Positions 1 to 64,000 of a stretch of 64,000 bases of DNA are shown one piece after another (positions within the stretch are counted from its first letter, which is position 1; each line of letters opens with the position of its first letter). The notes under the pieces are model-generated. The model did not search any database. It was given only the letters and a program-made list of their open reading frames with translations, and was not told the origin of the DNA. A program made the translations under genes and the position numbers. The stretch is from Poseidonibacter parvus (lineage in GTDB: Bacteria; Campylobacterota; Campylobacteria; Campylobacterales; Arcobacteraceae), in the NCBI RefSeq assembly GCF_001956695.1, contig NZ_CP019070.1, positions 496,001 to 560,000 on the forward strand, given 5' to 3'.

Positions 1-206
1 TTATTGATGATTCTTTGCCTATGACTTCACAACTAGTTGTACTAATAATTATGATTTTACTTTTAGAATTTTTATGTTTAATTATTTATGCAAGTGGAGG
101 TAAAACTTTACGAAAACTACTTCAAGATAGCTCAAACGTTAGATTAGTAAATAAAGTTGCAGGTACCTTAATGATGATTATTGGAGTTTGGTTAGCTAGT
201 AGTTGA
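1..206 (+). CDS. LysE/RhtB-family exporter, C-terminal fragment
   Basis: The reading frame is open to the left edge (codons before the first Met read IDDSLP), so this is the 3' end of a longer gene. The visible part has a hydrophobic helix (about 20 residues), a basic stretch GGKTLRKLL, then an amphipathic VNKVAGTLMMIIGVWLA ending. That helix, basic loop and GxxLxxxGxxL end is typical of the C terminus of LysE/RhtB amino-acid exporters in the inner membrane. The substrate cannot be told from this part. A hairpin terminator follows the stop. Confidence 0.6.
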   Translation, partial: IDDSLPMTSQLVVLIIMILLLEFLCLIIYASGGKTLRKLLQDSSNVRLVNKVAGTLMMIIGVWLASS

Positions 207-210
207 TGAT

Positions 211-242
211 ATTAAAAAGTAGAAATATTGCTACTTTTTAAT
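211..242. terminator. Bidirectional terminator
   Basis: A perfect 12-bp stem (211-222 with 231-242) with an 8-nt loop. The stem contains runs of A on the left and T on the right, so it can stop transcription from both sides. It lies between the convergent lysE-like gene and the chemoreceptor gene. Confidence 0.75.
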
Positions 243-260
243 ATGGTTAAGATTTATATT

Positions 261-2111
261 TTAAAAGCTTTCCCATTCGTCTGTATCAACTTTTTCAGTG
301 ATTTCTTTTTTAATTGGACTTGTTTTCTTAGTAACTTTTTCTTTTGTAACTTCTCTTATTACTTCTTTTTGTACAAAATCTTGTTTTTCTTCTATTTTAC
401 GTTTAGTATCTTTCCCTTCAAAACTGTTTTTATCAACATTTTGAACAACTCTTGATGCTATTGTATTTGTCTCAATTGCAATCTCTTTTGTTTTGTCTGC
501 AATAGCAGCATTTTGTTGTGTAAAGCTATCTAGTTGATTAATTGCATCAGATATTTGTGTCATACCAATACTTTGCTCTTTCGCAGCATTTGTTACATCA
601 TCTATTAATGCATTTGTATTAGAAATTTTTGCTTCTAAGTGAGTAAAGCCATCAATCATTTTAGTACTTATTTGTTTACCATTATTGGCTTTAGCTGTTG
701 CATTTTCTACTAAATTCTTAATTTCTTTTGCTGCTTCAGCTGATCTTGTAGCAAGATTTCTTACTTCTTGTGCAACAACTGCAAAACCTTTTCCAGCTTC
801 ACCTGCTGTTGCTGCTTCTACTGCGGCATTTAAAGAAAGAATATTAGTTTGGAATGCAATTTGATCAATTACTGAAATTGATTCATTAATATTTATAACA
901 GTATCATTAATTTCATCCATAGCCTTTGCTGTATCATCAGCTAGTTTTTGACCTTCATTTGCAGATGATTTTGTGTCATTAGAAATTGTTGACATCTCTT
1001 GTGCTTTTTGATTAGTTTGTTGGATATTACTTGTAATTTCATCAATTGAAGCAGCTGTTTCTTCTAATGATGCTGCTTGACTTGTTGCATTGTTAGAAAG
1101 TGTACTTACATTTTCAGTAAGTTGGATTGAACTATTTTGTAAAGTGATACCATCTTCTTGATTTGTTTGTAGTATTTCTGTAATCATATCATGCATTTCA
1201 ATAATTTTATTTCCAACTTCACCTGAAGTTTTAGAATCAAGTTTAGCAAGAAAATCTCGTTGTGAATACTTACTTAATACATCACTTAATTTATTTAAAT
1301 CTTCACCTAAAAGTTTTTCTAGATTTTCAAGCATTTCATTTAGAAGATTTTTTAATGAATTAACGCTTTCATTTGAAGTTGAACCTTCAATTCTTCTTGT
1401 CATAATCCCAGCTTTTACTTCAGTAACAACACTTAGTGTTGAATTAATAATTACTTCATTTTCTTTTTGTTCTTGAGTGATTTTATTTAAAGTTTCATCA
1501 GATTGAATTTTTAATCTTTCAGCAAGAATAAATTGTGCAATTGAAGAGTAAATAATAAATGTTAGTAAAATTGCTTCAAGTGCAAACATTACAATATGAA
1601 GTAGTGTAATTTCCCATGAACAACCATAAGAAAAATACATTATAACTTCACCATTCATTTGAACATTGCTTAACTGTAAATATGTAAATAATACGTGATT
1701 TATAACAGCTGCTAAAGTTGCAGATAATAATGCTGTTAAGTCTTTGTATCTAGCAAGTGTAGCAGCAAGAATAAAGTAAGCAAAGTGCATTTCAATCATT
1801 CCAGAATTTTGAATAATCATAATTGAAGGATAACTCATAAGAACAATACCAAAAATTATTCTTGATATCATTGTTCCTTTAAAAAACTTATAAGCAATAA
1901 AACTAAGTGCAAATAGTATTCCCCCAGTAATTAAGCCAAATAAATACATACTATTTGGTATAGAAGAAATACCAACTGTAATTAATAATAACACTGATGA
2001 AATAATCATCATATACTTATCACTATCTTCATAATCTTTTGTTAAGATTACTTTAATTTTATCTTCTAAATTACTAAATATTGGAAATAACATATGTAAT
2101 TTTTCTTTCAT
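261..2111 (-). CDS. Methyl-accepting chemotaxis protein with multi-helix membrane sensor
   Basis: A 616-residue chemoreceptor. The first ~220 residues contain about six or seven hydrophobic helices, with no large periplasmic domain, so the sensor is probably membrane-embedded. A cytoplasmic signalling domain follows, with the conserved hairpin tip around [20 protein letters not shown] and [15 protein letters not shown]. The protein ends in DEWESF, which fits the xWxxF tether that docks CheR/CheB at receptor C termini. The start overlaps the stop of the upstream SCO1-like gene by one base (TAATG), so the two are translationally coupled. The ligand is unknown; pairing with a redox protein suggests, as inference only, energy or redox taxis. 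Confidence 0.88.
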
Positions 2112-2674
2112 TATTTATCCTTTAAGATTTTATTTATATCTTTTTTTATTAAATCTATATCATAAGGTGTATTTGTATAAACATATTTTTGTTTATATCC
2201 CTTATCATTCTTTTGAAATAGATATAAAAATCCAGTATGATTTATCTCTTCTTTATTTAACAATGAGGGTGCAAAATTTACTTTTAATTTTGTTGTAATT
2301 TTAAAAAGTTCTTGCTTTGAAAAATTTAAAGCAGTAAAATCTTTATTAAAAGACTTAACATAATCGTTAGTTAAATTTTTATCTGCATTTGTTAAAAGAT
2401 TTATAAAATAGACTGAGACTCTTTTTTTATCTATTGTTTTATATAAATTGTTAAGTTGATTCAAGGCAATTATACAAATGTTTGAACATCCTGTATATCC
2501 AAAATATAAAATTGCTATATCTTTTTTTTCTTCTTTTAAGAATTTAAAATTAACATTAAGTTCTTTTTGGATTTTTCCAGAATCACTAAATAAATATATA
2601 AAATTAATAAATGCTATCATAGTAAAAGAAATTATAATTAATAATATTCCAAGAAATAATTTCTTTTTTGACAC
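2111..2674 (-). CDS. SCO1/SenC-family thioredoxin-like protein
   Basis: 187 residues with an N-terminal membrane anchor (about residues 5-30) and a thioredoxin-like domain exported to the periplasm. GYTGCSNIC gives the CxxxC pair of SCO1/SenC proteins, and a His in NHTGFLYLF is placed like the third copper ligand. Family members deliver copper to cytochrome oxidase or act as thiol reductases. It is the first gene of a pair with the chemoreceptor, and no oxidase gene lies nearby, so its client is not evident. The sequence is divergent from classic SCO, so copper delivery is inference. Confidence 0.72.
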
Positions 2675-2777
2675 AACCTATCCTTTTTACAGATAAATTC
2701 TAACATATTTAAAATTAAAGTATAAGTTTTTTTTATTTTAATAATTTTTAGGTCTTGTAGATTTGTTTAAAGAAAAG

Positions 2778-2804
2778 AACGAATACTAATCATTAGTATT
2801 CGTT
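2778..2804 (-). terminator. Terminator of the aap operon
   Basis: An 11-bp perfect stem (2778-2788 with 2794-2804) with a 5-nt loop. On the minus strand it is followed by a T-rich tail. It ends the aapJQMP operon. Confidence 0.78.
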
Positions 2805-2817
2805 TTATTTTTAAGTT

Positions 2818-3564
2818 TTAGTGGTCTAATATTTGTTCTAAGAACATTTTTAACCTATCAGATTGTGGATTATCAAAGAATTCATTTGGCTCATTTTCTT
2901 CAACTATTTGACCTGCATCCATAAAAATTACTCTATCAGCAACTTTTTTTGCAAATCCCATTTCATGTGTTACACAAACCATTGTAATTCCATCATCTGC
3001 TAATTCTGTCATTACATCTAAAACTTCACCAATCATTTCAGGATCAAGTGCTGCTGTTGGTTCATCAAATAGCATAATATCTGGATTTGAACATAAACAT
3101 CTTGCAATTGCCACACGTTGTTGTTGTCCACCAGATAATTGATTTGGATATTTATCAGCTTGGTCTGCAATCTTTACTCGCTCTAAATAATGCATTGCAG
3201 TTTCAATTGCTTCTTTTCTAGGCTTTTTACCAACCCATGTTGGTGCTAAAATTAAATTTTCTAAAATTGAAAGATGAGGGAAAAGATTAAAATGTTGGAA
3301 TACCATTCCAACATGAGTTCTAACTTCTCTAATTCTTTTAACATCTTCAGTTAATTCTAAACCATTAATCATAATTTGACCTTCTTGAAAAGGTTCTAAT
3401 CTATTCATACATCTAATAGTAGTTGATTTTCCAGATCCTGATGGTCCACAAATTACAACTCTTTCACCTTTTTTTACTTTTAAATTAACATCTTTAAGTA
3501 CATGAAAATCTCCATACCATTTGTTAACTTCATTCATTTCTATCATATTTTCTAATTTGCTCAT
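2818..3564 (-). CDS. aapP: Amino-acid ABC transporter, ATP-binding protein (AapP/GlnQ type)
   Basis: A 248-residue cytoplasmic ABC ATPase. It has Walker [10 protein letters not shown] near residue 40, the Q-loop, signature LSGGQQQR, Walker [13 protein letters not shown] and the switch His in [10 protein letters not shown]. The length and the LDPEM sequence are typical of the polar amino-acid (PAAT) family. It lies 18 nt after the second permease gene, last in a four-gene operon with a binding protein and two long permeases. That order matches the rhizobial Aap general L-amino acid transporter. Confidence 0.92.
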
Positions 3565-3582
3565 AATTCTTCCTATTCTTTA

Positions 3583-4659
3583 CTATTTATGATCTGTATT
3601 AAATTTATCTTCAATTGATTTAGCATATTTAGACATACTAAAACAAATAACCCAATATATCATTGTTACAAAAACGTAACCTTCTGTTTCGAATCCTAAC
3701 CAATTTGTATCACTATTTGTTAATGTAACCATTGCTAAAATATCAAATAACCCAATAATTAAAATTAGAGTAGTATCTTTAAAAAGTGAAATAAATGATC
3801 CTACAAGATTTGGTATTGATATCTTAAGTGCTTGCGGAAGAATAATTAATCCCATTGATTGCCAATAAGAAAGTCCCATTGCATCAGCAGCTTCATATTG
3901 ACCTTTTGGAATTGCTTGTAATCCACCTCTTATAACCTCTGCAATATAAGCAGCTTGGAATAATGTAATACCAATTAAAGCTCGCAGTAACTTATCAAAA
4001 TCCATTCCTTCAGGAAAAAATAAAGGTAAAATTACAGATGACATAAATAGTAATGTAATTAAAGGAACACCTCTAATAAACTCAATATATAAAACAGATA
4101 TAGTTTTAATAATTGGCATATTCGATTGACGACCAAGTGCAAATAAAATCCCAATTGGAAAAGATGCAACAATACCAACAGAAGCCACAATAATAGTTAG
4201 AAGTAATCCTCCCCATTTTTCTGTTTCAACGTGTTCTAAACCAAAACCACCAGCTACTAAAGTATAAGTGATAATTGGAAAAGAAATAATAATAAATGCT
4301 TTTAATTTAACATTAACTCTTTTGAAAGCAATTATATATGCAACAAAAATTACTAAGGCTAAATTAGGTCTCCAATATAATTCTTCTGGATAAAAACCAT
4401 AAATAAACTGATTGAATTTTTCAAAAATAAAAATCCATCTAGCACCATCTTTTGTAATTTCTTCTTTTGTTCCACTCCAAGTTGCATCAAAGATCATCCA
4501 ATCTAATAATGGAGGAATAGTAATATAAAGAATATAAAAAGAGATAATTGTTAATATCGAACTTAAAACAGAAGGAAAAAGGTTTTCTTTAACCCAATGT
4601 ACTATTCCTTTTGTTCCTTGGGGAGCTGGTTTAGCTTCTAATTTTTCATAAATTGCCAT
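3583..4659 (-). CDS. aapM: General L-amino acid ABC transporter permease AapM
   Basis: A 358-residue inner membrane permease with eight or so hydrophobic helices. The C-terminal half carries the binding-protein-dependent permease domain, with the EAA loop around QYEAADAMGLSYWQSMGLIILPQALK that contacts the ATPase. The long N-terminal part with extra helices distinguishes AapM/BztC from short HisM-type permeases. The start is one base after the aapQ stop, so the two are tightly coupled. Confidence 0.9.
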   Translation of the reverse strand: MAIYEKLEAKPAPQGTKGIVHWVKENLFPSVLSSILTIISFYILYITIPPLLDWMIFDATWSGTKEEITKDGARWIFIFEKFNQFIYGFYPEELYWRPNLALVIFVAYIIAFKRVNVKLKAFIIISFPIITYTLVAGGFGLEHVETEKWGGLLLTIIVASVGIVASFPIGILFALGRQSNMPIIKTISVLYIEFIRGVPLITLLFMSSVILPLFFPEGMDFDKLLRALIGITLFQAAYIAEVIRGGLQAIPKGQYEAADAMGLSYWQSMGLIILPQALKISIPNLVGSFISLFKDTTLILIIGLFDILAMVTLTNSDTNWLGFETEGYVFVTMIYWVICFSMSKYAKSIEDKFNTDHK

Positions 4660-4660
4660 C

Positions 4661-5845
4661 TTATCTCTCCTTTATTTGCATTCTTGAATTTAAGTAATTC
4701 ATTAAAATAGAGATGATAATACTTAAAGTTAAATATACTGCCATTGTCATAAGAATAATTTCAATTGCTTGACCAACTTGATTTAGCGAAGTACCTGAGA
4801 AAACTGTAACTAACTCAGGATATCCAATTGCAGTTGCAAGTGAGGAGTTTTTAACTAAGTTAAGATATTGATTAATCACTGGTGGAATAATTACTCTAAG
4901 CGCTTGTGGTAATACAACTTTTTTCAAAATAGTACTATCTTTTAATCCTAAAGCAGCAGCTGCTTCTTTTTGCCCTTTTGGAACAGCTTCAATACCAGCA
5001 CGAACAGCTTCGGCAATATAAGTAGCTGTATAGATACTAAGTGCAAAAGCAAGTGCTAATAATTCAGGAATTAAAGTCCAACCACCTGTAAAGTTAAACC
5101 CTTTAAGTGCTGCAAACTCTAAAGTTGCAGGACTTCCACTTAAAAAGAATACTAAGGTAGGTGCTGCTATTAAAATACCAATAGAAACCCAAAATAAAGG
5201 AAAATCCTCTCCGGTTTCATCATGTCTTTTAGTTGCCCATTTTTTTAGATAAATTACAGATGCAATTGCAATAATAAATGCAATAATTACTGCTGTAAAT
5301 CCACTTTCTAAAATAGGTCTTGGAATATATAAACCCCTATTATTAAAGAAAATTGAATCAAAGAAAGATATACTTTGTCTTGGACTCGGAAGTGAAGCTA
5401 ATACAACATTATACCAAAATAGAATTTGTAGTAATATAGGAATATTTCTGAATGTTTCAACATAAATCATAGATAATTTTGAAACCATAAAGTTTTTTGA
5501 TAATCTTCCAATTCCAACTAAAAGTCCAATTATTGTTGCAAATATAATACCAATTACAGAAACTAAAATAGTATTTAATAATCCAACAAGAAATACTTTT
5601 CCATGTGAATCTGATTCGTCATATGCAACTAGTGATTGTAAGATTCCAAAGCCAGCTTCGCTGCTTAAGAAATCGAATCCTGTATTAATCCCACGTTTTT
5701 CAATATTTTCAAACATATTGTTTAAAATGAAATAGGTAAAGATAAAGATACCTGCAAGTGCAAGTACTTGATATATTATGGCTCTATTTTCGGGGTTATT
5801 ATAAAAAGCAACCTCTTTTTGTCGAGCTTTTTTGTGTGTTTTCAT
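4661..5845 (-). CDS. aapQ: General L-amino acid ABC transporter permease AapQ
   Basis: A 394-residue permease pairing with AapM. The EAA loop reads KGQKEAAAALGLKDSTILKKVVLPQALR. A helix follows the basic start (about residues 25-45), and a periplasmic insert near residues 55-75 is typical of AapQ/BztB. It follows aapJ after a hairpin that probably lowers its expression relative to the binding protein. Confidence 0.9.
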   Translation of the reverse strand: MKTHKKARQKEVAFYNNPENRAIIYQVLALAGIFIFTYFILNNMFENIEKRGINTGFDFLSSEAGFGILQSLVAYDESDSHGKVFLVGLLNTILVSVIGIIFATIIGLLVGIGRLSKNFMVSKLSMIYVETFRNIPILLQILFWYNVVLASLPSPRQSISFFDSIFFNNRGLYIPRPILESGFTAVIIAFIIAIASVIYLKKWATKRHDETGEDFPLFWVSIGILIAAPTLVFFLSGSPATLEFAALKGFNFTGGWTLIPELLALAFALSIYTATYIAEAVRAGIEAVPKGQKEAAAALGLKDSTILKKVVLPQALRVIIPPVINQYLNLVKNSSLATAIGYPELVTVFSGTSLNQVGQAIEIILMTMAVYLTLSIIISILMNYLNSRMQIKER

Positions 5846-5862
5846 TTGTTTGCCTTGTCATT

Positions 5863-5893
5863 AAAAAAGGGGAAATTAAATTTCCCCTTTTTT
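5863..5893 (-). terminator. Intercistronic attenuating hairpin between aapJ and aapQ
   Basis: A 14-bp stem (5863-5876 with 5880-5893, core GGGGAAAT/ATTTCCCC) with a 3-nt loop and a T run on the minus strand, directly after aapJ. Partial termination here would make more binding protein than membrane subunits, a common arrangement in ABC operons. Confidence 0.75.
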
Positions 5894-5928
5894 TTAATTA
5901 GATGTGTATATATTAAATTTATATTTGA

Positions 5929-6945
5929 CTATCTAATTGGTGCTCCGTATTGTAATCCACCTTTAGTCCAAAGATTATTTAAACCTCTAGAAATTTTAAG
6001 TGGAGAATCTTTACCAACATTACTTTCAAATGACTCACCGTAGTTTCCAACATTTTTGATAATATTGTACGCCCATTTAGCATCTAAACCTAAGTTTTTA
6101 CCAGCTTCACCAGATTCACCTAAGATTCTTTTAATTCCAGGGTTTTTACTACCTTTCATTGAATCAACATTTGCTTTAGTAATACCAAATTCTTCAGCAT
6201 TTAACATTGCAATATGAGACCATTTAACGATATTAAACCATTTGTCATCACCTTGTCTAACTACTGGTCCTAAAGGTTCTTTTGAAATAATTTCAGGAAG
6301 TACTTTAACTGAAGATGGATCTTTTACTTTTAATACTAGACCATATAATTGAGAAGCATCAGAAGTTACAACATCACATCTTCCTGATTTAAATCCTTCA
6401 ATTGTTTGACCAGATGTATCATAAGTAATAGGTTTATAAGTCATTTTATTAGCTTTGAAGTAATCAGTTAAGTTTAACTCAGTTGTAGTTCCCGCTTGAA
6501 TACAAACAGTTGCACCATCTAATTCTTTAGCTGAATTAACACCAATTTTAGTAGAAACTAAAAAACCTTGACCATCATAATAATTTACACCAGCGAAGTT
6601 AAGACCTAAAGAAGTATCTCTAGTATTTGTCCATGTAGTTGATCTTGATAACATATCAATTTCACCACTTTGTAAAGCTGTAAATCTTTCTTTTGCAGTT
6701 AAAGGAACATATTTAACTTTTGAAGCATCACCAAAAACAGCAGATGCAACAGCTTTACACATATCAACATCTAAACCTTTCCATTGACCACTTGAATCTG
6801 TAGCAGAGAAACCAGCAATACCAGTAGAAACACCACAAGATAGTGTACCTTTTGCCTTAACATTATCTAGAGTATCAGCAGATACTACACTTGAAGCTAA
6901 AGCTAATGCAGCAACTGATAATGAAGCAGTTTTTAAAAATTTCAT
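5929..6945 (-). CDS. aapJ: General L-amino acid ABC transporter, periplasmic binding protein AapJ
   Basis: A 338-residue binding protein with a Sec signal peptide (MKFLKTASLSVAALALASSVVSA) and a family 3 solute-binding fold. LDNVKAKGTLSCGVSTGIAGFS, GLDVDMCKAVASAVFGD and SRSTTWTNTRDTSLGLNF are close to AapJ/BztA. It binds a broad range of polar L-amino acids in that family. It is first in the operon aapJ-aapQ-aapM-aapP, with a run of A before the start and a good AAGGA site. Confidence 0.93.
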   Translation of the reverse strand: MKFLKTASLSVAALALASSVVSADTLDNVKAKGTLSCGVSTGIAGFSATDSSGQWKGLDVDMCKAVASAVFGDASKVKYVPLTAKERFTALQSGEIDMLSRSTTWTNTRDTSLGLNFAGVNYYDGQGFLVSTKIGVNSAKELDGATVCIQAGTTTELNLTDYFKANKMTYKPITYDTSGQTIEGFKSGRCDVVTSDASQLYGLVLKVKDPSSVKVLPEIISKEPLGPVVRQGDDKWFNIVKWSHIAMLNAEEFGITKANVDSMKGSKNPGIKRILGESGEAGKNLGLDAKWAYNIIKNVGNYGESFESNVGKDSPLKISRGLNNLWTKGGLQYGAPIR

Positions 6946-7097
6946 TTTTTTAATCCTTTTTATTTTAATCTGAAATAATTGTATATTTTAAATGTAGCAA
7001 TTACATAGCAAAATTGTATATTATATAAACAATTTCAATATTTGTGTAATTAATAGATAATTTATATGAAATTTAGTGAATAAGAAGTATTTATTAA

Positions 7098-7128
7098 AAG
7101 AAGTAAAATTTGATTTATTTTACTTCTT
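7098..7128 (-). terminator. Terminator after the nirDL-linked gene
   Basis: A perfect 12-bp stem (7098-7109 with 7117-7128) with a 7-nt loop, six bases after the stop of the 7135 gene on the minus strand. It closes the nirDL transcript. Confidence 0.7.
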
Positions 7129-7134
7129 GTGTAA

Positions 7135-7521
7135 TTATTTAGATAGAGTTATTGGCACATATTTAATACATCTAGCTGAAAAAAATTCTCTTGAATAATT
7201 AGGTGAACTAAACATGTGATCTTTTAAAGACCATTCATTTGATTTCTCAATACTAACACTTTGGGCAACTTTTCTAACTGCACGACTTTCACAAAGTACT
7301 TTTTCACCACTATTAAAAGCAGTTTCAACTTCTGAAATTCTGCTTGAAGTTACATAATAATGTAATGCTATAAATGTAAAAGAAAGTGAAAACATTAAAA
7401 GAAAGCCTTTTTTTAGAGCACCTTTTGGCATAAAAGGTCTTGTCGTTACAATTAATGTTATGACTAATGCAAAGGCTGCAATTCCTAGATAACCAGCTTC
7501 TAATTTTAAAAATAGTTCCAT
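7135..7521 (-). CDS. Unknown membrane protein in the nirDL transcript
   Basis: 128 residues, not recognised. There are two hydrophobic helices (about residues 11-31 and 40-60) joined by a short basic turn (MPKGALKKG), then a soluble domain of about 65 residues with two Cys (in VLCESRAV and SARCIKY). By the positive-inside rule the soluble part should be periplasmic, where the two Cys could form a disulfide. Its start is 9 nt after the nirDL stop and a terminator follows it, so it is almost certainly co-transcribed with nirDL from an Fnr-type promoter. A role in nitrite reductase or heme d1 maturation is inference from position only. Confidence 0.6.
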   Translation of the reverse strand: MELFLKLEAGYLGIAAFALVITLIVTTRPFMPKGALKKGFLLMFSLSFTFIALHYYVTSSRISEVETAFNSGEKVLCESRAVRKVAQSVSIEKSNEWSLKDHMFSSPNYSREFFSARCIKYVPITLSK

Positions 7522-7530
7522 TTTTATTCC

Positions 7531-8532
7531 TTATTTAATATATTTTTCTTCCCAGATTTTAAATTCATCACTAAAGTATTTGATTCTAATTTTTTTAAAT
7601 TCTCTTGATGAATAAAGTGGCATATTTGATTTATATGGTATTTCTTTTTGAATACTTTCAATCACTGCTTGTGTATCTTCTTTTGTTTTTCCATGAATCA
7701 TAGTAAATAAATTATAATTCCAAGTAGGATATTTAGGTCTTAAATAACAGTGAGAAACTGCTGAAAACGAAGCTGCTATTTCTCCTATTCTTTCACCTTC
7801 TTTTCCTTCTTCTATATCCCAAGCTACCATTGCATTTGCACCAAAGCCTGCTTTTCTATGATTTAATATACAAGCAAATCTTCTCATAACCCCTGCATCT
7901 TGCAAGTCTTGGAGTGTTTTGAAAAAATCTTCATAAGTAATATTGAGTTTTTCTATTATTTCTTTAAAGGGTTCAGATACAATTTTGATATCATTTTGTG
8001 CTTCTTTTATTACACTATAATGAAATTCATTTAATTCTAAATCTTTAAAGTTCTTTTTTTCTACTTTCTCTTTTTTGTCTTGTTTATTTGTTGTATCAAG
8101 TTTAACAGATATTTTAAATAGTTTTAGAGTTGGTAGAAGAATATAATCGTTTGCTTTTGTAAGTTTTGATAGTAATTCAACTGTATCTTCAAGATTAGAT
8201 TTTGATTGAGGTGAAATAGCAATTGTAAACCAAATATTGTATTTGTGGTTTCTTTCATAATTATGTGATATTCCAGGATTAGAGTTTAGAATAACAACTG
8301 CATCATCAATTTTATCTTCATCAATTTCAAAAGCTACAAGTGAAGATTTGTATCCTAATTTTTTAGTATCAAAAATTGCAGATGTTTGTCTTATTATATT
8401 ATTGGCTTTTTCTTCTTGTAGAATTTTTATTACTTCGTCTTCTGTTGTATTTAACTCTTTTGCTATTTGTTCAAAAGGTTTTTTTACTAGTGGAAAATTC
8501 TTTTGTACTCTATATAAAATTTCATCTTTCAT
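7531..8532 (-). CDS. nirDL: Fused siroheme decarboxylase NirDL (heme d1 synthesis)
   Basis: 333 residues made of two homologous AsnC/Lrp-like halves. Half one (about 1-155) has a winged helix and IIRQTSAIFDTKKLGYKSSL; half two (about 170-333) has VMRRFACILNHRKAGFGANA and a closing RIKYFSDEF. Both motifs are those of the NirD/NirL/NirG/NirH and AhbA/B proteins, which decarboxylate siroheme to 12,18-didecarboxysiroheme. Elsewhere the halves are separate subunits; here they are fused, as in some other bacteria. The start is set at the second Met because it has an AGGAA site; a start 27 bases earlier would add a hydrophobic stub. It is driven by its own Fnr-type promoter. Confidence 0.88.
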   Translation of the reverse strand: MKDEILYRVQKNFPLVKKPFEQIAKELNTTEDEVIKILQEEKANNIIRQTSAIFDTKKLGYKSSLVAFEIDEDKIDDAVVILNSNPGISHNYERNHKYNIWFTIAISPQSKSNLEDTVELLSKLTKANDYILLPTLKLFKISVKLDTTNKQDKKEKVEKKNFKDLELNEFHYSVIKEAQNDIKIVSEPFKEIIEKLNITYEDFFKTLQDLQDAGVMRRFACILNHRKAGFGANAMVAWDIEEGKEGERIGEIAASFSAVSHCYLRPKYPTWNYNLFTMIHGKTKEDTQAVIESIQKEIPYKSNMPLYSSREFKKIRIKYFSDEFKIWEEKYIK

Positions 8533-8559
8533 ACTTATTCCTATTATCAATTTGAGCAA

Positions 8560-8601
8560 AGTATATCAACAATTTTTTTTCACTGCATTGATTTAAAACA
8601 A
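8560..8601 (-). promoter_or_regulatory. Fnr/NssR-type promoter of nirDL
   Basis: Minus-strand site TTGTT-TTAA-ATCAA (8588-8601), one mismatch from TTGAT-N4-ATCAA. Its centre is 29.5 bp from the -10 hexamer TATACT (8565-8560), which puts the site at -41.5, the class II activator position. Confidence 0.65.
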
Positions 8602-8610
8602 TTATTTTCC

Positions 8611-8652
8611 TTGATATAAATTAAGGGTTTAACTTATTTTTTTAATTATAAT
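8611..8652 (+). promoter_or_regulatory. Fnr/NssR-type promoter of the 8680 gene
   Basis: TTGAT-ATAA-ATTAA (8611-8624), one mismatch from the Fnr consensus, with its centre 29.5 bp before a perfect TATAAT (8647-8652). It lies back to back with the nirDL promoter. Confidence 0.68.
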
Positions 8653-8679
8653 TCTAAGCATAAAACTCAAGGATAAAAA

Positions 8680-9060
8680 ATGAAAACAAAGAATTTATTA
8701 ATAATTGCATTTTTTGCAATATTTATGTTTTTAGGAATTAGTGCATTAAAACAAGGAATGCCTTCACCTAAGAATGAAAGAGTTTATTCAATATTACAAA
8801 AGCACATGCCTTATGTGGTTGAAAAAAGAGCAGGTGGATTTTCTATTAAAAGTAAAATCACAGGAATAAAAGAAAAGCCACCAGCAAAAGATATTTTTCT
8901 AAGATTAGAGCAATTAGAAAAACAATGGGGAATGGAGTTTTTAAAACTAGAAGGAAATAATCTATTTATTCTTGATAAAAATAAAAAAGAGATTACAAAA
9001 ATCATACTAAAAAATCAAGAAGAACTTTCATGGGTAAAAGATTACTTTGAATTTAAATAA
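8680..9060 (+). CDS. Unknown membrane-anchored protein under an Fnr-type promoter
   Basis: 126 residues, not recognised. One hydrophobic helix (about 5-23) acts as an uncleaved anchor or signal, and a small charged domain faces the periplasm. It contains KRAGGFSIKSKITGIKEKPP, a Leu-rich helix (LRLEQLEKQWG) and a Lys-rich end. It has no Cys or heme site. The gene is divergent from nirDL and upstream of the Crp/Fnr gene, with a well-formed Fnr-type promoter, so it is probably made under low oxygen or nitrogen oxides. Function unknown. Confidence 0.6.
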   Translation: MKTKNLLIIAFFAIFMFLGISALKQGMPSPKNERVYSILQKHMPYVVEKRAGGFSIKSKITGIKEKPPAKDIFLRLEQLEKQWGMEFLKLEGNNLFILDKNKKEITKIILKNQEELSWVKDYFEFK

Positions 9061-9066
9061 AAATAT

Positions 9067-9115
9067 TTAACACTTAACATAAGTCAAGTGTTAAGGTTTA
9101 ATTTTTAACTATACT
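9067..9115 (+). promoter_or_regulatory. NssR-like promoter of the Crp/Fnr gene, inside an inverted repeat
   Basis: TTAAC-ATAA-GTCAA (9074-9087) is one base from the TTAAC-N4-GTTAA box described for Campylobacter NssR. Its centre is 29.5 bp from TATACT (9110-9115), so it is placed for activation. It sits in a longer inverted repeat, TTAACACTT (9067-9075) and AAGTGTTAA (9086-9094), which could also work as a weak terminator for the 8680 gene. Autoregulation by the downstream regulator is the simplest reading. Confidence 0.62.
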
Positions 9116-9150
9116 TTCATTAAAATAACACCGAAATATAAGGAGTTTAC

Positions 9151-9783
9151 ATGAAGGTTAAGTTAAAAGATATTTTCCTATTTCAAGATTTAAGTGATGA
9201 TACACTATCTCAGATTGAAGAATTTACTACACTTATCAAATTATCAAAAGACAATATACTATTTTATGAAGGTGATGAATCTAAATATCTTTATTTATTA
9301 GGTTCTGGAATAATAAAGTTGTATAAAACTGCATCAAATGACAAAGAAATTGTTATGAAATATTTTCATTCAAATGAATTAATAGCCGAAGTTGCAAATT
9401 TTGAAGGTATTCCTTATCCTGCAACTGCTCAAGCTTTTAGTCCTTGTGAAGTATTAAGAATTGATTTTATTAAATTAAAAGACATTATGTATAAAGATCC
9501 AAAATTATCATTTATGATTCAAACTTCACTTATTAAAAAAATTAGAAACTTAGAAAAACTTGTTTCTTTACATGTAGTACTTGATTCAAAAGAAAGAATT
9601 GCAAAGTATTTATGTGAACATACAGAAGATTTTTTCAATACAAAAAACATTATGGTTGCTGAAATATTAAATATTTCTCCTGAGACTTTATCAAGAATGT
9701 TAAGAGTATTTAAAAATGATGGTTTAATTGATAGTAAAGCAAAAACAGTAGATAAAGAAAAGTTGAGACTTTTCTTTTCTTAG
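9151..9783 (+). CDS. Crp/Fnr-family regulator, NssR/Dnr-like
   Basis: 210 residues: a cyclic-nucleotide-binding-like sensor domain (about 1-115), the dimer helix and a C-terminal winged helix. The recognition helix reads SPETLSRMLR, with the E-x-x-S-R residues that read TTGA half sites in Fnr-type proteins. The N terminus lacks the four Cys of an Fe-S Fnr, so it is more like Dnr or NssR, which respond to nitric oxide. It is placed between nirDL and the nirCJFE operon, and sites of the right type precede those genes, so it is the likely regulator of the island. Its own promoter has such a site. Confidence 0.82.
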   Translation: MKVKLKDIFLFQDLSDDTLSQIEEFTTLIKLSKDNILFYEGDESKYLYLLGSGIIKLYKTASNDKEIVMKYFHSNELIAEVANFEGIPYPATAQAFSPCEVLRIDFIKLKDIMYKDPKLSFMIQTSLIKKIRNLEKLVSLHVVLDSKERIAKYLCEHTEDFFNTKNIMVAEILNISPETLSRMLRVFKNDGLIDSKAKTVDKEKLRLFFS

Positions 9784-9808
9784 ATTAAAAGGTGAGAAAA
9801 TTAAAGGA

Positions 9809-10537
9809 CTAATAAGTCCATTTAATTTTTTCTCTTAATTTTACAACTTCTCCTACAACTATAATAGCTGGTGTTGGCATACCTTTTGAATCTTCAACAA
9901 TGTTTTCTAAAGTTGAAACGGTAACTTCTTGATCAGGTGTTGAACCTTTTGAGATTACTGCACATGGATAGTCTTTACTTTTACCATATTTCATTAGTTT
10001 TCTTGTAATTAATCCAATATTATGGAATCCCATTAAAAATACAAGTGTTTCATCATTTAAGAAACTTTCCCATTCTATTTGAGAAATTCTTTTTGTTGAT
10101 TCATGTCCAGTTACTACTCTAAATGAAGTTGTAATACCTCTGTGAGTTACTGGAATTCCTGCATATGCAGGTACAGAAATAGATGAGGTAATACCAGGAA
10201 TTATTTCAAATTTAATTTCTCGTTCGAATAAATAAATTGCTTCTTCTCCACCTCGACCAAATACAAAAGGATCTCCACCTTTAAGTCTTACAACTTTTTC
10301 ATGCTTTAATGCTGCTTGATAAATGATCTCATTTATTTCATCTTGTGGCACTGAGTGTTTTCCATCTTGTTTTCCAACGTAGATTAATTCACATTCCTTT
10401 TTTGCCGTTTCTAAAATTTTTGGATTAGCTAATCTATCATAGATAATAATGTCAGCTTCTGTAACAATTCTAGCAGCTTTCACTGTCATTAATTCAATAT
10501 CACCAGGACCTGCGCCTGTTAAGTATACTTTTCCCAT
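9809..10537 (-). CDS. nirE: Uroporphyrinogen-III C-methyltransferase (NirE/CobA type)
   Basis: About 243 residues. It uses S-adenosylmethionine to methylate uroporphyrinogen III twice, giving precorrin-2, the entry to siroheme and heme d1. Visible motifs are VYLTGAGPGDIELMTVKA, the P-loop-like VRLKGGDPFVFGRGGEE, PGITSSISVPAYAGIPVTHRG and the SAM-binding GFHN region. It has only the methylase domain, not the CysG fusion. Met at 10537 is chosen because family members begin with GKVYLVGAGPGD; an earlier Met would overlap nirF. It is last in nirC-nirJ-nirF-nirE, so a heme d1 role is favoured. Confidence 0.88.
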   Translation of the reverse strand: MGKVYLTGAGPGDIELMTVKAARIVTEADIIIYDRLANPKILETAKKECELIYVGKQDGKHSVPQDEINEIIYQAALKHEKVVRLKGGDPFVFGRGGEEAIYLFEREIKFEIIPGITSSISVPAYAGIPVTHRGITTSFRVVTGHESTKRISQIEWESFLNDETLVFLMGFHNIGLITRKLMKYGKSKDYPCAVISKGSTPDQEVTVSTLENIVEDSKGMPTPAIIVVGEVVKLREKIKWTY

Positions 10538-10538
10538 T

Positions 10539-11633
10539 TTATTTTCCATCCTCATATATAAATATTCCCGAAGGTTTTTTAACATTAAATATTTCTCTAT
10601 TTAAAAACCACTCTTTTGTATGTATTACTGCTATTTTATTCGTGTCATTTACTGATACATATAATTGTGGTGATTTATTTGACCATCTTATATGTAATAC
10701 TTTTCCATCAAAATTAAATGTATGTATAATTTTTAATGTTTTTGTGTCTATTATTTGTATTGTAGGAAAATCTTTTCCTGAATAAGTTACTGCTAAATGT
10801 TTTTTATCAGGACTTAAACTTGTAAATACAGGTAACCCTTGAGTCTCAATATTTTTGATAAAGTTGAAATCTTTATCATAAACTAAAACTTTATTATCTC
10901 CAACAGCAGGAACGAATACTTTATCTCCACCTATACTCCAAAATCCGAAGTGAGGTACTTTTAATACCATTTTTCGCTCATCATTTAAATAGATTTTGAT
11001 TTTTTTGAAAGTCATTGTATCTAAATCAACAACTCCATAGTGTGCTGAGGTAAAAAATCCTGCAATATAGTTATTATCTTTTATCATTGCATCAAAAGGT
11101 AACTCTCCTACATCTTTAAACTCTTTAAAAACTTTAAAATCAGCTTTACTTTTTCCTTCACTCATGTCTTTATAAACAGAAATAGTGTCATTATCCATTT
11201 GAGAGAAAATTAAATAGTCTTTATATATTTTAATACCAACATTTTTAGAATTGGTTTTAATCTTTTTAATTGGATTTAAATCTCTATCTAAAATATCAAC
11301 ACTTTTGTCATCATAGTTCGCAACTGCAACATAAGTTTTCCCAATTACAAAGCCAATTGCTGATTTTGATGTTTTGTATTCTGCTAATATTTTTTCAGCT
11401 TCTGGGTCAAATTTAATTACATAACCATCTCTTGAAATTACATAACCATCTTTACCTTCAAATTTTACAACCCCATGGTTCATATTTCGCATACCTTCTA
11501 TATTAGTTCTTTTTAAACCATTATAGATTGTTGCAAGTGAAGAACTTTCTCTTTCAACTACAAAGAATTTTTCTTTTGCATAACTTGAACTTAGTGCAAT
11601 TACTGCAACTAAAAGTATTTTTATAAGTTTCAT
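10539..11633 (-). CDS. nirF: Heme d1 biosynthesis protein NirF
   Basis: About 364 residues: a signal peptide (MKLIKILLVAVIALSSSYA) and an eight-bladed propeller related to the d1 domain of NirS. MNHGVVKFEGKDGYVISRDG holds the His placed like the essential His of Pseudomonas NirF, followed by the typical GRDG-like turn. It has no heme c site. In the known pathway NirF acts in the periplasm as a dehydrogenase that turns precorrin-like intermediates into dihydro-heme d1. The start at 11633 has AGGAG upstream and lies one base after the nirJ stop; a longer start would spoil the signal peptide. Confidence 0.86.
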   Translation of the reverse strand: MKLIKILLVAVIALSSSYAKEKFFVVERESSSLATIYNGLKRTNIEGMRNMNHGVVKFEGKDGYVISRDGYVIKFDPEAEKILAEYKTSKSAIGFVIGKTYVAVANYDDKSVDILDRDLNPIKKIKTNSKNVGIKIYKDYLIFSQMDNDTISVYKDMSEGKSKADFKVFKEFKDVGELPFDAMIKDNNYIAGFFTSAHYGVVDLDTMTFKKIKIYLNDERKMVLKVPHFGFWSIGGDKVFVPAVGDNKVLVYDKDFNFIKNIETQGLPVFTSLSPDKKHLAVTYSGKDFPTIQIIDTKTLKIIHTFNFDGKVLHIRWSNKSPQLYVSVNDTNKIAVIHTKEWFLNREIFNVKKPSGIFIYEDGK

Positions 11634-11634
11634 T

Positions 11635-12756
11635 TTATCTCCTAATCTCATCATCTGTTAAATAACATGATGGGTCTTCTTGCCACAAATCACCTGTCAT
11701 TGCATAAGCTCTGCTTCTTGAACCACCATTACAAATATCTATATATTTACAGTTTGAACATTTTCCTCTTATTTCACGAGGGCTTTGTCTTAATTTATTT
11801 AAAATTTCATTTTCATTTGAAGTCCAAATTTCATCAAAAGGAGTTTCTAAATAGTTTCCAACTGTAAAAGGGAAAAATGGGTCTGGTTTTACATTTCCTG
11901 CCCAATCCATATTTCCAAGTCTATTTCCAGCAGAGTTTCCACCCCAAGCTTTTAGTTTTTTCTCTAAAATCTCAGCTTTTTGTGGATATTGTTTTTTAAA
12001 TCTATTTAATAACAGTATTGAATCCATTTCCATGTTTCCAGTTACTAGGTCAATTTTACTATTATCTTTATAATATTCAAAGGCTTTATCGATTATAAAC
12101 TCAACATATTCTCTTCTTTGCTCTTTTGAAATGTCAATTTCTAGATTCTCTTCTCCCCGTCCTGAATAAACAAGATGAGAGATATAAAGTTTATCTACAT
12201 TTAATTCTTCACATAAATCAAACATTGCATAAAAACTATCTTGTGTTTCTTTTGTAATTGTAAATCTAATACCTGCATTTCCACCGTGAGCTTGAACTAA
12301 TTTAATTGCTTCAATAGATTTCTTATAAGAACCTTTTTGACCTCTAAATTGGTCATGGATTTCTTCAATACCATCAATTGAAATACCAATATAATTAAAT
12401 GTGTCAATAATTTGGTCAACATTCTTTTCATTTATATATAAACCATTTGTAGATAGATAAGTCATAATTCCATTATCTTTCATACACTGTGCAATATCAA
12501 AAATATCTTTCCTTAAAAGAGGTTCTCCACCTGAGAAGATGACAAAGTTAACTCCTCCTTTTTTAAGTCTTGAAATAGTTTGTTCTATTTCTTCATAAGT
12601 TAAAGTGTCTTTTTCATTTGCATCAGCTTTACTGTAACAATGATGACATGATAAGTTACAACGATTTGTAAAGTTCCATATCATAATAGAACCATTTAGA
12701 GTTCTAGATTTTGTATCTTCTAAAGTAGTTTTGATTAAGTTTGACAATCTAAACAT
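11635..12756 (-). CDS. nirJ: Heme d1 biosynthesis radical SAM protein NirJ
   Basis: 373 residues. The radical SAM cluster motif CNLSCHHC (Cys33, 37, 40) is followed by the SAM-binding FSGGEPLL. A C-terminal SPASM-like region holds CSNCKYIDICNGG and a last Cys (DPSC) for a second Fe-S cluster. NirJ removes propionate side chains from didecarboxysiroheme to introduce the keto groups of heme d1. It lies between the cytochrome gene and nirF with one-base gaps. PqqE in this window has the same fold, but neighbours and the WNFTNRCNLSCHHCY start identify this one as NirJ. Confidence 0.9.
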   Translation of the reverse strand: MFRLSNLIKTTLEDTKSRTLNGSIMIWNFTNRCNLSCHHCYSKADANEKDTLTYEEIEQTISRLKKGGVNFVIFSGGEPLLRKDIFDIAQCMKDNGIMTYLSTNGLYINEKNVDQIIDTFNYIGISIDGIEEIHDQFRGQKGSYKKSIEAIKLVQAHGGNAGIRFTITKETQDSFYAMFDLCEELNVDKLYISHLVYSGRGEENLEIDISKEQRREYVEFIIDKAFEYYKDNSKIDLVTGNMEMDSILLLNRFKKQYPQKAEILEKKLKAWGGNSAGNRLGNMDWAGNVKPDPFFPFTVGNYLETPFDEIWTSNENEILNKLRQSPREIRGKCSNCKYIDICNGGSRSRAYAMTGDLWQEDPSCYLTDDEIRR

Positions 12757-12757
12757 T

Positions 12758-13087
12758 TTATTTATCCTTTGATGATTTAAATGTGTATATAAAATCAGTT
12801 ATTGCATTTAATTCTTCAATAGAAAGCTTGTCTTGGAAACTTGGCATTACTGATCTTTTGTGACCTAATTGCTTATATGTAGATTTAGGTGCAATTATAT
12901 GACCTTGAATTTCACCTCTTGTTCTTTTATCTGCCATTTCTTGAAATGAGGGTCCAAAAGCAACTGAGGTTTGGTGATGACAACCCCAACAATACGTTTT
13001 AAATACTTTTTCGCCACTTATATCTTGTGCAAAGCTAAATGAACAAAAAAATATTAGTACAAGTGGTATTTTTTTTATTATACTCAT
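12758..13087 (-). CDS. nirC: Small periplasmic cytochrome c, NirC-like
   Basis: 109 residues with a signal peptide (about 1-20) and one heme site, CWGCH (residues 33-37). The Met of SVMPSF is the probable distal ligand, in the usual position for class I cytochromes. It is the first gene of the nirC-nirJ-nirF-nirE operon, one base before nirJ. NirC cytochromes act as electron carriers in heme d1 maturation or pass electrons to NirS. Identification rests on position and size; it could be any c551-type donor. Confidence 0.75.
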   Translation of the reverse strand: MSIIKKIPLVLIFFCSFSFAQDISGEKVFKTYCWGCHHQTSVAFGPSFQEMADKRTRGEIQGHIIAPKSTYKQLGHKRSVMPSFQDKLSIEELNAITDFIYTFKSSKDK

Positions 13088-13106
13088 TTTGTACTCCTTA
13101 TTTTTT

Positions 13107-13127
13107 TTATGTTAAATGTTAACATAA
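13107..13127. promoter_or_regulatory. Operator-like palindrome over the nirC -10 region
   Basis: Perfect 9-bp inverted repeat TTATGTTAA / TTAACATAA with a 3-nt centre. It covers the predicted -10 of nirC (TAACAT, 13121-13116 minus). It could be a repressor site for another regulator or a leader hairpin. Confidence 0.4.
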
Positions 13128-13184
13128 ATGCAAATATGAAGACTTGATAGCTATCAATATATTATGAATATAATTAGATAAAAT
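13116..13184. promoter_or_regulatory. Divergent Fnr-type promoter: nirC operon and sel1 gene
   Basis: A perfect Fnr palindrome TTGAT-AGCT-ATCAA at 13144-13157. Leftward, its centre is 29.5 bp from TAACAT (13121-13116); rightward, 28.5 bp from TAAAAT (13179-13184). One site may therefore serve both the nirCJFE operon and the sel1-repeat gene. Confidence 0.72.
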
Positions 13185-13212
13185 TATAGATATATTTATA
13201 AAGGAGATAATA

Positions 13213-13830
13213 ATGAAAAAAGTATTATTAGCTTTATCTTGTGCTTCCTTACTTTTTGCAAGTAATTATGATGATGGATTAGAATCATATAAAAATAAAG
13301 AGTTTAAAAAAGCTTATGACTTATTTTTACAAAGTGCAAACAATGGCAATTCGAAATCTGCTCATAATCTATCTATTATGTACAATAATGGGGATGGAGT
13401 TAAAAAAGATTTAAAAGAGTCTATTGAATGGTTAGAAATTGCAAGTAATGCAAAAAACTCTTATGCAATGACTCAATTAGCAAGTAATTATATGCAAGGT
13501 TATGGAGTTTTAAAAGATTATAAAAAAGCAGTAGCACTGTTTACAGAAGCTGCACTTTTAGATAATTCACAAGCTTCATTTAATTTAGCATATATGTATA
13601 CAGTAGGACTTGCTGTAAAAGAAAATCCAAAAGAAGCAGTTTACTGGTATGAAAAATCTGCAAACTTAGGTAATACAAACGCACAAGTAAATTTAGGATT
13701 TATGTATATATCAGCTCAAGGTGTAAAAAAAGATTTGAGTAAAGCTGCTATGTATATAAAAAAAGCAAAAGATTCTGGAAACCCAAAGGCTTTAGAGCTT
13801 TGGAATGAATTTGAATTATCAAAATATTAA
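13213..13830 (+). CDS. Periplasmic Sel1-repeat protein
   Basis: 205 residues with a signal peptide (MKKVLLALSCASLLFAS) and about four or five Sel1-like repeats of 36 residues, for example SAHNLSIMYNNGDGVKKDLK, AMTQLASNYMQGYGVLKDYK and ASFNLAYMYTVGLAVKENPK. Such solenoids bind other proteins. It is an 18-turn helical protein with no catalytic sign. It shares an Fnr-type site with the divergent nirC operon and is followed 10 nt later by a small membrane protein, so it may assist denitrification enzymes; that is inference. Confidence 0.8.
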   Translation: MKKVLLALSCASLLFASNYDDGLESYKNKEFKKAYDLFLQSANNGNSKSAHNLSIMYNNGDGVKKDLKESIEWLEIASNAKNSYAMTQLASNYMQGYGVLKDYKKAVALFTEAALLDNSQASFNLAYMYTVGLAVKENPKEAVYWYEKSANLGNTNAQVNLGFMYISAQGVKKDLSKAAMYIKKAKDSGNPKALELWNEFELSKY

Positions 13831-13840
13831 GGAATAAAAA

Positions 13841-14026
13841 ATGGAAATAGTATTAACTTTAGTTTTCTCATCGGTACTTTTAGTTTTTATGATTTATCCT
13901 GCTATGAAAATAGTAGAATTTGTAGAAACAAAAATAGAAATTAGTGATAGAATTTATGATATTTCAACAGTTGTTTTAACAATTGTACTTTCATTAATTA
14001 CTGGTGCACTTTTATATTATCTATAA
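13841..14026 (+). CDS. Small two-helix membrane protein
   Basis: 61 residues, not recognised. Two hydrophobic helices (about 3-24 and 40-60) are joined by a short charged loop VETKIEISDRIYD. It starts 10 nt after the Sel1-repeat gene with GGAATAAAA before the ATG, so it is likely its operon partner. No function can be given. Confidence 0.55.
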   Translation: MEIVLTLVFSSVLLVFMIYPAMKIVEFVETKIEISDRIYDISTVVLTIVLSLITGALLYYL

Positions 14027-14118
14027 TCTTGTTTCATAAAATACTTATTAAGAATACCATGATATATTATATGAAAAACATGAACTAATAAAAATTAATA
14101 ATAGTAGAATAGTTTTTA

Positions 14119-15258
14119 TCATTTAATTTTTAATTGAACTGTTTGACCTAAGATTTGTTTGGTTAATTCTTTATCTGTAATATCAAGTTTTTTAGCAATT
14201 TTTGGAGCTATGATATATGAAACCCACGTGGATTTTATAATATCACCTTTTTTTAACTCTTTAAGTTTATAGATAACTCTTTTTTCTTCTTTTGATTTTA
14301 AGTTATTATTATAAATATATCCTTTTGCAAAAGCTGGAAAAGTTGGTTTATTATTTATATCTTTAAATATTATAGAAAAAGTAGTATCTTTATCTTTATA
14401 AGGATTTTTATCAAAATTTTGCCATATGATTTTTTTATCTCTTAAAATTTCTGTTTTAGCATATTTAAGTCTCATAGGCTGTGTAATTATGGAATGACCC
14501 ATTTTATTTTTTATATATAATTCAAATGAATTGTTTGATAGTTGTTTTAATTTTAACTCAATAGCTTGTTTAACCATTTGTTCAGAGTGTATTCCTAAAA
14601 ACTCATGTGAAGTATATTCTACTCTCGCTTTTGCATTTAATTTTGTAGGTGTTCCTTTTTTCTTTGGCATATGACATGAAATACAATCACTTGTTTGTCC
14701 AACTTCATCTAAAGTACTACAAATTTGAATATCATTTTTATTGATTTTATGTGAATGACAACCCATACAGACTTTACTGTTTACATAGTTTGAATTATTA
14801 CTAGAACTATTATGTTTACTTGAACTCTCTGGACTTTCTAGATTTCCAAAAAATGTTGGTTTTAATTTATCATTCATAGTTGAAAAATTAACACCTTTTT
14901 GTTTAGTAAAAATCACTTTTGAAATTTGGTGACAATATGAACAGGAAACTCCATCTTTTAATCTATGATCAAATTCACTTGGCTGAGATTTTCCTTGCAT
15001 TAAAGGTCTTAAATTTTTTACAGCAGGTGTATGACATATAGCACATGCATATTTTCTTGGACTTATTGCTTCTTTCATTTTAGTATGAATTTCATCAGTA
15101 TAAATAGAAGATTTGTGATGCATACTTGAAGCGTGCTCTTTATAGATGGTTGGATGACATTCGTTACATGATTTTGAATCTAAGTATTTTGAAAATAAGA
15201 GTTGAGAGTTAAAAAGAAGGATTAAAATTAAAAGTTTTATTAAAATATCTTTTTTCAT
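14119..15258 (-). CDS. Pentaheme periplasmic cytochrome c, C554-like
   Basis: 379 residues with a signal peptide (about 1-23) and five CxxCH sites: CNECH, CAICH, CSYCH, CMGCH and CISCH, all in the first 200 residues. Several extra His (ASSMHH, SHEFLGIHSEQ) could be second heme ligands. The C-terminal 180 residues look like a beta-rich domain without hemes. The heme part resembles the cytochrome c554 family, whose members handle electrons from or to nitrogen oxides. It follows nirS after a strong hairpin, so it may be a further electron carrier or a nitric oxide or hydroxylamine active enzyme; that is not decided by the sequence. Confidence 0.78.
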   Translation of the reverse strand: MKKDILIKLLILILLFNSQLLFSKYLDSKSCNECHPTIYKEHASSMHHKSSIYTDEIHTKMKEAISPRKYACAICHTPAVKNLRPLMQGKSQPSEFDHRLKDGVSCSYCHQISKVIFTKQKGVNFSTMNDKLKPTFFGNLESPESSSKHNSSSNNSNYVNSKVCMGCHSHKINKNDIQICSTLDEVGQTSDCISCHMPKKKGTPTKLNAKARVEYTSHEFLGIHSEQMVKQAIELKLKQLSNNSFELYIKNKMGHSIITQPMRLKYAKTEILRDKKIIWQNFDKNPYKDKDTTFSIIFKDINNKPTFPAFAKGYIYNNNLKSKEEKRVIYKLKELKKGDIIKSTWVSYIIAPKIAKKLDITDKELTKQILGQTVQLKIK

Positions 15259-15273
15259 TTTAATCCTTTTGAT

Positions 15274-15303
15274 AAATATTCATCTCAAAAGAGATGAATA
15301 TTT
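15274..15303 (-). terminator. Hairpin after nirS
   Basis: A perfect 13-bp stem (15274-15286 with 15291-15303) with a 4-nt loop, just after the nirS stop and before the pentaheme cytochrome gene. The T tail on the minus strand is short, so it may end or only attenuate the nirS transcript, or protect its 3' end. Confidence 0.65.
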
Positions 15304-15315
15304 ACATATTCCTAA

Positions 15316-17034
15316 TTATGCACCAGGGATATGTTGTCTGTGTTCAACAGAGTATGTAAATGTAGGAGTAGTTAAGTTATTAATATATTTAATAAATTTT
15401 CCACTTTCAGATTCATAAATACCAATTCTACCAGTTGTCCATTCAGAAATCATAGTCCATTTACCATGGTTTGCAGGTTCTGCATGAAGTAATCTTGGTT
15501 GTACAGGTTCTTTAACTTTATCACCTAATTTAGAAGTATATTCAATAACTTTATCTTTACCAATTTTTGGATTAGATTCAGGGAATGTTATAGTTTTATA
15601 CTGTGTTGCATCCCAAGTTTGTAATACTTTTTTAGTTTTAGCATCAATTAATTGACCTTCTTTTTTACCAACTTTTACAATTTTATCAGTTTCTAAAGTT
15701 TCTTTGTTAATTAAGTAAACTTCATTATATGTTGCTGGTTTACCAAGAACTGTATCTGCCCATAAATATGGAGTATGTGGTGCAGTTCCGATGAATAATC
15801 CACCACCTGAAGTTTCTACTTTTTTAACAATTTCCCAGTTAGAATCCCAAATAACTACAGAACCTTGATTCATAGTTACAGTTGCATGTAATTGTTTACC
15901 CATTTTTTTATTAAACCAAGAAGATCCTTGACCTGGATGTGGTTTAGATTTTTTACCTGTGTAAACTTTTGCAGCTAAATTTTTCTCTTTGTAATCAACA
16001 ATACCCATTACATCTGAACCTTGAGATGCAATCATGTAATATCTACCAAAATCTTCACCTTCATCTTCATTTAAGAATGCATCATGAAGTACTTCACCGA
16101 TATTTGGAACATCTCCAACGATTGGGAAATCAGGTTTAGAATAATCAATAATATATACTCTACCAGCATCTTTTAACGCCATTGCAAAGTAAGGACCATA
16201 AGGAGTATCAGCTAAAGATGCAACTCTTGACGCTTCAATTTGACCTTTCATATTAATTACTGCAGATGTATCATATGCTTTTAATGGCTCTAAAGTCATT
16301 GCATCACATAAAACTGCTCCACCTGGAGTATAGTTTCCAGCAATTACATATTTACCATCTGGAGATACTGCTAATCCTCTTGATTCAAAACCAACTTGAA
16401 CAGAAGCAAGCGCTGGTTGACCAGGTGCTGCAATATCAAACATAGTTAATCTTCCAGATCTTGAAATTGAGTAAGCATATCTTGGGTTTTTCTTATTTGT
16501 TACTGTTACGTGAACTGCGAATCCAGCTTTATGTCTAGATAATACTTTTCCATTAGTTGAATCAATAAAGTCAACTAAAGAGGCATCTCTTTCAGTTGCA
16601 AATGTAATATCAAGAACTGATTTAGTATCTGCTGATTTAGTATATTTTTTAGCTAATGCTTCTCTATCAGCTAATTTTGTCCAAGTTGAGTGAATTTGAT
16701 CGAAATCTAATTTATAATTTGTATTATCTTTCCAATCCATTAACCAATCAACCATACCATCTGCATCATCTTTAGAGAATGAATGATCCCATTGAGGCAT
16801 TGCTGTATTTTCAACACCTGCTAAAATTGCATCTCTTAATACGTGTCTTTCTTTTTTCTTTAAAGCACCTGGTCTTAAATCTGATCCAACCCCACCTTGG
16901 TGAATTGGTCCATGACATCCTTGACACTCTTTTTCATACACTTCTGCAAAATTCATATCTGATGTACCTGCAAACAAAGAACCTGCTGTTACAACTGTAC
17001 ACGCTGCTAAACTTAAAACTTTACCTAATTTCAT
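15316..17034 (-). CDS. nirS: Cytochrome cd1 nitrite reductase NirS
   Basis: 572 residues. After a signal peptide (about 1-22) comes a heme c domain with CQGCH (residues 37-41), then the eight-bladed d1 propeller from about residue 130. The two active-site His of cd1 reductases are matched by His317 in VLHDAF and His366 in KPHPGQGS. The end, LTTPTFTYSVEH, follows the LVTPTGKFNVYNT end of Pseudomonas NirS. It reduces nitrite to nitric oxide in the periplasm. Met at 17034 is chosen because it has GGGAG upstream and begins the signal peptide; a start 45 bases earlier does not. A long insert between about residues 440 and 500 (KKEGQLIDAKTKKVLQ) is unlike proteobacterial NirS. NirN is the alternative, but both catalytic His argue for NirS. 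Confidence 0.87.
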   Translation of the reverse strand: MKLGKVLSLAACTVVTAGSLFAGTSDMNFAEVYEKECQGCHGPIHQGGVGSDLRPGALKKKERHVLRDAILAGVENTAMPQWDHSFSKDDADGMVDWLMDWKDNTNYKLDFDQIHSTWTKLADREALAKKYTKSADTKSVLDITFATERDASLVDFIDSTNGKVLSRHKAGFAVHVTVTNKKNPRYAYSISRSGRLTMFDIAAPGQPALASVQVGFESRGLAVSPDGKYVIAGNYTPGGAVLCDAMTLEPLKAYDTSAVINMKGQIEASRVASLADTPYGPYFAMALKDAGRVYIIDYSKPDFPIVGDVPNIGEVLHDAFLNEDEGEDFGRYYMIASQGSDVMGIVDYKEKNLAAKVYTGKKSKPHPGQGSSWFNKKMGKQLHATVTMNQGSVVIWDSNWEIVKKVETSGGGLFIGTAPHTPYLWADTVLGKPATYNEVYLINKETLETDKIVKVGKKEGQLIDAKTKKVLQTWDATQYKTITFPESNPKIGKDKVIEYTSKLGDKVKEPVQPRLLHAEPANHGKWTMISEWTTGRIGIYESESGKFIKYINNLTTPTFTYSVEHRQHIPGA

Positions 17035-17152
17035 AATTTCTCCCTTTATATTTAATATAAAATAATCATTGAAGGCCAAGATATTAGTTATTTACCCTCT
17101 TTAGATAAATAAGTAACATCTCGGCGAAGTTTTCTCTTAAAATCATTTAAAC

Positions 17153-17174
17153 GAGAGGAACACGACTTCCTCTC
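17153..17174 (-). other. Intercistronic stem-loop before nirS
   Basis: A perfect 8-bp GC-containing stem (GAGAGGAA at 17153-17160 with TTCCTCTC at 17167-17174) and a 6-nt loop, in the gap between the norB-linked small gene and nirS. On the transcribed strand no strong T tail follows, so mRNA processing or stabilisation is as likely as termination. Confidence 0.5.
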
Positions 17175-17180
17175 ATTTTT

Positions 17181-17336
17181 TTAATCTTCTTCTTCCTCTA
17201 GTTTTCTCTTCTCTTGTTTATAAATCCAAAACATTGGAATTATAATAAATGTGTGAAGAAAAAGTGTTAGTGTTAAAGGACCTTGGTTTAACGTAGCAAA
17301 AAAGCTAGGTACTAGGTCAGTCATTGGTTCAAACAT
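17181..17336 (-). CDS. 51-residue single-helix membrane protein after norB
   Basis: A short gene of 51 codons that starts 9 nt after the norB stop, with GGAGATATT before the ATG (AGGAGA site). The protein begins MFEPMTDLVPSFFATL, has one hydrophobic helix (about residues 20-39, LTLTLFLHTFIIIPMFWIY) and ends in a very charged tail KQEKRKLEEEED. Shape and place resemble small accessory subunits of heme-copper oxidases such as CcoQ, so it may be an extra subunit or assembly factor of the NO reductase. That is inference; no family was recognised. Confidence 0.65.
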   Translation of the reverse strand: MFEPMTDLVPSFFATLNQGPLTLTLFLHTFIIIPMFWIYKQEKRKLEEEED

Positions 17337-17345
17337 AATATCTCC

Positions 17346-18767
17346 TTATCTTTCGTGTCTTGCATTTTTTGATGTAGTTAATAAATCTTTTATTAAGTAC
17401 ACAAAACCTATGAAAGTCATTACACCTGTTGCTAATCTCCATCCTAGACCTTGTACAAACCATACCATGTCTTGAGATACAAAGAATGCTTCCCATGTTG
17501 CTCCCATTTGAGCACGTTCAACTAATACTTGACCATATCCAGCTACTGTTAAAGAAACAGTCATTCCTAAAACACCAAATGTGATTAAGAAAATCGCCAT
17601 TTTAGATTCAAATGTAGCTTTCATAACTTTAATTCCATTTTTACCTTGAACACCAAGATAGAACATACCAATTAAAATAGTTGCATAAGCTCCAAAGAAC
17701 GCTAAGTGACCGTGAGCTGATGTAAACTGTGTACCGTGTGTATAAATATTAACTTGTGGTAATGTATGGAAGAATCCCCAAACACCAGCTCCTAAGAAGT
17801 TACCAAAAGCATTTGTAACAAACCATGCAAAAGCAGGTGAGTTATTCATTGTTTTTTCACCAGATTGTGCGCCTTCTTTAATTCCAGTCTCTTTACCCCA
17901 GTCATAAACAACGTGTACAAACATAGCTACTAAAGGAACAGGTTCAAGTGCAGAGAATAATGCTCCAATTTCCCACCAGTACTCAGGAGTACCAATCCAG
18001 AAATAGTGATGACCCATACCTAAGATACCAGATCCAAATAACATAGCTACTTCAATCCATAACCACATTTCAACTACTTCTCTTCTTGCACCAATGATTT
18101 TGATTAATCCATAAGATAATAAACAACCAACAAATACTTCCCAAGTTGCTTCAACCCATAAGTGAATTACCCACCACCACCAGTACTGATCCATAGAAAT
18201 GTTATCAGTAAAGAACATACCAGCTAGATATAAACCAGCAAGTGCTAAAACATCTGCCATTAATACAGTAACAATACCTGTTTGTTTACCTTTCATTGCA
18301 GTTGCAAAAAGGTTAAAAACAAATACTAAAACAACAACAACAATACCGATATCAGCCCATCTTGGAGCTTCAATGTATTCTCTACCTTCGTTAATAAACC
18401 AAATAGTAGATTCAGTTGCAGGTCCAATTTGAACTAGAATATATACTAAAACAACTACAGTAACAGCTGCTGTTAAAATATAAAAAGCTAATTTACCAAT
18501 TGCAATACCAACAGTTTCAATACCAGTTTCTTCAGGTAAAAGGTAATAAACAGAACCAATCATTGCATATAACATCCAAACAACAAGTGCATTAATATGT
18601 ACCATTCTAGCTACTGAAAAATCAAAGATTTCAAAAAGAAAACTTGGATATAAGAATTGAGTGGCTGCAATAAGCCCCATTAATAATTGTGCACCAAATA
18701 AAATAGCTGCAACTACAAAATAGTTAATCGCTAATTTTTGAGATTCAAATTTTAAATTATTTTCCAT
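17346..18767 (-). CDS. norB: Nitric oxide reductase large subunit NorB
   Basis: 473 residues with about twelve membrane helices, a member of the heme-copper oxidase superfamily. It reduces two NO to N2O at a heme b3/non-heme iron site. Visible marks are the metal-binding His and Glu in HLWVEATWEVFVGCLL, the His pair in MGHHYFWIG, EIGALFSALEPVPLV and HGHLAFFGAYATI. Its length is that of cytochrome c dependent NorB, not the longer quinol-dependent qNor. The start overlaps norC by 11 bases. Confidence 0.93.
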   Translation of the reverse strand: MENNLKFESQKLAINYFVVAAILFGAQLLMGLIAATQFLYPSFLFEIFDFSVARMVHINALVVWMLYAMIGSVYYLLPEETGIETVGIAIGKLAFYILTAAVTVVVLVYILVQIGPATESTIWFINEGREYIEAPRWADIGIVVVVLVFVFNLFATAMKGKQTGIVTVLMADVLALAGLYLAGMFFTDNISMDQYWWWWVIHLWVEATWEVFVGCLLSYGLIKIIGARREVVEMWLWIEVAMLFGSGILGMGHHYFWIGTPEYWWEIGALFSALEPVPLVAMFVHVVYDWGKETGIKEGAQSGEKTMNNSPAFAWFVTNAFGNFLGAGVWGFFHTLPQVNIYTHGTQFTSAHGHLAFFGAYATILIGMFYLGVQGKNGIKVMKATFESKMAIFLITFGVLGMTVSLTVAGYGQVLVERAQMGATWEAFFVSQDMVWFVQGLGWRLATGVMTFIGFVYLIKDLLTTSKNARHER

Positions 18768-19431
18768 GAATCGCTCCTGTTACTCCATCAGTTGACATTC
18801 TCGCAAAGTTTCTTGGGAAACCGTTTGTATCAATAGATGACATATGTTTTAAGAATGCTACAAGTCCCATAGCTTCTCTTTCAGTAATATCTAAATCCGG
18901 CATCATTCTTTCATGAGTTGGATATTGTGAAGGGTCTTGTAAAAATTTAGACATAGCTTCTTCTTTTGTAGTAGAATTAGTCATTCCTAAATATGGCCCA
19001 TTTGGTCCCCATGCTGGATCTAACCACGCTTTTGTTAAATCAGGAGCATAATAAGCACCATTTCCAAGTAAAGTATGACAGTTCATACAGTTTTTAGCTT
19101 GTGAACCTAATTTACCTAAGTGAAGTAACTCACGAGCTTCTTCTTCGCTCCAGTCATCTCTACCAAAGAATTTTTCTTTCTCACCAATAACTGGCACCTC
19201 ATGACCTCTTTTTGTATCCATTTCGTAAGTAATTTTGTAATTAATTACTGTTGGTCCTGGTACTCTTTTTGTAATACCAGCTTTAAGATCTTCATCTGTC
19301 CCCATACTAATTTGACCTAACGAATCAAATGTTAACCAAATTAATAATATTGAAGCAAAACCAGTTACCCACGCTGCTGATCTTCTCCAAAAAGGAATAC
19401 TCGTCCATACTGAAACAACTTTTTTTGACAC
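18757..19431 (-). CDS. norC: Nitric oxide reductase cytochrome c subunit NorC
   Basis: 224 residues: an N-terminal membrane anchor (about residues 15-37), then a periplasmic cytochrome c domain with CMNCH near residue 115 in the typical NorC context NCMNCHTLLGNGAYYAPDL. The distal Met is in HERMMPDL. It feeds electrons from periplasmic cytochromes to NorB. The domain before the heme is longer than in Pseudomonas NorC. It overlaps norB and lies 18 nt after the 108-residue gene. Confidence 0.93.
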   Translation of the reverse strand: MSKKVVSVWTSIPFWRRSAAWVTGFASILLIWLTFDSLGQISMGTDEDLKAGITKRVPGPTVINYKITYEMDTKRGHEVPVIGEKEKFFGRDDWSEEEARELLHLGKLGSQAKNCMNCHTLLGNGAYYAPDLTKAWLDPAWGPNGPYLGMTNSTTKEEAMSKFLQDPSQYPTHERMMPDLDITEREAMGLVAFLKHMSSIDTNGFPRNFARMSTDGVTGAIHGK

Positions 19432-19449
19432 TTGTTCCTCCTAATTTTT

Positions 19450-19776
19450 TTACTGTTCGTATCTTTGTTCACTTCTAATATTCAAATAGTAGTAAAGGTG
19501 TGGAAGGATCAAATAACACACCATTGTTACCATTAATGCTTTTATAGTAAAAGCATTACTTTGAATAGTAGTAGCAACGTAATACATACAATATGTTTGT
19601 AAAGCCCAAAACATATATGCGAATGGCATATATACTGTTCTTATCTTCTCCATTTTCACTAGCGTATATATTGCTATGTAAAACAGTCCAAATAACAATA
19701 CAAATGAAGATGATAAAAATATAGGTAAGAAATCATCTAATGCAATTTCCGGTCTAATAATTAAAACAGGTTCCAT
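19450..19776 (-). CDS. Unknown three-helix membrane protein leading the nor-nir operon
   Basis: 108 residues, not recognised. Three hydrophobic helices (about 17-40, 50-68 and 75-96) and a basic, polar end RSEQRYEQ. It is the first gene behind the Fnr-type promoter, 18 nt before norC, so it is surely made with the NO reductase. It may be an assembly or accessory factor, comparable in position but not in sequence to NorE-type proteins. Confidence 0.62.
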   Translation of the reverse strand: MEPVLIIRPEIALDDFLPIFLSSSFVLLFGLFYIAIYTLVKMEKIRTVYMPFAYMFWALQTYCMYYVATTIQSNAFTIKALMVTMVCYLILPHLYYYLNIRSEQRYEQ

Positions 19777-19816
19777 ACTTCTTCTCCTCTTTTGTTAATA
19801 CAAGAACTATGGAAAA

Positions 19817-19858
19817 ATTTTAGTCTAAAGAGAGTATAAAAAAAATGATATATGTCAA
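19817..19858 (-). promoter_or_regulatory. Fnr-type promoter of the nor-nir operon
   Basis: Minus-strand TTGAC-ATAT-ATCAT (19858-19845), two mismatches from the Fnr consensus. Its centre is 29.5 bp from TAAAAT (19822-19817), the same distance as at the other sites of the island. Confidence 0.6.
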
Positions 19859-19893
19859 TTTTGAGTGAAATTTATAAGGAATTTAAATAAAAA

Positions 19894-19920
19894 AGTAAAT
19901 AGTTTTTAAAACTATTTACT
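19894..19920 (-). terminator. Terminator of the Crp/PilJ operon
   Basis: A 13-bp stem (19894-19906 with 19908-19920) over the stop of the PilJ-like gene, followed on the minus strand by a T-rich run. The loop must open a few pairs to form. Confidence 0.72.
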
Positions 19921-20926
19921 ATTGGTCTTTTTTAGGTTTACAAGCTTGTAAAAGCGTATTTAATTGGTCTTTTAAATTATTAAGTTTTTCTGTAGATTTT
20001 ATTAAGTCTTCATGTGATTGAATAACCATATCTTCGCTTTTATCTAGATAAGTTGAAAGATCTCCTGAATGCTTTAGTTCATCAATTATCTTATCAAACT
20101 CATCTGTAATTTCTTCAAGCTGTACTGAAGCATTTTGTGATTGTTCAATTGCTTCTTGTGAATAATTAACAGCTGAATTTATCTTATTAATAAAACAGTT
20201 AATAGTATCAGAAGCTTCTACAATCTCTTTTTCTGCTTCAATTTTCATTGGTTTTAATTCAGAAACATCAGATGTTTGAACTAATTCTTTAGAATATTGT
20301 AAAAACTTTTTTGCATTACTTTCCATTTTTCTTAATTGAATAAAACTATATATTATTAGAAGAATACTAAACAAGAAAAATAAGTATTGAATATATCTAA
20401 TAAAATCAGTTTTTTCCTCTGCGTGCAATGTATACAAAGTAACTAAGCTATCTACTTCATTTAAAAGTATATTATTTGTATTATGAATAGTGTTTATAAT
20501 ATCTTTTATTTTTTGTTCATTATTTGTTTGTTTATCCATTGTATATTTTTTAAAATTATTTATCTCTAAATAAAAATCATCCCAAAGTTTTTGTATTTTA
20601 GAAATTTGATTTGAAATTACTTCTGTAGGAGATTTTTCAATACCAATTAAAGTATTTCCATCTTTTAAAGAGTTTAGATTATATATAAATTCAATAGTTG
20701 CCATATCAAGTTCATTAAAAGAATAGTGCTTATTATGATAAGTATAAAAAATATTTTTAGAAATCTTTTGAGTAAGCATTCTTTCTTTTCCTGCAAGATT
20801 TATAATCAAGGCATCTTTTTTATTTTTTTCACTAAGATAAATAGTTGTATTAATTATACTTAGCATTAATAGTATGAATAAAATTCCTAGTAGTTTAATT
20901 TTTCTGCTTATTGTATTTGTTTTCAT
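19919..20926 (-). CDS. NarX/PilJ-type sensory membrane protein without kinase domain
   Basis: 335 residues. A first membrane helix (about 12-30), then a periplasmic four-helix domain with INLAGKERMLTQKISKN, the P-box-like motif of the PilJ/NarX sensory domain that binds nitrate or nitrite in NarX. A second membrane helix (about 177-197) is followed by a cytoplasmic coiled coil. There is no His kinase, chemoreceptor tip or other output domain, so the signal must pass through a partner. It overlaps the upstream Crp/Fnr-type gene by 4 bases, which suggests the two work as a pair. Sensing of nitrogen oxides is inferred. Confidence 0.76.
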   Translation of the reverse strand: MKTNTISRKIKLLGILFILLMLSIINTTIYLSEKNKKDALIINLAGKERMLTQKISKNIFYTYHNKHYSFNELDMATIEFIYNLNSLKDGNTLIGIEKSPTEVISNQISKIQKLWDDFYLEINNFKKYTMDKQTNNEQKIKDIINTIHNTNNILLNEVDSLVTLYTLHAEEKTDFIRYIQYLFFLFSILLIIYSFIQLRKMESNAKKFLQYSKELVQTSDVSELKPMKIEAEKEIVEASDTINCFINKINSAVNYSQEAIEQSQNASVQLEEITDEFDKIIDELKHSGDLSTYLDKSEDMVIQSHEDLIKSTEKLNNLKDQLNTLLQACKPKKDQ

Positions 20927-21588
20927 ATTCCAACTCCTGTGAAGATATTCTCTAAAGAAGTTTTATTTGTAATTATTACTTCACCATTATCAATTTGTAT
21001 TGTTCCATTTCTTGATAGCTTTTTTAATACTCTAGATAGAGTTTCAGGTTGTATATGTAGCATAAAAGAGACTTCTTGACGTTTAAGTTTATTAAACATT
21101 TCAAGATCTTGATTTAACATAAAAGCTACTTTTGAAGTAGCATCAAATACAAGCTCTCTATTTAAAATACATTGTAATTGATGAGTTTTATCTAGTAATA
21201 TTTCCATAAGCTCTGTTGTTAAAATATTTTTAGATAAAAAATTCTCTTGGAACTGTTTAAAGTCAATTGATAAGACAAGTGAATCTTTTACAAACTCAGC
21301 ATTTGAAAAACAATATATATCATGATTCTTAATCGATGATAACTCAGATATCATAGAGTTTTTATATATATGATAAAGAAAAATTTCATTATCGAACTTA
21401 TCTAATTTGAATATTTTTAGTAATCCAGAAACTAAAAAAAGTATATTTTGTTTAGTTTCACTTTCATAGTATAAAATAGAGTCTTTTTCATATTTTGAAA
21501 TACTTGATATTGAAGCAATCTGTTCTTTTTGCATTTCATCTAAAGTATGGAAAAAACTTATCTCATTTATAGTTTCTTGTATGGTCAA
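20923..21588 (-). CDS. Crp/Fnr-family transcription regulator
   Basis: 221 residues with a cyclic-nucleotide-binding-like domain (about 10-120) and a winged helix whose recognition helix reads QPETLSRVLKK, again with E-x-x-S-R. No Fe-S cysteines at the N terminus. The start is TTG with AGGAA six bases upstream; no Met occurs before residue 19. It lies beside the nor-nir operon and is coupled to the PilJ-like protein. Together with the 9151 regulator it gives the island two Crp/Fnr proteins; which one binds which site is not clear. Confidence 0.8.
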   Translation of the reverse strand: MTIQETINEISFFHTLDEMQKEQIASISSISKYEKDSILYYESETKQNILFLVSGLLKIFKLDKFDNEIFLYHIYKNSMISELSSIKNHDIYCFSNAEFVKDSLVLSIDFKQFQENFLSKNILTTELMEILLDKTHQLQCILNRELVFDATSKVAFMLNQDLEMFNKLKRQEVSFMLHIQPETLSRVLKKLSRNGTIQIDNGEVIITNKTSLENIFTGVGI

Positions 21589-21675
21589 GGTATTCCTAAC
21601 TTATTGTTTTATTTAAGCAATTCTATATTATCCTTTTGTAAAAGTATATTAAACAATAAAATAAGGTTATTTAAA

Positions 21676-22593
21676 ATGAATTTTAAAAAGTATATTAAAG
21701 CAGTTGGAACTGGTCCTAAAGGTAATAGAGAATTAGAAGAAGATGAAGTAATTAATGCAGTAGAAGCAATCTTAGAAAACAAAGTTACACAAAGCCAAAT
21801 AGGAGCTTTTTTAATTGGATGGCGAACAAAACTTGAGACAAATGAAGAACTAACAGCTGCTGTAAAAGCTTTAAAAAGATACATGAAGTTTAGCAAAGTT
21901 GAGAATTCATTAGAATTAGGATATTCGTTTGATGGTAGAACTAATAATCCATTTTTATTTCCTTTATATGAAAATATATTAAAAGAATTTCATGAAAAAA
22001 ATAAAGATATAAGGGAATTAAATCTAATTATTTCAGGGGATTTACTACAACCTGCAAAAAATGGAATTACAACAAAAGAAATATTTGAATCTCTTGACCT
22101 AAAGCAACACGTATACTTTTTCAATAGGATAGAATACTTAAAAGAGTTAAGTGATATAACGCCTTTAAGACATGAATTAGGATTAAGAACTGTATTTAAT
22201 ACAGTTGAGAAGTTATTAAATCCTGCTCAAAGTGAATATGGAGTTACAACAGCTTTTCATAAACCCTATGTAAAAAAATATTTAGCAATGTTTAAAGAAT
22301 ATTATAAAGAAGTTCTAGTTGTAAAAGCTAGTGAAGGAAGTCCTGAGGTATTTAAAGATGGAAAATACTGGAAAGAAGTAAATGGAGAAATCCAAGAATT
22401 TCCTTTTTCATTAAAAGATTTTGGAATTTCATATGATAAAACGTATGATAAAATTTCTTTAGAAGAAGCCTTAGAGATAGTTAAAAATCCAGATGAAGAG
22501 ATTATAAAACTTGCAAAGTTTAATATTGCTCTTTATTTAGTATTTGCCAAAAGAGTTGATAGTTTAGAAGAAGCTTGGGAAAGGTTAAATTAA
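21676..22593 (+). CDS. TrpD2/YbiB-like phosphoribosyltransferase-fold protein
   Basis: 305 residues when started at Met 21676, which has AAGG upstream; a longer frame from 21547 would run through the promoter of the divergent regulator. The N-terminal helical domain (ELEEDEVINAVEAILENKVTQSQIGAFLIGWRTK) is that of nucleoside phosphorylase/anthranilate phosphoribosyltransferase class III proteins. The phosphate loop of true TrpD (GTGGD) is not seen; the place has GYSFDGRTNNPF. It is thus more like the DNA-binding TrpD2 group than a Trp pathway enzyme. It lies 59 nt before moaA. Confidence 0.66.
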   Translation: MNFKKYIKAVGTGPKGNRELEEDEVINAVEAILENKVTQSQIGAFLIGWRTKLETNEELTAAVKALKRYMKFSKVENSLELGYSFDGRTNNPFLFPLYENILKEFHEKNKDIRELNLIISGDLLQPAKNGITTKEIFESLDLKQHVYFFNRIEYLKELSDITPLRHELGLRTVFNTVEKLLNPAQSEYGVTTAFHKPYVKKYLAMFKEYYKEVLVVKASEGSPEVFKDGKYWKEVNGEIQEFPFSLKDFGISYDKTYDKISLEEALEIVKNPDEEIIKLAKFNIALYLVFAKRVDSLEEAWERLN

Positions 22594-22652
22594 TTTGACC
22601 TTTTTAAGTTAAATTATATTAATCTTGCAAGTTAAGAATAGAAGGAAAAAAT

Positions 22653-23624
22653 ATGTTAATAGATGGATATGGTAGAAAACACGACTACTTAAGAGTATCA
22701 GTTACAGAAAGATGTAATTTTAGATGCCAGTATTGTATGCCTGAGAAACCTTTTTCGTGGGTTCCTAAAGAGAATTTACTTTCATATGAAGATTTATTTA
22801 AATTTATAAGTGCATCAATAGATGAGGGTATAAAAAAAGTAAGAATTACAGGTGGTGAACCACTTTTAAGAGAAGGTTTAGATACTTTTATAAAAATGGT
22901 TTTTGATTATAAAAATGATATAGATTTAGCATTAACAACTAATGCTTTTTTACTTCCAAATGCAGCTCAAAAATTAAAAGATGCAGGATTAAAAAGAATT
23001 AATATTTCATTAGATACCTTAAGACCTGATGTAGCAGCAAAAATTGCACAAAAAGATGTTTTAAAAACAGTTTTAAAAGGTATTCAAGCAGCAGATGATG
23101 CAGGATTAAAAATCAAAATAAATTGTGTTCCAATTAAAGGAATTAATGATCAAGAGATTGTTGAGGTATTGGATTTTTGTAAAGAACGTGGTTATGTTAT
23201 CAGATTCATTGAATTTATGGAAAACAACCATGCAAAAGATGGAGCTAAAGGTTTAACTTCTGATGAAATGAAAGAGATTATTTCAAGAAAATATAAAAAC
23301 TTCAAAGAAGTTCCAAGAGATACAAGCTCACCTGCACAATATTATGAATTAGAAGATGGATATCAATTTGGTATTATCGAACCTCATAAAGATGATTTTT
23401 GTTCAGCATGTAATAGAATTAGACTTACTTCGGAAGGTTACTTAATTCCATGTTTATATTTTGAAGATGCAATGAGTATCAAAGAAGCAGTTCAAAATGA
23501 TAGAATTGATGAAGCTGTTGAAATCTTGAAAAAAGTATTAGCTGGTAAACCTGAAAAAAATAAATGGTCAGTTGATGATGGTAATGAAGTATCAACTAGA
23601 GCCTTCTATGAAACAGGTGGATGA
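22653..23624 (+). CDS. moaA: GTP 3',8-cyclase MoaA (molybdenum cofactor)
   Basis: 323 residues. The N-terminal radical SAM motif is CNFRCQYC (Cys21, 25, 28) with TGGEPLLR; the C-terminal cluster for GTP uses Cys in [19 protein letters not shown]. The chain ends in Gly-Gly, needed for activity in MoaA. It makes the first intermediate of molybdopterin, needed by enzymes such as periplasmic nitrate reductase, which is not in this window but fits the denitrifying lifestyle. Confidence 0.95.
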
Positions 23625-23626
23625 TA

Positions 23627-23655
23627 TTAGATAAGTATTAAACATACTTATCTAA
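23627..23655. terminator. Hairpin between moaA and the convergent gene
   Basis: An 11-bp perfect stem (23627-23637 with 23645-23655) with a 7-nt loop. It lies between the moaA stop and the end of the 23638 gene and overlaps the latter. There is no strong T tail on either side. Confidence 0.45.
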
Positions 23656-24276
23656 AAGAGATGTTGTTCTATCTTTGTCTTTTTTATTAAAAGCATCGAT
23701 TCCTGCTCTTAGAAGCATTTCTTGATGTGTTTGTGGTATAAGATTTAAATCATTATATCTATCTTCTTCTCTACGTTTAAAATTATTCTCTGTATTTATT
23801 TCATTTACTCTTTGATCAATTTTAAAATCTTTTAAAAATAAATTTTTTTCTAGTAAATAAACAATTGCATAAATTTCAAAAGGGTCAATTTTTTGATTCT
23901 CTTTTTCTTCATTTATTGATTTCATCCAATATAATGTTGTAATTATGTCATGTGTAATATGATTAATTATATTTAAATTTTTTGCATAATCAATTATTTT
24001 GTATTCATTTACATTTAACCATCTATCTTTTAAATTTGTGCCTTTATCATTAAAGTTTTTTTTGTCATCAATTACATTATATAAATTTTTAATTCCGAAA
24101 TCTTCGATTCTTCTTTGGATATTTATTACAACAGCATTCCAAATAGCAAATAGGGAATAAGTGTATTTTTCTATTTTAATTAAATCATAAGCTTCTTTAA
24201 AAGAATAGTTTTCAGATTCACTTAAATTAAAACTTTTATCATTAGGATTTCTTAATATTTCTGGTGTATTAATCAT
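23638..24276 (-). CDS. Unknown soluble protein
   Basis: 212 residues, not recognised. No signal peptide or membrane helix. It is rich in Asn, Lys, Asp and Glu and looks mostly helical, with aromatic helices (EKYTYSLFAIWNAVVINIQRRIEDFG, HDIITTLYWMKSI). It is alone on its strand between moaA and rpsO. The base and codon use do not differ visibly from the neighbours. Confidence 0.6.
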   Translation of the reverse strand: MINTPEILRNPNDKSFNLSESENYSFKEAYDLIKIEKYTYSLFAIWNAVVINIQRRIEDFGIKNLYNVIDDKKNFNDKGTNLKDRWLNVNEYKIIDYAKNLNIINHITHDIITTLYWMKSINEEKENQKIDPFEIYAIVYLLEKNLFLKDFKIDQRVNEINTENNFKRREEDRYNDLNLIPQTHQEMLLRAGIDAFNKKDKDRTTSLLDKYV

Positions 24277-24392
24277 AGTAACCCTTTATTTTTTTGTATA
24301 AAAAATATTATAACATATTATTTAATAATATATTATAGTCTTATTTTAACTATTTTATAGTTCTATTTAACTTTTATTAAAGGAACTTTTAC

Positions 24393-24398
24393 TATAAT
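24393..24398 (+). promoter_or_regulatory. -10 element before rpsO
   Basis: A perfect TATAAT about 55 bases upstream of the rpsO start, preceded by T-rich DNA as usual for sigma-70 promoters of Campylobacterota, where a -35 box is often absent. Confidence 0.5.
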
Positions 24399-24453
24399 AC
24401 GCGTCCACTTACAAAAATTGAAGTGAAATACATATACCTATTAGGAGGTCATG

Positions 24454-24726
24454 ATGGCTTTAGATCAGGATTTAAAAGCAGAGATTGTTGCAAAATACGC
24501 AAAAAAAGACGGTGATACAGGTTCAGCACAAGTACAAATTGCTATATTAACTAAGCAAATTTCAGTATTAACTGAGCACTTAAAAACATTTAAAAAAGAC
24601 CACTCTTCAAGATTAGGACTTTTAAAAATGGTTGGAAAAAGAAAAAGACTTTTAAAATATTTAAGAAGAACTGACTTTGCAGGATTTACTGAATTAGTTG
24701 CTTCATTAGGAATTAGAGCTAAATAA
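24454..24726 (+). CDS. rpsO: 30S ribosomal protein S15
   Basis: 90 residues, the normal length of S15, with [45 protein letters not shown], the 16S rRNA-binding helices. It binds the central domain of 16S rRNA and begins platform assembly. Two Met codons are adjacent; the second (24454) has a better distance (5 nt) from the AGGAGG site. It is a single-gene unit with its own terminator. Confidence 0.97.
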
Positions 24727-24752
24727 TTTTAGTTTTCTAACTTCTTTAAAAA

Positions 24753-24785
24753 AGGTTTACAGTTTTACTGTAAGCCTTTTTTTTT
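24753..24785 (+). terminator. rpsO terminator
   Basis: A 10-bp stem with one G-T pair (24753-24762 with 24768-24777), 5-nt loop and a run of nine T. A classic Rho-independent terminator. Confidence 0.9.
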
Positions 24786-24881
24786 ACTCAAAAAATTAAA
24801 TTTTACAATTAATTCTTTAGAATAACGAATATTAATGATGTTTTATGTAAAATATAAACAATAAAATATGTCAGGATATAA

Positions 24882-25283
24882 ATGTTATTAACAAAAAAAA
24901 GTGAATATGCACTACTTTCTTTGATTTCAATTGCTAGAAGCGATGAACCAATTAACGTAGATGTATTATCAAAAGAATTAAATATATCAAAATCATTTTT
25001 AGCAAAAATTATGCAAAATTTAGCGAAGCACGAAATTGTAGTCTCTCATAGAGGGGTTAATGGTGGATTTGCTTTAAAAAAATCTTATGATCAAATTACT
25101 ATATTAGAAATTACAACAGCAGCAGAAGAAAAAGTACCTTCTGTTTTTGAATGTTCACCGTCAGTGAATTCTTGTCCAAGTCAAGTAGGAATGTTATGTA
25201 CTATTTGGCCTTTATTAAATAATTTACAAGCAAAAATTGATGGATTTTTAGGGGATTTAACTTTAAAAGATATTGCTTCATGA
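24882..25283 (+). CDS. Rrf2-family regulator with three conserved Cys
   Basis: 133 residues. The winged helix (about 1-60) has the usual SEYALLSLISIA start and SHRGVNGGFAL wing. Cys91, Cys98 and Cys106 lie where IscR and NsrR bind an Fe-S cluster, so it probably senses Fe-S status or nitric oxide. It overlaps the DHH phosphoesterase gene by 4 bases. With a denitrification island nearby an NsrR-like role is tempting, but the target is not shown. Confidence 0.82.
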   Translation: MLLTKKSEYALLSLISIARSDEPINVDVLSKELNISKSFLAKIMQNLAKHEIVVSHRGVNGGFALKKSYDQITILEITTAAEEKVPSVFECSPSVNSCPSQVGMLCTIWPLLNNLQAKIDGFLGDLTLKDIAS

Positions 25284-26341
25284 CTCTATTTCATATTTCA
25301 CATACAGATTTAGATGGATATGGATGTCAATTAATTACTAAAGAGATGCTTCGTTTAGAACATTTTAAAGAAGCTTTCTTTTACAATGCAAATTATGGTC
25401 AAGAAGTTAAGTTAACTATTAAAAAAGTTTTAAAACAAATAGAAGATTATAAAGAAGAAGAGATTTTTCTATTAATTTCAGATTTAAATTTAACTACTCA
25501 AGAATCAAAAGATTTAGATAAAAATATAAATGAATTAAATGAAAATGGTTTTAATATAAAGTTACAGGTTCTAGACCATCATGCAACTGGACAAAAAAGT
25601 GCAGACATGTATCATTGGTACTATTTAGATATAAATAGATGTGCTACAAAAATTGTATATGATTATATGTGTGAAGAGTATAATGCTTTTAATTGCGATG
25701 AAAGAGCATGGCTTTCTCCTTTAGTAGATGCAATTAATGCTGTTGATATTTGGCTGGATCATGAAATTAAAAACTTTGAGTTTGGTAAAGTTTTATTAAT
25801 GATGGTTTCAAAAGCAAGAGAGGTAAATAATATACTTTTTGCTGATCTAAATAGAGAATATAGAATTTACTTATTAAAAGAAGCTTGTAAATATTTAGAG
25901 AAAAGAGATGGAAATATCTTACTTGATAATGCTCTTCATTCTATGAAGAAAGAGTTTTTAAAGCTAGATAAAAAAGATGATACACTAGATAACTTATCGG
26001 CTAAGTTTTTAGTAAAATCACTTGCTGATATTAAAGATAAATTAACAATTACATACAAAGGTCATAAAGGACTTTTAACATATTGTTTAGGTTCTATTTC
26101 TATTCCAGCAAATGCATTTTTAAAAGCAAATACAGATTTTGATTTTTTTATTGATGTTGGAAGAAAAGGTAATTCTAGCTTTAGAGCTGATGGAAAAGTT
26201 GATGTTGCACAAATGGCAGCTAAGCTTGCAAAAGGTGGAGGTCATGTAAATGCTTCTGGTGCAAAATTCCTTGATTTTAAAGAAACTATCAATTATGAAG
26301 ATGTAAAAACTTATGTACAAGGAAAATTAGACAAAATCTAA
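25280..26341 (+). CDS. DHH/DHHA1 phosphoesterase
   Basis: 353 residues. Metal-binding motifs are HTDLDGYGCQ near residue 8, the ISDLN Asp, and LDHHATG near residue 105. A DHHA1 domain at the end has KGGGHVNASGAKF. The family cleaves small nucleotides (nanoRNA, cyclic dinucleotides, pAp). This group is common in Campylobacterota; the exact substrate is not known to me. It is coupled by a 4-base overlap to the Rrf2 gene. Confidence 0.82.
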   Translation: MTLFHISHTDLDGYGCQLITKEMLRLEHFKEAFFYNANYGQEVKLTIKKVLKQIEDYKEEEIFLLISDLNLTTQESKDLDKNINELNENGFNIKLQVLDHHATGQKSADMYHWYYLDINRCATKIVYDYMCEEYNAFNCDERAWLSPLVDAINAVDIWLDHEIKNFEFGKVLLMMVSKAREVNNILFADLNREYRIYLLKEACKYLEKRDGNILLDNALHSMKKEFLKLDKKDDTLDNLSAKFLVKSLADIKDKLTITYKGHKGLLTYCLGSISIPANAFLKANTDFDFFIDVGRKGNSSFRADGKVDVAQMAAKLAKGGGHVNASGAKFLDFKETINYEDVKTYVQGKLDKI

Positions 26342-26351
26342 TTTTCCTTTT
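26321..26351 (+). terminator. Terminator over the end of the DHH gene
   Basis: A perfect 10-bp stem, GGAAAATTAG (26321-26330) with CTAATTTTCC (26338-26347), with a 7-nt loop and a short T run. It includes the stop codon of the DHH gene. Confidence 0.75.
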
Positions 26352-26479
26352 CCCCCTTTAAACCCCTATTTTAAACCCTTCCTTCTATACTAAAACTTTT
26401 TATATTTTTTAGGATGTAAAAATTAAATACTGTGATATAATTCAAAAAGTTTAATACACTAATCAACTAAAGAGAAAAA

Positions 26480-26914
26480 ATGAAAGAAAAAAAGATAATA
26501 GGTAAAAGAGAAATTATCTCAATTTTAGATTTAGATTTATATGATTTAGATGCAAAAGTTGACACAGGTGCAGATTCAAATGCCTTACATTGTGATAATA
26601 TCGTTATTGAAAATGATATGGTACATTTTTGTTTATTAGATGAAGTACATGAGTCTTATCATGGAAAAAGAATGTCACTTCCTTTATATAAAGTAAAAAA
26701 GGTAAAAAGCTCAAATGGTGAGATTCAATTAAGACCTTCTATTAAAGTATCTGTTGAGTTTATGGGAAAGAAATATAAGAGCATTATATCTTTAACCAAT
26801 AGAGCTGATATGAAATTTCCTATGTTAATAGGGAGAAGATTTATGCAAGAAAGATTTTTAGTTGATGTATCAAAAGAATACATGAGTAAAGAAATAAAAA
26901 AGGAAACAAAATGA
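26480..26914 (+). CDS. rimB: RimB-like retropepsin-type protease
   Basis: 144 residues of the family formerly called ATP-dependent zinc protease. KVDTGADSNALHC holds the D-T-G-A of aspartic (retropepsin-like) proteases, and PMLIGRRFM closes the fold. In Pseudomonas the RimB protease works with the RimK glutamate ligase to control poly-Glu tails. It overlaps rimK by 4 bases. No signal peptide, so cytoplasmic. Confidence 0.82.
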   Translation: MKEKKIIGKREIISILDLDLYDLDAKVDTGADSNALHCDNIVIENDMVHFCLLDEVHESYHGKRMSLPLYKVKKVKSSNGEIQLRPSIKVSVEFMGKKYKSIISLTNRADMKFPMLIGRRFMQERFLVDVSKEYMSKEIKKETK

Positions 26915-27837
26915 TTGTTTACATATTATCAAGAAATGCAAAGTTATACTCAACTGCAAGATTAGTTGAAGCTGCACAAGAAAGAAACTGGGACGTTCGA
27001 GTTATTGATTATTTAAAATGTACAATTGAAATAATGAAAGGTGAATTAGTAATTAATTATTTAGGAAAAGTTCTACCTACACCTGATGCTATTATACCAA
27101 GAATTGGTGCGAGTAGAACATTTTATGGAACTGCAATGGTTAGACACTTTGAGATGATGGATGTTTTCTCAACTTCTGGAAATTTAGCAATTGCAAGAAG
27201 CCGAGATAAATTAAGAAGTTTACAAGTACTTTCAAAAAATGATGTAGATATGCCTAAAACAGTTTTTGCTTCAAATAAATCAAGTGCAAAAGATGTTATT
27301 GCTTTAAGTGGTGGAGCTCCTTTAGTACTTAAAATTCTTGAAGGAACTCAAGGTGTTGGTGTTGTTTTAGTTGATAGTGAAAAAGCGGCTAAATCAGTTC
27401 TTGATGCATTTTATGGAATGGATGTAAACTTACTTGTTCAAGAGTTTATAGAAGAAGCAGGTGGAGCTGATATTAGAGCTTTAGTTGTTGGCGGTGAAGT
27501 AGTTGGTGCTATGAAAAGACAAGGTGCAGAGGGTGATTTTAGATCAAATTTACATCAGGGTGGAAGTGCAACTGCCTATAAGTTAAATAGAAAAGAAAAA
27601 TCAACTGCACAAGCTGCTGCTAAAGCTATGGGTCTTGGTTTTTGCGGGGTTGATATGATTCCATCAAGTCGTGGTCCTTTGGTTATGGAAGTTAATTCGT
27701 CTCCTGGATTAGAAGGTATTGAAAAATCTACTAAATTAGATATTGCAGGAAAGCTTATGGATTATATTGAGAAAAACGTTACTCCAACAACTCCTAATAA
27801 AAAAAGAAAAATAAAAAGAGACAACATTGGAGCATAA
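26911..27837 (+). CDS. rimK: RimK-type ATP-grasp glutamate ligase
   Basis: 308 residues. The ATP-grasp fold has the ATP-binding LKILEGTQGVGVVLVDS, QEFIEEAGGADIRALVVGGEVVGAMKRQG, the His in NLHQGGSA and the metal-binding VMEVNSSPGLEGIE. RimK adds Glu residues to the C terminus of ribosomal protein S6 (and makes poly-glutamate). It is in an operon with RimB and an M14-type carboxypeptidase-like protein, which makes a complete add-and-remove set plausible. A basic tail NKKRKIKRD is extra. Confidence 0.92.
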   Translation: MIVYILSRNAKLYSTARLVEAAQERNWDVRVIDYLKCTIEIMKGELVINYLGKVLPTPDAIIPRIGASRTFYGTAMVRHFEMMDVFSTSGNLAIARSRDKLRSLQVLSKNDVDMPKTVFASNKSSAKDVIALSGGAPLVLKILEGTQGVGVVLVDSEKAAKSVLDAFYGMDVNLLVQEFIEEAGGADIRALVVGGEVVGAMKRQGAEGDFRSNLHQGGSATAYKLNRKEKSTAQAAAKAMGLGFCGVDMIPSSRGPLVMEVNSSPGLEGIEKSTKLDIAGKLMDYIEKNVTPTTPNKKRKIKRDNIGA

Positions 27838-28882
27838 GAATTCAAAGGTAGAGTTTGCAGGTACAGAAATATTAAAAGGTACAAACGTAACTTTAAATTT
27901 AGAACTACCTAAACTTTATCACTCTCCTATGGATTTACCAATTAGAGTAATTAGAGGGAAGAAAGATGGCCCTACTATTTTTATTAGTGCTGCAATTCAT
28001 GGTGATGAATTAAACGGTATTGAGATAATTAGAAGATTTAGAAAGCTAAGTGAATTAAAAAGACTTAAAGGAACTGTTGTTTTAATTCCTATTGTTAATA
28101 TCTATGGAGTGATGACATTATCTCGATATATGCCAGATAGAAGAGATTTAAATAGATCTTTTCCTGGAACAAAAAAAGGTTCACTTGCAAGTAGGGTTGC
28201 AAAAGTATTTTTTGATGAAATTGTATCAAAGTGTGATTTTGGAATAGATTTACATACAGCTGCAATTCATAAATCAAATTTACCACAAGTAAGAACAAAT
28301 CTTAATAATGAGTTTACAAATAACTTAGCTAAGAAGTTTGAAGCACCAATTGTATTACACTCAGAATTAAGAGATAATTCACTTCGTGCAGAAGCACAAG
28401 AAAAAGGAATACCTGTACTTTTATATGAAGCAGGAGAGGCTTTACGATTTGATGAAACTTCTATTAGAATTGGGGTAAAAGGCATTGTAAATGTTCTAAG
28501 AGAACTTGATATGCTTCCTGCTGTTAGTAAAAAAAGAAAATACAAAATGCCTATTGTTACAAGAAGTAGCCAATGGATTAGATCAACTGAAAGTGGAGTT
28601 ATTAGAACTATTAAAGCACTTGGTGATATTGTAAAAGAAAATGAAGTAATTGCTTATGTAGATGAGCCTTTAGATGATGAAAGTTTTGAAATAAAAGCAT
28701 CTTTTGATGGCGTGATTATTGGAAAATCTGAAATACCTTTAATACAAGAAGGTGATGCAATTTTTCATATTGCAAAGCTAAAAGATTTAGAAATTGCAGA
28801 GAATAAAATTGAATACTTTAATGAAGACGCAATTTTTGAAAGTGAATTTCGAGAATTAAAAGAAGAAGAAACAATAGAATAG
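27827..28882 (+). CDS. M14-family succinylglutamate desuccinylase/aspartoacylase-like hydrolase
   Basis: 351 residues from a TTG start that overlaps rimK by 11 bases; no other start lies before residue 34. Zinc and substrate motifs are AAIHGDELNGIEI (HxxE), DLNRSFPG, GIDLHTAA (second zinc His) and LLYEAGE (catalytic Glu). The C-terminal 90 residues form a beta-rich domain with TESGVIRTIKALGDIVKENE, typical for AstE-like proteins. Because it is coupled to RimK and RimB, a natural guess is removal or processing of Glu residues rather than arginine breakdown; that is inference. Confidence 0.82.
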   Translation: MEHKNSKVEFAGTEILKGTNVTLNLELPKLYHSPMDLPIRVIRGKKDGPTIFISAAIHGDELNGIEIIRRFRKLSELKRLKGTVVLIPIVNIYGVMTLSRYMPDRRDLNRSFPGTKKGSLASRVAKVFFDEIVSKCDFGIDLHTAAIHKSNLPQVRTNLNNEFTNNLAKKFEAPIVLHSELRDNSLRAEAQEKGIPVLLYEAGEALRFDETSIRIGVKGIVNVLRELDMLPAVSKKRKYKMPIVTRSSQWIRSTESGVIRTIKALGDIVKENEVIAYVDEPLDDESFEIKASFDGVIIGKSEIPLIQEGDAIFHIAKLKDLEIAENKIEYFNEDAIFESEFRELKEEETIE

Positions 28883-28887
28883 GGTGA

Positions 28888-28914
28888 TGCAACTATAATA
28901 AAATTATAGTTGCA
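28888..28914. terminator. Hairpin between the M14 gene and mgtE
   Basis: A perfect 11-bp stem TGCAACTATAA / TTATAGTTGCA (28888-28898 with 28904-28914) and a 5-nt loop, overlapping the last codons of mgtE. No T tail on either strand, so its terminator role is uncertain. Confidence 0.4.
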
Positions 28915-30257
28915 AGACCTAAGAAGCTAAAGAATCCTACAATATCAGTTACTGTTGTTAATATTACAGTTGAACCAATAGCAGGGTCAATATCTAATTT
29001 TTCTAAAACTAATGGAATTACTGCTCCAAAAAAACCAGCACTTACTAAATTTATAATCATAGATATTGCAATTACAATTCCAAGAAGTGGAATATTAAAC
29101 CAAAAATATGCAATTACTCCAATAACAAAAGCAAATAATAAACCATTTACAAGTGAGATTATCACTTCTTTTATAATAGTCTTTTTTGCATCATCATATT
29201 CAATTGAACCCAATGCCATTTGTCTTACTGTTACTGTAAGTGTTTGTGTTCCTGCATTTCCACCCATTGAAGCAACTATTGGCATTAAAACTGCAAGAGC
29301 AACTAGTGATTGGATTGTTGCATCAAATAATCCAATTACAATTGAAGCTAAAATGGCAGTAATTAAGTTTATACTTAACCAAAAAGCACGATTTTTACCA
29401 ATTTTAAAAATACTTTCTTCTTCTTCGGCTTTATCACTAACCCCTGCAAGTGAGTAAAGTTGTTTTGTATCTTGTTCTTGCATAAGATTTCTTACATCAT
29501 CATGCGTTACTCGACCAAGAAGTTTATTATCAGAGTTTATGATTGCTAAAGCATTTAAGTTATAGTTTGTAAACATACTAACTACTTCATCTATTTCTTC
29601 TTTATCATTAAAGCTATAGTGTTCAATGATATCCTTAGGTAGTTCTTTAAAAGTTTGAGTTCTCTCAAATAAAATCAACTCTTCTAAACCAATTGAACCT
29701 AAGTAGTTATTCTCATCATCTGTTAAAAAAGCATGGAAAATATCATGTAAGATATTTAAATCTTTTTCTTTTTTTAATCTTTTTAAAGCAGTATCAATTG
29801 TTTCATTTATATTTACAGAAAATAGCTCTTTTTGCATAAATGCACCAGCTTGCTCTTCTTCATAAGCATTAAGCTCTTCAATAATTTGTTTATCTTCATC
29901 ATTTAGCTTAGATAAAACTGTTTGTGCTGCATCTTCATCTTTTTGAGATATATTATAAATAAGCATAGATGCATCATCACTATCCATACTTGACGTTACT
30001 TTTGCAACTTTCTTTTCACTTATTATATTAGTAATCTCTTCTTGAATATATGTTGGCATATTCACTAATATTTGTGCAAATAAATCACTTGGGATTTTTT
30101 TACAGATATTTTTGTATTCATTAATTTCAATATCTCTTAAATCTTGTAAATCTTTTGCAATATCAAAAGGATGAATATCACTAATACCTTTTTTATAATC
30201 TTCAATAATTGATATTAACTTTGTATTTAATTCTAATACTATTTGTGTTTGATCCAT
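28893..30257 (-). CDS. mgtE: Magnesium transporter MgtE
   Basis: 454 residues. N-terminal helical MgtE_N domain (about 30-125), two CBS domains (about 130-255) that gate on Mg2+, and five membrane helices from about residue 310. The pore motif is MPIVASMGGNAGTQTLTVTVRQMALG. It takes up Mg2+ passively, closed when cytoplasmic Mg2+ is high. It is last in a minus-strand operon that also has a CorA-like protein and a mechanosensitive channel. Confidence 0.94.
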   Translation of the reverse strand: MDQTQIVLELNTKLISIIEDYKKGISDIHPFDIAKDLQDLRDIEINEYKNICKKIPSDLFAQILVNMPTYIQEEITNIISEKKVAKVTSSMDSDDASMLIYNISQKDEDAAQTVLSKLNDEDKQIIEELNAYEEEQAGAFMQKELFSVNINETIDTALKRLKKEKDLNILHDIFHAFLTDDENNYLGSIGLEELILFERTQTFKELPKDIIEHYSFNDKEEIDEVVSMFTNYNLNALAIINSDNKLLGRVTHDDVRNLMQEQDTKQLYSLAGVSDKAEEEESIFKIGKNRAFWLSINLITAILASIVIGLFDATIQSLVALAVLMPIVASMGGNAGTQTLTVTVRQMALGSIEYDDAKKTIIKEVIISLVNGLLFAFVIGVIAYFWFNIPLLGIVIAISMIINLVSAGFFGAVIPLVLEKLDIDPAIGSTVILTTVTDIVGFFSFLGLATIILL

Positions 30258-30277
30258 TTCTTCCCTAGTTAAATTTA

Positions 30278-31690
30278 TTATTCTTCACTATCTTTTTTTA
30301 TAACTTTTTTTGCTGCTTTTAGTTTTATATTCTCATTTTTTTCATACTCTTTTAGTAAAGATATCGATATTTCGCCTCTTTTACTAGATACTGTTTTATA
30401 GTTTATTTGATATGAAATTATCGCTATTATAGCTGTTTTTGTAGAGTTTAGTGAATATGAAAGTGTATGTATTAAATCAAACTTTTCAAATACTTTAGCT
30501 GTTACTTCTTCAATAAAATCAAAATTATTGTCTATATCAAATTCAAACTCAATTAAATCATTTATAATTCCATTCTTTTTTAAAGAGTAGTTATAAAAAA
30601 CTTTTGTAAAAATATAGCTATTTGGAATATAAATAGTTCTACCTACATTTTTAATTTCTTTGATATTTGTATAATCACTCACTTCATTTAGTTTGATTTT
30701 GATTAGTGAAATATTAGTAATGTCTCCAATAGTATGTTTAGTTTCAAATTGAACCATAACTCTATCTCCCACTCTTATTACATTTGAGAAAAAGATATAA
30801 ATTGCACCTGCTATATTTAGTATTATCTCACGTGTTGCAATTGTTAAAGCAGCAGCAATAATTCCTAAAAATGTAATAATATACATGATATCGTTGATAT
30901 ATCTTATAATGATAAAAATTAAAATAGAAAGTACAAAAAGTAAGGCCATAAGTTTTCTATAATTCTTTTCAAGTTCTTCACTTTCTTTATTTCTTACAAG
31001 ATAAAAGAAAATAAATAATGAAATTTTATATATAAAATAAGAAACTATAATTATGCTAAATGTTGTTATATGTTTAATAAAAACTTCGTTTTTATACTCT
31101 TCATATTTTCTTTTTAAATCATCTTTTGTTTCTAAAAGTGTTTCATACATTTTTTCTATATTTTCAGTATATTCACTAAAATAGTCAATTTGTTCTTTTA
31201 ATTGAATTACTCTTTTACCTTTAGAATCAACTTTTAATTGCTCTTCATAAGAGTCTTGAAGATAAACAAAAGCTGAGTAAAACTCTTTTTTTAAAGAGTC
31301 ATATTTTCTTATTTTATTTCTTAATTCTTCTTCTGAGATATTAAACAAATAATCATAAATATTAATATTAGGAATCTCATATTTTTTGTTTTTAAGTAAT
31401 TCATCAAAACTACTTTTCTTTTCATATAAAAATAGTTTTGATTTATAAATATTTAATTTATTCATATATTCTTGTAGTTTTGATTGATTGTTTCTTATTT
31501 TAGGTTTTAGAATTTCTAATTCAATTTTATTTATATTATTTAAAACTGTATTATAATTTTTATAGTTCGAATATGTTTTTAACCAAATATTTGTATTTGA
31601 AATTTTTTTTGTACTAGCTTCATTAAGTTCATTTGTAAAAGCTACTGAAGTAAATAAAAGTAAAAAAAGAATAATAAATTTTATTTTCAT
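30278..31690 (-). CDS. MscS-family mechanosensitive channel
   Basis: 470 residues. A signal peptide (about 1-19), a coiled, Lys-rich periplasmic region (about 25-195), then three or four membrane helices and the MscS domain (TIATREIILNIAGAIYIFFSNVIRVGDRVMV). The pore helix lacks the regular Gly-Ala pattern of E. coli MscS. The C-terminal domain is short. It lies between rimB2 (4-base overlap) and mgtE, so osmotic or ion stress is the likely theme. Confidence 0.85.
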   Translation of the reverse strand: MKIKFIILFLLLFTSVAFTNELNEASTKKISNTNIWLKTYSNYKNYNTVLNNINKIELEILKPKIRNNQSKLQEYMNKLNIYKSKLFLYEKKSSFDELLKNKKYEIPNINIYDYLFNISEEELRNKIRKYDSLKKEFYSAFVYLQDSYEEQLKVDSKGKRVIQLKEQIDYFSEYTENIEKMYETLLETKDDLKRKYEEYKNEVFIKHITTFSIIIVSYFIYKISLFIFFYLVRNKESEELEKNYRKLMALLFVLSILIFIIIRYINDIMYIITFLGIIAAALTIATREIILNIAGAIYIFFSNVIRVGDRVMVQFETKHTIGDITNISLIKIKLNEVSDYTNIKEIKNVGRTIYIPNSYIFTKVFYNYSLKKNGIINDLIEFEFDIDNNFDFIEEVTAKVFEKFDLIHTLSYSLNSTKTAIIAIISYQINYKTVSSKRGEISISLLKEYEKNENIKLKAAKKVIKKDSEE

Positions 31691-32166
31691 TTTTTATTCT
31701 TTTGTATAAAAGATAAATTCTTTTTTCTTACATCAACGATAAAATCTTTTTCCAAAAATTCTCTTCCTAATAAAATTGGATAACTCATTTTTTTCCTATC
31801 TCTTAATGTAAACTCAACTTCATAACTTTTATTAAAAATTATAACTTCTGTTGAAATCACATATCTTTTTTCAACTATGCCATTTGAACTTCTAACTTTT
31901 GCTATTCTTTTAATTGGCATAATATACTTTTGGTCTTTATATTTTTTATGTGATTTATCTAATACATCAAATTCTACTTTTCCATCTTCTATTTGCTTAA
32001 TAAGCATACAATGTAAAGATGAAGTTTTAGCACCTGTATCAACTTTTGCTCTTAAGTTTTTTAACTTTAATAAAGGTAAATCAACTCTATCATATTTTCC
32101 AATTACTGTACTATTTGCGATTAAAAACTGAATAGATATAAATAAAAAAAAGATAAACTTAAACAT
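31687..32166 (-). CDS. Exported RimB-like retropepsin-type protease
   Basis: 159 residues, a second copy of the RimB family in this window. The catalytic motif is AKVDTGAKTSSLHC and the end YPILLGREFLEKDFIVDV. Unlike the 26480 copy it begins with a signal peptide (MFKFIFFLFISIQFLIANS), so it should act in the periplasm. It has no RimK next to it; it is coupled to the MscS gene (4-base overlap) and to the M42-like peptidase gene (8-base overlap). Its substrate is unknown. Confidence 0.82.
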   Translation of the reverse strand: MFKFIFFLFISIQFLIANSTVIGKYDRVDLPLLKLKNLRAKVDTGAKTSSLHCMLIKQIEDGKVEFDVLDKSHKKYKDQKYIMPIKRIAKVRSSNGIVEKRYVISTEVIIFNKSYEVEFTLRDRKKMSYPILLGREFLEKDFIVDVRKKNLSFIQKNKK

Positions 32167-33202
32167 TCTTTTCTTCTAAATAAAGCTTTTGTAAAACTAA
32201 TAAAATACTATCAATTGATTGTATTAATGCAGTTTCTTCAACTGTATGATACCCAATAGTAGGAACTTGTAATGTTGTTCCTTGAATACTACCTTTACTT
32301 GCACTAATTATTCTTCCAAGCTCTGTAATACCAAGTGATGATTTTGTATTTGTTTGTTTCATAATAGTTTTTAAGTATTCATCTTTATAATGATATTTGA
32401 TTCTATTTTTTAAAGCTATTTTTTTTATTTTTGCTTTAAGTGGTGATCTAAAATATGCATTCTCATCTCTATTTCTTAATACAATATCTAATAATTTAAT
32501 ATCTTCAATTGTTTTATAAGGACTAGTATCTAAAACTAAAAGTTCATTTGTAGTAATATCAAATCTTCTGAAGTACTCAAGTAAAAATCTCCAGCTCTTT
32601 CCAGCTTCCTCACTTGCTGTAAAAAATGCAGTTCCTTGGTATCCTAACTCATACATATAAACTAAAATGGCAACGCTTAAAACATTATCAAGCTGTGCTG
32701 CAATTGTTTCATTTCCTATTTGAAGTTTATCCATAAAGGCAATTGGAGTTCCGGGAAATAAATGATCAAACTCGTTTATTTTAAATATGATATTGTTTCT
32801 TCTTTCACAAAGAAAAGCATTTTCAATTGTCCCCATTCCTAAATATGAACCAGACCATGGCTCATAAGCTTGAACTTTTTGATTTACAAATCTCTTTTCA
32901 AAGTTTTTTAGCATTTGATTTCTATTTGAAACATTATCTAAATCTGATTGATTTTTTGCTACATATGCTGCATATTGAAACTCATTGTGTCCTGTACAAA
33001 TTAATCCATGTCTATCAGAATGCGCTGAAATATAACCACTTGTAGGATTATTTCCTTTTGCAACAAGTACACCATCATAGTACTCAACAGTAACATTTAA
33101 ATCTTCTAATTCTCTTTTTAGGTACATAAAAAAAGAGTGTTCATATCCAACTACTGTTGGTATTTTTATAAGTTGTTTTAAAATATCGTAAAAATTGTTC
33201 AT
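32159..33202 (-). CDS. M42-like metallo-aminopeptidase
   Basis: About 347 residues. AHSDRHGLICTG near residue 60 gives the first metal His and Asp, QLDNVLSVAILVYMY the bridging Asp, and FFTASEEAGKSWRF the catalytic Glu pair of M42/M20/M28-type peptidases. The late LGITELGRIISA and VPTIGYHTVEE segment holds the last His. It is cytoplasmic, without signal. The start used gives a TAATG overlap with the upstream CorA gene; a Met three codons earlier (33211) is possible. Confidence 0.78.
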   Translation of the reverse strand: MNNFYDILKQLIKIPTVVGYEHSFFMYLKRELEDLNVTVEYYDGVLVAKGNNPTSGYISAHSDRHGLICTGHNEFQYAAYVAKNQSDLDNVSNRNQMLKNFEKRFVNQKVQAYEPWSGSYLGMGTIENAFLCERRNNIIFKINEFDHLFPGTPIAFMDKLQIGNETIAAQLDNVLSVAILVYMYELGYQGTAFFTASEEAGKSWRFLLEYFRRFDITTNELLVLDTSPYKTIEDIKLLDIVLRNRDENAYFRSPLKAKIKKIALKNRIKYHYKDEYLKTIMKQTNTKSSLGITELGRIISASKGSIQGTTLQVPTIGYHTVEETALIQSIDSILLVLQKLYLEEKNV

Positions 33203-34185
33203 TAAAGCCATTTCTTCTTTCTAAAAATATATAGTTGTACTACAACTATAAATATTAACGATATTGTAAATATAGAGAAAGAAAAACTATTTTCAGCCCC
33301 TGGTATTCCACCTACATTTACACCTAAAAGCCCTGTTAAAAAACCAAGTGGTAAAAAAATCGCTGAAATTATTGAAAGTACATACATTCTTTGATTTAAT
33401 TGCTCACTTAAGTTATTGGATATTTCTTCTTGAACTAAAGATATTTTGTCTTTTATTGAATCAAGATCTTCAATATACTTAATTAATCTATGATTGATTT
33501 CTCTTAATTGTATTTTTTCATACTCATTAATCCAAGTAATTTTTTGCTCATATAGTTTAAATATTGCTTCTTTTTGAGGACTTAAATATCTTTTTAAAGA
33601 AATTGATTCTCTTTTTATTTGTGAGATACTTGTTCTTAAGGCGGCATTACTTGATTCAATACTTTGCTCTTCTAAACTTGAAGCTCTATCTTCTAAGTCT
33701 AAAATATAATCTTCCATTCTATCTGTTAATCTATCGGTTAGTTCTATTAAAAATTCAGATGAATTCTTAGGTCCCTTACCTTGTTCAAAATATTCTAATA
33801 TATCATTTACTGAAAAAAGATCTCTTTTTTTAGTACTAATTATTATGTTTTTACTAAGATATAATCTAATAGAAATCATATCTTCAGGATCACTATTAGG
33901 ATTTAGATTTATTCCTCTTAAAGCTAATAAAACTGAGTCATTTAAAATAGTTGTTCTAGGTCTTGTTATTTGCGATAGTAAAGCTTCTGCTGCGATTGGA
34001 TCAATACCACTTTTATTTGTAATCCAATCTATACTTTGCTCTTTTGTATAATCAAAATGCACCCACAAAACACCCATTGAAGAATCGTAACTATCAAGTT
34101 CTTCAAAACTTATATCTTTTGCTCCACCTTTACCATCGAAAATAATTCCATGGCAAAAGCCATTTTCATTAATAGAGTTTTCCAT
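33202..34185 (-). CDS. CorA/ZntB-family divalent cation transporter
   Basis: 327 residues. A large cytoplasmic domain (about 1-260) with a long helix, then two membrane helices at the C terminus. The pore signature, normally GMN, reads GVN in LTGLLGVNVGGIPG, which is the form found in ZntB-type proteins. Hence transport of Zn2+ or another ion is as likely as Mg2+. The operon also holds MgtE. Confidence 0.85.
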   Translation of the reverse strand: MENSINENGFCHGIIFDGKGGAKDISFEELDSYDSSMGVLWVHFDYTKEQSIDWITNKSGIDPIAAEALLSQITRPRTTILNDSVLLALRGINLNPNSDPEDMISIRLYLSKNIIISTKKRDLFSVNDILEYFEQGKGPKNSSEFLIELTDRLTDRMEDYILDLEDRASSLEEQSIESSNAALRTSISQIKRESISLKRYLSPQKEAIFKLYEQKITWINEYEKIQLREINHRLIKYIEDLDSIKDKISLVQEEISNNLSEQLNQRMYVLSIISAIFLPLGFLTGLLGVNVGGIPGAENSFSFSIFTISLIFIVVVQLYIFRKKKWL

Positions 34186-34187
34186 TA

Positions 34188-34724
34188 TTAATTAGCATTT
34201 TTTAAATTATATTTTTCAATAAAAGTAGGAAGGAATGAATAAAAATCTTCAATGATTTCTTCATCTTCTATATCTTCATTTACAATATCTTTTATCTCTT
34301 CAGTATTAATAGTTAAAAGTAAAAGTACAATAGCTTTTTTAATACTTATTTTTTCATTTATACAATAATCTATAACTTCATTTCCACATGTTTTTAAACT
34401 ATTAAGATTAGTATATGGTTTATTTGAATTGATATTATGTTCATATTGAATATTTATCTTATGTATTGATGTTTCAATTATTTCACTTAACTCATTTTTA
34501 TAATCTGATTTAATAGCAAGTTTATTTTTCAAATCTTTTAAATCTTTGTTTTGAAAAAAGTTTTTAGCACCAAAGTATTTTTTTAGAATAGAAATAGATT
34601 CTATTGAATATTCAGTCTCAATATCTTCTATCAAATTTCTTTTTTTATTTACTAAATATTTAACTACAAAAAAGATAATCAAAAGTATAAGTATAATTAA
34701 AAGTATTTTCAATGTTTTCTCCAT
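34188..34724 (-). CDS. Unknown membrane-anchored protein
   Basis: 178 residues, not recognised. One helix at the N terminus (about 5-25), then a cytoplasmic, mostly helical part rich in Lys, Asn and Glu, with an acidic end IVNEDIEDEEIIEDF. It is the first gene of the six-gene membrane operon, 2 nt before the CorA-like gene. Confidence 0.55.
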   Translation of the reverse strand: MEKTLKILLIILILLIIFFVVKYLVNKKRNLIEDIETEYSIESISILKKYFGAKNFFQNKDLKDLKNKLAIKSDYKNELSEIIETSIHKINIQYEHNINSNKPYTNLNSLKTCGNEVIDYCINEKISIKKAIVLLLLTINTEEIKDIVNEDIEDEEIIEDFYSFLPTFIEKYNLKNAN

Positions 34725-34822
34725 ATTAATTTGTGCAATTTTATTCTTTATATACTTAAAATAAGTACTTTTTTGTAAATTAATATAATATAATCATTTA
34801 TAATATTCAAGGACAGAAAAAA

Positions 34823-36637
34823 ATGAAATATATAATATCTCTTATGCTAGTTGTTTTTACACTTTTTAGTGCACAAATAGATACAAAATTATATGATTTA
34901 ACACAAAATAAAACATATTTTCAAGAGATTGATGAACAAATTAATCAAAGTGCCAAATTAAAATCAAAAAGTGGAGATATTATAAGTGCAGAAAAAGGCA
35001 ATTTAAAAAGATTAGAAGAAACATCTTCTATTAAAATAAAGCTTGATGCATTTGATTTAACTTTATTAGAAAAAGAAAAAGATTTAAAAAATTCAATTTT
35101 AAAAGCATTATTTTATATATCTGAAATTGAAGTAAAGCAAAACAAACAAAATGAAATTTCTAATGATATTCAAAATAAGTTATCACTTCTTAAAAAAAGA
35201 ATAGAAAATATTATTGAAAAAGATAAAGATTTTTTATTATCATATCAATTGCAATATGCGTATTATAAAATACAAAAAAATAACCTTGAAAGCAGTCTAA
35301 AATTATTTGATATTAATAAAAATATTGTATTAAATGCAATTGTTGAACTATTGGAAAAAAGAGACTCTTTTTCAAACAACAAAGATATAAAAGAGTTAGA
35401 GAAAATTAATGAGAATATTAAAAAGATTGAACAGCAAAAAGTTGGATATGAAATTGAGTTAGAAAAAGAAACTATTATTGGAAATGAAAAAAATAAAGAA
35501 CAACTTCAAAAAGAGATATTAAAAGTAGAAAAATTACTACAAACAGAGTATTTTACAAAAGTTAATTTTTTAACTGAAAAGGTTTTGGATTCCATAGTTT
35601 CTAAAGACAATCAAACTTTTCTAAAATTGCATGAAGAAATTAATATTCTAATACCAAATTTAAACACAGAAATTGTAAATATATATCTTGTTCAAAATAT
35701 AATATTAAAAAATATTTCAAAAAAAATATTTGGAAATACTAAAGCCCTTTTAGGTAAGTCATTATTTGAAAGTAAAAACTATATAGGTGACTTGAAGAGT
35801 TATTTTACTACTACTCTTTTTGTGTTTAATGAACAAGCAATAAGTTTTTTAAGTATTTTAAAAGCATTATTTTTGATAATAATAGGATTCTTATTTGGAT
35901 TCTTCTATAAAAGATGGATTTTCAAAATTTCTGCAAGATGGCCAAATATGAGTCAAATGTCATTAAGATTAATTGCAAATATTGGGTATTACCTAATTAT
36001 ATTAATTACAATAATGGTTTCTATGAGCAGTGTTGGAATTGATATGTCTTCTATCTCACTAATTGCTGGTGCTTTATCTATTGGTATTGGTTTTGGGCTT
36101 CAAACTGTTGTTTCAAATTTTATAGCAGGTATTATTCTAATGTTTGAACGAACTATTAGAATAGGAGATATTATTGAAATAAATGACTTATTAAAAGGAA
36201 CTGTAACTGATATTAGAATTAGATCTACTACTATTAAAACTTTTGATAATATAGATATAGTAATTCCAAATTCATCGTTTATTCAAAATAATGTAATAAA
36301 TTGGACACTAGATGATGCAACAAGAAGACTTCATATTCCTTTTGGTGTTGCTTATGGTACTAAAATTGAAAGAGTAAAAGAGATAATTTTACATGAACTT
36401 CAAAATAGTGAATTAACATATTTAAAAAATATAAAAGATAAGCAACCAGATATAAGACTTGAAAATATGAATACAAGTAGTGTAGATTTTGAACTTTTAG
36501 TTTGGGTAAAAGCAAATGATAAATTTAGACCAAACTCATTAAAATCAGACTTTTTAACACTTATTTATAATTCATTATATAAATATGAAATTGAAATACC
36601 ATTTCCTCAACTGGATTTACATTTAAAGAAAAAGTAG
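34823..36637 (+). CDS. MscS/MscK-like mechanosensitive channel
   Basis: 604 residues. Signal peptide (about 1-17), a long coiled-coil periplasmic region (about 20-330), four membrane helices and the MscS core: SLIAGALSIGIGFGLQTVVSNFIAGIILMFERTIRIGDIIEI, with the Gly-Ala rich pore helix. The soluble C-terminal vestibule ends in FPQLDLHLKKK. It releases solutes on osmotic downshift. It is divergent from the ion operon, which has another MscS. Confidence 0.92.
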   Translation: MKYIISLMLVVFTLFSAQIDTKLYDLTQNKTYFQEIDEQINQSAKLKSKSGDIISAEKGNLKRLEETSSIKIKLDAFDLTLLEKEKDLKNSILKALFYISEIEVKQNKQNEISNDIQNKLSLLKKRIENIIEKDKDFLLSYQLQYAYYKIQKNNLESSLKLFDINKNIVLNAIVELLEKRDSFSNNKDIKELEKINENIKKIEQQKVGYEIELEKETIIGNEKNKEQLQKEILKVEKLLQTEYFTKVNFLTEKVLDSIVSKDNQTFLKLHEEINILIPNLNTEIVNIYLVQNIILKNISKKIFGNTKALLGKSLFESKNYIGDLKSYFTTTLFVFNEQAISFLSILKALFLIIIGFLFGFFYKRWIFKISARWPNMSQMSLRLIANIGYYLIILITIMVSMSSVGIDMSSISLIAGALSIGIGFGLQTVVSNFIAGIILMFERTIRIGDIIEINDLLKGTVTDIRIRSTTIKTFDNIDIVIPNSSFIQNNVINWTLDDATRRLHIPFGVAYGTKIERVKEIILHELQNSELTYLKNIKDKQPDIRLENMNTSSVDFELLVWVKANDKFRPNSLKSDFLTLIYNSLYKYEIEIPFPQLDLHLKKK

Positions 36638-36694
36638 TTTTTTGATATAATCTGTATTTACAAAAATAACAAAAACTAATAAAAGGACATAAAT

Positions 36695-37123
36695 ATGGAG
36701 TGCGAATTCCCAAGTGTTAATTCAAATAATGAAGAAATAAAAGAGATTTTTAAAAATACAAAAACAATAGCAATTGCAGGTCTTTCTCCAAATGAAGAAA
36801 AAGCTTCGAATATGGTTGCACGTTATTTACAAAGAGCTGGTTTTAAAATAGTTCCTATTTATCCAAAAGAAGAGACTATTTTAGGCGAAAAAGTTTATAG
36901 AAGTTTAGAAGAAATTCCATTTAAAATTGATATGGTAGATGTATTTAGAAAACCCAATGCAATTGCTGCAGTTGTAGATGCTTGTATTGCAAGAGGAGAT
37001 ATTGATTGTGTATGGACTCAATTAGGTTTAGTAAACAATGAAGCTGCACAAAAGGCTGAAAAAGCTGGAATGAAAGTAGTTCAAAATAAGTGCACTAAAA
37101 TAGAACACGCTAATTTATTTTAG
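36695..37123 (+). CDS. CoA-binding domain protein (YccU type)
   Basis: 142 residues, one Rossmann-type CoA-binding domain: KTIAIAGLSPNEEKASNMVARYLQRAGF, then VPIYPKEETILGEKVYRSLEEIP and KCTKIEHANLF. Homologues bind CoA or related nucleotides but the reaction is not known. It lies 57 nt after the MscS gene. Confidence 0.85.
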   Translation: MECEFPSVNSNNEEIKEIFKNTKTIAIAGLSPNEEKASNMVARYLQRAGFKIVPIYPKEETILGEKVYRSLEEIPFKIDMVDVFRKPNAIAAVVDACIARGDIDCVWTQLGLVNNEAAQKAEKAGMKVVQNKCTKIEHANLF

Positions 37124-37126
37124 AAT

Positions 37127-38422
37127 TTAAATATCCATAATATTTGATGTATTGTTAATAACAAGTTTAGCAATACATCCTTCTTTTTGATCTTTTCTAT
37201 TTTTTATAGATATTTTTGCTCTTAATGCATCTGCTGCATTTTTTGCTAGAAATAGACCAAGTCCAACTCCACTTTGGTTTCCATATCTTTTAAATGGAGC
37301 AAATAAATCCATTTTTTCATCAATTCCTGCTCCTTCATCGGTTACAGTAATTACAACTTTTGTTTTAGTTTTTTTCAATCTAATAGCAATTGATTTATTT
37401 TCAGGTGTAAACTTGATAGCATTTTGTACGAAGTTTTGTAATATTTGATTTAATAAAGTTACTTGAATAGATGTTTTTAAAGTGTTTACATTTGAGAAAA
37501 ATGTGATAATGATATTCTTTTGAGCACTTAGCATTCGGTAATCGTTTGATTTTTTCTTTAAGTATTCTACTAAATCTAAATCAATTGTTTGTTCAAACTG
37601 AGCACCTTCTGCACGACCTATATCTAAAATAGAAGAAATCATTACATTCATATCATCTATTTGTTTTACAGTTAGCTTTAATGTTTCTTCATAATCTTCT
37701 ACTTCTCTTGTTTTACGTAATGTTACTTCATTTTTTAGCTTCATTACTGCAAGTGGAGTTTTAAGCTCATGCGCAGCACCAATAAATAACTCTTTTTTAA
37801 ATTTTACATAGGTTTCAATTCTATTTGTTAATGAGTTAATAGAGTTTGATAAGGAGTGAAATTCAATTGGTAAATCTTTTTTATCAATCTGTGTTAGTGA
37901 GTTTTCATCCATATTCGATAGTTTTTTATTTATTTGAATAATAGGTTTAAGTAATGATTTTGAAACAGCAAGTGAATATAAAAGCATTAAAATAAAACCT
38001 GGAATTGCTAAAATAAAAAGATTCTTAAATATTATTGAATATACTAAATCTCTTTCAAAATTAATATTTCTGTTAATTTGAACAAAAAGTTTATTATTTA
38101 AATCAAGAGGATAAATCAATTTTATATAGTAAGTTTCATTTTTTTTGTATCTGTAGAATTTGTATTTTTTTATACTTATATTACTAACTAGTTCAATTGT
38201 AACATCATCATGTTCAATTGCTTCAAAGTTTTCTTTTGTAAGTTTTTTCTTTAGAGATATTAAATAAATTTCTTTTGCACTCTTTAACATCTTTTCTTGG
38301 ATGTTTTCATAAACAGTACTTCTTGTGTATTCGTAGAATATAAATGAAAGTGTAATAATGAAAAGCGAAGTTGCAATTATTAGTTTTGTATAAAACTGTT
38401 TATATATACTCTTCGCTTCCAT
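37127..38422 (-). CDS. Sensor histidine kinase
   Basis: 431 residues. Two membrane helices (about 13-30 and 130-152) enclose a periplasmic sensor of about 100 residues. A HAMP-like linker, the phospho-acceptor His in FIGAAHELKTPLAVMK, an N box LQNFVQNAIKF and a G box with GVGLGLFLAKN follow. It pairs with the OmpR-type regulator 10 nt upstream. The signal is unknown. Confidence 0.9.
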   Translation of the reverse strand: MEAKSIYKQFYTKLIIATSLFIITLSFIFYEYTRSTVYENIQEKMLKSAKEIYLISLKKKLTKENFEAIEHDDVTIELVSNISIKKYKFYRYKKNETYYIKLIYPLDLNNKLFVQINRNINFERDLVYSIIFKNLFILAIPGFILMLLYSLAVSKSLLKPIIQINKKLSNMDENSLTQIDKKDLPIEFHSLSNSINSLTNRIETYVKFKKELFIGAAHELKTPLAVMKLKNEVTLRKTREVEDYEETLKLTVKQIDDMNVMISSILDIGRAEGAQFEQTIDLDLVEYLKKKSNDYRMLSAQKNIIITFFSNVNTLKTSIQVTLLNQILQNFVQNAIKFTPENKSIAIRLKKTKTKVVITVTDEGAGIDEKMDLFAPFKRYGNQSGVGLGLFLAKNAADALRAKISIKNRKDQKEGCIAKLVINNTSNIMDI

Positions 38423-38432
38423 CTTTGCCTAA

Positions 38433-39134
38433 TTAGCTATTGTTTTTTGCTGCTTTTTCATCTTCAGTTAAGTTAGGGTAACAGAATCTGTAACCTCTTC
38501 TTCTGATAGTTTCAATAGTAGAAATTTGTAATGGTTTATCCATTTTTTGTCTAATTTGATTAATTGCAACTTCAATAACATTTGGAGTTACTAATTCTGG
38601 CTCTTCCCAGATTGCGTCTAATAATTGTTCTTTAGAAACAATTTGATCTCTATGTCTTGCTAAATGAGTTAAAACTTCAAAAGGTTTACCTTTTAATTCT
38701 ATTTCATTTCCTGCATATTCGATTTTTTCTTCATCTGGATTGATAATTAAGTCATCAATTTCAATTACATTAGTTCCACCAAATCTTAATCTAGCTTCAA
38801 TTCTTGCTAATAAAATGTCAAAATCAAAAGGTTTTTTGATGTAGTCATCAGCACCTGATTTTAATGCTTCAATTTCAGATTCTTTATCATCTCTTGCAGA
38901 AATGATAACAACAGCAGTTCTTGAACTTCTATTTTTAACCATTTTACATAATTCAAGCCCATCACCATCTGGTAACATCCAATCTGTTAAAACTAAATCA
39001 TAGTTTCTAATGTCAATAAAGTATTCAGCATCTTTATAGTTTTCTGCAGCATCAACTTGATAACCAAAATCAGTCAAGCCTTCTTGAAGTGTTCTATTTA
39101 AAGTTATTTCATCTTCAATTATTAATATTCTCAT
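38433..39134 (-). CDS. OmpR-family response regulator
   Basis: 233 residues. Receiver domain with the acidic pair IIEDE, the phospho-Asp in DLVLTDWMLPDGDG and Lys in KKPF; winged helix at the end with TIRRRGYRF. It is first in an operon with its kinase. The divergent peb4 gene shares the upstream region, which has TTTTAAG repeats that could be its sites. Confidence 0.93.
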   Translation of the reverse strand: MRILIIEDEITLNRTLQEGLTDFGYQVDAAENYKDAEYFIDIRNYDLVLTDWMLPDGDGLELCKMVKNRSSRTAVVIISARDDKESEIEALKSGADDYIKKPFDFDILLARIEARLRFGGTNVIEIDDLIINPDEEKIEYAGNEIELKGKPFEVLTHLARHRDQIVSKEQLLDAIWEEPELVTPNVIEVAINQIRQKMDKPLQISTIETIRRRGYRFCYPNLTEDEKAAKNNS

Positions 39135-39210
39135 AAGTTGTATCCCTTAAATTAAGTTAAGTTTAATATTTGTCGGAATTGTATCATAAATAAATCAAAA
39201 ATTAAAGGTA

Positions 39211-39262
39211 TTTTAAGCTAAATTTTAAAATTCTTTTAAGTTAACCTACTATTAACTTAAAA
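39211..39262. promoter_or_regulatory. TTTTAAG repeats and inverted repeat between the regulator and peb4
   Basis: TTTTAAG or TTTTAAA at 39211, 39223 and 39234, and a perfect 11-bp inverted repeat TTTTAAGTTAA (39234-39244) with TTAACTTAAAA (39252-39262). It lies in the divergent region between the OmpR-type regulator gene and peb4, upstream of a possible -10 TAAAAT (39267-39272) of peb4. Operator role is inferred. Confidence 0.45.
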
Positions 39263-39301
39263 TTGATAAAATAATCAAAAATAAAACTTACAAGGAAAAA
39301 A

Positions 39302-40111
39302 ATGAAAAAAATAATTTCAAGTTTAGTAGCAACTTTAGCAATTACTACTGTATCGTTAAACGCAGCTGATTATTATGCGTCAGTAGATGGAGATAAAATT
39401 ACAAAAGCTGATGTAGCTTTAGTTTTACAAGATCCAAGAATTGATTTTTCAAAATTACCAAAAAATGCGCAAAAGCAAGTATTAGAACAAATTATTAATA
39501 AAAAGCTTTTAGCAAAACAAGCTATTAAAGATGGAATTGAAAATGATAAAGCATATAAAGACGCTTTGAGTAAAATGAAACAAGATTTAGCATTTCAAGT
39601 TTGGCAAAAAAATGAACTAGCAAAGCATAAACCAAGTGATTCTGAAATTAAATCATTTTATGATAAAAATAAAGCAAACTTTGTAGTTCCAACAACATTA
39701 GAAGCTAGTCATATTTTAGTTAAAACTGAAAATGAAGCTAAAAGTATTATTAAGCAAATTAATAGTGCTTCAAATAAATCTGCAAAATTTACATCTTTAG
39801 CAAAAACTAAATCAATTGGACCAACTGGTGTTAAAGGTGGTTATTTAGGTAAATTCCCATCAAATCAAATGGTACCAGAATTCTCAGCAGCAGCAAATAA
39901 GTTAAATAAAAACTCTTATTCAAAAACACCTGTAAAGACACAATTTGGTTACCATGTTATTTATTTAAAAGATAAAACAGCTGGTAAGTCATTATCTTTT
40001 AATGAAGTAAAAGGTAATATTGCACAAATGTTAGTAGGAAATGCTTACAATAAAAGTGTAAAAGAGATTTCTGACAAATTAAGAAAAACAGCAAAAATTG
40101 TAATTAAATAA
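39302..40111 (+). CDS. peb4: PEB4/CBF2-like SurA-type peptidyl-prolyl isomerase
   Basis: 269 residues. Signal peptide (about 1-21), a helical chaperone domain, and a parvulin domain at about 125-225 (ASHILVKTENEAKSI, GGYLGKFPSNQMVPEFSAA, TQFGYHVIYL). It assists folding of outer membrane proteins in the periplasm. In Campylobacter jejuni peb4 is followed by fba, exactly as here (18 nt apart), which supports the name and the taxonomic placing. Confidence 0.9.
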   Translation: MKKIISSLVATLAITTVSLNAADYYASVDGDKITKADVALVLQDPRIDFSKLPKNAQKQVLEQIINKKLLAKQAIKDGIENDKAYKDALSKMKQDLAFQVWQKNELAKHKPSDSEIKSFYDKNKANFVVPTTLEASHILVKTENEAKSIIKQINSASNKSAKFTSLAKTKSIGPTGVKGGYLGKFPSNQMVPEFSAAANKLNKNSYSKTPVKTQFGYHVIYLKDKTAGKSLSFNEVKGNIAQMLVGNAYNKSVKEISDKLRKTAKIVIK

Positions 40112-40129
40112 ATTTTAAGGGGATTAGTT

Positions 40130-41197
40130 TTGGGTGTATTAGAAATAGTAAAAGCAGGAGTTTTAACTGGAAGTGAAGCAAAGAAATTATTTGCTTACGC
40201 AAAAGAAAATAAGTTTGCCATTCCAGCAGTAAATGTTGTAGGAACAGATTCAGTTAACGCAGTTTTAGAAGCTGCTGCAAAAGTTAACTCTCCTGTAATA
40301 ATTCAGTTTTCAAATGGTGGAGCAGGGTATTATGCAGGTAAGGGTTTAAAGACTTCTGACGCTGCTGTTTTAGGTGGAGTTTCTGGTGCAAACCATGTTC
40401 ACACTATGGCAAAAGCTTATGGTATTCCTGTTATTTTACATACAGATCACGCAGCTAGAAAGCTTTTACCTTGGATTGATGGTTTATTAGAAGCTGGAAA
40501 AGAACACTTTGAAAAAACAGGTCGTCCTTTATATACATCTCACATGTTAGATTTAAGTGAAGAACCTTTAGAAGAAAATATTGGAACATGTGTTGAATAT
40601 TTTAAAACAATGAACGAACTTGATATGATGATTGAAATTGAACTTGGAATCACAGGTGGAGAAGAAGATGGTGTTGATAACTCTGATGTTGACAACGCAC
40701 TTTTATATACTCAACCAGAAGAAGTTTCATATGCTTATGAAGAGTTAAGTAAAGTAAGTCCTAACTTTACAATAGCAGCTTCATTTGGAAATGTGCATGG
40801 TGTATATAAGCCAGGAAATGTTCAACTTTCTCCAAAAATCTTAGATAATTCTCAAAAATTTATCCAAGAAAAACATGGAACGCAAATTGAACCTGTTGAT
40901 TTTGTATTCCACGGTGGTTCTGGTTCTGAACTATCTGAAATTAGAGAAGCAATTGATTATGGTGTTATCAAAATGAATATTGATACAGATACTCAATGGG
41001 CAACTTGGGATGGTGTGCGATCTTATGTTGAGAAAAATCATGCTTATTTACAAGGTCAAATTGGAAATCCAGAATGTCCAGATAAGCCAAATAAATCTTA
41101 TTATGATCCAAGAAAATGGTTAAGAGCTTCACAAGAATCAATGATTGCAAGACTTGAAATAGCATTTTCTGATTTAAATGGTTTAAACAAAAACTAA
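40130..41197 (+). CDS. fba: Class II fructose-bisphosphate aldolase
   Basis: 355 residues from a TTG start with AAGGGG eight bases upstream. Zinc and substrate motifs: VILHTDHAARK, ELGITGGEEDGVDNS, ASFGNVHGVYKPGNV, FHGGSGS and IKMNIDTDTQWA. The length and EDGVDNS sequence put it in the class IIA (E. coli FbaA) group. It acts mainly in gluconeogenesis in this phylum. Confidence 0.95.
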   Translation: MGVLEIVKAGVLTGSEAKKLFAYAKENKFAIPAVNVVGTDSVNAVLEAAAKVNSPVIIQFSNGGAGYYAGKGLKTSDAAVLGGVSGANHVHTMAKAYGIPVILHTDHAARKLLPWIDGLLEAGKEHFEKTGRPLYTSHMLDLSEEPLEENIGTCVEYFKTMNELDMMIEIELGITGGEEDGVDNSDVDNALLYTQPEEVSYAYEELSKVSPNFTIAASFGNVHGVYKPGNVQLSPKILDNSQKFIQEKHGTQIEPVDFVFHGGSGSELSEIREAIDYGVIKMNIDTDTQWATWDGVRSYVEKNHAYLQGQIGNPECPDKPNKSYYDPRKWLRASQESMIARLEIAFSDLNGLNKN

Positions 41198-41239
41198 AAA
41201 AACTAGATAAAAATTAAAACATATAAAAGGAATATATCT

Positions 41240-41839
41240 ATGATAAAATACTTTTTTTTAATCATATTTATATTCCTTTCTTCTTCACAAGCTTATCAAA
41301 ATAGTTCAAAAAAAAATTGTCCAGTACCCTTTAAAGATTTAAAACTTCTTTCTATTAAACATCTAGGATATGATGGAAAAGATAAAATAGGGGAACTTTT
41401 AGTTCATAAAGATATCTCTTCAAATGTAGAAAAAATATTTAAAGAGTTATATGAAATAAAATACCCAATTTATCAAATGAAATTAGTAAGTAATTACAAT
41501 AATGATGATTGGAAATCAATTGAAGCAAATAACACATCAGCTTATAACTGTCGTGTAGTTGCAGGTACAAAAAAATGGTCAAATCATTCTTATGGAAAAG
41601 CAATAGATATTAATCCTATTGAAAATCCTTATATTTCAAGAAAGGGCTATATTTCTCATAAAGAGTCCTTAAAATATAGAAAAAGAGTGTATAAAGAGAA
41701 TACTTTAAAAGATAGAGCTATTTTATTAAAAGATGATGAAGCTGTTAAGATATTTAAAAAATATGGATGGAGTTGGGGTGGAGATTGGATTACAATCAAA
41801 GATTACCAACACTTTGAATACAAAAGAAAAGGAAAATAA
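41240..41839 (+). CDS. Exported M15-family peptidase (VanY-like)
   Basis: 199 residues with a signal peptide (MIKYFFLIIFIFLSSSQA). Zinc ligands are in NHSYGKAIDINPIENPY (His, Asp) and GGDW...DYQHFEY (His). The M15 family trims D-Ala from peptidoglycan or cleaves its peptides, so it acts on the cell wall. It is followed directly by pepA with no gap. Confidence 0.85.
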   Translation: MIKYFFLIIFIFLSSSQAYQNSSKKNCPVPFKDLKLLSIKHLGYDGKDKIGELLVHKDISSNVEKIFKELYEIKYPIYQMKLVSNYNNDDWKSIEANNTSAYNCRVVAGTKKWSNHSYGKAIDINPIENPYISRKGYISHKESLKYRKRVYKENTLKDRAILLKDDEAVKIFKKYGWSWGGDWITIKDYQHFEYKRKGK

Positions 41840-43276
41840 ATGAATATTAAATTATCAAAAAAAGAACTAAGTAATATTGATTGCGATATTGAATTAGTAG
41901 TAGTAAAAGATTTAAAAAAATTAGAAAAAAAAGAGCAAAAACTTCTTAAAAAAGTATCATTTGATTTAAAATCATTTGATACATTCTTTGATGCAAATAA
42001 AAACAAGTTTTATGTTTCAACATTAAAATTAAAAAAAGAAGATTTAAAACTATGTTTCAGTTCTGCAATTAGATCAATTAAAAAATTAAATATCAAAAGT
42101 GTAAAGTTTGATTTAATTCAAGATGAAAAAGAGTTAAAAATAGACGAAATTGTAGAAGGTTTAATTTTAGGTGCATATGAATTTACTAAATATAAATCAG
42201 CTAAGAAAAAAGAAAAAAAACTTGAAATTACTATTTCTACAACAAATTCAAAAAAAGATAAAGATGAACTTCAAAAACAATTAGATGAAAGCTTAGCAGT
42301 TACAGCAAGTGTAAATATGGTTAGAAATATTATCAATACTCCTCCTGAAGATTATTTCCCAGATACAATGGCAAACGATGCAAAAAATATTGCAAGTGAA
42401 AATGGCTTACAATGTATTATTCAAGGAGAAGAATATCTTCTTAAAAATGGTATGAATGCAATGTATAATGTTGGACGAGCTTCAAGACACGAATCAAAGC
42501 TTATACACCTATCATATAAGCCAAAAGAACCAAAAGGTAAGATTGTACTAGTTGGAAAAGGTTTAACGTATGATAGCGGTGGTTTAAGCTTAAAAGTTGG
42601 TGGAAGTATGGTTTCTATGAAATGTGATAAAGGTGGGGGAAGTGCCGTATTAGGAATTATGAATACTTTAAAAGCTTTAAATTTTGATTATGAAGTTCAT
42701 GGAATCATTGGAGCAGTTGAAAATATGATAGGTGGAGATGCTTATAAACCTGATGATGTGTTAGTTGCAAAGAATGGTAAAACAATTGAAGTTAGAAATA
42801 CTGATGCAGAAGGTAGACTGGTTCTTGCTGATTGTTTATGTTATGCACAAGATGAAATAAAAGATATTGATTATATTTTTGATTATGCAACATTAACAGG
42901 TGCTGTTGTAGTTGCACTTGGAAATCAAATGATTGGAACTATGGGACATAATGATAAGCTAAAAGATAAAATGCAAAAAGCAGCAAACACTTCAGGTGAA
43001 TTAATTGGAGTACTTCCATTTAATAGATATTTACCAAAAGAATTAAAAAGTTCAATTGCAGATCTTGTTAATTCTACAAATACAAGAGCAGCAGGATCTA
43101 TTACAGCTGGATTATTTTTAGATAACTTTATCAAAAAAGAGAATAAAAAGAAATGGTTGCATTTAGATATTGCAGGTGCTGCATATACTGAATCACCATG
43201 GGGATATAACTCATTTGGAGCAACTGGAGCTGGAGTTAGATTAACATTAGATTTTATAAGAAATTTAGATAAATAG
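41840..43276 (+). CDS. pepA: Leucyl aminopeptidase PepA
   Basis: 478 residues of family M17. Two-metal site and catalytic residues are in VGKGLTYDSGGLSLK, MKCDKGGGSAV, and NTDAEGRLVLADCL. The N-terminal domain is poorly conserved, as is usual. It removes N-terminal residues from peptides in the cytoplasm. Start codon follows the stop of the M15 gene at once. Confidence 0.96.
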   Translation: MNIKLSKKELSNIDCDIELVVVKDLKKLEKKEQKLLKKVSFDLKSFDTFFDANKNKFYVSTLKLKKEDLKLCFSSAIRSIKKLNIKSVKFDLIQDEKELKIDEIVEGLILGAYEFTKYKSAKKKEKKLEITISTTNSKKDKDELQKQLDESLAVTASVNMVRNIINTPPEDYFPDTMANDAKNIASENGLQCIIQGEEYLLKNGMNAMYNVGRASRHESKLIHLSYKPKEPKGKIVLVGKGLTYDSGGLSLKVGGSMVSMKCDKGGGSAVLGIMNTLKALNFDYEVHGIIGAVENMIGGDAYKPDDVLVAKNGKTIEVRNTDAEGRLVLADCLCYAQDEIKDIDYIFDYATLTGAVVVALGNQMIGTMGHNDKLKDKMQKAANTSGELIGVLPFNRYLPKELKSSIADLVNSTNTRAAGSITAGLFLDNFIKKENKKKWLHLDIAGAAYTESPWGYNSFGATGAGVRLTLDFIRNLDK

Positions 43277-43297
43277 TAGGATTCCTACTATTTATCT
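43267..43297. terminator. Bidirectional terminator between pepA and the PQQ island
   Basis: A near-perfect palindrome of 31 bases (43267-43281 with 43283-43297) containing the pepA stop codon. It separates pepA from the convergent MoxJ-like gene. Confidence 0.75.
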
Positions 43298-44158
43298 TTA
43301 TTGTAAGGCAAGAGGAATTTCATAATTAACATCATACTTATTAAATATCTTTTCTAAAGTACCACTTCTTATATATTCTTCAATATACCCCTCAATTTCA
43401 TATCCTAGGGGTCTAAAATCAGTTCTTACAGCAATACCTATATCCCATTTAGATTTTACATAATCTATTTTTTTTGTCATAAAATATTTGTCTTTGTTTT
43501 GATTAAATTTTAGTTGTTGTTCTAGTTGTGACTTCAAGCCCGCTACTGCTTGGATTTTGCCACTTTTTAAATCTTCTATTGCTGTAAGTATTGAAGGATA
43601 ATGAACTACATTATTACGAAGTTTTCCCATAAATGATGATGTTAAATGAGCGTCAGGCAAAGTATCTAATTCAACACCTATTTTGTTGTACATAAAAACA
43701 CCAAGTGTATTTATTTCAGGAATTTTTTCTTTATTTGTTGCTATTACCCATCTTTCTGTATGATAAGGTGCTTTCATAACTACAAGATCATTGTTTAATT
43801 CACCTGTACTTTTGTCTTTTTCTCTAATAAATTCATAATCATAAGGAATACGAAGCATCACATCAGCTTTTGTTTTGTGAATTAAATGCCCCTTCCAAAT
43901 TACATTTCTTAAATCATCATCTAAAGTCTCATCTGAACCTGTCCAATACCAAGTTGGTTTTACACCTATTGATTTTGCAATTTGCTTACCAAGGTCTATA
44001 TCTATACCTTTTGGTTCATCGTTTTCAATATATGAATAAGGAGGGAAATTCTCATATACAGCTATTATAATATCGCCAGATTCTTGGATTTCTTCAAGAG
44101 ATCTAGCACTTAGGTTTGATATTAGTAAAATGATTAGAAATGTAATTTTATATAACAT
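43298..44158 (-). CDS. MoxJ/XoxJ-like quinoprotein-associated binding protein
   Basis: 286 residues with a signal peptide (about 1-18) and the family 3 solute-binding fold (IIIAVYENFPPYSYIENDEPKGIDIDLGKQIAKSIG). It contains the WKGHLIHKTKADVMLRIPYDYEF stretch, characteristic of the putative binding proteins found beside PQQ dehydrogenases. Such proteins (MxaJ, XoxJ) are thought to help assemble or activate the dehydrogenase rather than carry a nutrient. It is second in an operon with the PedF-like cytochrome, under a GCTAT-box promoter. Confidence 0.78.
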   Translation of the reverse strand: MLYKITFLIILLISNLSARSLEEIQESGDIIIAVYENFPPYSYIENDEPKGIDIDLGKQIAKSIGVKPTWYWTGSDETLDDDLRNVIWKGHLIHKTKADVMLRIPYDYEFIREKDKSTGELNNDLVVMKAPYHTERWVIATNKEKIPEINTLGVFMYNKIGVELDTLPDAHLTSSFMGKLRNNVVHYPSILTAIEDLKSGKIQAVAGLKSQLEQQLKFNQNKDKYFMTKKIDYVKSKWDIGIAVRTDFRPLGYEIEGYIEEYIRSGTLEKIFNKYDVNYEIPLALQ

Positions 44159-44167
44159 GATTAAATC

Positions 44168-44584
44168 TTATAAATCATCTGTTGGTAAAGTTTCAACCCA
44201 TGATCTAATTGACCAAATTGCAGCTGGTGATAATACTTCTCCAAATGGAGGCATATATACATTACCATTTCTAACAGCACCTTCTATAACTTTAGTAACA
44301 AAATATTCATCAATATCATCATCCCCTGCATCTAATGCTCTTAAATCAGGAGCAACACCACCTGAAACTGCACCTAAACCATGACATCTTGCACAGTTAG
44401 TATTATAAGCACCTTTCCCAATTTCTATTGCTTTTTCATTTCCTCTAAATGGATTAACTATTACATCATCTGCAACATTTGCTAAACCTTTAGTTTCTAC
44501 TGAATGTGGTACAACGTCTCCATGACCAAATGCTAATGTAGAAGTAGCTAATGCAACTAATACAACTTTTTTTAAACTTTTCAT
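44168..44584 (-). CDS. pedF: Cytochrome c550, PedF-like
   Basis: 138 residues. Signal peptide (about 1-20), then HGDVVPHSVETKGL and a single heme site CARCH (residues 64-68) followed by GGVAPDLRALD, and a probable distal Met in NVYMPPF. This closely follows PedF/ExaB-type cytochromes that take electrons from PQQ alcohol dehydrogenases in the periplasm. It is the probable electron acceptor of the 51517 enzyme. First gene of a two-gene operon with a GCTAT-box promoter. Confidence 0.87.
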   Translation of the reverse strand: MKSLKKVVLVALATSTLAFGHGDVVPHSVETKGLANVADDVIVNPFRGNEKAIEIGKGAYNTNCARCHGLGAVSGGVAPDLRALDAGDDDIDEYFVTKVIEGAVRNGNVYMPPFGEVLSPAAIWSIRSWVETLPTDDL

Positions 44585-44623
44585 ACTTATCCTTTTTATT
44601 TGATATTTTTTTAAGATGTTGAA

Positions 44624-44655
44624 AGTATATATTTATTTTATAGCTTGATTATAGC
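44624..44655 (-). promoter_or_regulatory. GCTAT-box promoter of pedF operon
   Basis: On the minus strand GCTAT-AATCAA-GCTAT (44655-44640), then 10 nt, then the -10 hexamer TATACT (44629-44624). The site covers the -35 region. Same geometry at five other promoters of the island. Confidence 0.82.
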
Positions 44656-44676
44656 GATTATATAGAAAAAAATAGC

Positions 44677-44708
44677 GCTATAATCAGGCTATTTTCTTGC
44701 ATTACAAT
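44677..44708 (+). promoter_or_regulatory. GCTAT-box promoter of the 44733 ABC operon
   Basis: GCTAT-AATCAG-GCTAT (44677-44692), 10 nt, then TACAAT (44703-44708). Facing the pedF promoter in the same divergent region. The predicted transcript start (about 44715) rules out the longer reading frame of the next gene. Confidence 0.82.
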
Positions 44709-44732
44709 ATTGAAAATAAAGAAGGAATAATT

Positions 44733-45701
44733 ATGAAATTAAAACTAATAATTATATTATTTGCTACACTTATAAATCTTTTTGCAAATGAAAAAATCAA
44801 AATAGGTGTTTTAGCTTTTGGAACTGTAAATTGGGAATTAGAAGTTTTAAAACATAATAACTTTGATAAAAAATATGGAATTGAAGTAGAAGTAGTAAAA
44901 CTAGCTTCAAAAAATGCAGTGTCAATTGCTTTACAATCTAATAGTGTTGATGTTATTGTAAATGATTGGATTTGGGTAAATAGACAAAAAGCTTCTAATA
45001 AAGATATCTCTTTTTATCCTTATTCTAAAGCAGTTGGAGCTTTATATGTAAATGATAAGAAAATAAATTCTATTTTAGATTTAAAAGATAAAAAACTAGG
45101 AATTGCAGGTGGAAGTGTAGATAAAACATGGTTGTTATTTAGAGCTTATTCAAAAAAGATGTATGATAAAGATTTAAAAAATATGCTAGAACCTGTATTT
45201 GCGGCACCTCCTATTTTATATAAAAAGATGCTTGATAAATCTTTGAGTGCTGCAATTAATTTCTGGCATTTCAATGCCAAACTAGATTCAAAAAAAATGA
45301 AAAGACTGTTAGGTGTAAAAGAAATACTTAATGAGTTTAATATTAATAGTGATATTCCTTTAATTGGTTGGACATTTAATAGTGATTATGGAAGAAAAAA
45401 CATGAAAACTATTAATAGTTTTTTACAAGCCTCATATGAAACAAAAAAGCTATTAAGCACTTCAAGTGAAGAATGGATTAGAATAAAACCTTTAATGAAA
45501 GTAAAAAATGAGAAAATGTTTGAAGCTTTAAAAAATGGATATATAAATGGTACTGTAAAGAATTTTAATAAAGAACATATTGAAAGTTCAAAAAAAGTAT
45601 TTGATATTTTATATAAGGAAGGTGGAGAAAAACTTGTAGGAAAAAGTAAGTTTTTAGATGAAAAAATATTTTGGGATTTTACTCCAAATATTAAGTGGTA
45701 A
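44733..45701 (+). CDS. ABC transporter binding protein, NitT/TauT-like
   Basis: 322 residues with a signal peptide (about 1-18) and the NMT1/TauA-like fold (IKIGVLAFGTVNWELEVLKHNNFDKKYGIEVEVVKLAS, LQSNSVDVIVNDWIWVNRQ). The start at 44733 has GAAGGA before it and lies after the predicted promoter. It is first in an operon with a permease and an ATPase. Similar systems are found beside PQQ dehydrogenases; the ligand is unknown and could be a cofactor precursor, an alcohol-derived acid or a metal chelate. Confidence 0.8.
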   Translation: MKLKLIIILFATLINLFANEKIKIGVLAFGTVNWELEVLKHNNFDKKYGIEVEVVKLASKNAVSIALQSNSVDVIVNDWIWVNRQKASNKDISFYPYSKAVGALYVNDKKINSILDLKDKKLGIAGGSVDKTWLLFRAYSKKMYDKDLKNMLEPVFAAPPILYKKMLDKSLSAAINFWHFNAKLDSKKMKRLLGVKEILNEFNINSDIPLIGWTFNSDYGRKNMKTINSFLQASYETKKLLSTSSEEWIRIKPLMKVKNEKMFEALKNGYINGTVKNFNKEHIESSKKVFDILYKEGGEKLVGKSKFLDEKIFWDFTPNIKW

Positions 45702-45709
45702 AATAAAAA

Positions 45710-46444
45710 ATGCCAAGTCAAACTAGATTCCTTTCAATTTTAACTATATTTATCCTTTGGCAAACATTGGCATTACTTATATCTTCCGATACATTTCCAA
45801 CAGCTGTTTCTGTATTTAAAAGCCTTTTTTATCATATAAGTGAAGGTGAGCTTTTTTATCATTTAGGTATTACTTTATCAAGAGTTGCAATTACATTTTT
45901 CATTGCAATGAGTATTGGAGTTTTCTTTGGTATTTTAATGGGGGAATATAAAAGAATTGATAATTCTTTAGATACATTACTAGTAATTGGGTTGAATATT
46001 CCAGCACTTGTAACAATAATTATTTGCTATATTTGGTTTGGTTTAACAGATTTTGCAGCTTTATTAGCTGTTGTTTTAAACAAAGTTCCAACTGTAATAG
46101 TTACAATTAGAGAAGGTGCGAGAACAATTGATTTAAAATATATGCAAATAGCTCAAGTTTATAAAGTTTCAAAGTATGATACTTTTACAAAAATATATTT
46201 ACCTCAAATTTACCCATATATAATGGCTAGTGCTAGAACTGGGCTTTCACTTATTTGGAAGATAGTTTTAGTAGTTGAATTATTAGGAAGAAGTTCAGGT
46301 ATTGGATTTCAGTTGTCTATGTTTTTTCAGTTTTTTGATATTGAAAGTATTATGGCTTATTCTATGGCTTTTATTATTGTAATACTTTTAATTGAAACAT
46401 ATATTTTAAGACCCTTAGAGAAAAAAGCAAACAAGTGGAGATAA
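45710..46444 (+). CDS. ABC transporter permease, NitT/TauT-like
   Basis: 244 residues with six hydrophobic helices. The ATPase-contacting loop reads MQIAQVYKVSKYDTFTKIYLPQIYPYIMASARTGLSLIWKIVLVVELLG, typical of TauC/SsuC-type permeases. It starts 8 nt after the binding-protein gene and one base before the ATPase gene. Confidence 0.88.
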   Translation: MPSQTRFLSILTIFILWQTLALLISSDTFPTAVSVFKSLFYHISEGELFYHLGITLSRVAITFFIAMSIGVFFGILMGEYKRIDNSLDTLLVIGLNIPALVTIIICYIWFGLTDFAALLAVVLNKVPTVIVTIREGARTIDLKYMQIAQVYKVSKYDTFTKIYLPQIYPYIMASARTGLSLIWKIVLVVELLGRSSGIGFQLSMFFQFFDIESIMAYSMAFIIVILLIETYILRPLEKKANKWR

Positions 46445-46445
46445 G

Positions 46446-47168
46446 ATGTTAAGTATAAATATAAATTCAAAAAAATATCAAGAAAATAAAATAATTGATA
46501 ACTTTAAATTAAAAATTAACAAAAGCGAATTTATATCTATCATAGGACCATCAGGATGTGGGAAAACATCACTTTTAAATATAGTTTCAAATATTGATGA
46601 TGACTATTTAGGTTCTATATTATTTGATAATGAAAATATCTCTAAGAGTAATATTGGTGTAATGTTTCAAGACTCAAGAATCATTCCATGGCTTAGTGTT
46701 TTTGAAAATATCATGTTAGTTTCTATATCAAAAAATGAAGAAGAGATTAAAAATGCATTAATTGAAGTAGGTTTAAAAGATTATATAAACTCATATGCAA
46801 AAGAGCTCTCAGGAGGAATGCAAAGACGTGTTGCACTTGTACGTGCTTTTATAAATAAACCAGAAGTATTATTACTTGATGAACCTTTTATCTCTCTTGA
46901 TCATCCAACAGCTCAGAGTTTACGAAATGACTTTATGAGGTTTTACGAGAAGTATAAACCTACAGTTATATTAGTGACTCATGATTTAAAAGAAGCAATT
47001 ACTTTATCAAAAAGAATTGTTTTTTTAGATTCAAAACCTATGAAGGTTATTTTAGATTTTGAAAATAAAAAAGATTTCTCTTCTAATTTAGACTCTTTAG
47101 AAATTGAGCAAATAAAAGAGAATATCTTGTCAAAATATCCAAAAATATTAAGTGGAGATATAAGTTAG
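46446..47168 (+). CDS. ABC transporter ATPase, NitT/TauT-like
   Basis: 240 residues. Walker A GPSGCGKTS, Q-loop VMFQDSRIIPWLSVFENI (the usual TauB/SsuB form), signature LSGGMQRRVALVRAF, Walker B LLLDEPFISLD and switch His in LVTHDL. Last gene of the transporter operon; the 47174 gene converges on it with only five bases between. Confidence 0.9.
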   Translation: MLSININSKKYQENKIIDNFKLKINKSEFISIIGPSGCGKTSLLNIVSNIDDDYLGSILFDNENISKSNIGVMFQDSRIIPWLSVFENIMLVSISKNEEEIKNALIEVGLKDYINSYAKELSGGMQRRVALVRAFINKPEVLLLDEPFISLDHPTAQSLRNDFMRFYEKYKPTVILVTHDLKEAITLSKRIVFLDSKPMKVILDFENKKDFSSNLDSLEIEQIKENILSKYPKILSGDIS

Positions 47169-47173
47169 TATTT

Positions 47174-48322
47174 TTACTTCTTACACGCAACTTGATAAGA
47201 TGCAATACCTAAAGTATCCAAATCATTTGTAGGATGTAAAAAGCCATCTTGAGGTGATGTTGATACTAGTGCATTTGGCTGTACTAGAGCAACTGGCATT
47301 CTAATTTGTCCATTGAAATCTCTATATGTTAATTTTCTTCCTTTATAAGCTCCTAATTCAAAATCTTTTGAATAAATAAAATTTAAAGCAGTTTTCATAT
47401 CATTACTTTTTGTCTTAGTAATACTTGTAACAATTGTTCTAATAGCAATCCAAGCGGCAAAATCTTCATCTTCCATCCATCTTGAAGCAAACTTTTCAAA
47501 CCTTTTTTGCATTTGAGCTGCACCCCATTGTTCAATTACTTTATGCCAGGTTTTAGGCGTTAGTCCTTGTGTTCCAGCAAGTGGTCTTGGAAGCCAAGAA
47601 TTAAAATAAATAAACTCTCCAAAATCTCCATAATTATCTGCTGTTACTATTACATCATAATCCTTAGCTTGTGTAAATACAGGAATCTCATCAGCAGCTT
47701 TTCTTCTAATATCTGCATCATAAGTCCATTGCTTTTCTTCTACAATTTTTGCATTGAACTTTTTTACGGCTCTTTTAATATCTTTTGTAATTTGTAAATC
47801 TTTTTGCTTTGTTCCTGAAATTAAAAAGATATCTTTAAAATCTCTTTTTACCAAAAATTGAACTAATCCATCATATAACATTGCATTTGATGCAATTGTA
47901 TGTAAAAGATTTGTTTGACATAAGTTCTGTCTAAAATCAGAGTTCTTATTTGCAATATTAAAAAATACTGCTTTTTTAAATAAAGGATTATTTATAAGCT
48001 CTTGTAAAAAATCATCTTCAACTTTTAATAAAACAAAAGAGTTTTTCTCATTTATAAATTTTTCAAGTGAAGATAATAAATCTTTTTTATCAAATGAAAT
48101 CTTTTCAATTAAATTATATTTCTGATTTAAAAACCTTGCTGTTTTATTTGAATCTTTTACAGCAATTTTAGCTCCTTGTATTCCTAAATCATCCGGAATT
48201 TTAATTACATTTGATAAAACAGGAGGTCTTTTTATCTTTTGTTCTAAGTATAAGATATTTGTTTCTAGAATATCTGCTTTTATAAATGAAAATAAAAGTG
48301 TCAAAAATAGTACTATTTTCAT
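47174..48322 (-). CDS. PQQ-associated ABC-type binding protein, Leu/Ile/Val-like
   Basis: 382 residues with a signal peptide (about 1-16). It has the periplasmic receptor fold seen in the group of putative ABC binding proteins tied to PQQ alcohol dehydrogenase systems: GIQGAKIAVKDSNKTARFLNQKY, VIVTADNYGDFGEFIYFN, LAGTQGLTPKTWH and YKGRKLTYRDFNGQIRMPVALVQP. It is alone on its strand, divergent from the propeller/ABC operon, and has its own GCTAT-box promoter. Ligand unknown. Confidence 0.8.
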   Translation of the reverse strand: MKIVLFLTLLFSFIKADILETNILYLEQKIKRPPVLSNVIKIPDDLGIQGAKIAVKDSNKTARFLNQKYNLIEKISFDKKDLLSSLEKFINEKNSFVLLKVEDDFLQELINNPLFKKAVFFNIANKNSDFRQNLCQTNLLHTIASNAMLYDGLVQFLVKRDFKDIFLISGTKQKDLQITKDIKRAVKKFNAKIVEEKQWTYDADIRRKAADEIPVFTQAKDYDVIVTADNYGDFGEFIYFNSWLPRPLAGTQGLTPKTWHKVIEQWGAAQMQKRFEKFASRWMEDEDFAAWIAIRTIVTSITKTKSNDMKTALNFIYSKDFELGAYKGRKLTYRDFNGQIRMPVALVQPNALVSTSPQDGFLHPTNDLDTLGIASYQVACKK

Positions 48323-48345
48323 AGAGTTCCCTTCTTTTTTCTTTT

Positions 48346-48377
48346 AGTATATATTATTTTTATAGCTTCAGTTTAGC
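48346..48377 (-). promoter_or_regulatory. GCTAT-box promoter of the 47174 gene
   Basis: Minus-strand GCTAA-ACTGAA-GCTAT (48377-48362), 10 nt, then TATACT (48351-48346). It forms a back-to-back pair with the site of the 48450 operon. Confidence 0.78.
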
Positions 48378-48389
48378 AAAATATATATT

Positions 48390-48421
48390 GCTAAACTCAG
48401 GCTATAATTATTTACTACACT
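48390..48421 (+). promoter_or_regulatory. GCTAT-box promoter of the 48450 operon
   Basis: GCTAA-ACTCAG-GCTAT (48390-48405), 10 nt, then TACACT (48416-48421). Predicted transcript start about 48428, 22 bases before the first gene. Confidence 0.78.
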
Positions 48422-48449
48422 TTCATAATCAAAAAATTAAGGATAGAAA

Positions 48450-48869
48450 ATGAAAAAAATTGCAATGTTAGTAATGATGGTATTTATAACAGCAGAGTTT
48501 GCAAGTGCAAAGAATTTAAAGGGTTTATTACACTCAAGAACTACATTAGCACCTATTAATATTAGTGCAGGTGAACCATTAGCTACAGAACCTTATAAAT
48601 TAGAAGCAGGTAAGTACTACAAGTTAGTTTTAAAAAGTGATGGTTCAAGAGAAGTTCCAATTGTTGGAGCTGAATTTTTTAGAAATATCTGGGTAAATCA
48701 AGTATCTATTAATGATATTGAAGTAAGACCATTAGGAATTGATAGTTTTGAATTTGATGATGAAGGTGAGATTGAACTTACATTTATTCCAATTAAACCT
48801 GGAACTTTTACTTTAGGTTTACCAACTGCTAAAAGTGATAGAGAAAGAGCTATTATTATAGTTGAATAA
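48450..48869 (+). CDS. Unknown periplasmic beta-rich protein of the PQQ island
   Basis: 139 residues with a signal peptide (MKKIAMLVMMVFITAEFASA). The rest looks like a small beta-sandwich, LEAGKYYKLVLKSDGSREVPIVGAEFFRNIWVNQV and an end FIPIKPGTFTLGLP that recalls cupredoxins, but there is no Cys or His to bind copper. First in an operon with the propeller protein and an ABC transporter. Homologues accompany such systems; function unknown. Confidence 0.65.
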   Translation: MKKIAMLVMMVFITAEFASAKNLKGLLHSRTTLAPINISAGEPLATEPYKLEAGKYYKLVLKSDGSREVPIVGAEFFRNIWVNQVSINDIEVRPLGIDSFEFDDEGEIELTFIPIKPGTFTLGLPTAKSDRERAIIIVE

Positions 48870-48902
48870 AAATTGTTAATAAAATATTTAAGGAGATAAA
48901 AA

Positions 48903-49862
48903 ATGCTAAAGAAAATTGGATTAGTCACTATTTTAAGCTCAGCTCTATTTGCAGATACAATATTTGTATCAAATGAAAAAGACAATACTATTTCTGTAAT
49001 TGATTCAGTTACAAATGAAGTTGTTAAAACTTATGAAGTAGGTCAACGACCTAGAGGAATAACTCTTACAAAAGATTATTCAAAACTATATATTTGTGCA
49101 AGTGATGATGATACTGTTCAAGCAATGGATACTAAAACTGGGAAGATTTTATATAATCTTCCTTCAGGAGAAGATCCAGAACAGTTTTCATTACACCCAG
49201 ATGGAACTGAACTTTATATTTCAAATGAAGATGATGGTATTGTAACAGTTGTAGATACTGTAAATAAAACTGTTATAAAACAAATTGAAGTTGGAATTGA
49301 GCCTGAAGGTATGGCTGTAAGTCCTGATGGATCTGTAGCTATTAATTCATCTGAAACATCTAACTTTTTGCATTGGATTGATACAAAAACTAAAGAAATT
49401 GTACATAATACTTTAGTAGATGAAAGACCTAGACATATTGAGTTTTCAAAAACTGGAGATAAAGTTTGGGCATCAAGTGAAATTGGTGGAACTGTAATCA
49501 TTCTTGATACAAAAACAAAAGAATCACTTGGTAAAATTTCTTTTAAAATTCCAGGTATTTATAAAGACAAAATTCAGCCAGTTGGTATTAAACTAACAAG
49601 CGATGGGAAATATGCTTTTGTAGCCCTTGGGCCTGCAAATCATGTAGCTGTAGTTGATGCTAAAACTTATGAAGTTATTAAGTATTTGTTAGTTGGTAAA
49701 AGAGTTTGGCAATTAGACTTGGCAAACAATGAAACAAAACTGTATACTACTAATGGTGTTAGTTCAGATGTATCAATTATTGATGTAGAATCTTTAAAAG
49801 TTGAAAAAACAGTAAAAGTAGGAAGATTCCCATGGGGAATTGCAGTTAAACCAACAAAGTAG
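48903..49862 (+). CDS. PQQ-associated YVTN beta-propeller protein
   Basis: 319 residues: signal peptide (about 1-18) then about seven repeats of the YVTN type (DTIFVSNEKDNTISVIDSVTNEVVKTYEVGQRPRGI, ELYISNEDDGIVTVVDTVNKTVIKQIEVGIEPEGMAVSPDG). This matches the propeller protein that goes with ABC genes in PQQ-dependent alcohol degradation. It acts in the periplasm, perhaps as the partner of the transporter. Lies 5 nt before the ATPase gene. Confidence 0.86.
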   Translation: MLKKIGLVTILSSALFADTIFVSNEKDNTISVIDSVTNEVVKTYEVGQRPRGITLTKDYSKLYICASDDDTVQAMDTKTGKILYNLPSGEDPEQFSLHPDGTELYISNEDDGIVTVVDTVNKTVIKQIEVGIEPEGMAVSPDGSVAINSSETSNFLHWIDTKTKEIVHNTLVDERPRHIEFSKTGDKVWASSEIGGTVIILDTKTKESLGKISFKIPGIYKDKIQPVGIKLTSDGKYAFVALGPANHVAVVDAKTYEVIKYLLVGKRVWQLDLANNETKLYTTNGVSSDVSIIDVESLKVEKTVKVGRFPWGIAVKPTK

Positions 49863-49867
49863 GTCAA

Positions 49868-50587
49868 ATGACAAATCAACTTGAAATAAAAAATGTTTCT
49901 TATAAATATGATAAAGATTTAGTTTTAAAAAATGTAAATCTAAATATAAAACAAGCATCATTCTTAGTCCTTCTTGGACTAAATGGTGCTGGAAAATCTA
50001 CTCTTTTTGCACTAATTACTAGATTGCTTAAACTTCAAGATGGTGATATCTTGATTGACTCTTTTCCTCTTTCAAATTATAAAAAAGCCTTAGAAAATAT
50101 CGGTATTGTTTTTCAAGAACCAACACTTGATTTAGATTTGACTGTAAAACAAAATCTAATATTTTATGGTTCTTTAAAAGGAATATCTTTTAAAGAAACA
50201 ATGAATTCAATAAAAGATGAACTAAAAACATTAGAATTAGAAGAAAAATTAGATGTAAAAGTTCGTGCTTTAAATGGTGGTCATAGAAGAAGAGTTGAGA
50301 TTTTAAGAGCTTTAATAAATAATCCTAAACTACTTTTATTAGATGAAGCAACTTCAGGTCTTGATATAAAAAGTAGATACTCAATAATCTCTTATGTAAA
50401 AGATATTGTAAAAAAAAGAGGAATTTCTGTTTTATGGATTACACATTTATTTGATGAAATAAATGAAAATGATGATGTTGCTATTATCAAAAAAGGTGAA
50501 ATAATTGCAAGTGGAATTGTAAAAGATGTAATTGAACAAAACAACAAAGATTCATTAACTGAAGTTTTTGAATACTTAACTAAGTAA
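49868..50587 (+). CDS. PQQ-associated ABC transporter ATPase
   Basis: 239 residues. Walker A GLNGAGKST, Q-loop VFQEPTLDLDLTVKQNL, a divergent signature LNGGHRRRVEILRAL, Walker B LLLDEATSGLD and switch His in WITHLFDE. This DrrA/CcmA-like form belongs to exporters. With the 50617 permease it forms a transporter usually found next to PQQ dehydrogenases; comparable Ped proteins of Pseudomonas are proposed to export alcohols or intermediates. Confidence 0.88.
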   Translation: MTNQLEIKNVSYKYDKDLVLKNVNLNIKQASFLVLLGLNGAGKSTLFALITRLLKLQDGDILIDSFPLSNYKKALENIGIVFQEPTLDLDLTVKQNLIFYGSLKGISFKETMNSIKDELKTLELEEKLDVKVRALNGGHRRRVEILRALINNPKLLLLDEATSGLDIKSRYSIISYVKDIVKKRGISVLWITHLFDEINENDDVAIIKKGEIIASGIVKDVIEQNNKDSLTEVFEYLTK

Positions 50588-50616
50588 AAGCAAAAGTGAA
50601 AGTAGAGAAATGAGAA

Positions 50617-51399
50617 ATGAGAAAATTATATTACTGTGCCTTAGGAATTATTTACAAAGAATTATTAAGATTTATCAAACAAAAAAGTAGGTTTTTTTCA
50701 GCACTTGTAAGACCTTTACTTTGGCTATTTATTTTTTCAGTTGGATTTAAATCAGCACTAGGCCTTGCAATTATTCCACCATATGAAACATATATAACTT
50801 ATGAAACATACATTGTGCCTGGTCTTGTTGGAATGATTTTACTTTTTAATGGAATGCAAAGCTCCTTAGCTATGATTTTTGATAGAGAAATGGGTTCTAT
50901 GAAAATACTTTTAACTTCAAATATTTCAAGGTCATATCTTCTATTTTGTAAAATGTTTGCAACTGGTATAGTTTCAACAATTCAAGCTACAGTATTTTTA
51001 TTTATTGCTTTTTTATATGGAATTGATATTCCAACTTTAGGATATTTTCTAGTAATTCCTGTGATTTTATTTACTTCAATTATATTGAATGCTTTTGCTT
51101 TATTTATCTCTTCTGTTATAAAACAACTTGAAAATTTTGCTTCAGTTATGAACTTTGTAATCTTTCCAATGTTCTTTTTATCTTCAGCTTTATATCCATT
51201 ATGGAAGATAAAGGATTCTAGCTTGTTTTTATATGAAGTTTGTGTATTAAATCCATTTACTTATATAGTTGAATTTGTAAGATTTACACTTTATTTAAAA
51301 TTTGATTTAAATACTTTTTTAATTATTTTAGGAATCTTTATAATTACACTAACACTCGCTTTTATAGGATATAACACTAAGAATGTACTAAAAAGATAG
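50617..51399 (+). CDS. PQQ-associated ABC-2 type permease
   Basis: 260 residues with six hydrophobic helices and the ABC-2 form (RPLLWLFIFSVGFKSAL, YIVPGLVGMILLFNGMQSSLAMIFDREMGSMKILLTSNISR, LENFASVMNFVIFPMFFLSSALYPLWK). It is like PedC and forms the exporter with the ATPase 29 nt upstream. The substrate is unknown. Confidence 0.86.
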   Translation: MRKLYYCALGIIYKELLRFIKQKSRFFSALVRPLLWLFIFSVGFKSALGLAIIPPYETYITYETYIVPGLVGMILLFNGMQSSLAMIFDREMGSMKILLTSNISRSYLLFCKMFATGIVSTIQATVFLFIAFLYGIDIPTLGYFLVIPVILFTSIILNAFALFISSVIKQLENFASVMNFVIFPMFFLSSALYPLWKIKDSSLFLYEVCVLNPFTYIVEFVRFTLYLKFDLNTFLIILGIFIITLTLAFIGYNTKNVLKR

Positions 51400-51436
51400 G
51401 ACTCTTATTTAGTAAAAAACACTACTTTTTTTCTTG

Positions 51437-51468
51437 CCTATATTCAGGCTATATTTCTCATGTATACT
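51437..51468 (+). promoter_or_regulatory. GCTAT-box promoter of the alcohol dehydrogenase
   Basis: CCTAT-ATTCAG-GCTAT (51437-51452, one mismatch in the first half), 10 nt, then TATACT (51463-51468). The spacer TTTCTCATGTA is almost the same as before the aldehyde dehydrogenase (AATCTCATGTA). Confidence 0.82.
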
Positions 51469-51516
51469 TCTTTCAAGACAACTTAAAGTTGCCAGATTAA
51501 TCTTAAGGAGAGAGGT

Positions 51517-53283
51517 ATGGGGAAGAGTAAATTTCTTAATAATGTAGCAAAAGTTACATTATCAACATTACTAAGTGCAAGTGCAATAACTGCATTATCA
51601 GCTAATGCAGGTTTTGCACCTGTAACTGATGCAGATATTGCAAATGATGCAAAAACTGTTGAAGATGTAGTAACATATGGTTTAGGTCAAAAAGGTCAAA
51701 GATATTCACCTTTAGATCAAATTAATAAAAAGTCAATCAAAGATTTAGTTCCAGTATGGAATTTTTCATTTGGTGGTGAAAAGCAAAGAGGTCAAGAAGC
51801 GCAACCTTTAGTTAAAGATGGTGTTATGTATGTAACTGCATCTTATTCTAGAATGTATGCTATTGATTTAGCAAGTGGTGAAGAACTATGGCAATATGAT
51901 GCTAGACTTCCTGGTGCTATTTTACCTTGTTGTGATGTTATCAATAGAGGTCCAGCACTATATGAAAACTTAGTAATTTTTGGAACATTAGATGCAAAAC
52001 TTGTTGCACTTGATAGAAAAACTGGAAAAGTTAAATGGAAGAAGAAAATAGCTAACTATAAAGATGGTTATTCTTATACAGCAGCTCCTTTAATTGTAAA
52101 AGGTTTATTAATTACAGGAAATTCTGGTGGTGAGTTTGGTGTTGTTGGACAATTAGATGCAAGAAACCCATTAACAGGTGAACTTGTATGGACTAGACCA
52201 ATGGTTGAAGGACATATGGGAACATTAAATGGTAAAGATAATGGAATCACAGGTCAAACAAATGCAACATGGCCAGCTGATTTATGGAAACATGGTGGTG
52301 CTGCTCCTTGGAATGGTGTAACTTATGATCCTGATGCTGATTTAATTTATGTTCCAACAGGAAATCCATCTCCATGGAATTCACATGATAGACCGGGTGA
52401 TAACCTTTATTCTGCTTCAAGAGTAGCAATTAATCCAGATACAGGAAAAATTGTTTGGCATTTCCAAACAACTCCAAATGATGGTTGGGATTATGATGGT
52501 ATTTCTGAACTAGTTGCTTTTGAATATAAAGATAAAGCAGGTAAAACAATTAAAGCAGGAGCAACAGCTGATAAAAATGGTTTCTTCTATGTATTAGATA
52601 GAGTTACAGGTAAATATATCAGATCAGTACCTTTTGTAGAAAATATAACATGGGCAAAAGGAATGGATAAAGACGGTCGTCCAATAGTAAATGAAGATAA
52701 TAGACCTGGAAAACCAAGTGCTGATAAAAAAGGTAAAACTGTTTACTCAACACCTTCATTCTTAGGTGGTAAAAACTGGAATCCAATGGCTTATTCACAA
52801 GATACTGGATTATTCTATGTTCCTGCAAATGAGTGGGGAATGGATATTTGGAATAAACCTGTTGCATATAAAAAAGGTGCTGCTTATTTAGGTGCTGGAT
52901 TTACAATTAAACCAACATTTGAAGATCACATTGGTGCTTTAAAAGCAGTTGATCCTAAAACTGGTGAGATTAAATGGACTTATAAAAATAAAGCTCCATT
53001 ATGGGGTGGTGTTTTAACTACTGCTGGTGGACTTGTATTTACAGGAAATCCTGAAGGTAAGTTAATGGCATTTGATGACCAAACTGGTGAAATTGTTTGG
53101 CAATTTAATGTTGGTACTGGTATTGTAGGTTCTCCAATTACTTGGAGTACAGATGGTGTTCAATATATCGCTGTAGTTGCAGGTTGGGGTGGAGCTGTTC
53201 CTTTATGGGGTGGTGAAGTTGCAAAAACTGTTAAGTATTTAAACCAAGGTGGATCAGTTCACGTGTTTAAATTACACAAATAA
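51517..53283 (+). CDS. PQQ-dependent alcohol dehydrogenase, lanthanide-type signature
   Basis: 588 residues. Signal peptide (cleavage near residue 30), then an eight-bladed PQQ propeller with tryptophan-docking repeats and no heme domain, so a type I quinoprotein. The adjacent Cys138-Cys139 form the ring disulfide over PQQ. Metal ligands Glu206 (GGEFG) and Asn283 (TGNPSPWN) are present, and the catalytic Asp325 is followed by Asp327 in GWDYDGISE. Asp at that place marks lanthanide-dependent enzymes (XoxF, ExaF, PedH); calcium enzymes have Ala, Ser or Thr there. It oxidises primary alcohols in the periplasm and passes electrons to cytochrome c, here probably the PedF-like protein. pqqA follows after 36 nt with no terminator. 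Ethanol or longer alcohols are the likely substrates, but the exact range is open. Confidence 0.92.
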
Positions 53284-53319
53284 AAAGTAAAAATAAAATC
53301 TTAATGAAAGGAGATTATC

Positions 53320-53394
53320 ATGGAATGGAAAAAACCAACTTATGTAGATAATAGATTTGGCTTTGAAGTTACAATGTACATTTGTACAATATAA
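53320..53394 (+). CDS. pqqA: PQQ precursor peptide PqqA
   Basis: A 24-codon gene (MEWKKPTYVDNRFGFEVTMY followed by ICTI) with AAAGGAG upstream. Glu16 and Tyr20, spaced E-x-x-x-Y, are the two residues that PqqE joins to make PQQ. The N-terminal W-x-K-P and the E-V-T-M-Y core are typical. It is the substrate of the pqqBCDE enzymes and lies in the same transcript as the dehydrogenase that uses the cofactor. A strong terminator follows 17 bases after the stop. Confidence 0.95.
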   Translation: MEWKKPTYVDNRFGFEVTMYICTI

Positions 53395-53410
53395 TTTCAT
53401 TAATGATTTG

Positions 53411-53446
53411 AAAAGATTAGAAGCCTTGGTTTCTAATCTTTTTTTA
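53411..53446 (+). terminator. Terminator after pqqA
   Basis: A 12-bp stem (53411-53422 with 53431-53442, core GATTAGAA/TTCTAATC) with an 8-nt loop and T run. It should end most transcripts from the dehydrogenase promoter, so that pqqA exceeds pqqBCDE. Confidence 0.85.
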
Positions 53447-53479
53447 TTTAAATGGGCTTTTTTTAAAGCTTATTTAAAT
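53446..53479 (+). other. Second hairpin before pqqB
   Basis: A 15-bp stem with two G-T pairs: ATTTAAAT (53446-53453), GG, GCTTT, loop TTTT (53461-53464), AAAGC, TT, ATTTAAAT (53472-53479). It ends 11 bases before the pqqB ribosome site. It may protect the pqqBCDE mRNA 5' end or be a second attenuator. Confidence 0.6.
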
Positions 53480-53499
53480 GAAAATGTAAAGGATTTATT

Positions 53500-54417
53500 T
53501 TGAAAATTCAAGTTTTAGGCTCTGGTGCAGGAGGAGGTCTTCCTCAATTTAATTGTAACTGTGATAATTGTAAAGCATATAGAGCAGGTTCAAAAACAGT
53601 AAAAAGAAGAACTCAAAGTTCTATTACAGTTAGTGAAGATGGTGTTAATTGGGTTTTATTTAATACTTCACCAGATATTTTAGAGCAAATACATAATTCT
53701 CCTTTTTTACATCCTTCAGAATTAAGAGAAACAAAAATAAAAGCTATTATTTTTAATGATGGACAAATTGACCATACAACTGGGCTTTTAATGTTACGTG
53801 AAGGCTGTCCTCATGAGGTATACTGTACAAAAGAAGTAAATGAAGAACTATCAACATCTTTCCCATTGTTTAAAATGCTTGAGCATTGGGGTGGAGGTGG
53901 TACAAAATGGAATGAAATTCTTCCAGATAGCACAACAAAGTTTGAAATACCTGTGATGCCTTCTTATGAATTTTATGCACATGCATTAATTTCAAATGCA
54001 CCACCATATTCAAAATATCGAGATATACCTAGAAAAGGTGATAATATTGGAATTACTGTAGTAAATAAAAATACTGGAAAAAGATTATTTTATCTTCCTG
54101 GACTTGGAGTTTTAGAAGACCATGTTTTCGAAGAAATGAAAAAAGCAGATGTCTTACTAATAGAAGGAACTCTTTGGACAAATGATGAAATGATTAAAGG
54201 TAAGTTCTCAAACAAACTTGGAACAGATATGGGACATATTCCTTTAAATGGAGAGCATGGTTTGATTAAAGTTTTAGATACTTTAGAAAAACCAAGAAAA
54301 ATATTAATTCATATTAATAATACAAATCCTATTTTAGATGAAGCAAATGATGAATATAAAGAGCTTATCTCACATGGAATTGAAGTTTCATATGATGGTA
54401 TGAGTATTGAAATTTAA
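53500..54417 (+). CDS. pqqB: PQQ biosynthesis protein PqqB
   Basis: 305 residues from a TTG start with AAAGGA upstream. Metallo-beta-lactamase fold: [18 protein letters not shown] near the start with the extra zinc Cys, [32 protein letters not shown] and [10 protein letters not shown]. It oxidises (hydroxylates) the peptide-derived Tyr during PQQ synthesis. First of four tightly linked genes pqqBCDE. Confidence 0.95.
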
Positions 54418-54434
54418 AGATAAAGGAAATAAAT

Positions 54435-55175
54435 ATGAGTGAATTATTAAGTAAAGAAGATTTTGAAAAAAAACTAAAAGATATGGGATCAATGTATCAT
54501 ATTCATCATCCTTTTCATGTAAGAATGTATGAGGGGTCTTGTACTAAAGAAGAGATACAAGGTTGGGTTGCTAATAGATTTTATTACCAATGTGCAATTC
54601 CAATAAAAGATGCTGCTATTATGTCAAATAATCCTCCTATTGAAGATAGAAGAAAATGGGTTGATAGAATACTAGATCATGATAGTGTTGGTGGTGGAAT
54701 TGAAGCTTGGCTTGATTTAGGAGTTGCAGTTGGTTTAAAAAAAGAAGATTTAGAATCTCATAAATTTGTATTACCAGCTGTTAAATTTGCAGTTGATGCT
54801 TATGTTAATTTTGCAAGAAGAAGTCCATGGAAAGAAGCTGCAATGTCATCTTTAACTGAAATGTTTGCACCTCAAATTCATCAACAAAGATTAGACACTT
54901 GGCCTAAAAATTATCCTTGGATAGAACAAAATGGTTTAAGATATTTTCAAAAAAGATTAAGTGAAGCTAGACGTGATGTTCAACATGGTCTTTCAATGAC
55001 TTTAGTTGAATTTGACACAGTAGAGTTACAAAATAGAGCTTGTGAAATACTACAGTTTAAATTAGATATTCTATGGACAATGTGTGATGCTTTATATTTA
55101 GCATATGAATTAAAAAGACCACCATATTTTAATATTAAGGATTGTAATGCAACTAGAAAAATCACTTGCAATTAA
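54435..55175 (+). CDS. pqqC: Pyrroloquinoline-quinone synthase PqqC
   Basis: 246 residues, all-helical. [42 protein letters not shown], and [14 protein letters not shown] carry the active-site His, Arg and Tyr. It closes the ring and carries out the final eight-electron oxidation to PQQ without a metal. Overlaps pqqD by 29 bases. Confidence 0.96.
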
Positions 55176-55416
55176 TGCGCACTTTCAATTACAATGGGAA
55201 GAAAAACAAAATTGTTTCGTATTATTATATCCAGAAGGAATGGTTCAATTAAGCCAAAGTGCTGGTGAGATTATGAATTTATGTAATGGAGAAAATACAA
55301 CTTTAAATATTACAGATTTACTAGAAAAAAAATTTAATTTAGTTGGTTTACAAAGTGATATTATAGAGTTTTTAGAAGACGCAATGAATAGAAAGTGGGT
55401 AATTTATAATGACTAA
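55147..55416 (+). CDS. pqqD: PqqA-binding chaperone PqqD
   Basis: 89 residues, the usual PqqD length. [21 protein letters not shown] is the conserved core. It holds PqqA and presents it to PqqE. The gene overlaps pqqC (29 bases) and pqqE (8 bases), so translation of the three is coupled. Confidence 0.92.
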
Positions 55417-56509
55417 TGAAATAAAACCTCCGTTATGGATACTTTTGGAATTAACACATAAATGTCCTTTAGAATGTTCATACTGTTATAACCAATTAGA
55501 TTTTACAAATACAAAAGATGCTATGAGTAAAGCTGATTGGTTTAGAGTTATGGATGAAGCAAGAGATATGGGTGCTGTTCAGCTTGGAATTTCTGGTGGA
55601 GAGCCACTTTTAAATAAAGACTTAGTTGAAATTGTAGAGTATGCAAATAATAAAAAGTTTTATACAAACCTTATTACTTCTGGTGTTGGTGCTCCAAAAG
55701 GAATTGTAAAAAAGCTAAAAGAAGCAGGACTTAAAACTGTGCAATTAGGTATTCAATCTCATGATAGAAATACTATGACATTGATTACTAATAATAAAAA
55801 TTCATATGATGAAAAAATTGCCTTTGCCAAAGAAGTTAAAGAAGCAGGGCTTCAACTTATAATTAATACTTGTATAACAAGACAAAATATTCATCAAGTA
55901 GGTGAAATTATTGAGTTTGCAGATGAACTTGAAGGAAACTATTTAGAAATTGCAAATATTCAATATTATGGATGGGCATTAAAAAATATAAATGCACTTC
56001 TTCCAACACAAGAGCAGTTAGATGAAGCAAAAAGAGTAACAGATTCTTACAGAAGTAAAGAAAAAGCTATGAAAGTATTTTTTGTAGTTCCTGATTATTT
56101 TGCAGATCGTCCAAAAGCATGTATGAATGGATGGGGAACAACTTTCTTAACTATTAATCCAGACGGTGTTGCACTTCCATGTAATACAGCAAATACTTTA
56201 CCATTAGAGTTTCCAAATGTAAAAGAGTTTTCAATTGAACAAATTTGGAATGAATCTCATGCTTTCAATTATTTCAGAGGTGATAGCTGGATGAATCCAA
56301 CATGTGCCTCATGTGATGAAAAAGAGAAAGATTTTGGAGGGTGTCGATGTCAAGCCTTTGCACTTACAGGCGATATGAATGAAGCTGATCCTGTTTGTTC
56401 AAAATCTGATTTTCATCATGTAGTTACTGATAAAGTTGCTGAAAGTTTGGGTACTACAGATGCAAAGATATGGTACAGAAATAGAAAAAATTCACTATTA
56501 CTTTCTTAG
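55409..56509 (+). CDS. pqqE: PqqA peptide cyclase PqqE (radical SAM)
   Basis: 366 residues. Radical SAM motif CPLECSYC (Cys19, 23, 26), GISGGEPLLN, and a SPASM region with CMNGWGTTFLTINPDGVALPC and CASCDEKEKDFGGCRCQAF holding two more Fe-S clusters. It links Glu16 and Tyr20 of PqqA by a carbon-carbon bond. A terminator follows. No pqqF-type protease gene is seen in the window; peptide trimming must use a protein coded elsewhere. Confidence 0.96.
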   Translation: MTNEIKPPLWILLELTHKCPLECSYCYNQLDFTNTKDAMSKADWFRVMDEARDMGAVQLGISGGEPLLNKDLVEIVEYANNKKFYTNLITSGVGAPKGIVKKLKEAGLKTVQLGIQSHDRNTMTLITNNKNSYDEKIAFAKEVKEAGLQLIINTCITRQNIHQVGEIIEFADELEGNYLEIANIQYYGWALKNINALLPTQEQLDEAKRVTDSYRSKEKAMKVFFVVPDYFADRPKACMNGWGTTFLTINPDGVALPCNTANTLPLEFPNVKEFSIEQIWNESHAFNYFRGDSWMNPTCASCDEKEKDFGGCRCQAFALTGDMNEADPVCSKSDFHHVVTDKVAESLGTTDAKIWYRNRKNSLLLS

Positions 56510-56514
56510 AAGTT

Positions 56515-56543
56515 TAGATTATGAAATTTAATTTCATAATCTA
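56515..56543. terminator. Terminator after pqqE
   Basis: A perfect 13-bp stem (56515-56527 with 56531-56543) with a 3-nt loop, followed by GAGTTTTT on the plus strand. It separates pqqE from the convergent 56558 gene. Confidence 0.8.
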
Positions 56544-56557
56544 GAGTTTTTATCAGT

Positions 56558-57241
56558 TTATCTTCTTTTTTTACTTCTAGTTTTAGAAACTCTCTTTGGA
56601 TTAATTTTAAAATTATAATTAAGATATTTTTTTATCATTAATTCAGAAATATCATACATTTCATCAATATCTGTTTTAACTTTCCATGTAGTTTTATTGT
56701 CTTTATTTGCTATATTTTTTTTAAGTTCTAAATTATTTTTATTATATATTTGTAATATTTTTTCAATTGGAAAATTATCTATTAATGGATATAAATTTAA
56801 AGATTTTCCATGCTCTTTTTTATAATTATAAAGTAGTGAGAAGGCTAATAATTCGGGAATCCACATTGAACCTTTTTGTATCTTTGTAGAAAAAATAGCA
56901 CTTAGATACTTATAATAGTCTCGCATAGGCTCTAAACTTCTTTTTATTTTACTATTTAGTGCTGATGGATTTGGGTTTTTATATAAATTTACTAAAGTAT
57001 CTTTGCTTATAATATTTGAATCAAGATAATTTGTAAGACTTTCTACACTTTTATTTATAAGTGTTATATCACTTTTACTAGCACTTATAAGCATTGGATT
57101 TGAATCATCAGAGAAATCTAACTTATCAAAATCATTTAGTAAGGAGTGTACAACTAAAAGTAGAGTATCAACTTTTAGTTTTTGTAAATTAATACCTTCA
57201 CATTGTTTTAATACTAATTTAATTTGACTTTCATTATTCAT
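56558..57241 (-). CDS. Unknown soluble protein
   Basis: 227 residues, not recognised. No signal peptide or membrane helix; Asn, Lys and Leu rich, mostly helical by eye, and a very basic tail RVSKTRSKKRR that could bind nucleic acid. It is convergent with pqqE and divergent from the AraC-type gene. No clear link to the PQQ genes other than position. Confidence 0.58.
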   Translation of the reverse strand: MNNESQIKLVLKQCEGINLQKLKVDTLLLVVHSLLNDFDKLDFSDDSNPMLISASKSDITLINKSVESLTNYLDSNIISKDTLVNLYKNPNPSALNSKIKRSLEPMRDYYKYLSAIFSTKIQKGSMWIPELLAFSLLYNYKKEHGKSLNLYPLIDNFPIEKILQIYNKNNLELKKNIANKDNKTTWKVKTDIDEMYDISELMIKKYLNYNFKINPKRVSKTRSKKRR

Positions 57242-57366
57242 AATAATCCTACTTGTAAAACTTAAGCACCATTGTATTGATTTTTTTAAATTAGTTCTTC
57301 TTATTTATTGCTATAATAATGTTCTATTTGTGCTAATTTATTGGTTTGTTTGTGTTAAAATATATT

Positions 57367-58242
57367 ATGAAAAAAGAAACTCTAGAAAAAAGAACAAAAA
57401 TTGCTAATGATATTTTGTACTATATTTATACTCACATTGAAATACATATTGATTTAGAAGAGCTTAGTATTGATTTAAAGGTAAGCAAATTTCATATGCA
57501 CCGTATTTTTAAAGAGGTATTTGGACGAAATATTTATGAAAGTATTAAATCAATTAGATTACAAAAAGCATCAAATCTACTTTTAACAAATAAATACTCA
57601 ACAATTTCTAATGTAGCAAATATGTGTGGCTATTCATCTCAATCCTCTTTTATAAAAATTTTTAAAGATAGATTTGAACAAACTCCTAAACAGTGGAGAA
57701 AAGGTGGATATAAAGAATACTCAAATAAAATTTTAGAACAACTTGAAATTGCCAAAAATTCAACAGCAGACTTTTCAAATGTAAAGCCTGATATTGTAAA
57801 AATGCCAGCGATGAAAAGCTACTATATAAGAAACAAAGGTTATACATCCAATATCAAAGAAACTTGGCAAAAACTTAAAACTTGGGTTTTAATAAATGAA
57901 ATTAAAGATTATAAACAAATCGCACTTTTTCATGATAATCCTACTATCACACCTCTAGATGATTGTCAATATATAGCTTGTATAGTTCCAAGCAATGATG
58001 AGAAAATAAATAGTGATAGACTTCCTTCTTTTAATATAGCTTCAGGTGTTTATGCAAAATTTGATTTGCAAGGTAAGCAAGGAGATGTTTTAAAATTCAT
58101 TCATTGGGTTTATCATGAATGGCTTCCAAAAAGTGAGTATGAAACAACAACAAAACCATCTTATACTGTTTATAGAAAGAATAATCATTTAAATAATTCA
58201 AATGAATTTGACATTAGTTTTTATGTTTCTATTAATTTTTAG
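57367..58242 (+). CDS. AraC-family regulator with GyrI-like effector domain
   Basis: 291 residues. Two helix-turn-helix motifs at the N terminus (about 10-110: IDLEELSIDLKVSKFHMHRIFKEVFG and NVANMCGYSSQSSFIKIFKDRFEQTPKQWRK), then a GyrI-like/effector-binding domain (about 135-290: DIVKMPAMKSYYIRNKGYTSNIKETWQKL, ASGVYAKFDLQG). This order is that of Rob/SoxS-like multidrug-sensing regulators. The ATG at 57367 lacks a clear ribosome site. Targets are not visible. Confidence 0.88.
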   Translation: MKKETLEKRTKIANDILYYIYTHIEIHIDLEELSIDLKVSKFHMHRIFKEVFGRNIYESIKSIRLQKASNLLLTNKYSTISNVANMCGYSSQSSFIKIFKDRFEQTPKQWRKGGYKEYSNKILEQLEIAKNSTADFSNVKPDIVKMPAMKSYYIRNKGYTSNIKETWQKLKTWVLINEIKDYKQIALFHDNPTITPLDDCQYIACIVPSNDEKINSDRLPSFNIASGVYAKFDLQGKQGDVLKFIHWVYHEWLPKSEYETTTKPSYTVYRKNNHLNNSNEFDISFYVSINF

Positions 58243-58267
58243 GATTTGAAATTTGAAATAAAGATAA

Positions 58268-58287
58268 AAAGACCTAATTAGGTCTTT
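58268..58287 (-). terminator. Terminator of the FIST kinase/regulator operon
   Basis: Perfect 8-bp stem AAAGACCT (58268-58275) with AGGTCTTT (58280-58287) and a 4-nt loop, overlapping the end of the regulator gene. On the minus strand TTTTTATCTTTATTT follows. Confidence 0.78.
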
Positions 58288-58933
58288 CTACCATATAGCC
58301 ACTTCCTCTAATATTTTTAATAAAATCTTCTTTTAAAACTTTTTTTACTCTATTTACTTCTGCTCTTATTGTTGCATTATCTATAAAGTCATCATTCCAT
58401 ACATAGTTTCTAAACATATCATATTGAACAACTAAAGATCTATTATGTGCTAGTAACTCAATAATTTGTATTTGTCTTTTTGGTAGAATATGAGGTTCAT
58501 TATTAAACAATAAAGTCATAGTTTCTGAATCATAAGAATAATTCTTTGATAGTCTTTTATGTCGTTGAGGAACAATAGTTGTTTTTAAAATCTTGTTTAT
58601 TCTAATAGTTAACTCTTTTAAATGAAATGGTTTTTTCAAATAATCATGACAGCCAATATCAAAGGCTCTTGAAATATCTTCAATTTCAATAAGTGCTGAT
58701 ATATAAATTGTTGGAATCATTCTTTTTTGTTCATGTAAACTTTCTAATATTGTAAAACCATTAATATCAGGTAAGTTAATATCTAAGATTAACAAGTCAA
58801 ATTTTTCTTCACTTAAAGTTTGTATACACTCTTTTCCTGTAGTTGCACTTTTTACAACATGTCCTGTTGAGCCTAAGTATTCACTTATCATCTCATTTAA
58901 CATTACGTCATCTTCTAATAGTAATATTTTCAT
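58274..58933 (-). CDS. OmpR-family response regulator of the PQQ island
   Basis: 219 residues. Receiver domain with LLEDD, phospho-Asp51 in LLILDINLPDING and Lys in KKPFHL; a winged helix of the OmpR/PhoB type (about 125-219) with QIQIIELLAHN, IRAEVNRVKKVLKE and IRGSGYMVE. It overlaps the FIST kinase gene by 4 bases. PhoB-type proteins bind direct repeats spaced 11 bp just upstream of the -10, which is exactly the form of the GCTAT boxes here, so it is the prime candidate to bind them. That link is inference. Confidence 0.9.
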   Translation of the reverse strand: MKILLLEDDVMLNEMISEYLGSTGHVVKSATTGKECIQTLSEEKFDLLILDINLPDINGFTILESLHEQKRMIPTIYISALIEIEDISRAFDIGCHDYLKKPFHLKELTIRINKILKTTIVPQRHKRLSKNYSYDSETMTLLFNNEPHILPKRQIQIIELLAHNRSLVVQYDMFRNYVWNDDFIDNATIRAEVNRVKKVLKEDFIKNIRGSGYMVERPN

Positions 58934-60843
58934 TTTATTTCCTTAAATATATATGTAAATGATGCCCAGTTTTCACCTGACTCTAGTTGTATACCAACAT
59001 TTTCTTCACTACAAATTCTTTTTACTAGATTTAACCCAAGTCCAAAACCTTCTTGGTCACTTATTTGTTCTCTATAATACTCTTCAAATATTTTTTGTTG
59101 ATCTAGTATTTGCTTTGAACGACTTTCAATTACTAAATAACAATCTTGGTTTAAAACATTCATTTTTACTTTTATTGTTTCATTTGGTAGTGAATATTTA
59201 ATTGCATTTGTAAGGTTATTATCTACAATTCTTTGAAGTTTAATTTCATTAAAGTTTAATAGTATTATTTTTCTTTGCGATGAGAAGTCAAAATTACATT
59301 TAAATTTTATTGCAGATTGTGAGAAGAAATCAATTCTTGATCTTACAAAATCAACAAGGTTTATTTCATGTGTTGCTTCATTGACTTGATTTTTTTTAAT
59401 TAAATAGCTTAAGTCATCATATATACTTGAAATATTTTTCATAGCAACTTCAATATTCGTCATATGTTTATTTTTACCACTTTCCATTTCATACATTTCA
59501 ATATTCCCCATAATAATTGATAAAGGAGTATTTGTTTCATGAACTGCATGTTTTAGAAATTGTTTTTGAGAATCTACTAGATTTTGCGCATAAATCTTTC
59601 CTTCTTCTAGTTCTTTTGATTGTTCATTATAATCTTTTGATGATTGTTGTATTAAATGAGTCAAGGCTTGTAAACTTCTCGCATGTTCACTTATTGGCTG
59701 ATTTGATGTTTGAATATCACATGATATTTTTTTATTTGTATCATTAATTTTCTCACTTAAAGCAACAATAGTAAATGTTTGATTTAGTAATTCATTATGT
59801 CCATTATCATGATAAAACTCTCCATAAGTAAAGAAACCTGAAGTAGGGGCGATTTGTGAAAAAGGCTTTATTTCAATTTCAACCATACTTGGCATATATC
59901 TTCTTCTTGCCATACATGAGTAAATGAAAAAAGATTGAGTGTCTTTTATATTACATGTATCAAATAATGACTCTAAGGGATTACTCATGATAAGTTCTAC
60001 ATTACCAAAACCTAATTTTACATTATCTCCTTCATATAAATTACCTGCAAAACTAAGACTTCCATCTTTGTGTTTATTTATAACAGCACGTGCTACTGGT
60101 AAACCATTTCTATGTGCAATTAATGGAAATTCAATTCCAGTAGCTGGAAGTGCTTTTGCTACATACTCTCCTAAATACTTTTCATAAAAGTCTAAAGGTT
60201 TCATTCCTGATATTTGATACACTCTATTATCTTTAACTTTATCAATAGTATGTTCTATTCCAATTGGTGACCAATTAAAATTGTAAGCATTACAAACTTT
60301 TAATGTTTTGGAGTTTAAAGCAACTCCTACTGCACCATTTATAATAACTTCACCTTGTGAAGAAACAAAGGTTTGTGTAAAGTTTGCATTATCACCTGCC
60401 ATTCCTCCTGAAACTATTACCTTATTATTTACAGATTGAATACCTTTTATAAAAGCTTCACCATTTGTCTTTGCACCATCAGAAAATGTAATAAGAAGTT
60501 TAGTATCTTCTTTGCATAACTTTTGAGCTAATTCAACACCATTTGTAAAAGAGTCTTTTTTTCTTACAAAAGTTGTTTCTAATGTAGTGTTTTCAAATAT
60601 TGAAATAGAAATAATTGTATGGCAAGTTGTTACTTTACTATTATTAATTTCTCCATCAGTAGATGAACCTATACAAATAGCTTGTGGAAGTTTTTCTAAT
60701 AATTGTGTTGCAATTACTTTTAATACATTTTTATTGTGTCCGCAAAAAATTTGTATTAGAATGTTTTTTTCTTTTTTTAATAATGAAAAGTCTATTAATA
60801 TATCTAAGTCTTCTTCATTATATGTATAGTTAAATGTTTTCAT
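58930..60843 (-). CDS. FIST-domain sensor histidine kinase
   Basis: About 637 residues, no membrane helix, so cytoplasmic. FIST N domain (about 25-215: AICIGSSTDGEI, LLITFSDGAKTNGEAFIKGI, VSGGMAGDNANF), FIST C domain (about 215-355: FYEKYLGEYVAKALPATGIEFPLI, FFIYSCMARRRYM), a coiled linker, then the His in KHAVHETNTPLSIIMGN and an ATPase domain with NNLTNAIKYSLP and GFGLGLNLVKR. FIST domains are thought to bind small ligands. FIST kinases (ErcS'-like) govern ethanol oxidation in Pseudomonas. The start is uncertain: 60858 is five codons longer; a TACAAT just upstream of 60843 hints at a leaderless start. Confidence 0.85.
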   Translation of the reverse strand: MKTFNYTYNEEDLDILIDFSLLKKEKNILIQIFCGHNKNVLKVIATQLLEKLPQAICIGSSTDGEINNSKVTTCHTIISISIFENTTLETTFVRKKDSFTNGVELAQKLCKEDTKLLITFSDGAKTNGEAFIKGIQSVNNKVIVSGGMAGDNANFTQTFVSSQGEVIINGAVGVALNSKTLKVCNAYNFNWSPIGIEHTIDKVKDNRVYQISGMKPLDFYEKYLGEYVAKALPATGIEFPLIAHRNGLPVARAVINKHKDGSLSFAGNLYEGDNVKLGFGNVELIMSNPLESLFDTCNIKDTQSFFIYSCMARRRYMPSMVEIEIKPFSQIAPTSGFFTYGEFYHDNGHNELLNQTFTIVALSEKINDTNKKISCDIQTSNQPISEHARSLQALTHLIQQSSKDYNEQSKELEEGKIYAQNLVDSQKQFLKHAVHETNTPLSIIMGNIEMYEMESGKNKHMTNIEVAMKNISSIYDDLSYLIKKNQVNEATHEINLVDFVRSRIDFFSQSAIKFKCNFDFSSQRKIILLNFNEIKLQRIVDNNLTNAIKYSLPNETIKVKMNVLNQDCYLVIESRSKQILDQQKIFEEYYREQISDQEGFGLGLNLVKRICSEENVGIQLESGENWASFTYIFKEIK

Positions 60844-60934
60844 AAAATATTGTATCATATATATTGAAAAATTAGAAGAAAAAAATCGTGTTAAAAGTAC
60901 CTAAAATTGGGAAATTGTAACAAAAAAACGCAGC

Positions 60935-60988
60935 GCTATATTCAAGCTATACAATAGCTATAATTAGGCTATAAATCTCATGTAGAAT
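60935..60988 (+). promoter_or_regulatory. Double GCTAT-box promoter of the aldehyde dehydrogenase
   Basis: Four GCTAT half sites at 60935, 60946, 60957 and 60968, each exactly 11 bp apart, so two full boxes (60935-60950 and 60957-60972). After 10 nt comes TAGAAT (60983-60988). The spacer AATCTCATGTA matches that before the alcohol dehydrogenase. Confidence 0.85.
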
Positions 60989-60999
60989 TTCACTAAGCG

Positions 61000-61031
61000 A
61001 AAAACATAAACTCTTTTAAAGAGATGTTTTT
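61000..61031 (+). other. Leader hairpin before the aldehyde dehydrogenase
   Basis: AAAAACAT (61000-61007) pairs with ATGTTTTT (61024-61031), with an inner CTCTT/AAGAG stem (61011-61023). It lies in the predicted 66-base leader and ends in a T run, so it could be an attenuator or only a structured leader. Confidence 0.45.
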
Positions 61032-61060
61032 TCATAAAATAAAAACTAAAAGGATATAAA

Positions 61061-62557
61061 ATGGCATACGCTAAACCTCAATATAAAGAACAATTTGAAA
61101 ATTTCATCGGTGGAGAATGGGTTGCACCATTAAGTGGAGAATATTTTGATAATATCTCACCTGTAGATGGAGAAGTTCTTACAAGAATTCCAAGATCAAA
61201 TGAAGCTGATGTAGATGCAGCAGTTGCAGCTGGTATGGTTGCTTTTGAATCATTCAAGCATTCTACAGTAATTGAAAGATCAACTATGTTAAATAAAATT
61301 GCAGATGCAATTGAAGAAAACTTAGAAGCTTTAGCAATTGCTGAAACTTTAGATAATGGTAAAGCAGTAAGAGAAACACTTGCAGCTGATGTACCTTTAG
61401 TTGTTGATCACTTTAGATATTTTGCATCTGTTATTAGAGGTGAATCTGGTGATGTTTCTGACTTAGACGAAAATACAATTTCTCAAGAAATTCATGAGCC
61501 TTTAGGTGTTGTTGCTCAAATTATTCCATGGAACTTCCCATTATTAATGGCAGCTTGGAAAATTGCACCAGCATTAGCAGCAGGAAATGCAGTTGTATTA
61601 AAGCCAGCATCAGCGACTCCAATGTCAATTTTAATGTTAATGGAAACAATTCAAGAAGTTCTTCCAAAAGGTCTTGTTAATATTATTAATGGTGCTGGTG
61701 GAAAAATTGGTAAGCATTTATCAACTCATCCAGATATCAAAAAAGTTGGATTTACAGGAGAAACTACAACTGGTCAATTAATTATGCAGTATGCAACTGA
61801 GAATATTATTCCTTCTACATTAGAACTTGGTGGTAAATCGCCAAATATTTTCTTAGAATCAATTATGGATAAAGATGATGAATTCTTCGATAAAGCAATC
61901 GAAGGTTTAGTATTATTCGCATTTAACTCAGGTGAAGTTTGTACAGCACCAACTAGAGCATTAATTCAAGAATCAATTTATGAGCCATTTATGAAAAGAT
62001 GTTTAGAAAGAATTGAAGCAATTACACAAGAAAACCCATTAGATCCAACTACTAAAATGGGTGCACAGTGTTCAGTTTCACAAAAAGAGAAAATTCTTTC
62101 TTATATTAAAATTGGTAAAGATGAAGGTGCTGAGTGTTTAATTGGTGGTGAAGCTTATGATAATAAAACTTTCCCTAATGGAAACTATATCAAGCCTACA
62201 ATCTTTAAAGGTCATAACAAAATGAGAATCTTCCAAGAAGAAATTTTTGGACCAGTTTTAGCAGTAACTACTTTTAAAACAGAAGAAGAAGCACTTGAAA
62301 TTGCAAATGACACTATCTACGGATTAGGTTCAGGAGTATGGTCAAGAGATGCTCACCAATTACATAAATTCTCAAGAGGAATTGAAGCTGGTAGAGTTTG
62401 GGTAAATTGTTACCACATGTACCCATCTCATGCATCATTTGGTGGATATAAAAAATCAGGAATCGGAAGAGAAACTCACATGATGATGTTAAACTCTTAC
62501 AGACACACAAAAAATATCTTAACATCTTACTCAAAAGATGCTATGGGATTCTTCTAG
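61061..62557 (+). CDS. NAD-dependent aldehyde dehydrogenase, ExaC/AldB type
   Basis: 498 residues. Motifs: IIPWNFPLLMAAWKIAPALAAGN for NAD binding, GFTGETTTG, catalytic Glu255 in TLELGGKSPN and catalytic Cys294 in NSGEVCTAPTR. The stretch between them is 39 residues, longer than in ALDH2 and typical of ExaC/AldB. It oxidises the aldehyde from the PQQ enzyme to the acid in the cytoplasm. The DUF779 gene that follows is the usual partner of this subfamily. Its promoter has the strongest GCTAT-box array in the window. Confidence 0.93.
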   Translation: MAYAKPQYKEQFENFIGGEWVAPLSGEYFDNISPVDGEVLTRIPRSNEADVDAAVAAGMVAFESFKHSTVIERSTMLNKIADAIEENLEALAIAETLDNGKAVRETLAADVPLVVDHFRYFASVIRGESGDVSDLDENTISQEIHEPLGVVAQIIPWNFPLLMAAWKIAPALAAGNAVVLKPASATPMSILMLMETIQEVLPKGLVNIINGAGGKIGKHLSTHPDIKKVGFTGETTTGQLIMQYATENIIPSTLELGGKSPNIFLESIMDKDDEFFDKAIEGLVLFAFNSGEVCTAPTRALIQESIYEPFMKRCLERIEAITQENPLDPTTKMGAQCSVSQKEKILSYIKIGKDEGAECLIGGEAYDNKTFPNGNYIKPTIFKGHNKMRIFQEEIFGPVLAVTTFKTEEEALEIANDTIYGLGSGVWSRDAHQLHKFSRGIEAGRVWVNCYHMYPSHASFGGYKKSGIGRETHMMMLNSYRHTKNILTSYSKDAMGFF

Positions 62558-62588
62558 GCCAAAAGCCTTAAATCTAAACAGTTAAGAT

Positions 62589-62624
62589 AAATGCATAGAA
62601 GATTTCTTCTATGCATTTTTTTTT
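62589..62624 (+). terminator. Terminator after the aldehyde dehydrogenase
   Basis: A 14-bp stem (62589-62602 with 62605-62618) and a run of nine T. The DUF779 gene after it must be reached by read-through or have its own promoter. Confidence 0.85.
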
Positions 62625-62652
62625 GCATCTTACATAATATAAAGGATTTATT

Positions 62653-63033
62653 ATGAGTATAGAAAGAGTAGCTATAACTCCTGCAGCAGCAGATGTAGTT
62701 GAAAGATTAAAAAAAGAAAATGGCGAGTTAGTATTTAACCAAAGTGGCGGTTGCTGTGATGGAACAGCTCCTATGTGTTATGCTAAAAGTGATTTTTATG
62801 TTCCAAGTAGAAATGTTAAGTTAGGTGAAGTATGTGGAGTTGAGTTTTTTATTGATAAAGACCAGTTTGAATACTTTAGACATTCTCATATTACTATTGA
62901 TGTTAAAGAAGAAAAGGGTGCTTTTGGTAATTCTTTTTCTCTAGAGATTGATTTAGGTTATCAGTTTATTACCGTTTCACGGATTTTTACTGATGAAGAA
63001 TATAATCAGTTAAGCCCTGAAGAGAAAAAATAG
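62653..63033 (+). CDS. DUF779 family protein
   Basis: 126 residues. QSGGCCDGTAPMCY, with three Cys, is the mark of this family, which is found next to acetaldehyde dehydrogenases in many bacteria. The Cys set suggests metal or thiol chemistry, perhaps sensing or buffering aldehyde, but no function is established. The start has AAAGGA upstream. Confidence 0.85.
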   Translation: MSIERVAITPAAADVVERLKKENGELVFNQSGGCCDGTAPMCYAKSDFYVPSRNVKLGEVCGVEFFIDKDQFEYFRHSHITIDVKEEKGAFGNSFSLEIDLGYQFITVSRIFTDEEYNQLSPEEKK

Positions 63034-63041
63034 AAAAATAA

Positions 63042-63069
63042 AAAGTAGAATTTATTTTCTACTTTGTTT
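63042..63069. terminator. Bidirectional terminator between DUF779 gene and exbD
   Basis: A 9-bp stem AAAGTAGAA (63042-63050) with TTCTACTTT (63057-63065) and 6-nt loop, with A run before and T run after, between convergent genes. Confidence 0.72.
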
Positions 63070-63458
63070 TATTTTTCTTCCTCATTTGTAACAAGTGCTA
63101 AGTTAGATAAATTATACTTTTGAAGCAAATCTAAAACTTTTATTACTCTTTGATATTCAACTTTTTTATCTATTCTAACTATTACAGATTTACTTTTGTT
63201 TTCAATTGCTTTCAAGTTTTCTTCAAGTGATTCAAACGATACTTCAATACCTTTAATAGCTAGTTTTTGTGAGCTTAACTCAATAAATACTTGATCTTTA
63301 TCTACTTGCATTTCTTTTGCATTTGAACTTGGTAAATCAAGTATTAAAGCTAGTTCATCTTTTTTAAAAACAGAAGAAACAATAAAAAATATTAAAAGAA
63401 TAAAAACAACATCAATAATTGGAGTTAAGTCTAAGCCTAATGCTTCTCTTCTTTTCAT
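63069..63458 (-). CDS. exbD: ExbD/TolR-type proton channel protein
   Basis: 129 residues. One membrane helix near the N terminus with the essential Asp in LDLTPIIDVVFILLIFFIVSS, then a periplasmic domain. With ExbB it uses proton flow to energise TonB (or TolA). It lies 4 nt after exbB; no tonB gene follows before the terminator. Confidence 0.9.
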   Translation of the reverse strand: MKRREALGLDLTPIIDVVFILLIFFIVSSVFKKDELALILDLPSSNAKEMQVDKDQVFIELSSQKLAIKGIEVSFESLEENLKAIENKSKSVIVRIDKKVEYQRVIKVLDLLQKYNLSNLALVTNEEEK

Positions 63459-63462
63459 TTAT

Positions 63463-63939
63463 TTATGAACCAACTATTTCTTTTTTAGCTTTTAATTCAA
63501 TTGCATCAAGCATTGAAATAAAATGATTATATGCAATATGATGAGGAATGGCTACTATTAAACCTGCAATTGTAGTAATTAATGCAATTGCAATACCATT
63601 TGAAAAAATAGTAGGATCACCTAATCCACTTTTAGTAATTGCTTCAAAAGATTTATATACACCAAATACTGTTCCTAAAAGACCAAGTAAAGGTGCAATA
63701 GTTGCAATATTCTTAATAAGTGTTAGTCCAGATTCAAGTTTTTTAACTTCATATTCTATTTGTGAAAATATTGTAGATTTACTATTTAAATCAGTTTTAC
63801 TTTTTATTCTTTCTATCATTGCATTTTTTCGAGGAAGTGTAAAAAACTTCCAAAGAATTATTGTAAATCCAATTGCATTAAGTGCAATTAAAATATAAAC
63901 TATTATTCCACCTTTATCAATATAATCCATTAAAACCAT
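63463..63939 (-). CDS. exbB: ExbB/TolQ-type proton channel protein
   Basis: 158 residues from Met 63939, which has GAGG six bases upstream; an in-frame start at 63996 would add 19 residues that do not look like ExbB. Three membrane helices; ATIAPLLGLLGTVFGVYKSFEAI and SNGIAIALITTIAGLIVAIPHH are the ExbB signature segments. Forms the motor with ExbD. The short length fits ExbB of this phylum. Confidence 0.9.
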   Translation of the reverse strand: MVLMDYIDKGGIIVYILIALNAIGFTIILWKFFTLPRKNAMIERIKSKTDLNSKSTIFSQIEYEVKKLESGLTLIKNIATIAPLLGLLGTVFGVYKSFEAITKSGLGDPTIFSNGIAIALITTIAGLIVAIPHHIAYNHFISMLDAIELKAKKEIVGS

Positions 63940-64000
63940 AAATACCTCATAAATTTTTCTTTTATTGTACAAAACTTTTGTTAATAGATGGTACAATTTT

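Follow-up and report, generated by a model that had tools for sequence, protein, structure and literature searches.

FIST kinase and OmpR-type regulator as likely controllers of the GCTAT boxes at the ethanol-oxidation island of Poseidonibacter parvus

Which regulator acts on the GCTAT boxes that precede the alcohol and aldehyde oxidation genes of Poseidonibacter parvus? The window analysed here, a stretch of 64,000 nucleotides, carries an island of such genes which is the Campylobacterota counterpart of the Pseudomonas ped/exa set. Within it, the genes of a FIST-domain sensor kinase and an OmpR-type regulator share a 4-bp overlap (Table 1). In our judgement it is likely that these two proteins switch the alcohol and aldehyde oxidation genes through the GCTAT boxes, by the mechanism proposed below.

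The gene pair, its island and the GCTAT boxes

The original prediction placed both genes at the correct coordinates, and their domains and coupling are seen by Pfam. The regulator matches the receiver and Trans_reg_C models with E-values of 1.1e-25 and 2.5e-10, each above gathering score, and reaches 93 bits with the NCBIfam PhoB equivalog, below the cut-off of 296. Residues T188, I189, R190, E192, N194, R195 and K197 are invariant in an alignment of 62 orthologue rows. The kinase is apparently soluble, with the FIST region fused to the kinase; this region scores 62 bits with the NosP equivalog, far short of the cut-off of 450. H203 and C315 are invariant across the FIST kinases compared, and the closest named relatives of the island kinase are found in Poseidonibacter lekithochrous and P. 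ostreae. The P. parvus genome, a single contig of 2.87 Mb, holds 39 Trans_reg_C matches and three FIST proteins. The claim that this is the only OmpR-type regulator holds within the island (another one, 38433-39134, lies about 4 kb beyond the island edge) but not for the genome, which has two paralogues elsewhere with a near-identical recognition helix.

The best solved match of the island dehydrogenase is the quinoprotein ethanol dehydrogenase 6zcv (859 bits). Its WDYDG motif aligns with the Asp-containing WDFDG of 6zcv and not with WDFSG of 1flg, and this Asp motif marks the enzyme as lanthanide-type. Relatives carry a second dehydrogenase, about 52% identical and with WDFSG (L272, L273, L287, L288, L289, L291, L292), and GCTAT boxes are present at both dehydrogenase types, WDYDG and WDFSG.

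Table 1. Features of the gene pair, its boxes and the island genes (window positions)
Feature	Position	Strand	Basis
OmpR/PhoB-type response regulator, recognition helix NATIRAEVNRVKK	58274..58933	-	Pfam Response_reg + Trans_reg_C
FIST/FIST_C sensor histidine kinase	58930..60858	-	Pfam FIST + FIST_C + HisKA + HATPase_c
Four GCTAT half-sites in 11-bp steps (two tandem dimers)	60935..60972	+	sequence
-10 element TAGAAT, N10 past the last GCTAT of the array	60983..60988	+	sequence
ExaC-like acetaldehyde dehydrogenase	61061..62557	+	NCBIfam ExaC, 814 bits (cut-off 900)
DUF779 protein, after the aldehyde dehydrogenase	62653..63033	+	Pfam PF05610
Box CCTAT-N6-GCTAT-N10-TATACT, precedes PQQ ethanol dehydrogenase	51437..51468	+	strict-pattern match
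PQQ ethanol dehydrogenase, lanthanide-type (WDYDG)	51517..53283	+	best solved match 6zcv; motif
pqqB, pqqC, pqqD, pqqE	53500..56509	+	NCBIfam
Box GCTAA-N6-GCTAT-N10-TACACT, precedes 48450-51399 operon	48390..48421	+	strict-pattern match
Operon: small protein, PQQ-associated beta-propeller, alcohol ABC transporter ATPase, PedC-like permease	48450..51399	+	TIGR03866, TIGR03864, TIGR03861
Box GCTAA-N6-GCTAT-N10-TATACT, precedes PQQ-system substrate-binding protein gene	48346..48377	-	strict-pattern match
PQQ-system ABC substrate-binding protein	47174..48322	-	TIGR03863, above cut-off
Box GCTAT-N6-GCTAT-N10-TACAAT, precedes NMT1-type ABC transporter genes	44677..44708	+	strict-pattern match
ABC transporter operon (NMT1-type): substrate-binding protein, permease, ATPase	44697..47168	+	
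Box GCTAT-N6-GCTAT-N10-TATACT, precedes cytochrome c550 pedF	44624..44655	-	strict-pattern match
Cytochrome c-550 PedF	44168..44584	-	TIGR04494, above cut-off

Six island promoters follow the pattern [GC]CTAW-N6-GCTAT-N10-TANANT, in which the box ends exactly 10 nt ahead of the -10 element; five are the single boxes of Table 1, and in the sixth the last pair of the four-repeat array 60935-60972 makes up the box. The PhoB box, too, lies 10 bp from the -10. At the NMT1-type transporter operon, the TTG listed as start codon overlaps the -10 element, and an ATG at about 44733 is likelier. With at most one mismatch, GCTATN6GCTAT has 10 matches in the window, as compared to 3.6 +/- 1.7 expected, and none of 100 shuffles reached 10. 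In its strict form, with N10 and -10, the box occurs six times in the 2.87 Mb genome, exclusively in the island, while a reversed-pattern control gave no match in the 104 Arcobacteraceae genomes scanned. Looser boxes with N10 and -10 are also found beyond the island, at G000:177256-177287 and G000:2275066-2275097, both on the minus strand. An extra exact site at G000:363551 (GCTATATTTAGGCTAT) gives no strict-pattern match with N10 and -10, and no gene is linked to it.

Where the search did not demand a -10, 54 of the 58 kinase-side arrays have TA...T at offset 10, and no other offset holds more than 7. A -10-like hexamer was likewise found at offset 10 in 141 of 166 box sites and in about 4 at other offsets; since many of these 166 loci were retrieved with the N10 pattern itself, the count over the 58 arrays is the fair test of the offset. 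The Pho-box form that had been ascribed to the boxes, i.e., 11-bp direct repeats with N10 to the -10 and no -35, is thus confirmed. The four-repeat array is kept in most orthologous loci, with a spacing of 11-11-11 in 44 and of 11-12-11 in five of them. The step inside a dimer is 11 bp in 49 out of 49 four-repeat arrays and that between dimers 11 or 12 bp, which is what two dimers should give.

The stretch that separates the array from the start of the kinase gene contains, at 60914-60925, the element TTGTAACAAA, which is similar in several genera and on the minus strand offers the kinase operon a -10-like hexamer, TACAAT. The array may therefore also affect the expression of the regulator itself.

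Co-occurrence of the boxes and the gene pair

A close orthologue of kinase and regulator is present in 62 of the 104 family genomes. The strict box was found in 35 of the 104, all of which carry such an orthologue, and in none of the 42 family genomes that are without it (Fisher P 4.8e-11 without correction for relatedness, a value that overstates independence given the kinship within a family). The PQQ dehydrogenase, present in 31 family genomes, is likewise confined to the 62 with the orthologue. In nine single-contig genomes, each of the 34 strict sites lies at most 27 kb from the kinase. Distant FIST kinases (about 35-40% identity) were left out of this analysis; among the loci listed, they have no recognisable adjoining OmpR-type partner. 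The original prediction had drawn the link between regulator and boxes from form and proximity alone, and this co-occurrence now supports the pair as the likely controllers. G453 apart, co-occurrence over the whole family is non-independent evidence.

Nearly all orthologous loci whose upstream sequence is long enough show the array, about 90-140 bp ahead of the start of the kinase gene and oriented towards the divergent aldehyde dehydrogenase gene. This kinase-side array is kept in many genomes without the PQQ dehydrogenase, so that the regulator, its array and the aldehyde dehydrogenase seem to form the core of the system, with the ethanol island as an addition. The acetaldehyde dehydrogenase is the probable ancestral target. 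In two genomes (G041 and G042) the kinase is relocated, and the boxes still precede the target genes. G075 has the dehydrogenase without a strict box; its dehydrogenase contig stops 78 bp upstream, and a box with a different spacer precedes the aldehyde dehydrogenase. In the apparent exception G066, the locus ends at a contig edge.

Beyond the Arcobacteraceae, strict boxes were found singly in five genomes (397 genomes sampled from the class). The single boxes of G332 and G346 look like chance matches, and the box of G303 adjoins an acetate-type pair. G453, a member of another family, encodes a kinase and a regulator 55% and 67% identical to those of the island downstream of pqqE, with boxes on the island contigs, and its regulator falls inside the FIST-regulator clade. 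The island boxes are also present in G389, a genome of the same genus, in which no FIST kinase was found and 14 kb downstream of the dehydrogenase are masked, at the place where its sister G453 carries the FIST pair and pqq genes; for this reason, G389 cannot be scored as a case of boxes without a kinase. More independent support comes from G453, outside the family, and from the trans-acting cases with relocated kinases. Near the island of G389, two outer-membrane-type beta-barrel genes also have GCTAT boxes (L314:11372 and L314:12976) and are possible additions to the regulon.

Proposed mechanism and known systems

From the gene pair, the boxes with their geometry, and their conservation and co-occurrence, we infer phosphotransfer, regulator binding, activation rather than repression, and the nature of the signal as follows. 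The FIST kinase would respond to a signal from the metabolism of short-chain alcohols or aldehydes by phosphorylating the OmpR-type regulator, which would then form a head-to-tail dimer on GCTAW-AHTCAR-GCTAT, with its half-sites 11 bp, i.e., one helical turn, apart. Ending 10 nt ahead of the -10, the box would replace the -35, and from this position the regulator would recruit sigma-70 RNA polymerase in the manner of PhoB (class II activation). The acetaldehyde dehydrogenase operon would be activated from the four-repeat site, occupied by two dimers. Where the PQQ island is present, the cytochrome c550, the PQQ alcohol dehydrogenase and the transporters would be activated as well, and probably pqqBCDE. 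As to the signal, our favoured guess is a short aldehyde, since of all targets only the aldehyde dehydrogenase persists without the PQQ enzyme and since aldehyde-related neighbours are shared.

The principle is already known in the order Campylobacterales, where gel shifts demonstrated binding of the OmpR-type regulator PceP of Sulfurospirillum to CTATW repeats that are spaced by multiples of 11 bp and cover the -35 region; in the pceAB promoter, CTATA-N6-CTATA-N6-CTATA overlaps the -35 (PMC7755780). In box form, the island sites match these CTAT repeats, and in both systems the regulator genes lie beside the regulated region. However, PceS is a membrane kinase without a FIST domain, the consensus was given as CTATW-N17-CTATW, and the system controls tetrachloroethene respiration. 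Helices of other types may read CTAT repeats as well, a point against the proposed link between pair and boxes. Together with the array beside the kinase in the absence of the PQQ island and the complete unit in another family, the PceP precedent (PMC7755780) further supports the link between pair and boxes. PHO boxes consist of two 11-nt direct repeats to which binding is head-to-tail (PMC4415409). They share with the island boxes the repeat length and the replacement of the -35, and differ in the repeat itself, CTGTCAT, and in the signal, phosphate.

A different situation is found in Pseudomonas. It had been proposed that FIST kinases act there in ethanol oxidation control with LuxR-type regulators, so that the wiring in P. 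parvus would be a different one. The regulators are indeed LuxR-type and the wiring does differ, but the term FIST kinase is inexact: the FIST protein NosP (PP_2663/PA1975), encoded in the ped cluster, and the hybrid kinase PedS1/ErcS' are two distinct proteins (PMC12997753). The ped/exa system (NosP, PedS1/ErcS', AgmR/ErbR, PedS2-PedR2) resembles the island in its PQQ alcohol dehydrogenase, PedF cytochrome, Ped ABC transporter and ExaC, and in that a FIST protein and a kinase are encoded in the cluster. In P. parvus, in contrast, the FIST domain is part of the kinase and the island regulators are of the OmpR and AraC types. Fusion of FIST to the kinase, together with an OmpR-type partner, thus sets this wiring apart from that of Pseudomonas. 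For an abundant family of marine bacteria, the ethanol-oxidation island hereby receives a probable regulator, a candidate binding site and a target list, and FIST-domain kinases, for which a signal has so far been known only from separate NosP-type proteins, gain a concrete pathway for the ligand search.

Paralogous regulators, spacers and alternative controllers

Among the 39 regulators of the genome, the helix motif TIRAE is restricted to three, namely the island regulator, that of a second FIST kinase-OmpR pair (G000:2515852-2518418; L197:2516-5085) and that of an acetate locus. The second-pair regulator (G000:2517771-2518418) is 67% identical to the island one, and its helix, NATIRAEVNRLKK, agrees in 12 of 13 residues; no box was found upstream of the kinase of this pair. 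The acetate-locus regulator (G000:690669-691316), 56% identical and with the helix NPTIRAEISRLKK, is paired with an upstream sCache_2 kinase gene, and its system shows GCTAY-N6-GCTAY-N10 before a -10 ahead of an acetate-type symporter and pta-ackA. The two systems have in common the paralogous regulator, the GCTAT core, the 11-bp step and the N10 to the -10, and differ in the Cache-type sensor, the targets and the spacer, which ends in T at acetate-type boxes and reads AHTCAR at island boxes. From the spacer letters alone, a leave-one-out classifier assigned 56 of 60 island and 15 of 16 acetate sites, counted as distinct sites, to their own class, the list of acetate sites being compiled by hand. 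The acetate paralogue, with the same core box and another spacer, thus offers a natural case for studying how regulators are insulated on near-identical DNA.

These paralogues are the most obvious candidates for another control of the island. Judged from its helix, the second-pair regulator could share or take over the island sites, and with a kinase that has no box of its own upstream, a double input to the island sites is conceivable; we regard this as possible, though short of probable. The second pair is missing from most box-carrying genera, so it could only add to the control, and as the general regulator it is ruled out. Control by the acetate-locus pair, alone or shared, appears quite improbable: the helix is similar and the sites have the same GCTAT core, but the paralogue is family-wide, including genomes without an island box, and the two classes of boxes are separable by their spacers. 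The AraC-type regulator 57346-58242, which is located in the island and carries a GyrI-like ligand domain, is scarcely credible as the box regulator. Its closest relatives lie mostly far from the island and also occur in box-free genomes, its relatives in some box-carrying genomes are at most 59% identical, and 11-bp GCTAT repeats with N10 to the -10 are no AraC pattern; without island linkage elsewhere, this candidate was discarded.

A further alternative concerns the mode of action and the signal rather than the regulator. The regulator might repress at rest, or the FIST domain might report nitric oxide or haem status instead of alcohol or aldehyde. The FIST protein NosP binds haem and senses NO (PMC12570481), it sits in the Pseudomonas ped cluster (PMC12997753), and the island kinase matches the NosP model weakly. 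However, a box at the -35 position and at the exact PhoB-type distance fits activation, and the targets belong to alcohol and aldehyde oxidation, with none of NO metabolism, so that we hold this alternative to be unlikely. Activation by the island pair remains our preferred reading.

On a wider scale, one may speculate, with more doubt than confidence, about a small group of paralogous OmpR-type regulators in the Arcobacteraceae with one common core, GCTAT, repeated every 11 bp and placed 10 nt upstream of the -10, the six-base spacer being the main means of discrimination. Successive steps of a single pathway would be divided among them: the FIST pair, with FIST as an aldehyde sensor, would then serve alcohol and aldehyde oxidation to acetate, and the Cache pair acetate uptake and Pta-AckA. 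In several loci, sites of the Cache-kinase/OmpR type read TGCTAY-N5-TGCTAY-N10 followed by a -10 (L200, L201, L313, L318, L319, L328, L329, L340, L341); pair and sites suggest an acetate regulon that is apparently undescribed. A divergent FIST-regulator pair in G066 (L271:4462-8724) has the altered helix TITSEIYRLKK, and a variant box, GCCAT-N6-GCGAT-N10-TATACT, stands ahead of a divergent indolepyruvate/phenylpyruvate (keto-acid) decarboxylase gene. This single example of an altered helix with an altered box would agree, in the direction expected, with the helix reading the half-site. The neighbours of the G066 pair also include aminotransferase and aldehyde dehydrogenase genes, the latter in the decarboxylase block.

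Follow-up and report, generated by a model that had tools for sequence, protein, structure and literature searches.

Two tandem GCTAT boxes upstream of an aldehyde dehydrogenase gene of Poseidonibacter parvus as a putative operator of the adjacent FIST kinase/OmpR-type system

Genes and GCTAT array at the locus

The window, a stretch of 64,000 nucleotides (positions 496001-560000) of the single-contig genome of Poseidonibacter parvus (2,866,429 bases), contains an array of the pentamer GCTAT between divergently oriented genes. To the right of the array, an ExaC-like aldehyde dehydrogenase (ALDH; 61061..62557, +) and a DUF779 protein (62653..63033, +) are encoded. ExaC is the best model for this ALDH, yet the protein does not reach the curated equivalog score (813.9 bits versus a cut-off of 900 bits). 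To the left, the genes for a sensor kinase of 642 amino acids with FIST_N, FIST_C, HisKA, and HATPase domains (58930..60858, −) and for an OmpR/PhoB-family response regulator of 219 amino acids (58274..58933, −) are located. This regulator, which combines a receiver with a winged-helix domain (Trans_reg_C), is the proposed binding protein of the array. With the NosP model, the kinase scores 62.3 bits, below the curated cut-off of 450. Close relatives include P. lekithochrous and P. ostreae, in both of which named contigs encode the neighbouring kinase with 86% identity. Further to the left, a cluster encodes a PQQ-dependent alcohol dehydrogenase (ADH; TIGR03075), a PQQ-associated beta-propeller protein (TIGR03866), and an ABC binding protein (TIGR03863), all scoring above the respective cut-offs, together with a cytochrome c. 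The genes at 53500-56509 are presumably the PQQ-synthesis genes pqqB, pqqC, and pqqE, as read from their proteins.

The kinase gene probably starts at 60843 (MKTFNYT), and a −10-like element, TGATACAAT, ends about 5 bp ahead of this ATG (60843-60860, −). Similar elements (TGCTACAAT or TGTTACAAT) precede the kinase ATG in many relatives, which suggests that the kinase mRNA is leaderless. A second pair of FIST kinase and regulator is encoded elsewhere in the genome (L130, 2515852-2517759), the kinase being 52% identical; the first 600 bp upstream of this second kinase gene contain no GCTAT pair.

On the + strand, exact GCTAT pentamers start at 60935, 60946, 60957, and 60968, which confirms the original prediction of four half sites phased at exactly 11 bp. 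CTATA is present at all four units, and one more exact GCTAT, the fifth, is found on the − strand (60954-60958), off the 11-bp register. The pentamer itself is not enriched in the window (106 occurrences observed versus 118 expected), and 11 bp is the only spacing present among same-strand pairs 5-19 bp apart (44677+, 44655−, 60935+, 60946+, and 60957+). A chance repeat was set aside as the origin of the array after the window had been simulated 300 times with a first-order Markov model: no simulation produced an array of at least three GCTATs with any constant period of 6-25 bp, compared with one four-unit array in the real window. After a gap of 4 bp, the array is followed by the −10 hexamer TAGAAT (60983..60988, +), which is preceded by TG and begins 15 bp past the start of the last GCTAT; the region originally predicted, which ended at 60988, closes with the last base of this conserved hexamer.

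Conservation and architecture of the array in Arcobacteraceae

ALDH orthologs were sought in 104 Arcobacteraceae genomes and found in 73, with one upstream region read per genome. One genome (G083), in which the match begins at residue 39 and the preceding DNA resembles another gene, was excluded, leaving 72; in another (G367), which has two ALDH fragments, the 5′ fragment alone was counted. A strict rule allowed at most one mismatch per pair of half sites. Orthologs of the FIST kinase are present in 59 of the 72 genomes, and in 55 the kinase start is divergent from the ALDH gene and adjoins it on one contig. With G366, which was counted as kinase-adjacent though its kinase and ALDH genes sit at two contig ends, two pairs were found in 50 of 56 kinase-adjacent genomes (with 11 bp between the pairs in 45 and 12 bp in five) and one pair in six. 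Two pairs are also present in G343, which is outside the 56 and has a contig edge nearby. Two boxes thus precede the ALDH gene in 51 of the 59 genomes with a kinase ortholog, and the other eight promoters have one strict pair, some of them being kinase-adjacent (G342, G351, G358, and G359). The conservation of the outer pair in relatives, on which the original prediction was made to depend, is borne out by this count. In two genomes with the kinase encoded elsewhere (G322 and G323), only the proximal pair is kept.

None of the 13 genomes with the ALDH but without a FIST kinase ortholog has two boxes at the ALDH promoter, and two of them (G027 and G300) have one degenerate pair each. The association between the kinase and two boxes has a Fisher p value of 3e-9, uncorrected for relatedness. 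All 13 genomes belong to one genus (g2), other members of which keep both kinase and array, and the absence may represent one or a few losses. Lone or degenerate GCTATs ahead of a −10-like hexamer were observed at the ALDH genes of G234, G304, G027, and G300, which have no kinase ortholog, and are perhaps remnants. In A. butzleri, the ALDH operon AB0376-0377 is reported to be under the control of ECF sigma-2 (PMC3445524).

From its sequence pattern, the array is better read as two tandem boxes of 22 bp (A-B, A-B) than as four equal sites. The distal box in the window consists of units A1 and B1 (60935..60956, +; GCTATATTCAA GCTATACAATA) and the proximal box of units A2 and B2 (60957..60978, +; GCTATAATTAG GCTATAAATCT); a matrix trained on other genera scores them with 22.8 and 19.4 bits, respectively. 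The units were compared in the 53 relatives that show four halves if each half is allowed one mismatch. Positions 8-10 of units 1, 2, 3, and 4 read TCA in 37, 7, 32, and 0 of these relatives, respectively. Exact GCTAT is found in the first, second, and fourth half in 51, 49, and 51 relatives, and the third half is GCTAA in 32, GCTAT in 16, and GCTTT in five. This alternation of TCA by unit and the different third half indicate an array of two dimer boxes with a period of 22 bp, and four equal monomer sites were rejected on account of the same alternation. The spacing within pairs is 11 bp; that between pairs is 11 bp in 48 relatives and 12 bp in five. Mean information in the 48 genomes with 11-bp spacing is highest in the halves (1.91 bits per base), lower in the spacers (0.73), and lowest in the upstream flank (0.44). 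Regarding the cooperative binding of two dimers that had been proposed originally, the presence of two tandem dimer sites appears well supported by the A-B-A-B alternation, the 11-versus-12-bp spacing, and the conservation of both pairs; cooperation between the dimers belongs to the mechanism proposed below.

In 57 of the 61 upstream regions with a pair, the distance from the start of the second half to that of the best −10-like hexamer is 15 bp. Among the four exceptions, G334 and G243 still have a hexamer at this position, and in G290 and G333 a different half served as the anchor. A repeat spacing of about 11 bp, a location at the −35 region, as judged from the −10 hexamer at the fixed offset of 15, and a nearby gene for a regulator with receiver and winged-helix domains are all properties of direct-repeat operators of the OmpR/PhoB family.

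A second pair that arose by tandem duplication and has no effect on output is very improbable. Duplication seems to be easy, as one relative (G270) carries five units, and relatives with single-pair promoters exist; however, the two pairs of the 51 genomes have kept their A-B asymmetry and register over many genera, and a second pair is never found at the ADH promoter.

A function of the distal box mainly in autoregulation of the divergent kinase-regulator operon, and not in ALDH expression, is unlikely, although it has several observations in its favour. The array lies within the divergent intergenic region, the first pair is located 89-93 bp from codon 6 of the kinase gene in many relatives, and the proximal pair alone remains in G322 and G323, in which the kinase is not adjacent. 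A precedent is PceP, which acts on two divergent start sites from a position 85 bp upstream of them that is probably occupied by more than one dimer (PMC7755780). In contrast, every unit of the array faces the ALDH gene, and the spacing to the ALDH −10 hexamer is fixed at 15 bp, whereas the distance from the first pair to codon 6 of the kinase gene varies between 57 and 129 bp in 55 genomes, in some of which an additional pair closer to the kinase counts as the first. Furthermore, the kinase-adjacent loci of other families and of the four kinase-adjacent genomes named above have a single pair. The roles for ALDH and kinase are compatible, and the distal box may act on the kinase operon as well. 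The ALDH upstream regions of G225, G342, G344, G337, and G338 contain an extra pair, for example GCTATTTTATTGCTAT, at a distance of about 50 bp from the start of the kinase gene, which is a possible autoregulatory site.

Single boxes in the alcohol-oxidation cluster and in other families

The matrix trained without the genus of the window found six promoters, all in the cluster at 44-61 kb and all with a −10 hexamer at offset 15. Matches above 16 bits are located at 48390+, 60935+, 44677+, 51437+, 60957+, 48356−, 60946+, and 44634−, the one at 60946+ being the overlap of the two array boxes, and the next-best match in the window has 14.1 bits (6988−). In 20 simulated windows, the maxima ranged from 8.7 to 20.3 bits with a mean of 0.3 matches above 15 bits; one match of 16-20 bits would thus decide little by itself, whereas the finding of six promoters in the same pathway is decisive.

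The five promoters other than that of ALDH share the layout with one box each. The PQQ-ADH gene (51517-53283) is preceded by a box at 51437..51458 (+; CCTATATTCAG GCTATATTTCT) with the −10 hexamer TATACT at 51463. Boxes recognized by the matrix and the −10 offset precede the operon at 48450 with the beta-propeller and ABC genes (48390..48411, +) and, on the opposite strand, the gene for the PQQ-ADH-associated ABC binding protein (47174-48322; box at 48356..48377, −). Exact pairs that were also found by the matrix precede the genes for an SsuA-like binding protein and ABC proteins beginning at 44697 (44677..44698, +, with the −10 offset) and the cytochrome c gene (44168-44584; box at 44634..44655, −). 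The latter promoter has a degenerate third half, TCTAT, in register on the − strand, and the overlapping pair at 44645 scores 10 bits. The original claim that no other promoter of the window has more than two sites therefore holds for exact GCTAT but not if one mismatch is allowed.

Genome-wide, a pattern that was drawn after seeing the sites of the window, and is descriptive only, has eight matches, six of which are in the cluster. For the match at genome position 363550, no correctly oriented gene was found within the 3-kb locus. At L190 (genome 177271-177287, −), the site GCTAATCTTAA GCTATATTCAT with TATACT at offset 15 lies ahead of a gene with NosR as the best model (267.7 bits, below the cut-off of 1000) and is a candidate for a further target.

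PQQ-ADH genes were found in 30 of the 104 family genomes, and the strict rule detects a pair at 27 of these 30 promoters. The pair is more degenerate in G323 and G334, and the promoter of G351 is cut by a contig end and unreadable; ADH-like second copies in G362, G360, and G290 are outside this count. A second in-register pair was found at none of the 30 PQQ-ADH promoters examined. Judged from these promoter sequences, one box for ADH versus two for ALDH is a conserved contrast. No PQQ-ADH was detected in 30 of the 51 two-box genomes, some of these assemblies being incomplete. The ALDH circuit thus appears to be the core to which the alcohol cluster was added, and a tie of the array to PQQ-dependent alcohol oxidation itself was set aside for the same reason.

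Full-length orthologs of the FIST kinase with about 50-54% identity were found in the families f20, f7, and f8 among 298 genomes of the order searched. At 30 FIST kinase loci outside the Arcobacteraceae (L146-L175), a pair within 600 bp faces away from the kinase gene in 20 cases and toward it in one. Sixteen of these 20 loci belong to f20, three have the pair ahead of an ALDH gene, and one (L166) lies at a contig end. In the two f20 loci checked, the gene behind the pair encodes a molybdopterin-dependent aldehyde oxidoreductase that scores above the curated cut-off. No pair was found by the same rule at ten of the 30 loci, including L156, L171, and L174 with an ALDH gene nearby; the sequences of L163 and L166 break off at contig ends. 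As one pair is the rule outside the family, four sites are not essential. The C-terminal recognition stretch of the regulator (around DNATIRAEVNR) is alike in most of the regulators compared across these families.

An alternative is binding of the array by another regulator, either the AraC-type protein encoded at 57346-58242 or the other OmpR-type regulator encoded at 38433-39134. This is improbable. Both genes are located within 23 kb of the array, and the AraC-type gene is near in four of ten named relatives (L225, L226, L228, and L230). However, it is absent from the stretches of the other six, some of which end soon after the regulator, and 11-bp direct repeats against a −10 hexamer are typical of OmpR-family regulators. 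The AraC-type protein was set aside as the binder because its gene was not found at any of the 31 loci L146-L176, many of which have pairs.

GCTAT arrays were also observed beside other genes. In G260 (L010, C1:546189-546226), a four-site array precedes an XdhC-domain gene, with the ALDH gene about 20 kb away; the best NCBIfam model for the XdhC-domain gene, an aldehyde-oxidoreductase maturation factor, is far below its cut-off. In G272 (L009, C22:90620-90679), which has its ALDH gene at a distance of about 25 kb, six GCTATs in 11-bp register precede a putative porin gene. Four GCTATs in 11-bp register are present in G120 (L011, C10:185381-185418), a genome without a matched ALDH ortholog, and the genes downstream are presumably a DUF485-ActP operon, as named from reading. 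Arrays of this kind, such as that of G120, indicate that related regulators may read similar GCTAT sites.

Proposed regulation and comparison with known systems

Comparison between the genomes brings out the boxes, their register, the position of the −10 hexamer, the linkage to the kinase, and the contrast between one and two boxes. The best explanation as a whole, which we regard as quite probable, is that the four GCTATs are two tandem operator boxes for the adjacent OmpR/PhoB-family regulator, the partner of the FIST kinase. Each box would be an asymmetric direct repeat of 11-bp units, A (approximately GCTAWANTCAN) and B (approximately GCTATANNTNT), that accommodates one head-to-tail regulator dimer. 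The proximal box, whose B unit begins exactly 15 bp ahead of the −10 hexamer, would stand in for the −35 element and activate the ALDH promoter. A second dimer, bound in phase farther upstream at the distal box, would stabilize the first. PhoB is a model for class-II-type activation; activation by the regulator proposed here would be class-II-like, with the second in-phase box adding a cooperating dimer. The single boxes would place the alcohol-oxidation cluster under the same regulator. We infer that binding and phosphorylation of this regulator, cooperativity, and a ligand are involved and that ALDH output would be higher or more sensitive.

FIST domains are regarded as sensory. An aldehyde or a close relative would be the likeliest signal, because the kinase/regulator pair is linked with two unrelated kinds of aldehyde-oxidising enzymes across families and because the ALDH boxes persist where a PQQ-ADH is not detected. 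A more speculative and rather doubtful extension is that the FIST-kinase/OmpR-type system of Campylobacterales senses aldehyde and that the number of boxes sets the order of induction. If so, the two-box ALDH promoter would be switched on at lower regulator phosphorylation than the one-box promoter of the aldehyde-producing alcohol dehydrogenase, and operator copy number would encode a detoxify-first programme. The natural pair of one-box and two-box promoters suits a direct test of how the number of operators affects the order of induction. The comparison defines a sharp operator grammar for a sensor-regulator pair, conserved as two 11-bp units, 4 bp, and the −10 hexamer, and in several families it ties kinases with a FIST domain to the oxidation of aldehydes.

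The combination of a FIST domain with a histidine kinase is shared with NosP/NahK of Pseudomonas, a FIST protein with an ErcS-type kinase that is linked with alcohol oxidation. Here, in contrast, FIST and kinase domains are fused in one protein, which scores far below the NosP cut-off. Among the open-licence papers searched, neither a FIST-kinase/ALDH regulon in Arcobacteraceae nor the conserved one-box/two-box contrast was found described.

The closest precedent is PceP (RR2/TCS2) of Sulfurospirillum, an OmpR-family regulator of a related bacterium with CTATW repeats. CTATA repeats with 6-nt gaps, and thus in 11-bp register, overlap the −35 region, sites have the form CTATW-N17-CTATW, and the divergent site, 85 bp from both start sites, probably holds more than one dimer (PMC7755780). 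CTATW is present at all four units of the window, the third unit being GCTAA in 32 of the 53 relatives. The authors pair repeats 17 bp apart and assign the middle repeat to sigma-70, whereas the recurring unit here is the 11-bp pair, and single boxes consist of two halves with 6 bp between them. Furthermore, the PceP regulon concerns tetrachloroethene respiration, in contrast to aldehyde and alcohol oxidation. The tandem boxes of PhoB and PhoP (pho box) share head-to-tail direct repeats of 11 bp and differ in half site and signal; for PhoP of M. tuberculosis, binding is tighter to three or four consecutive repeats than to two (PMC4832192). The sites of ArcA, a global redox regulator with another half site, comprise two to five 11-bp direct repeats, three to five being common, and some are proposed to be cooperative enough to resemble on-off switches (PMC3798270). 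In the light of PhoP, ArcA, and PceP, stronger or more sensitive induction by two boxes, as suggested by the original prediction, is plausible. The type of site is already known from these systems, and the array of P. parvus is another example of it, with a candidate regulon.
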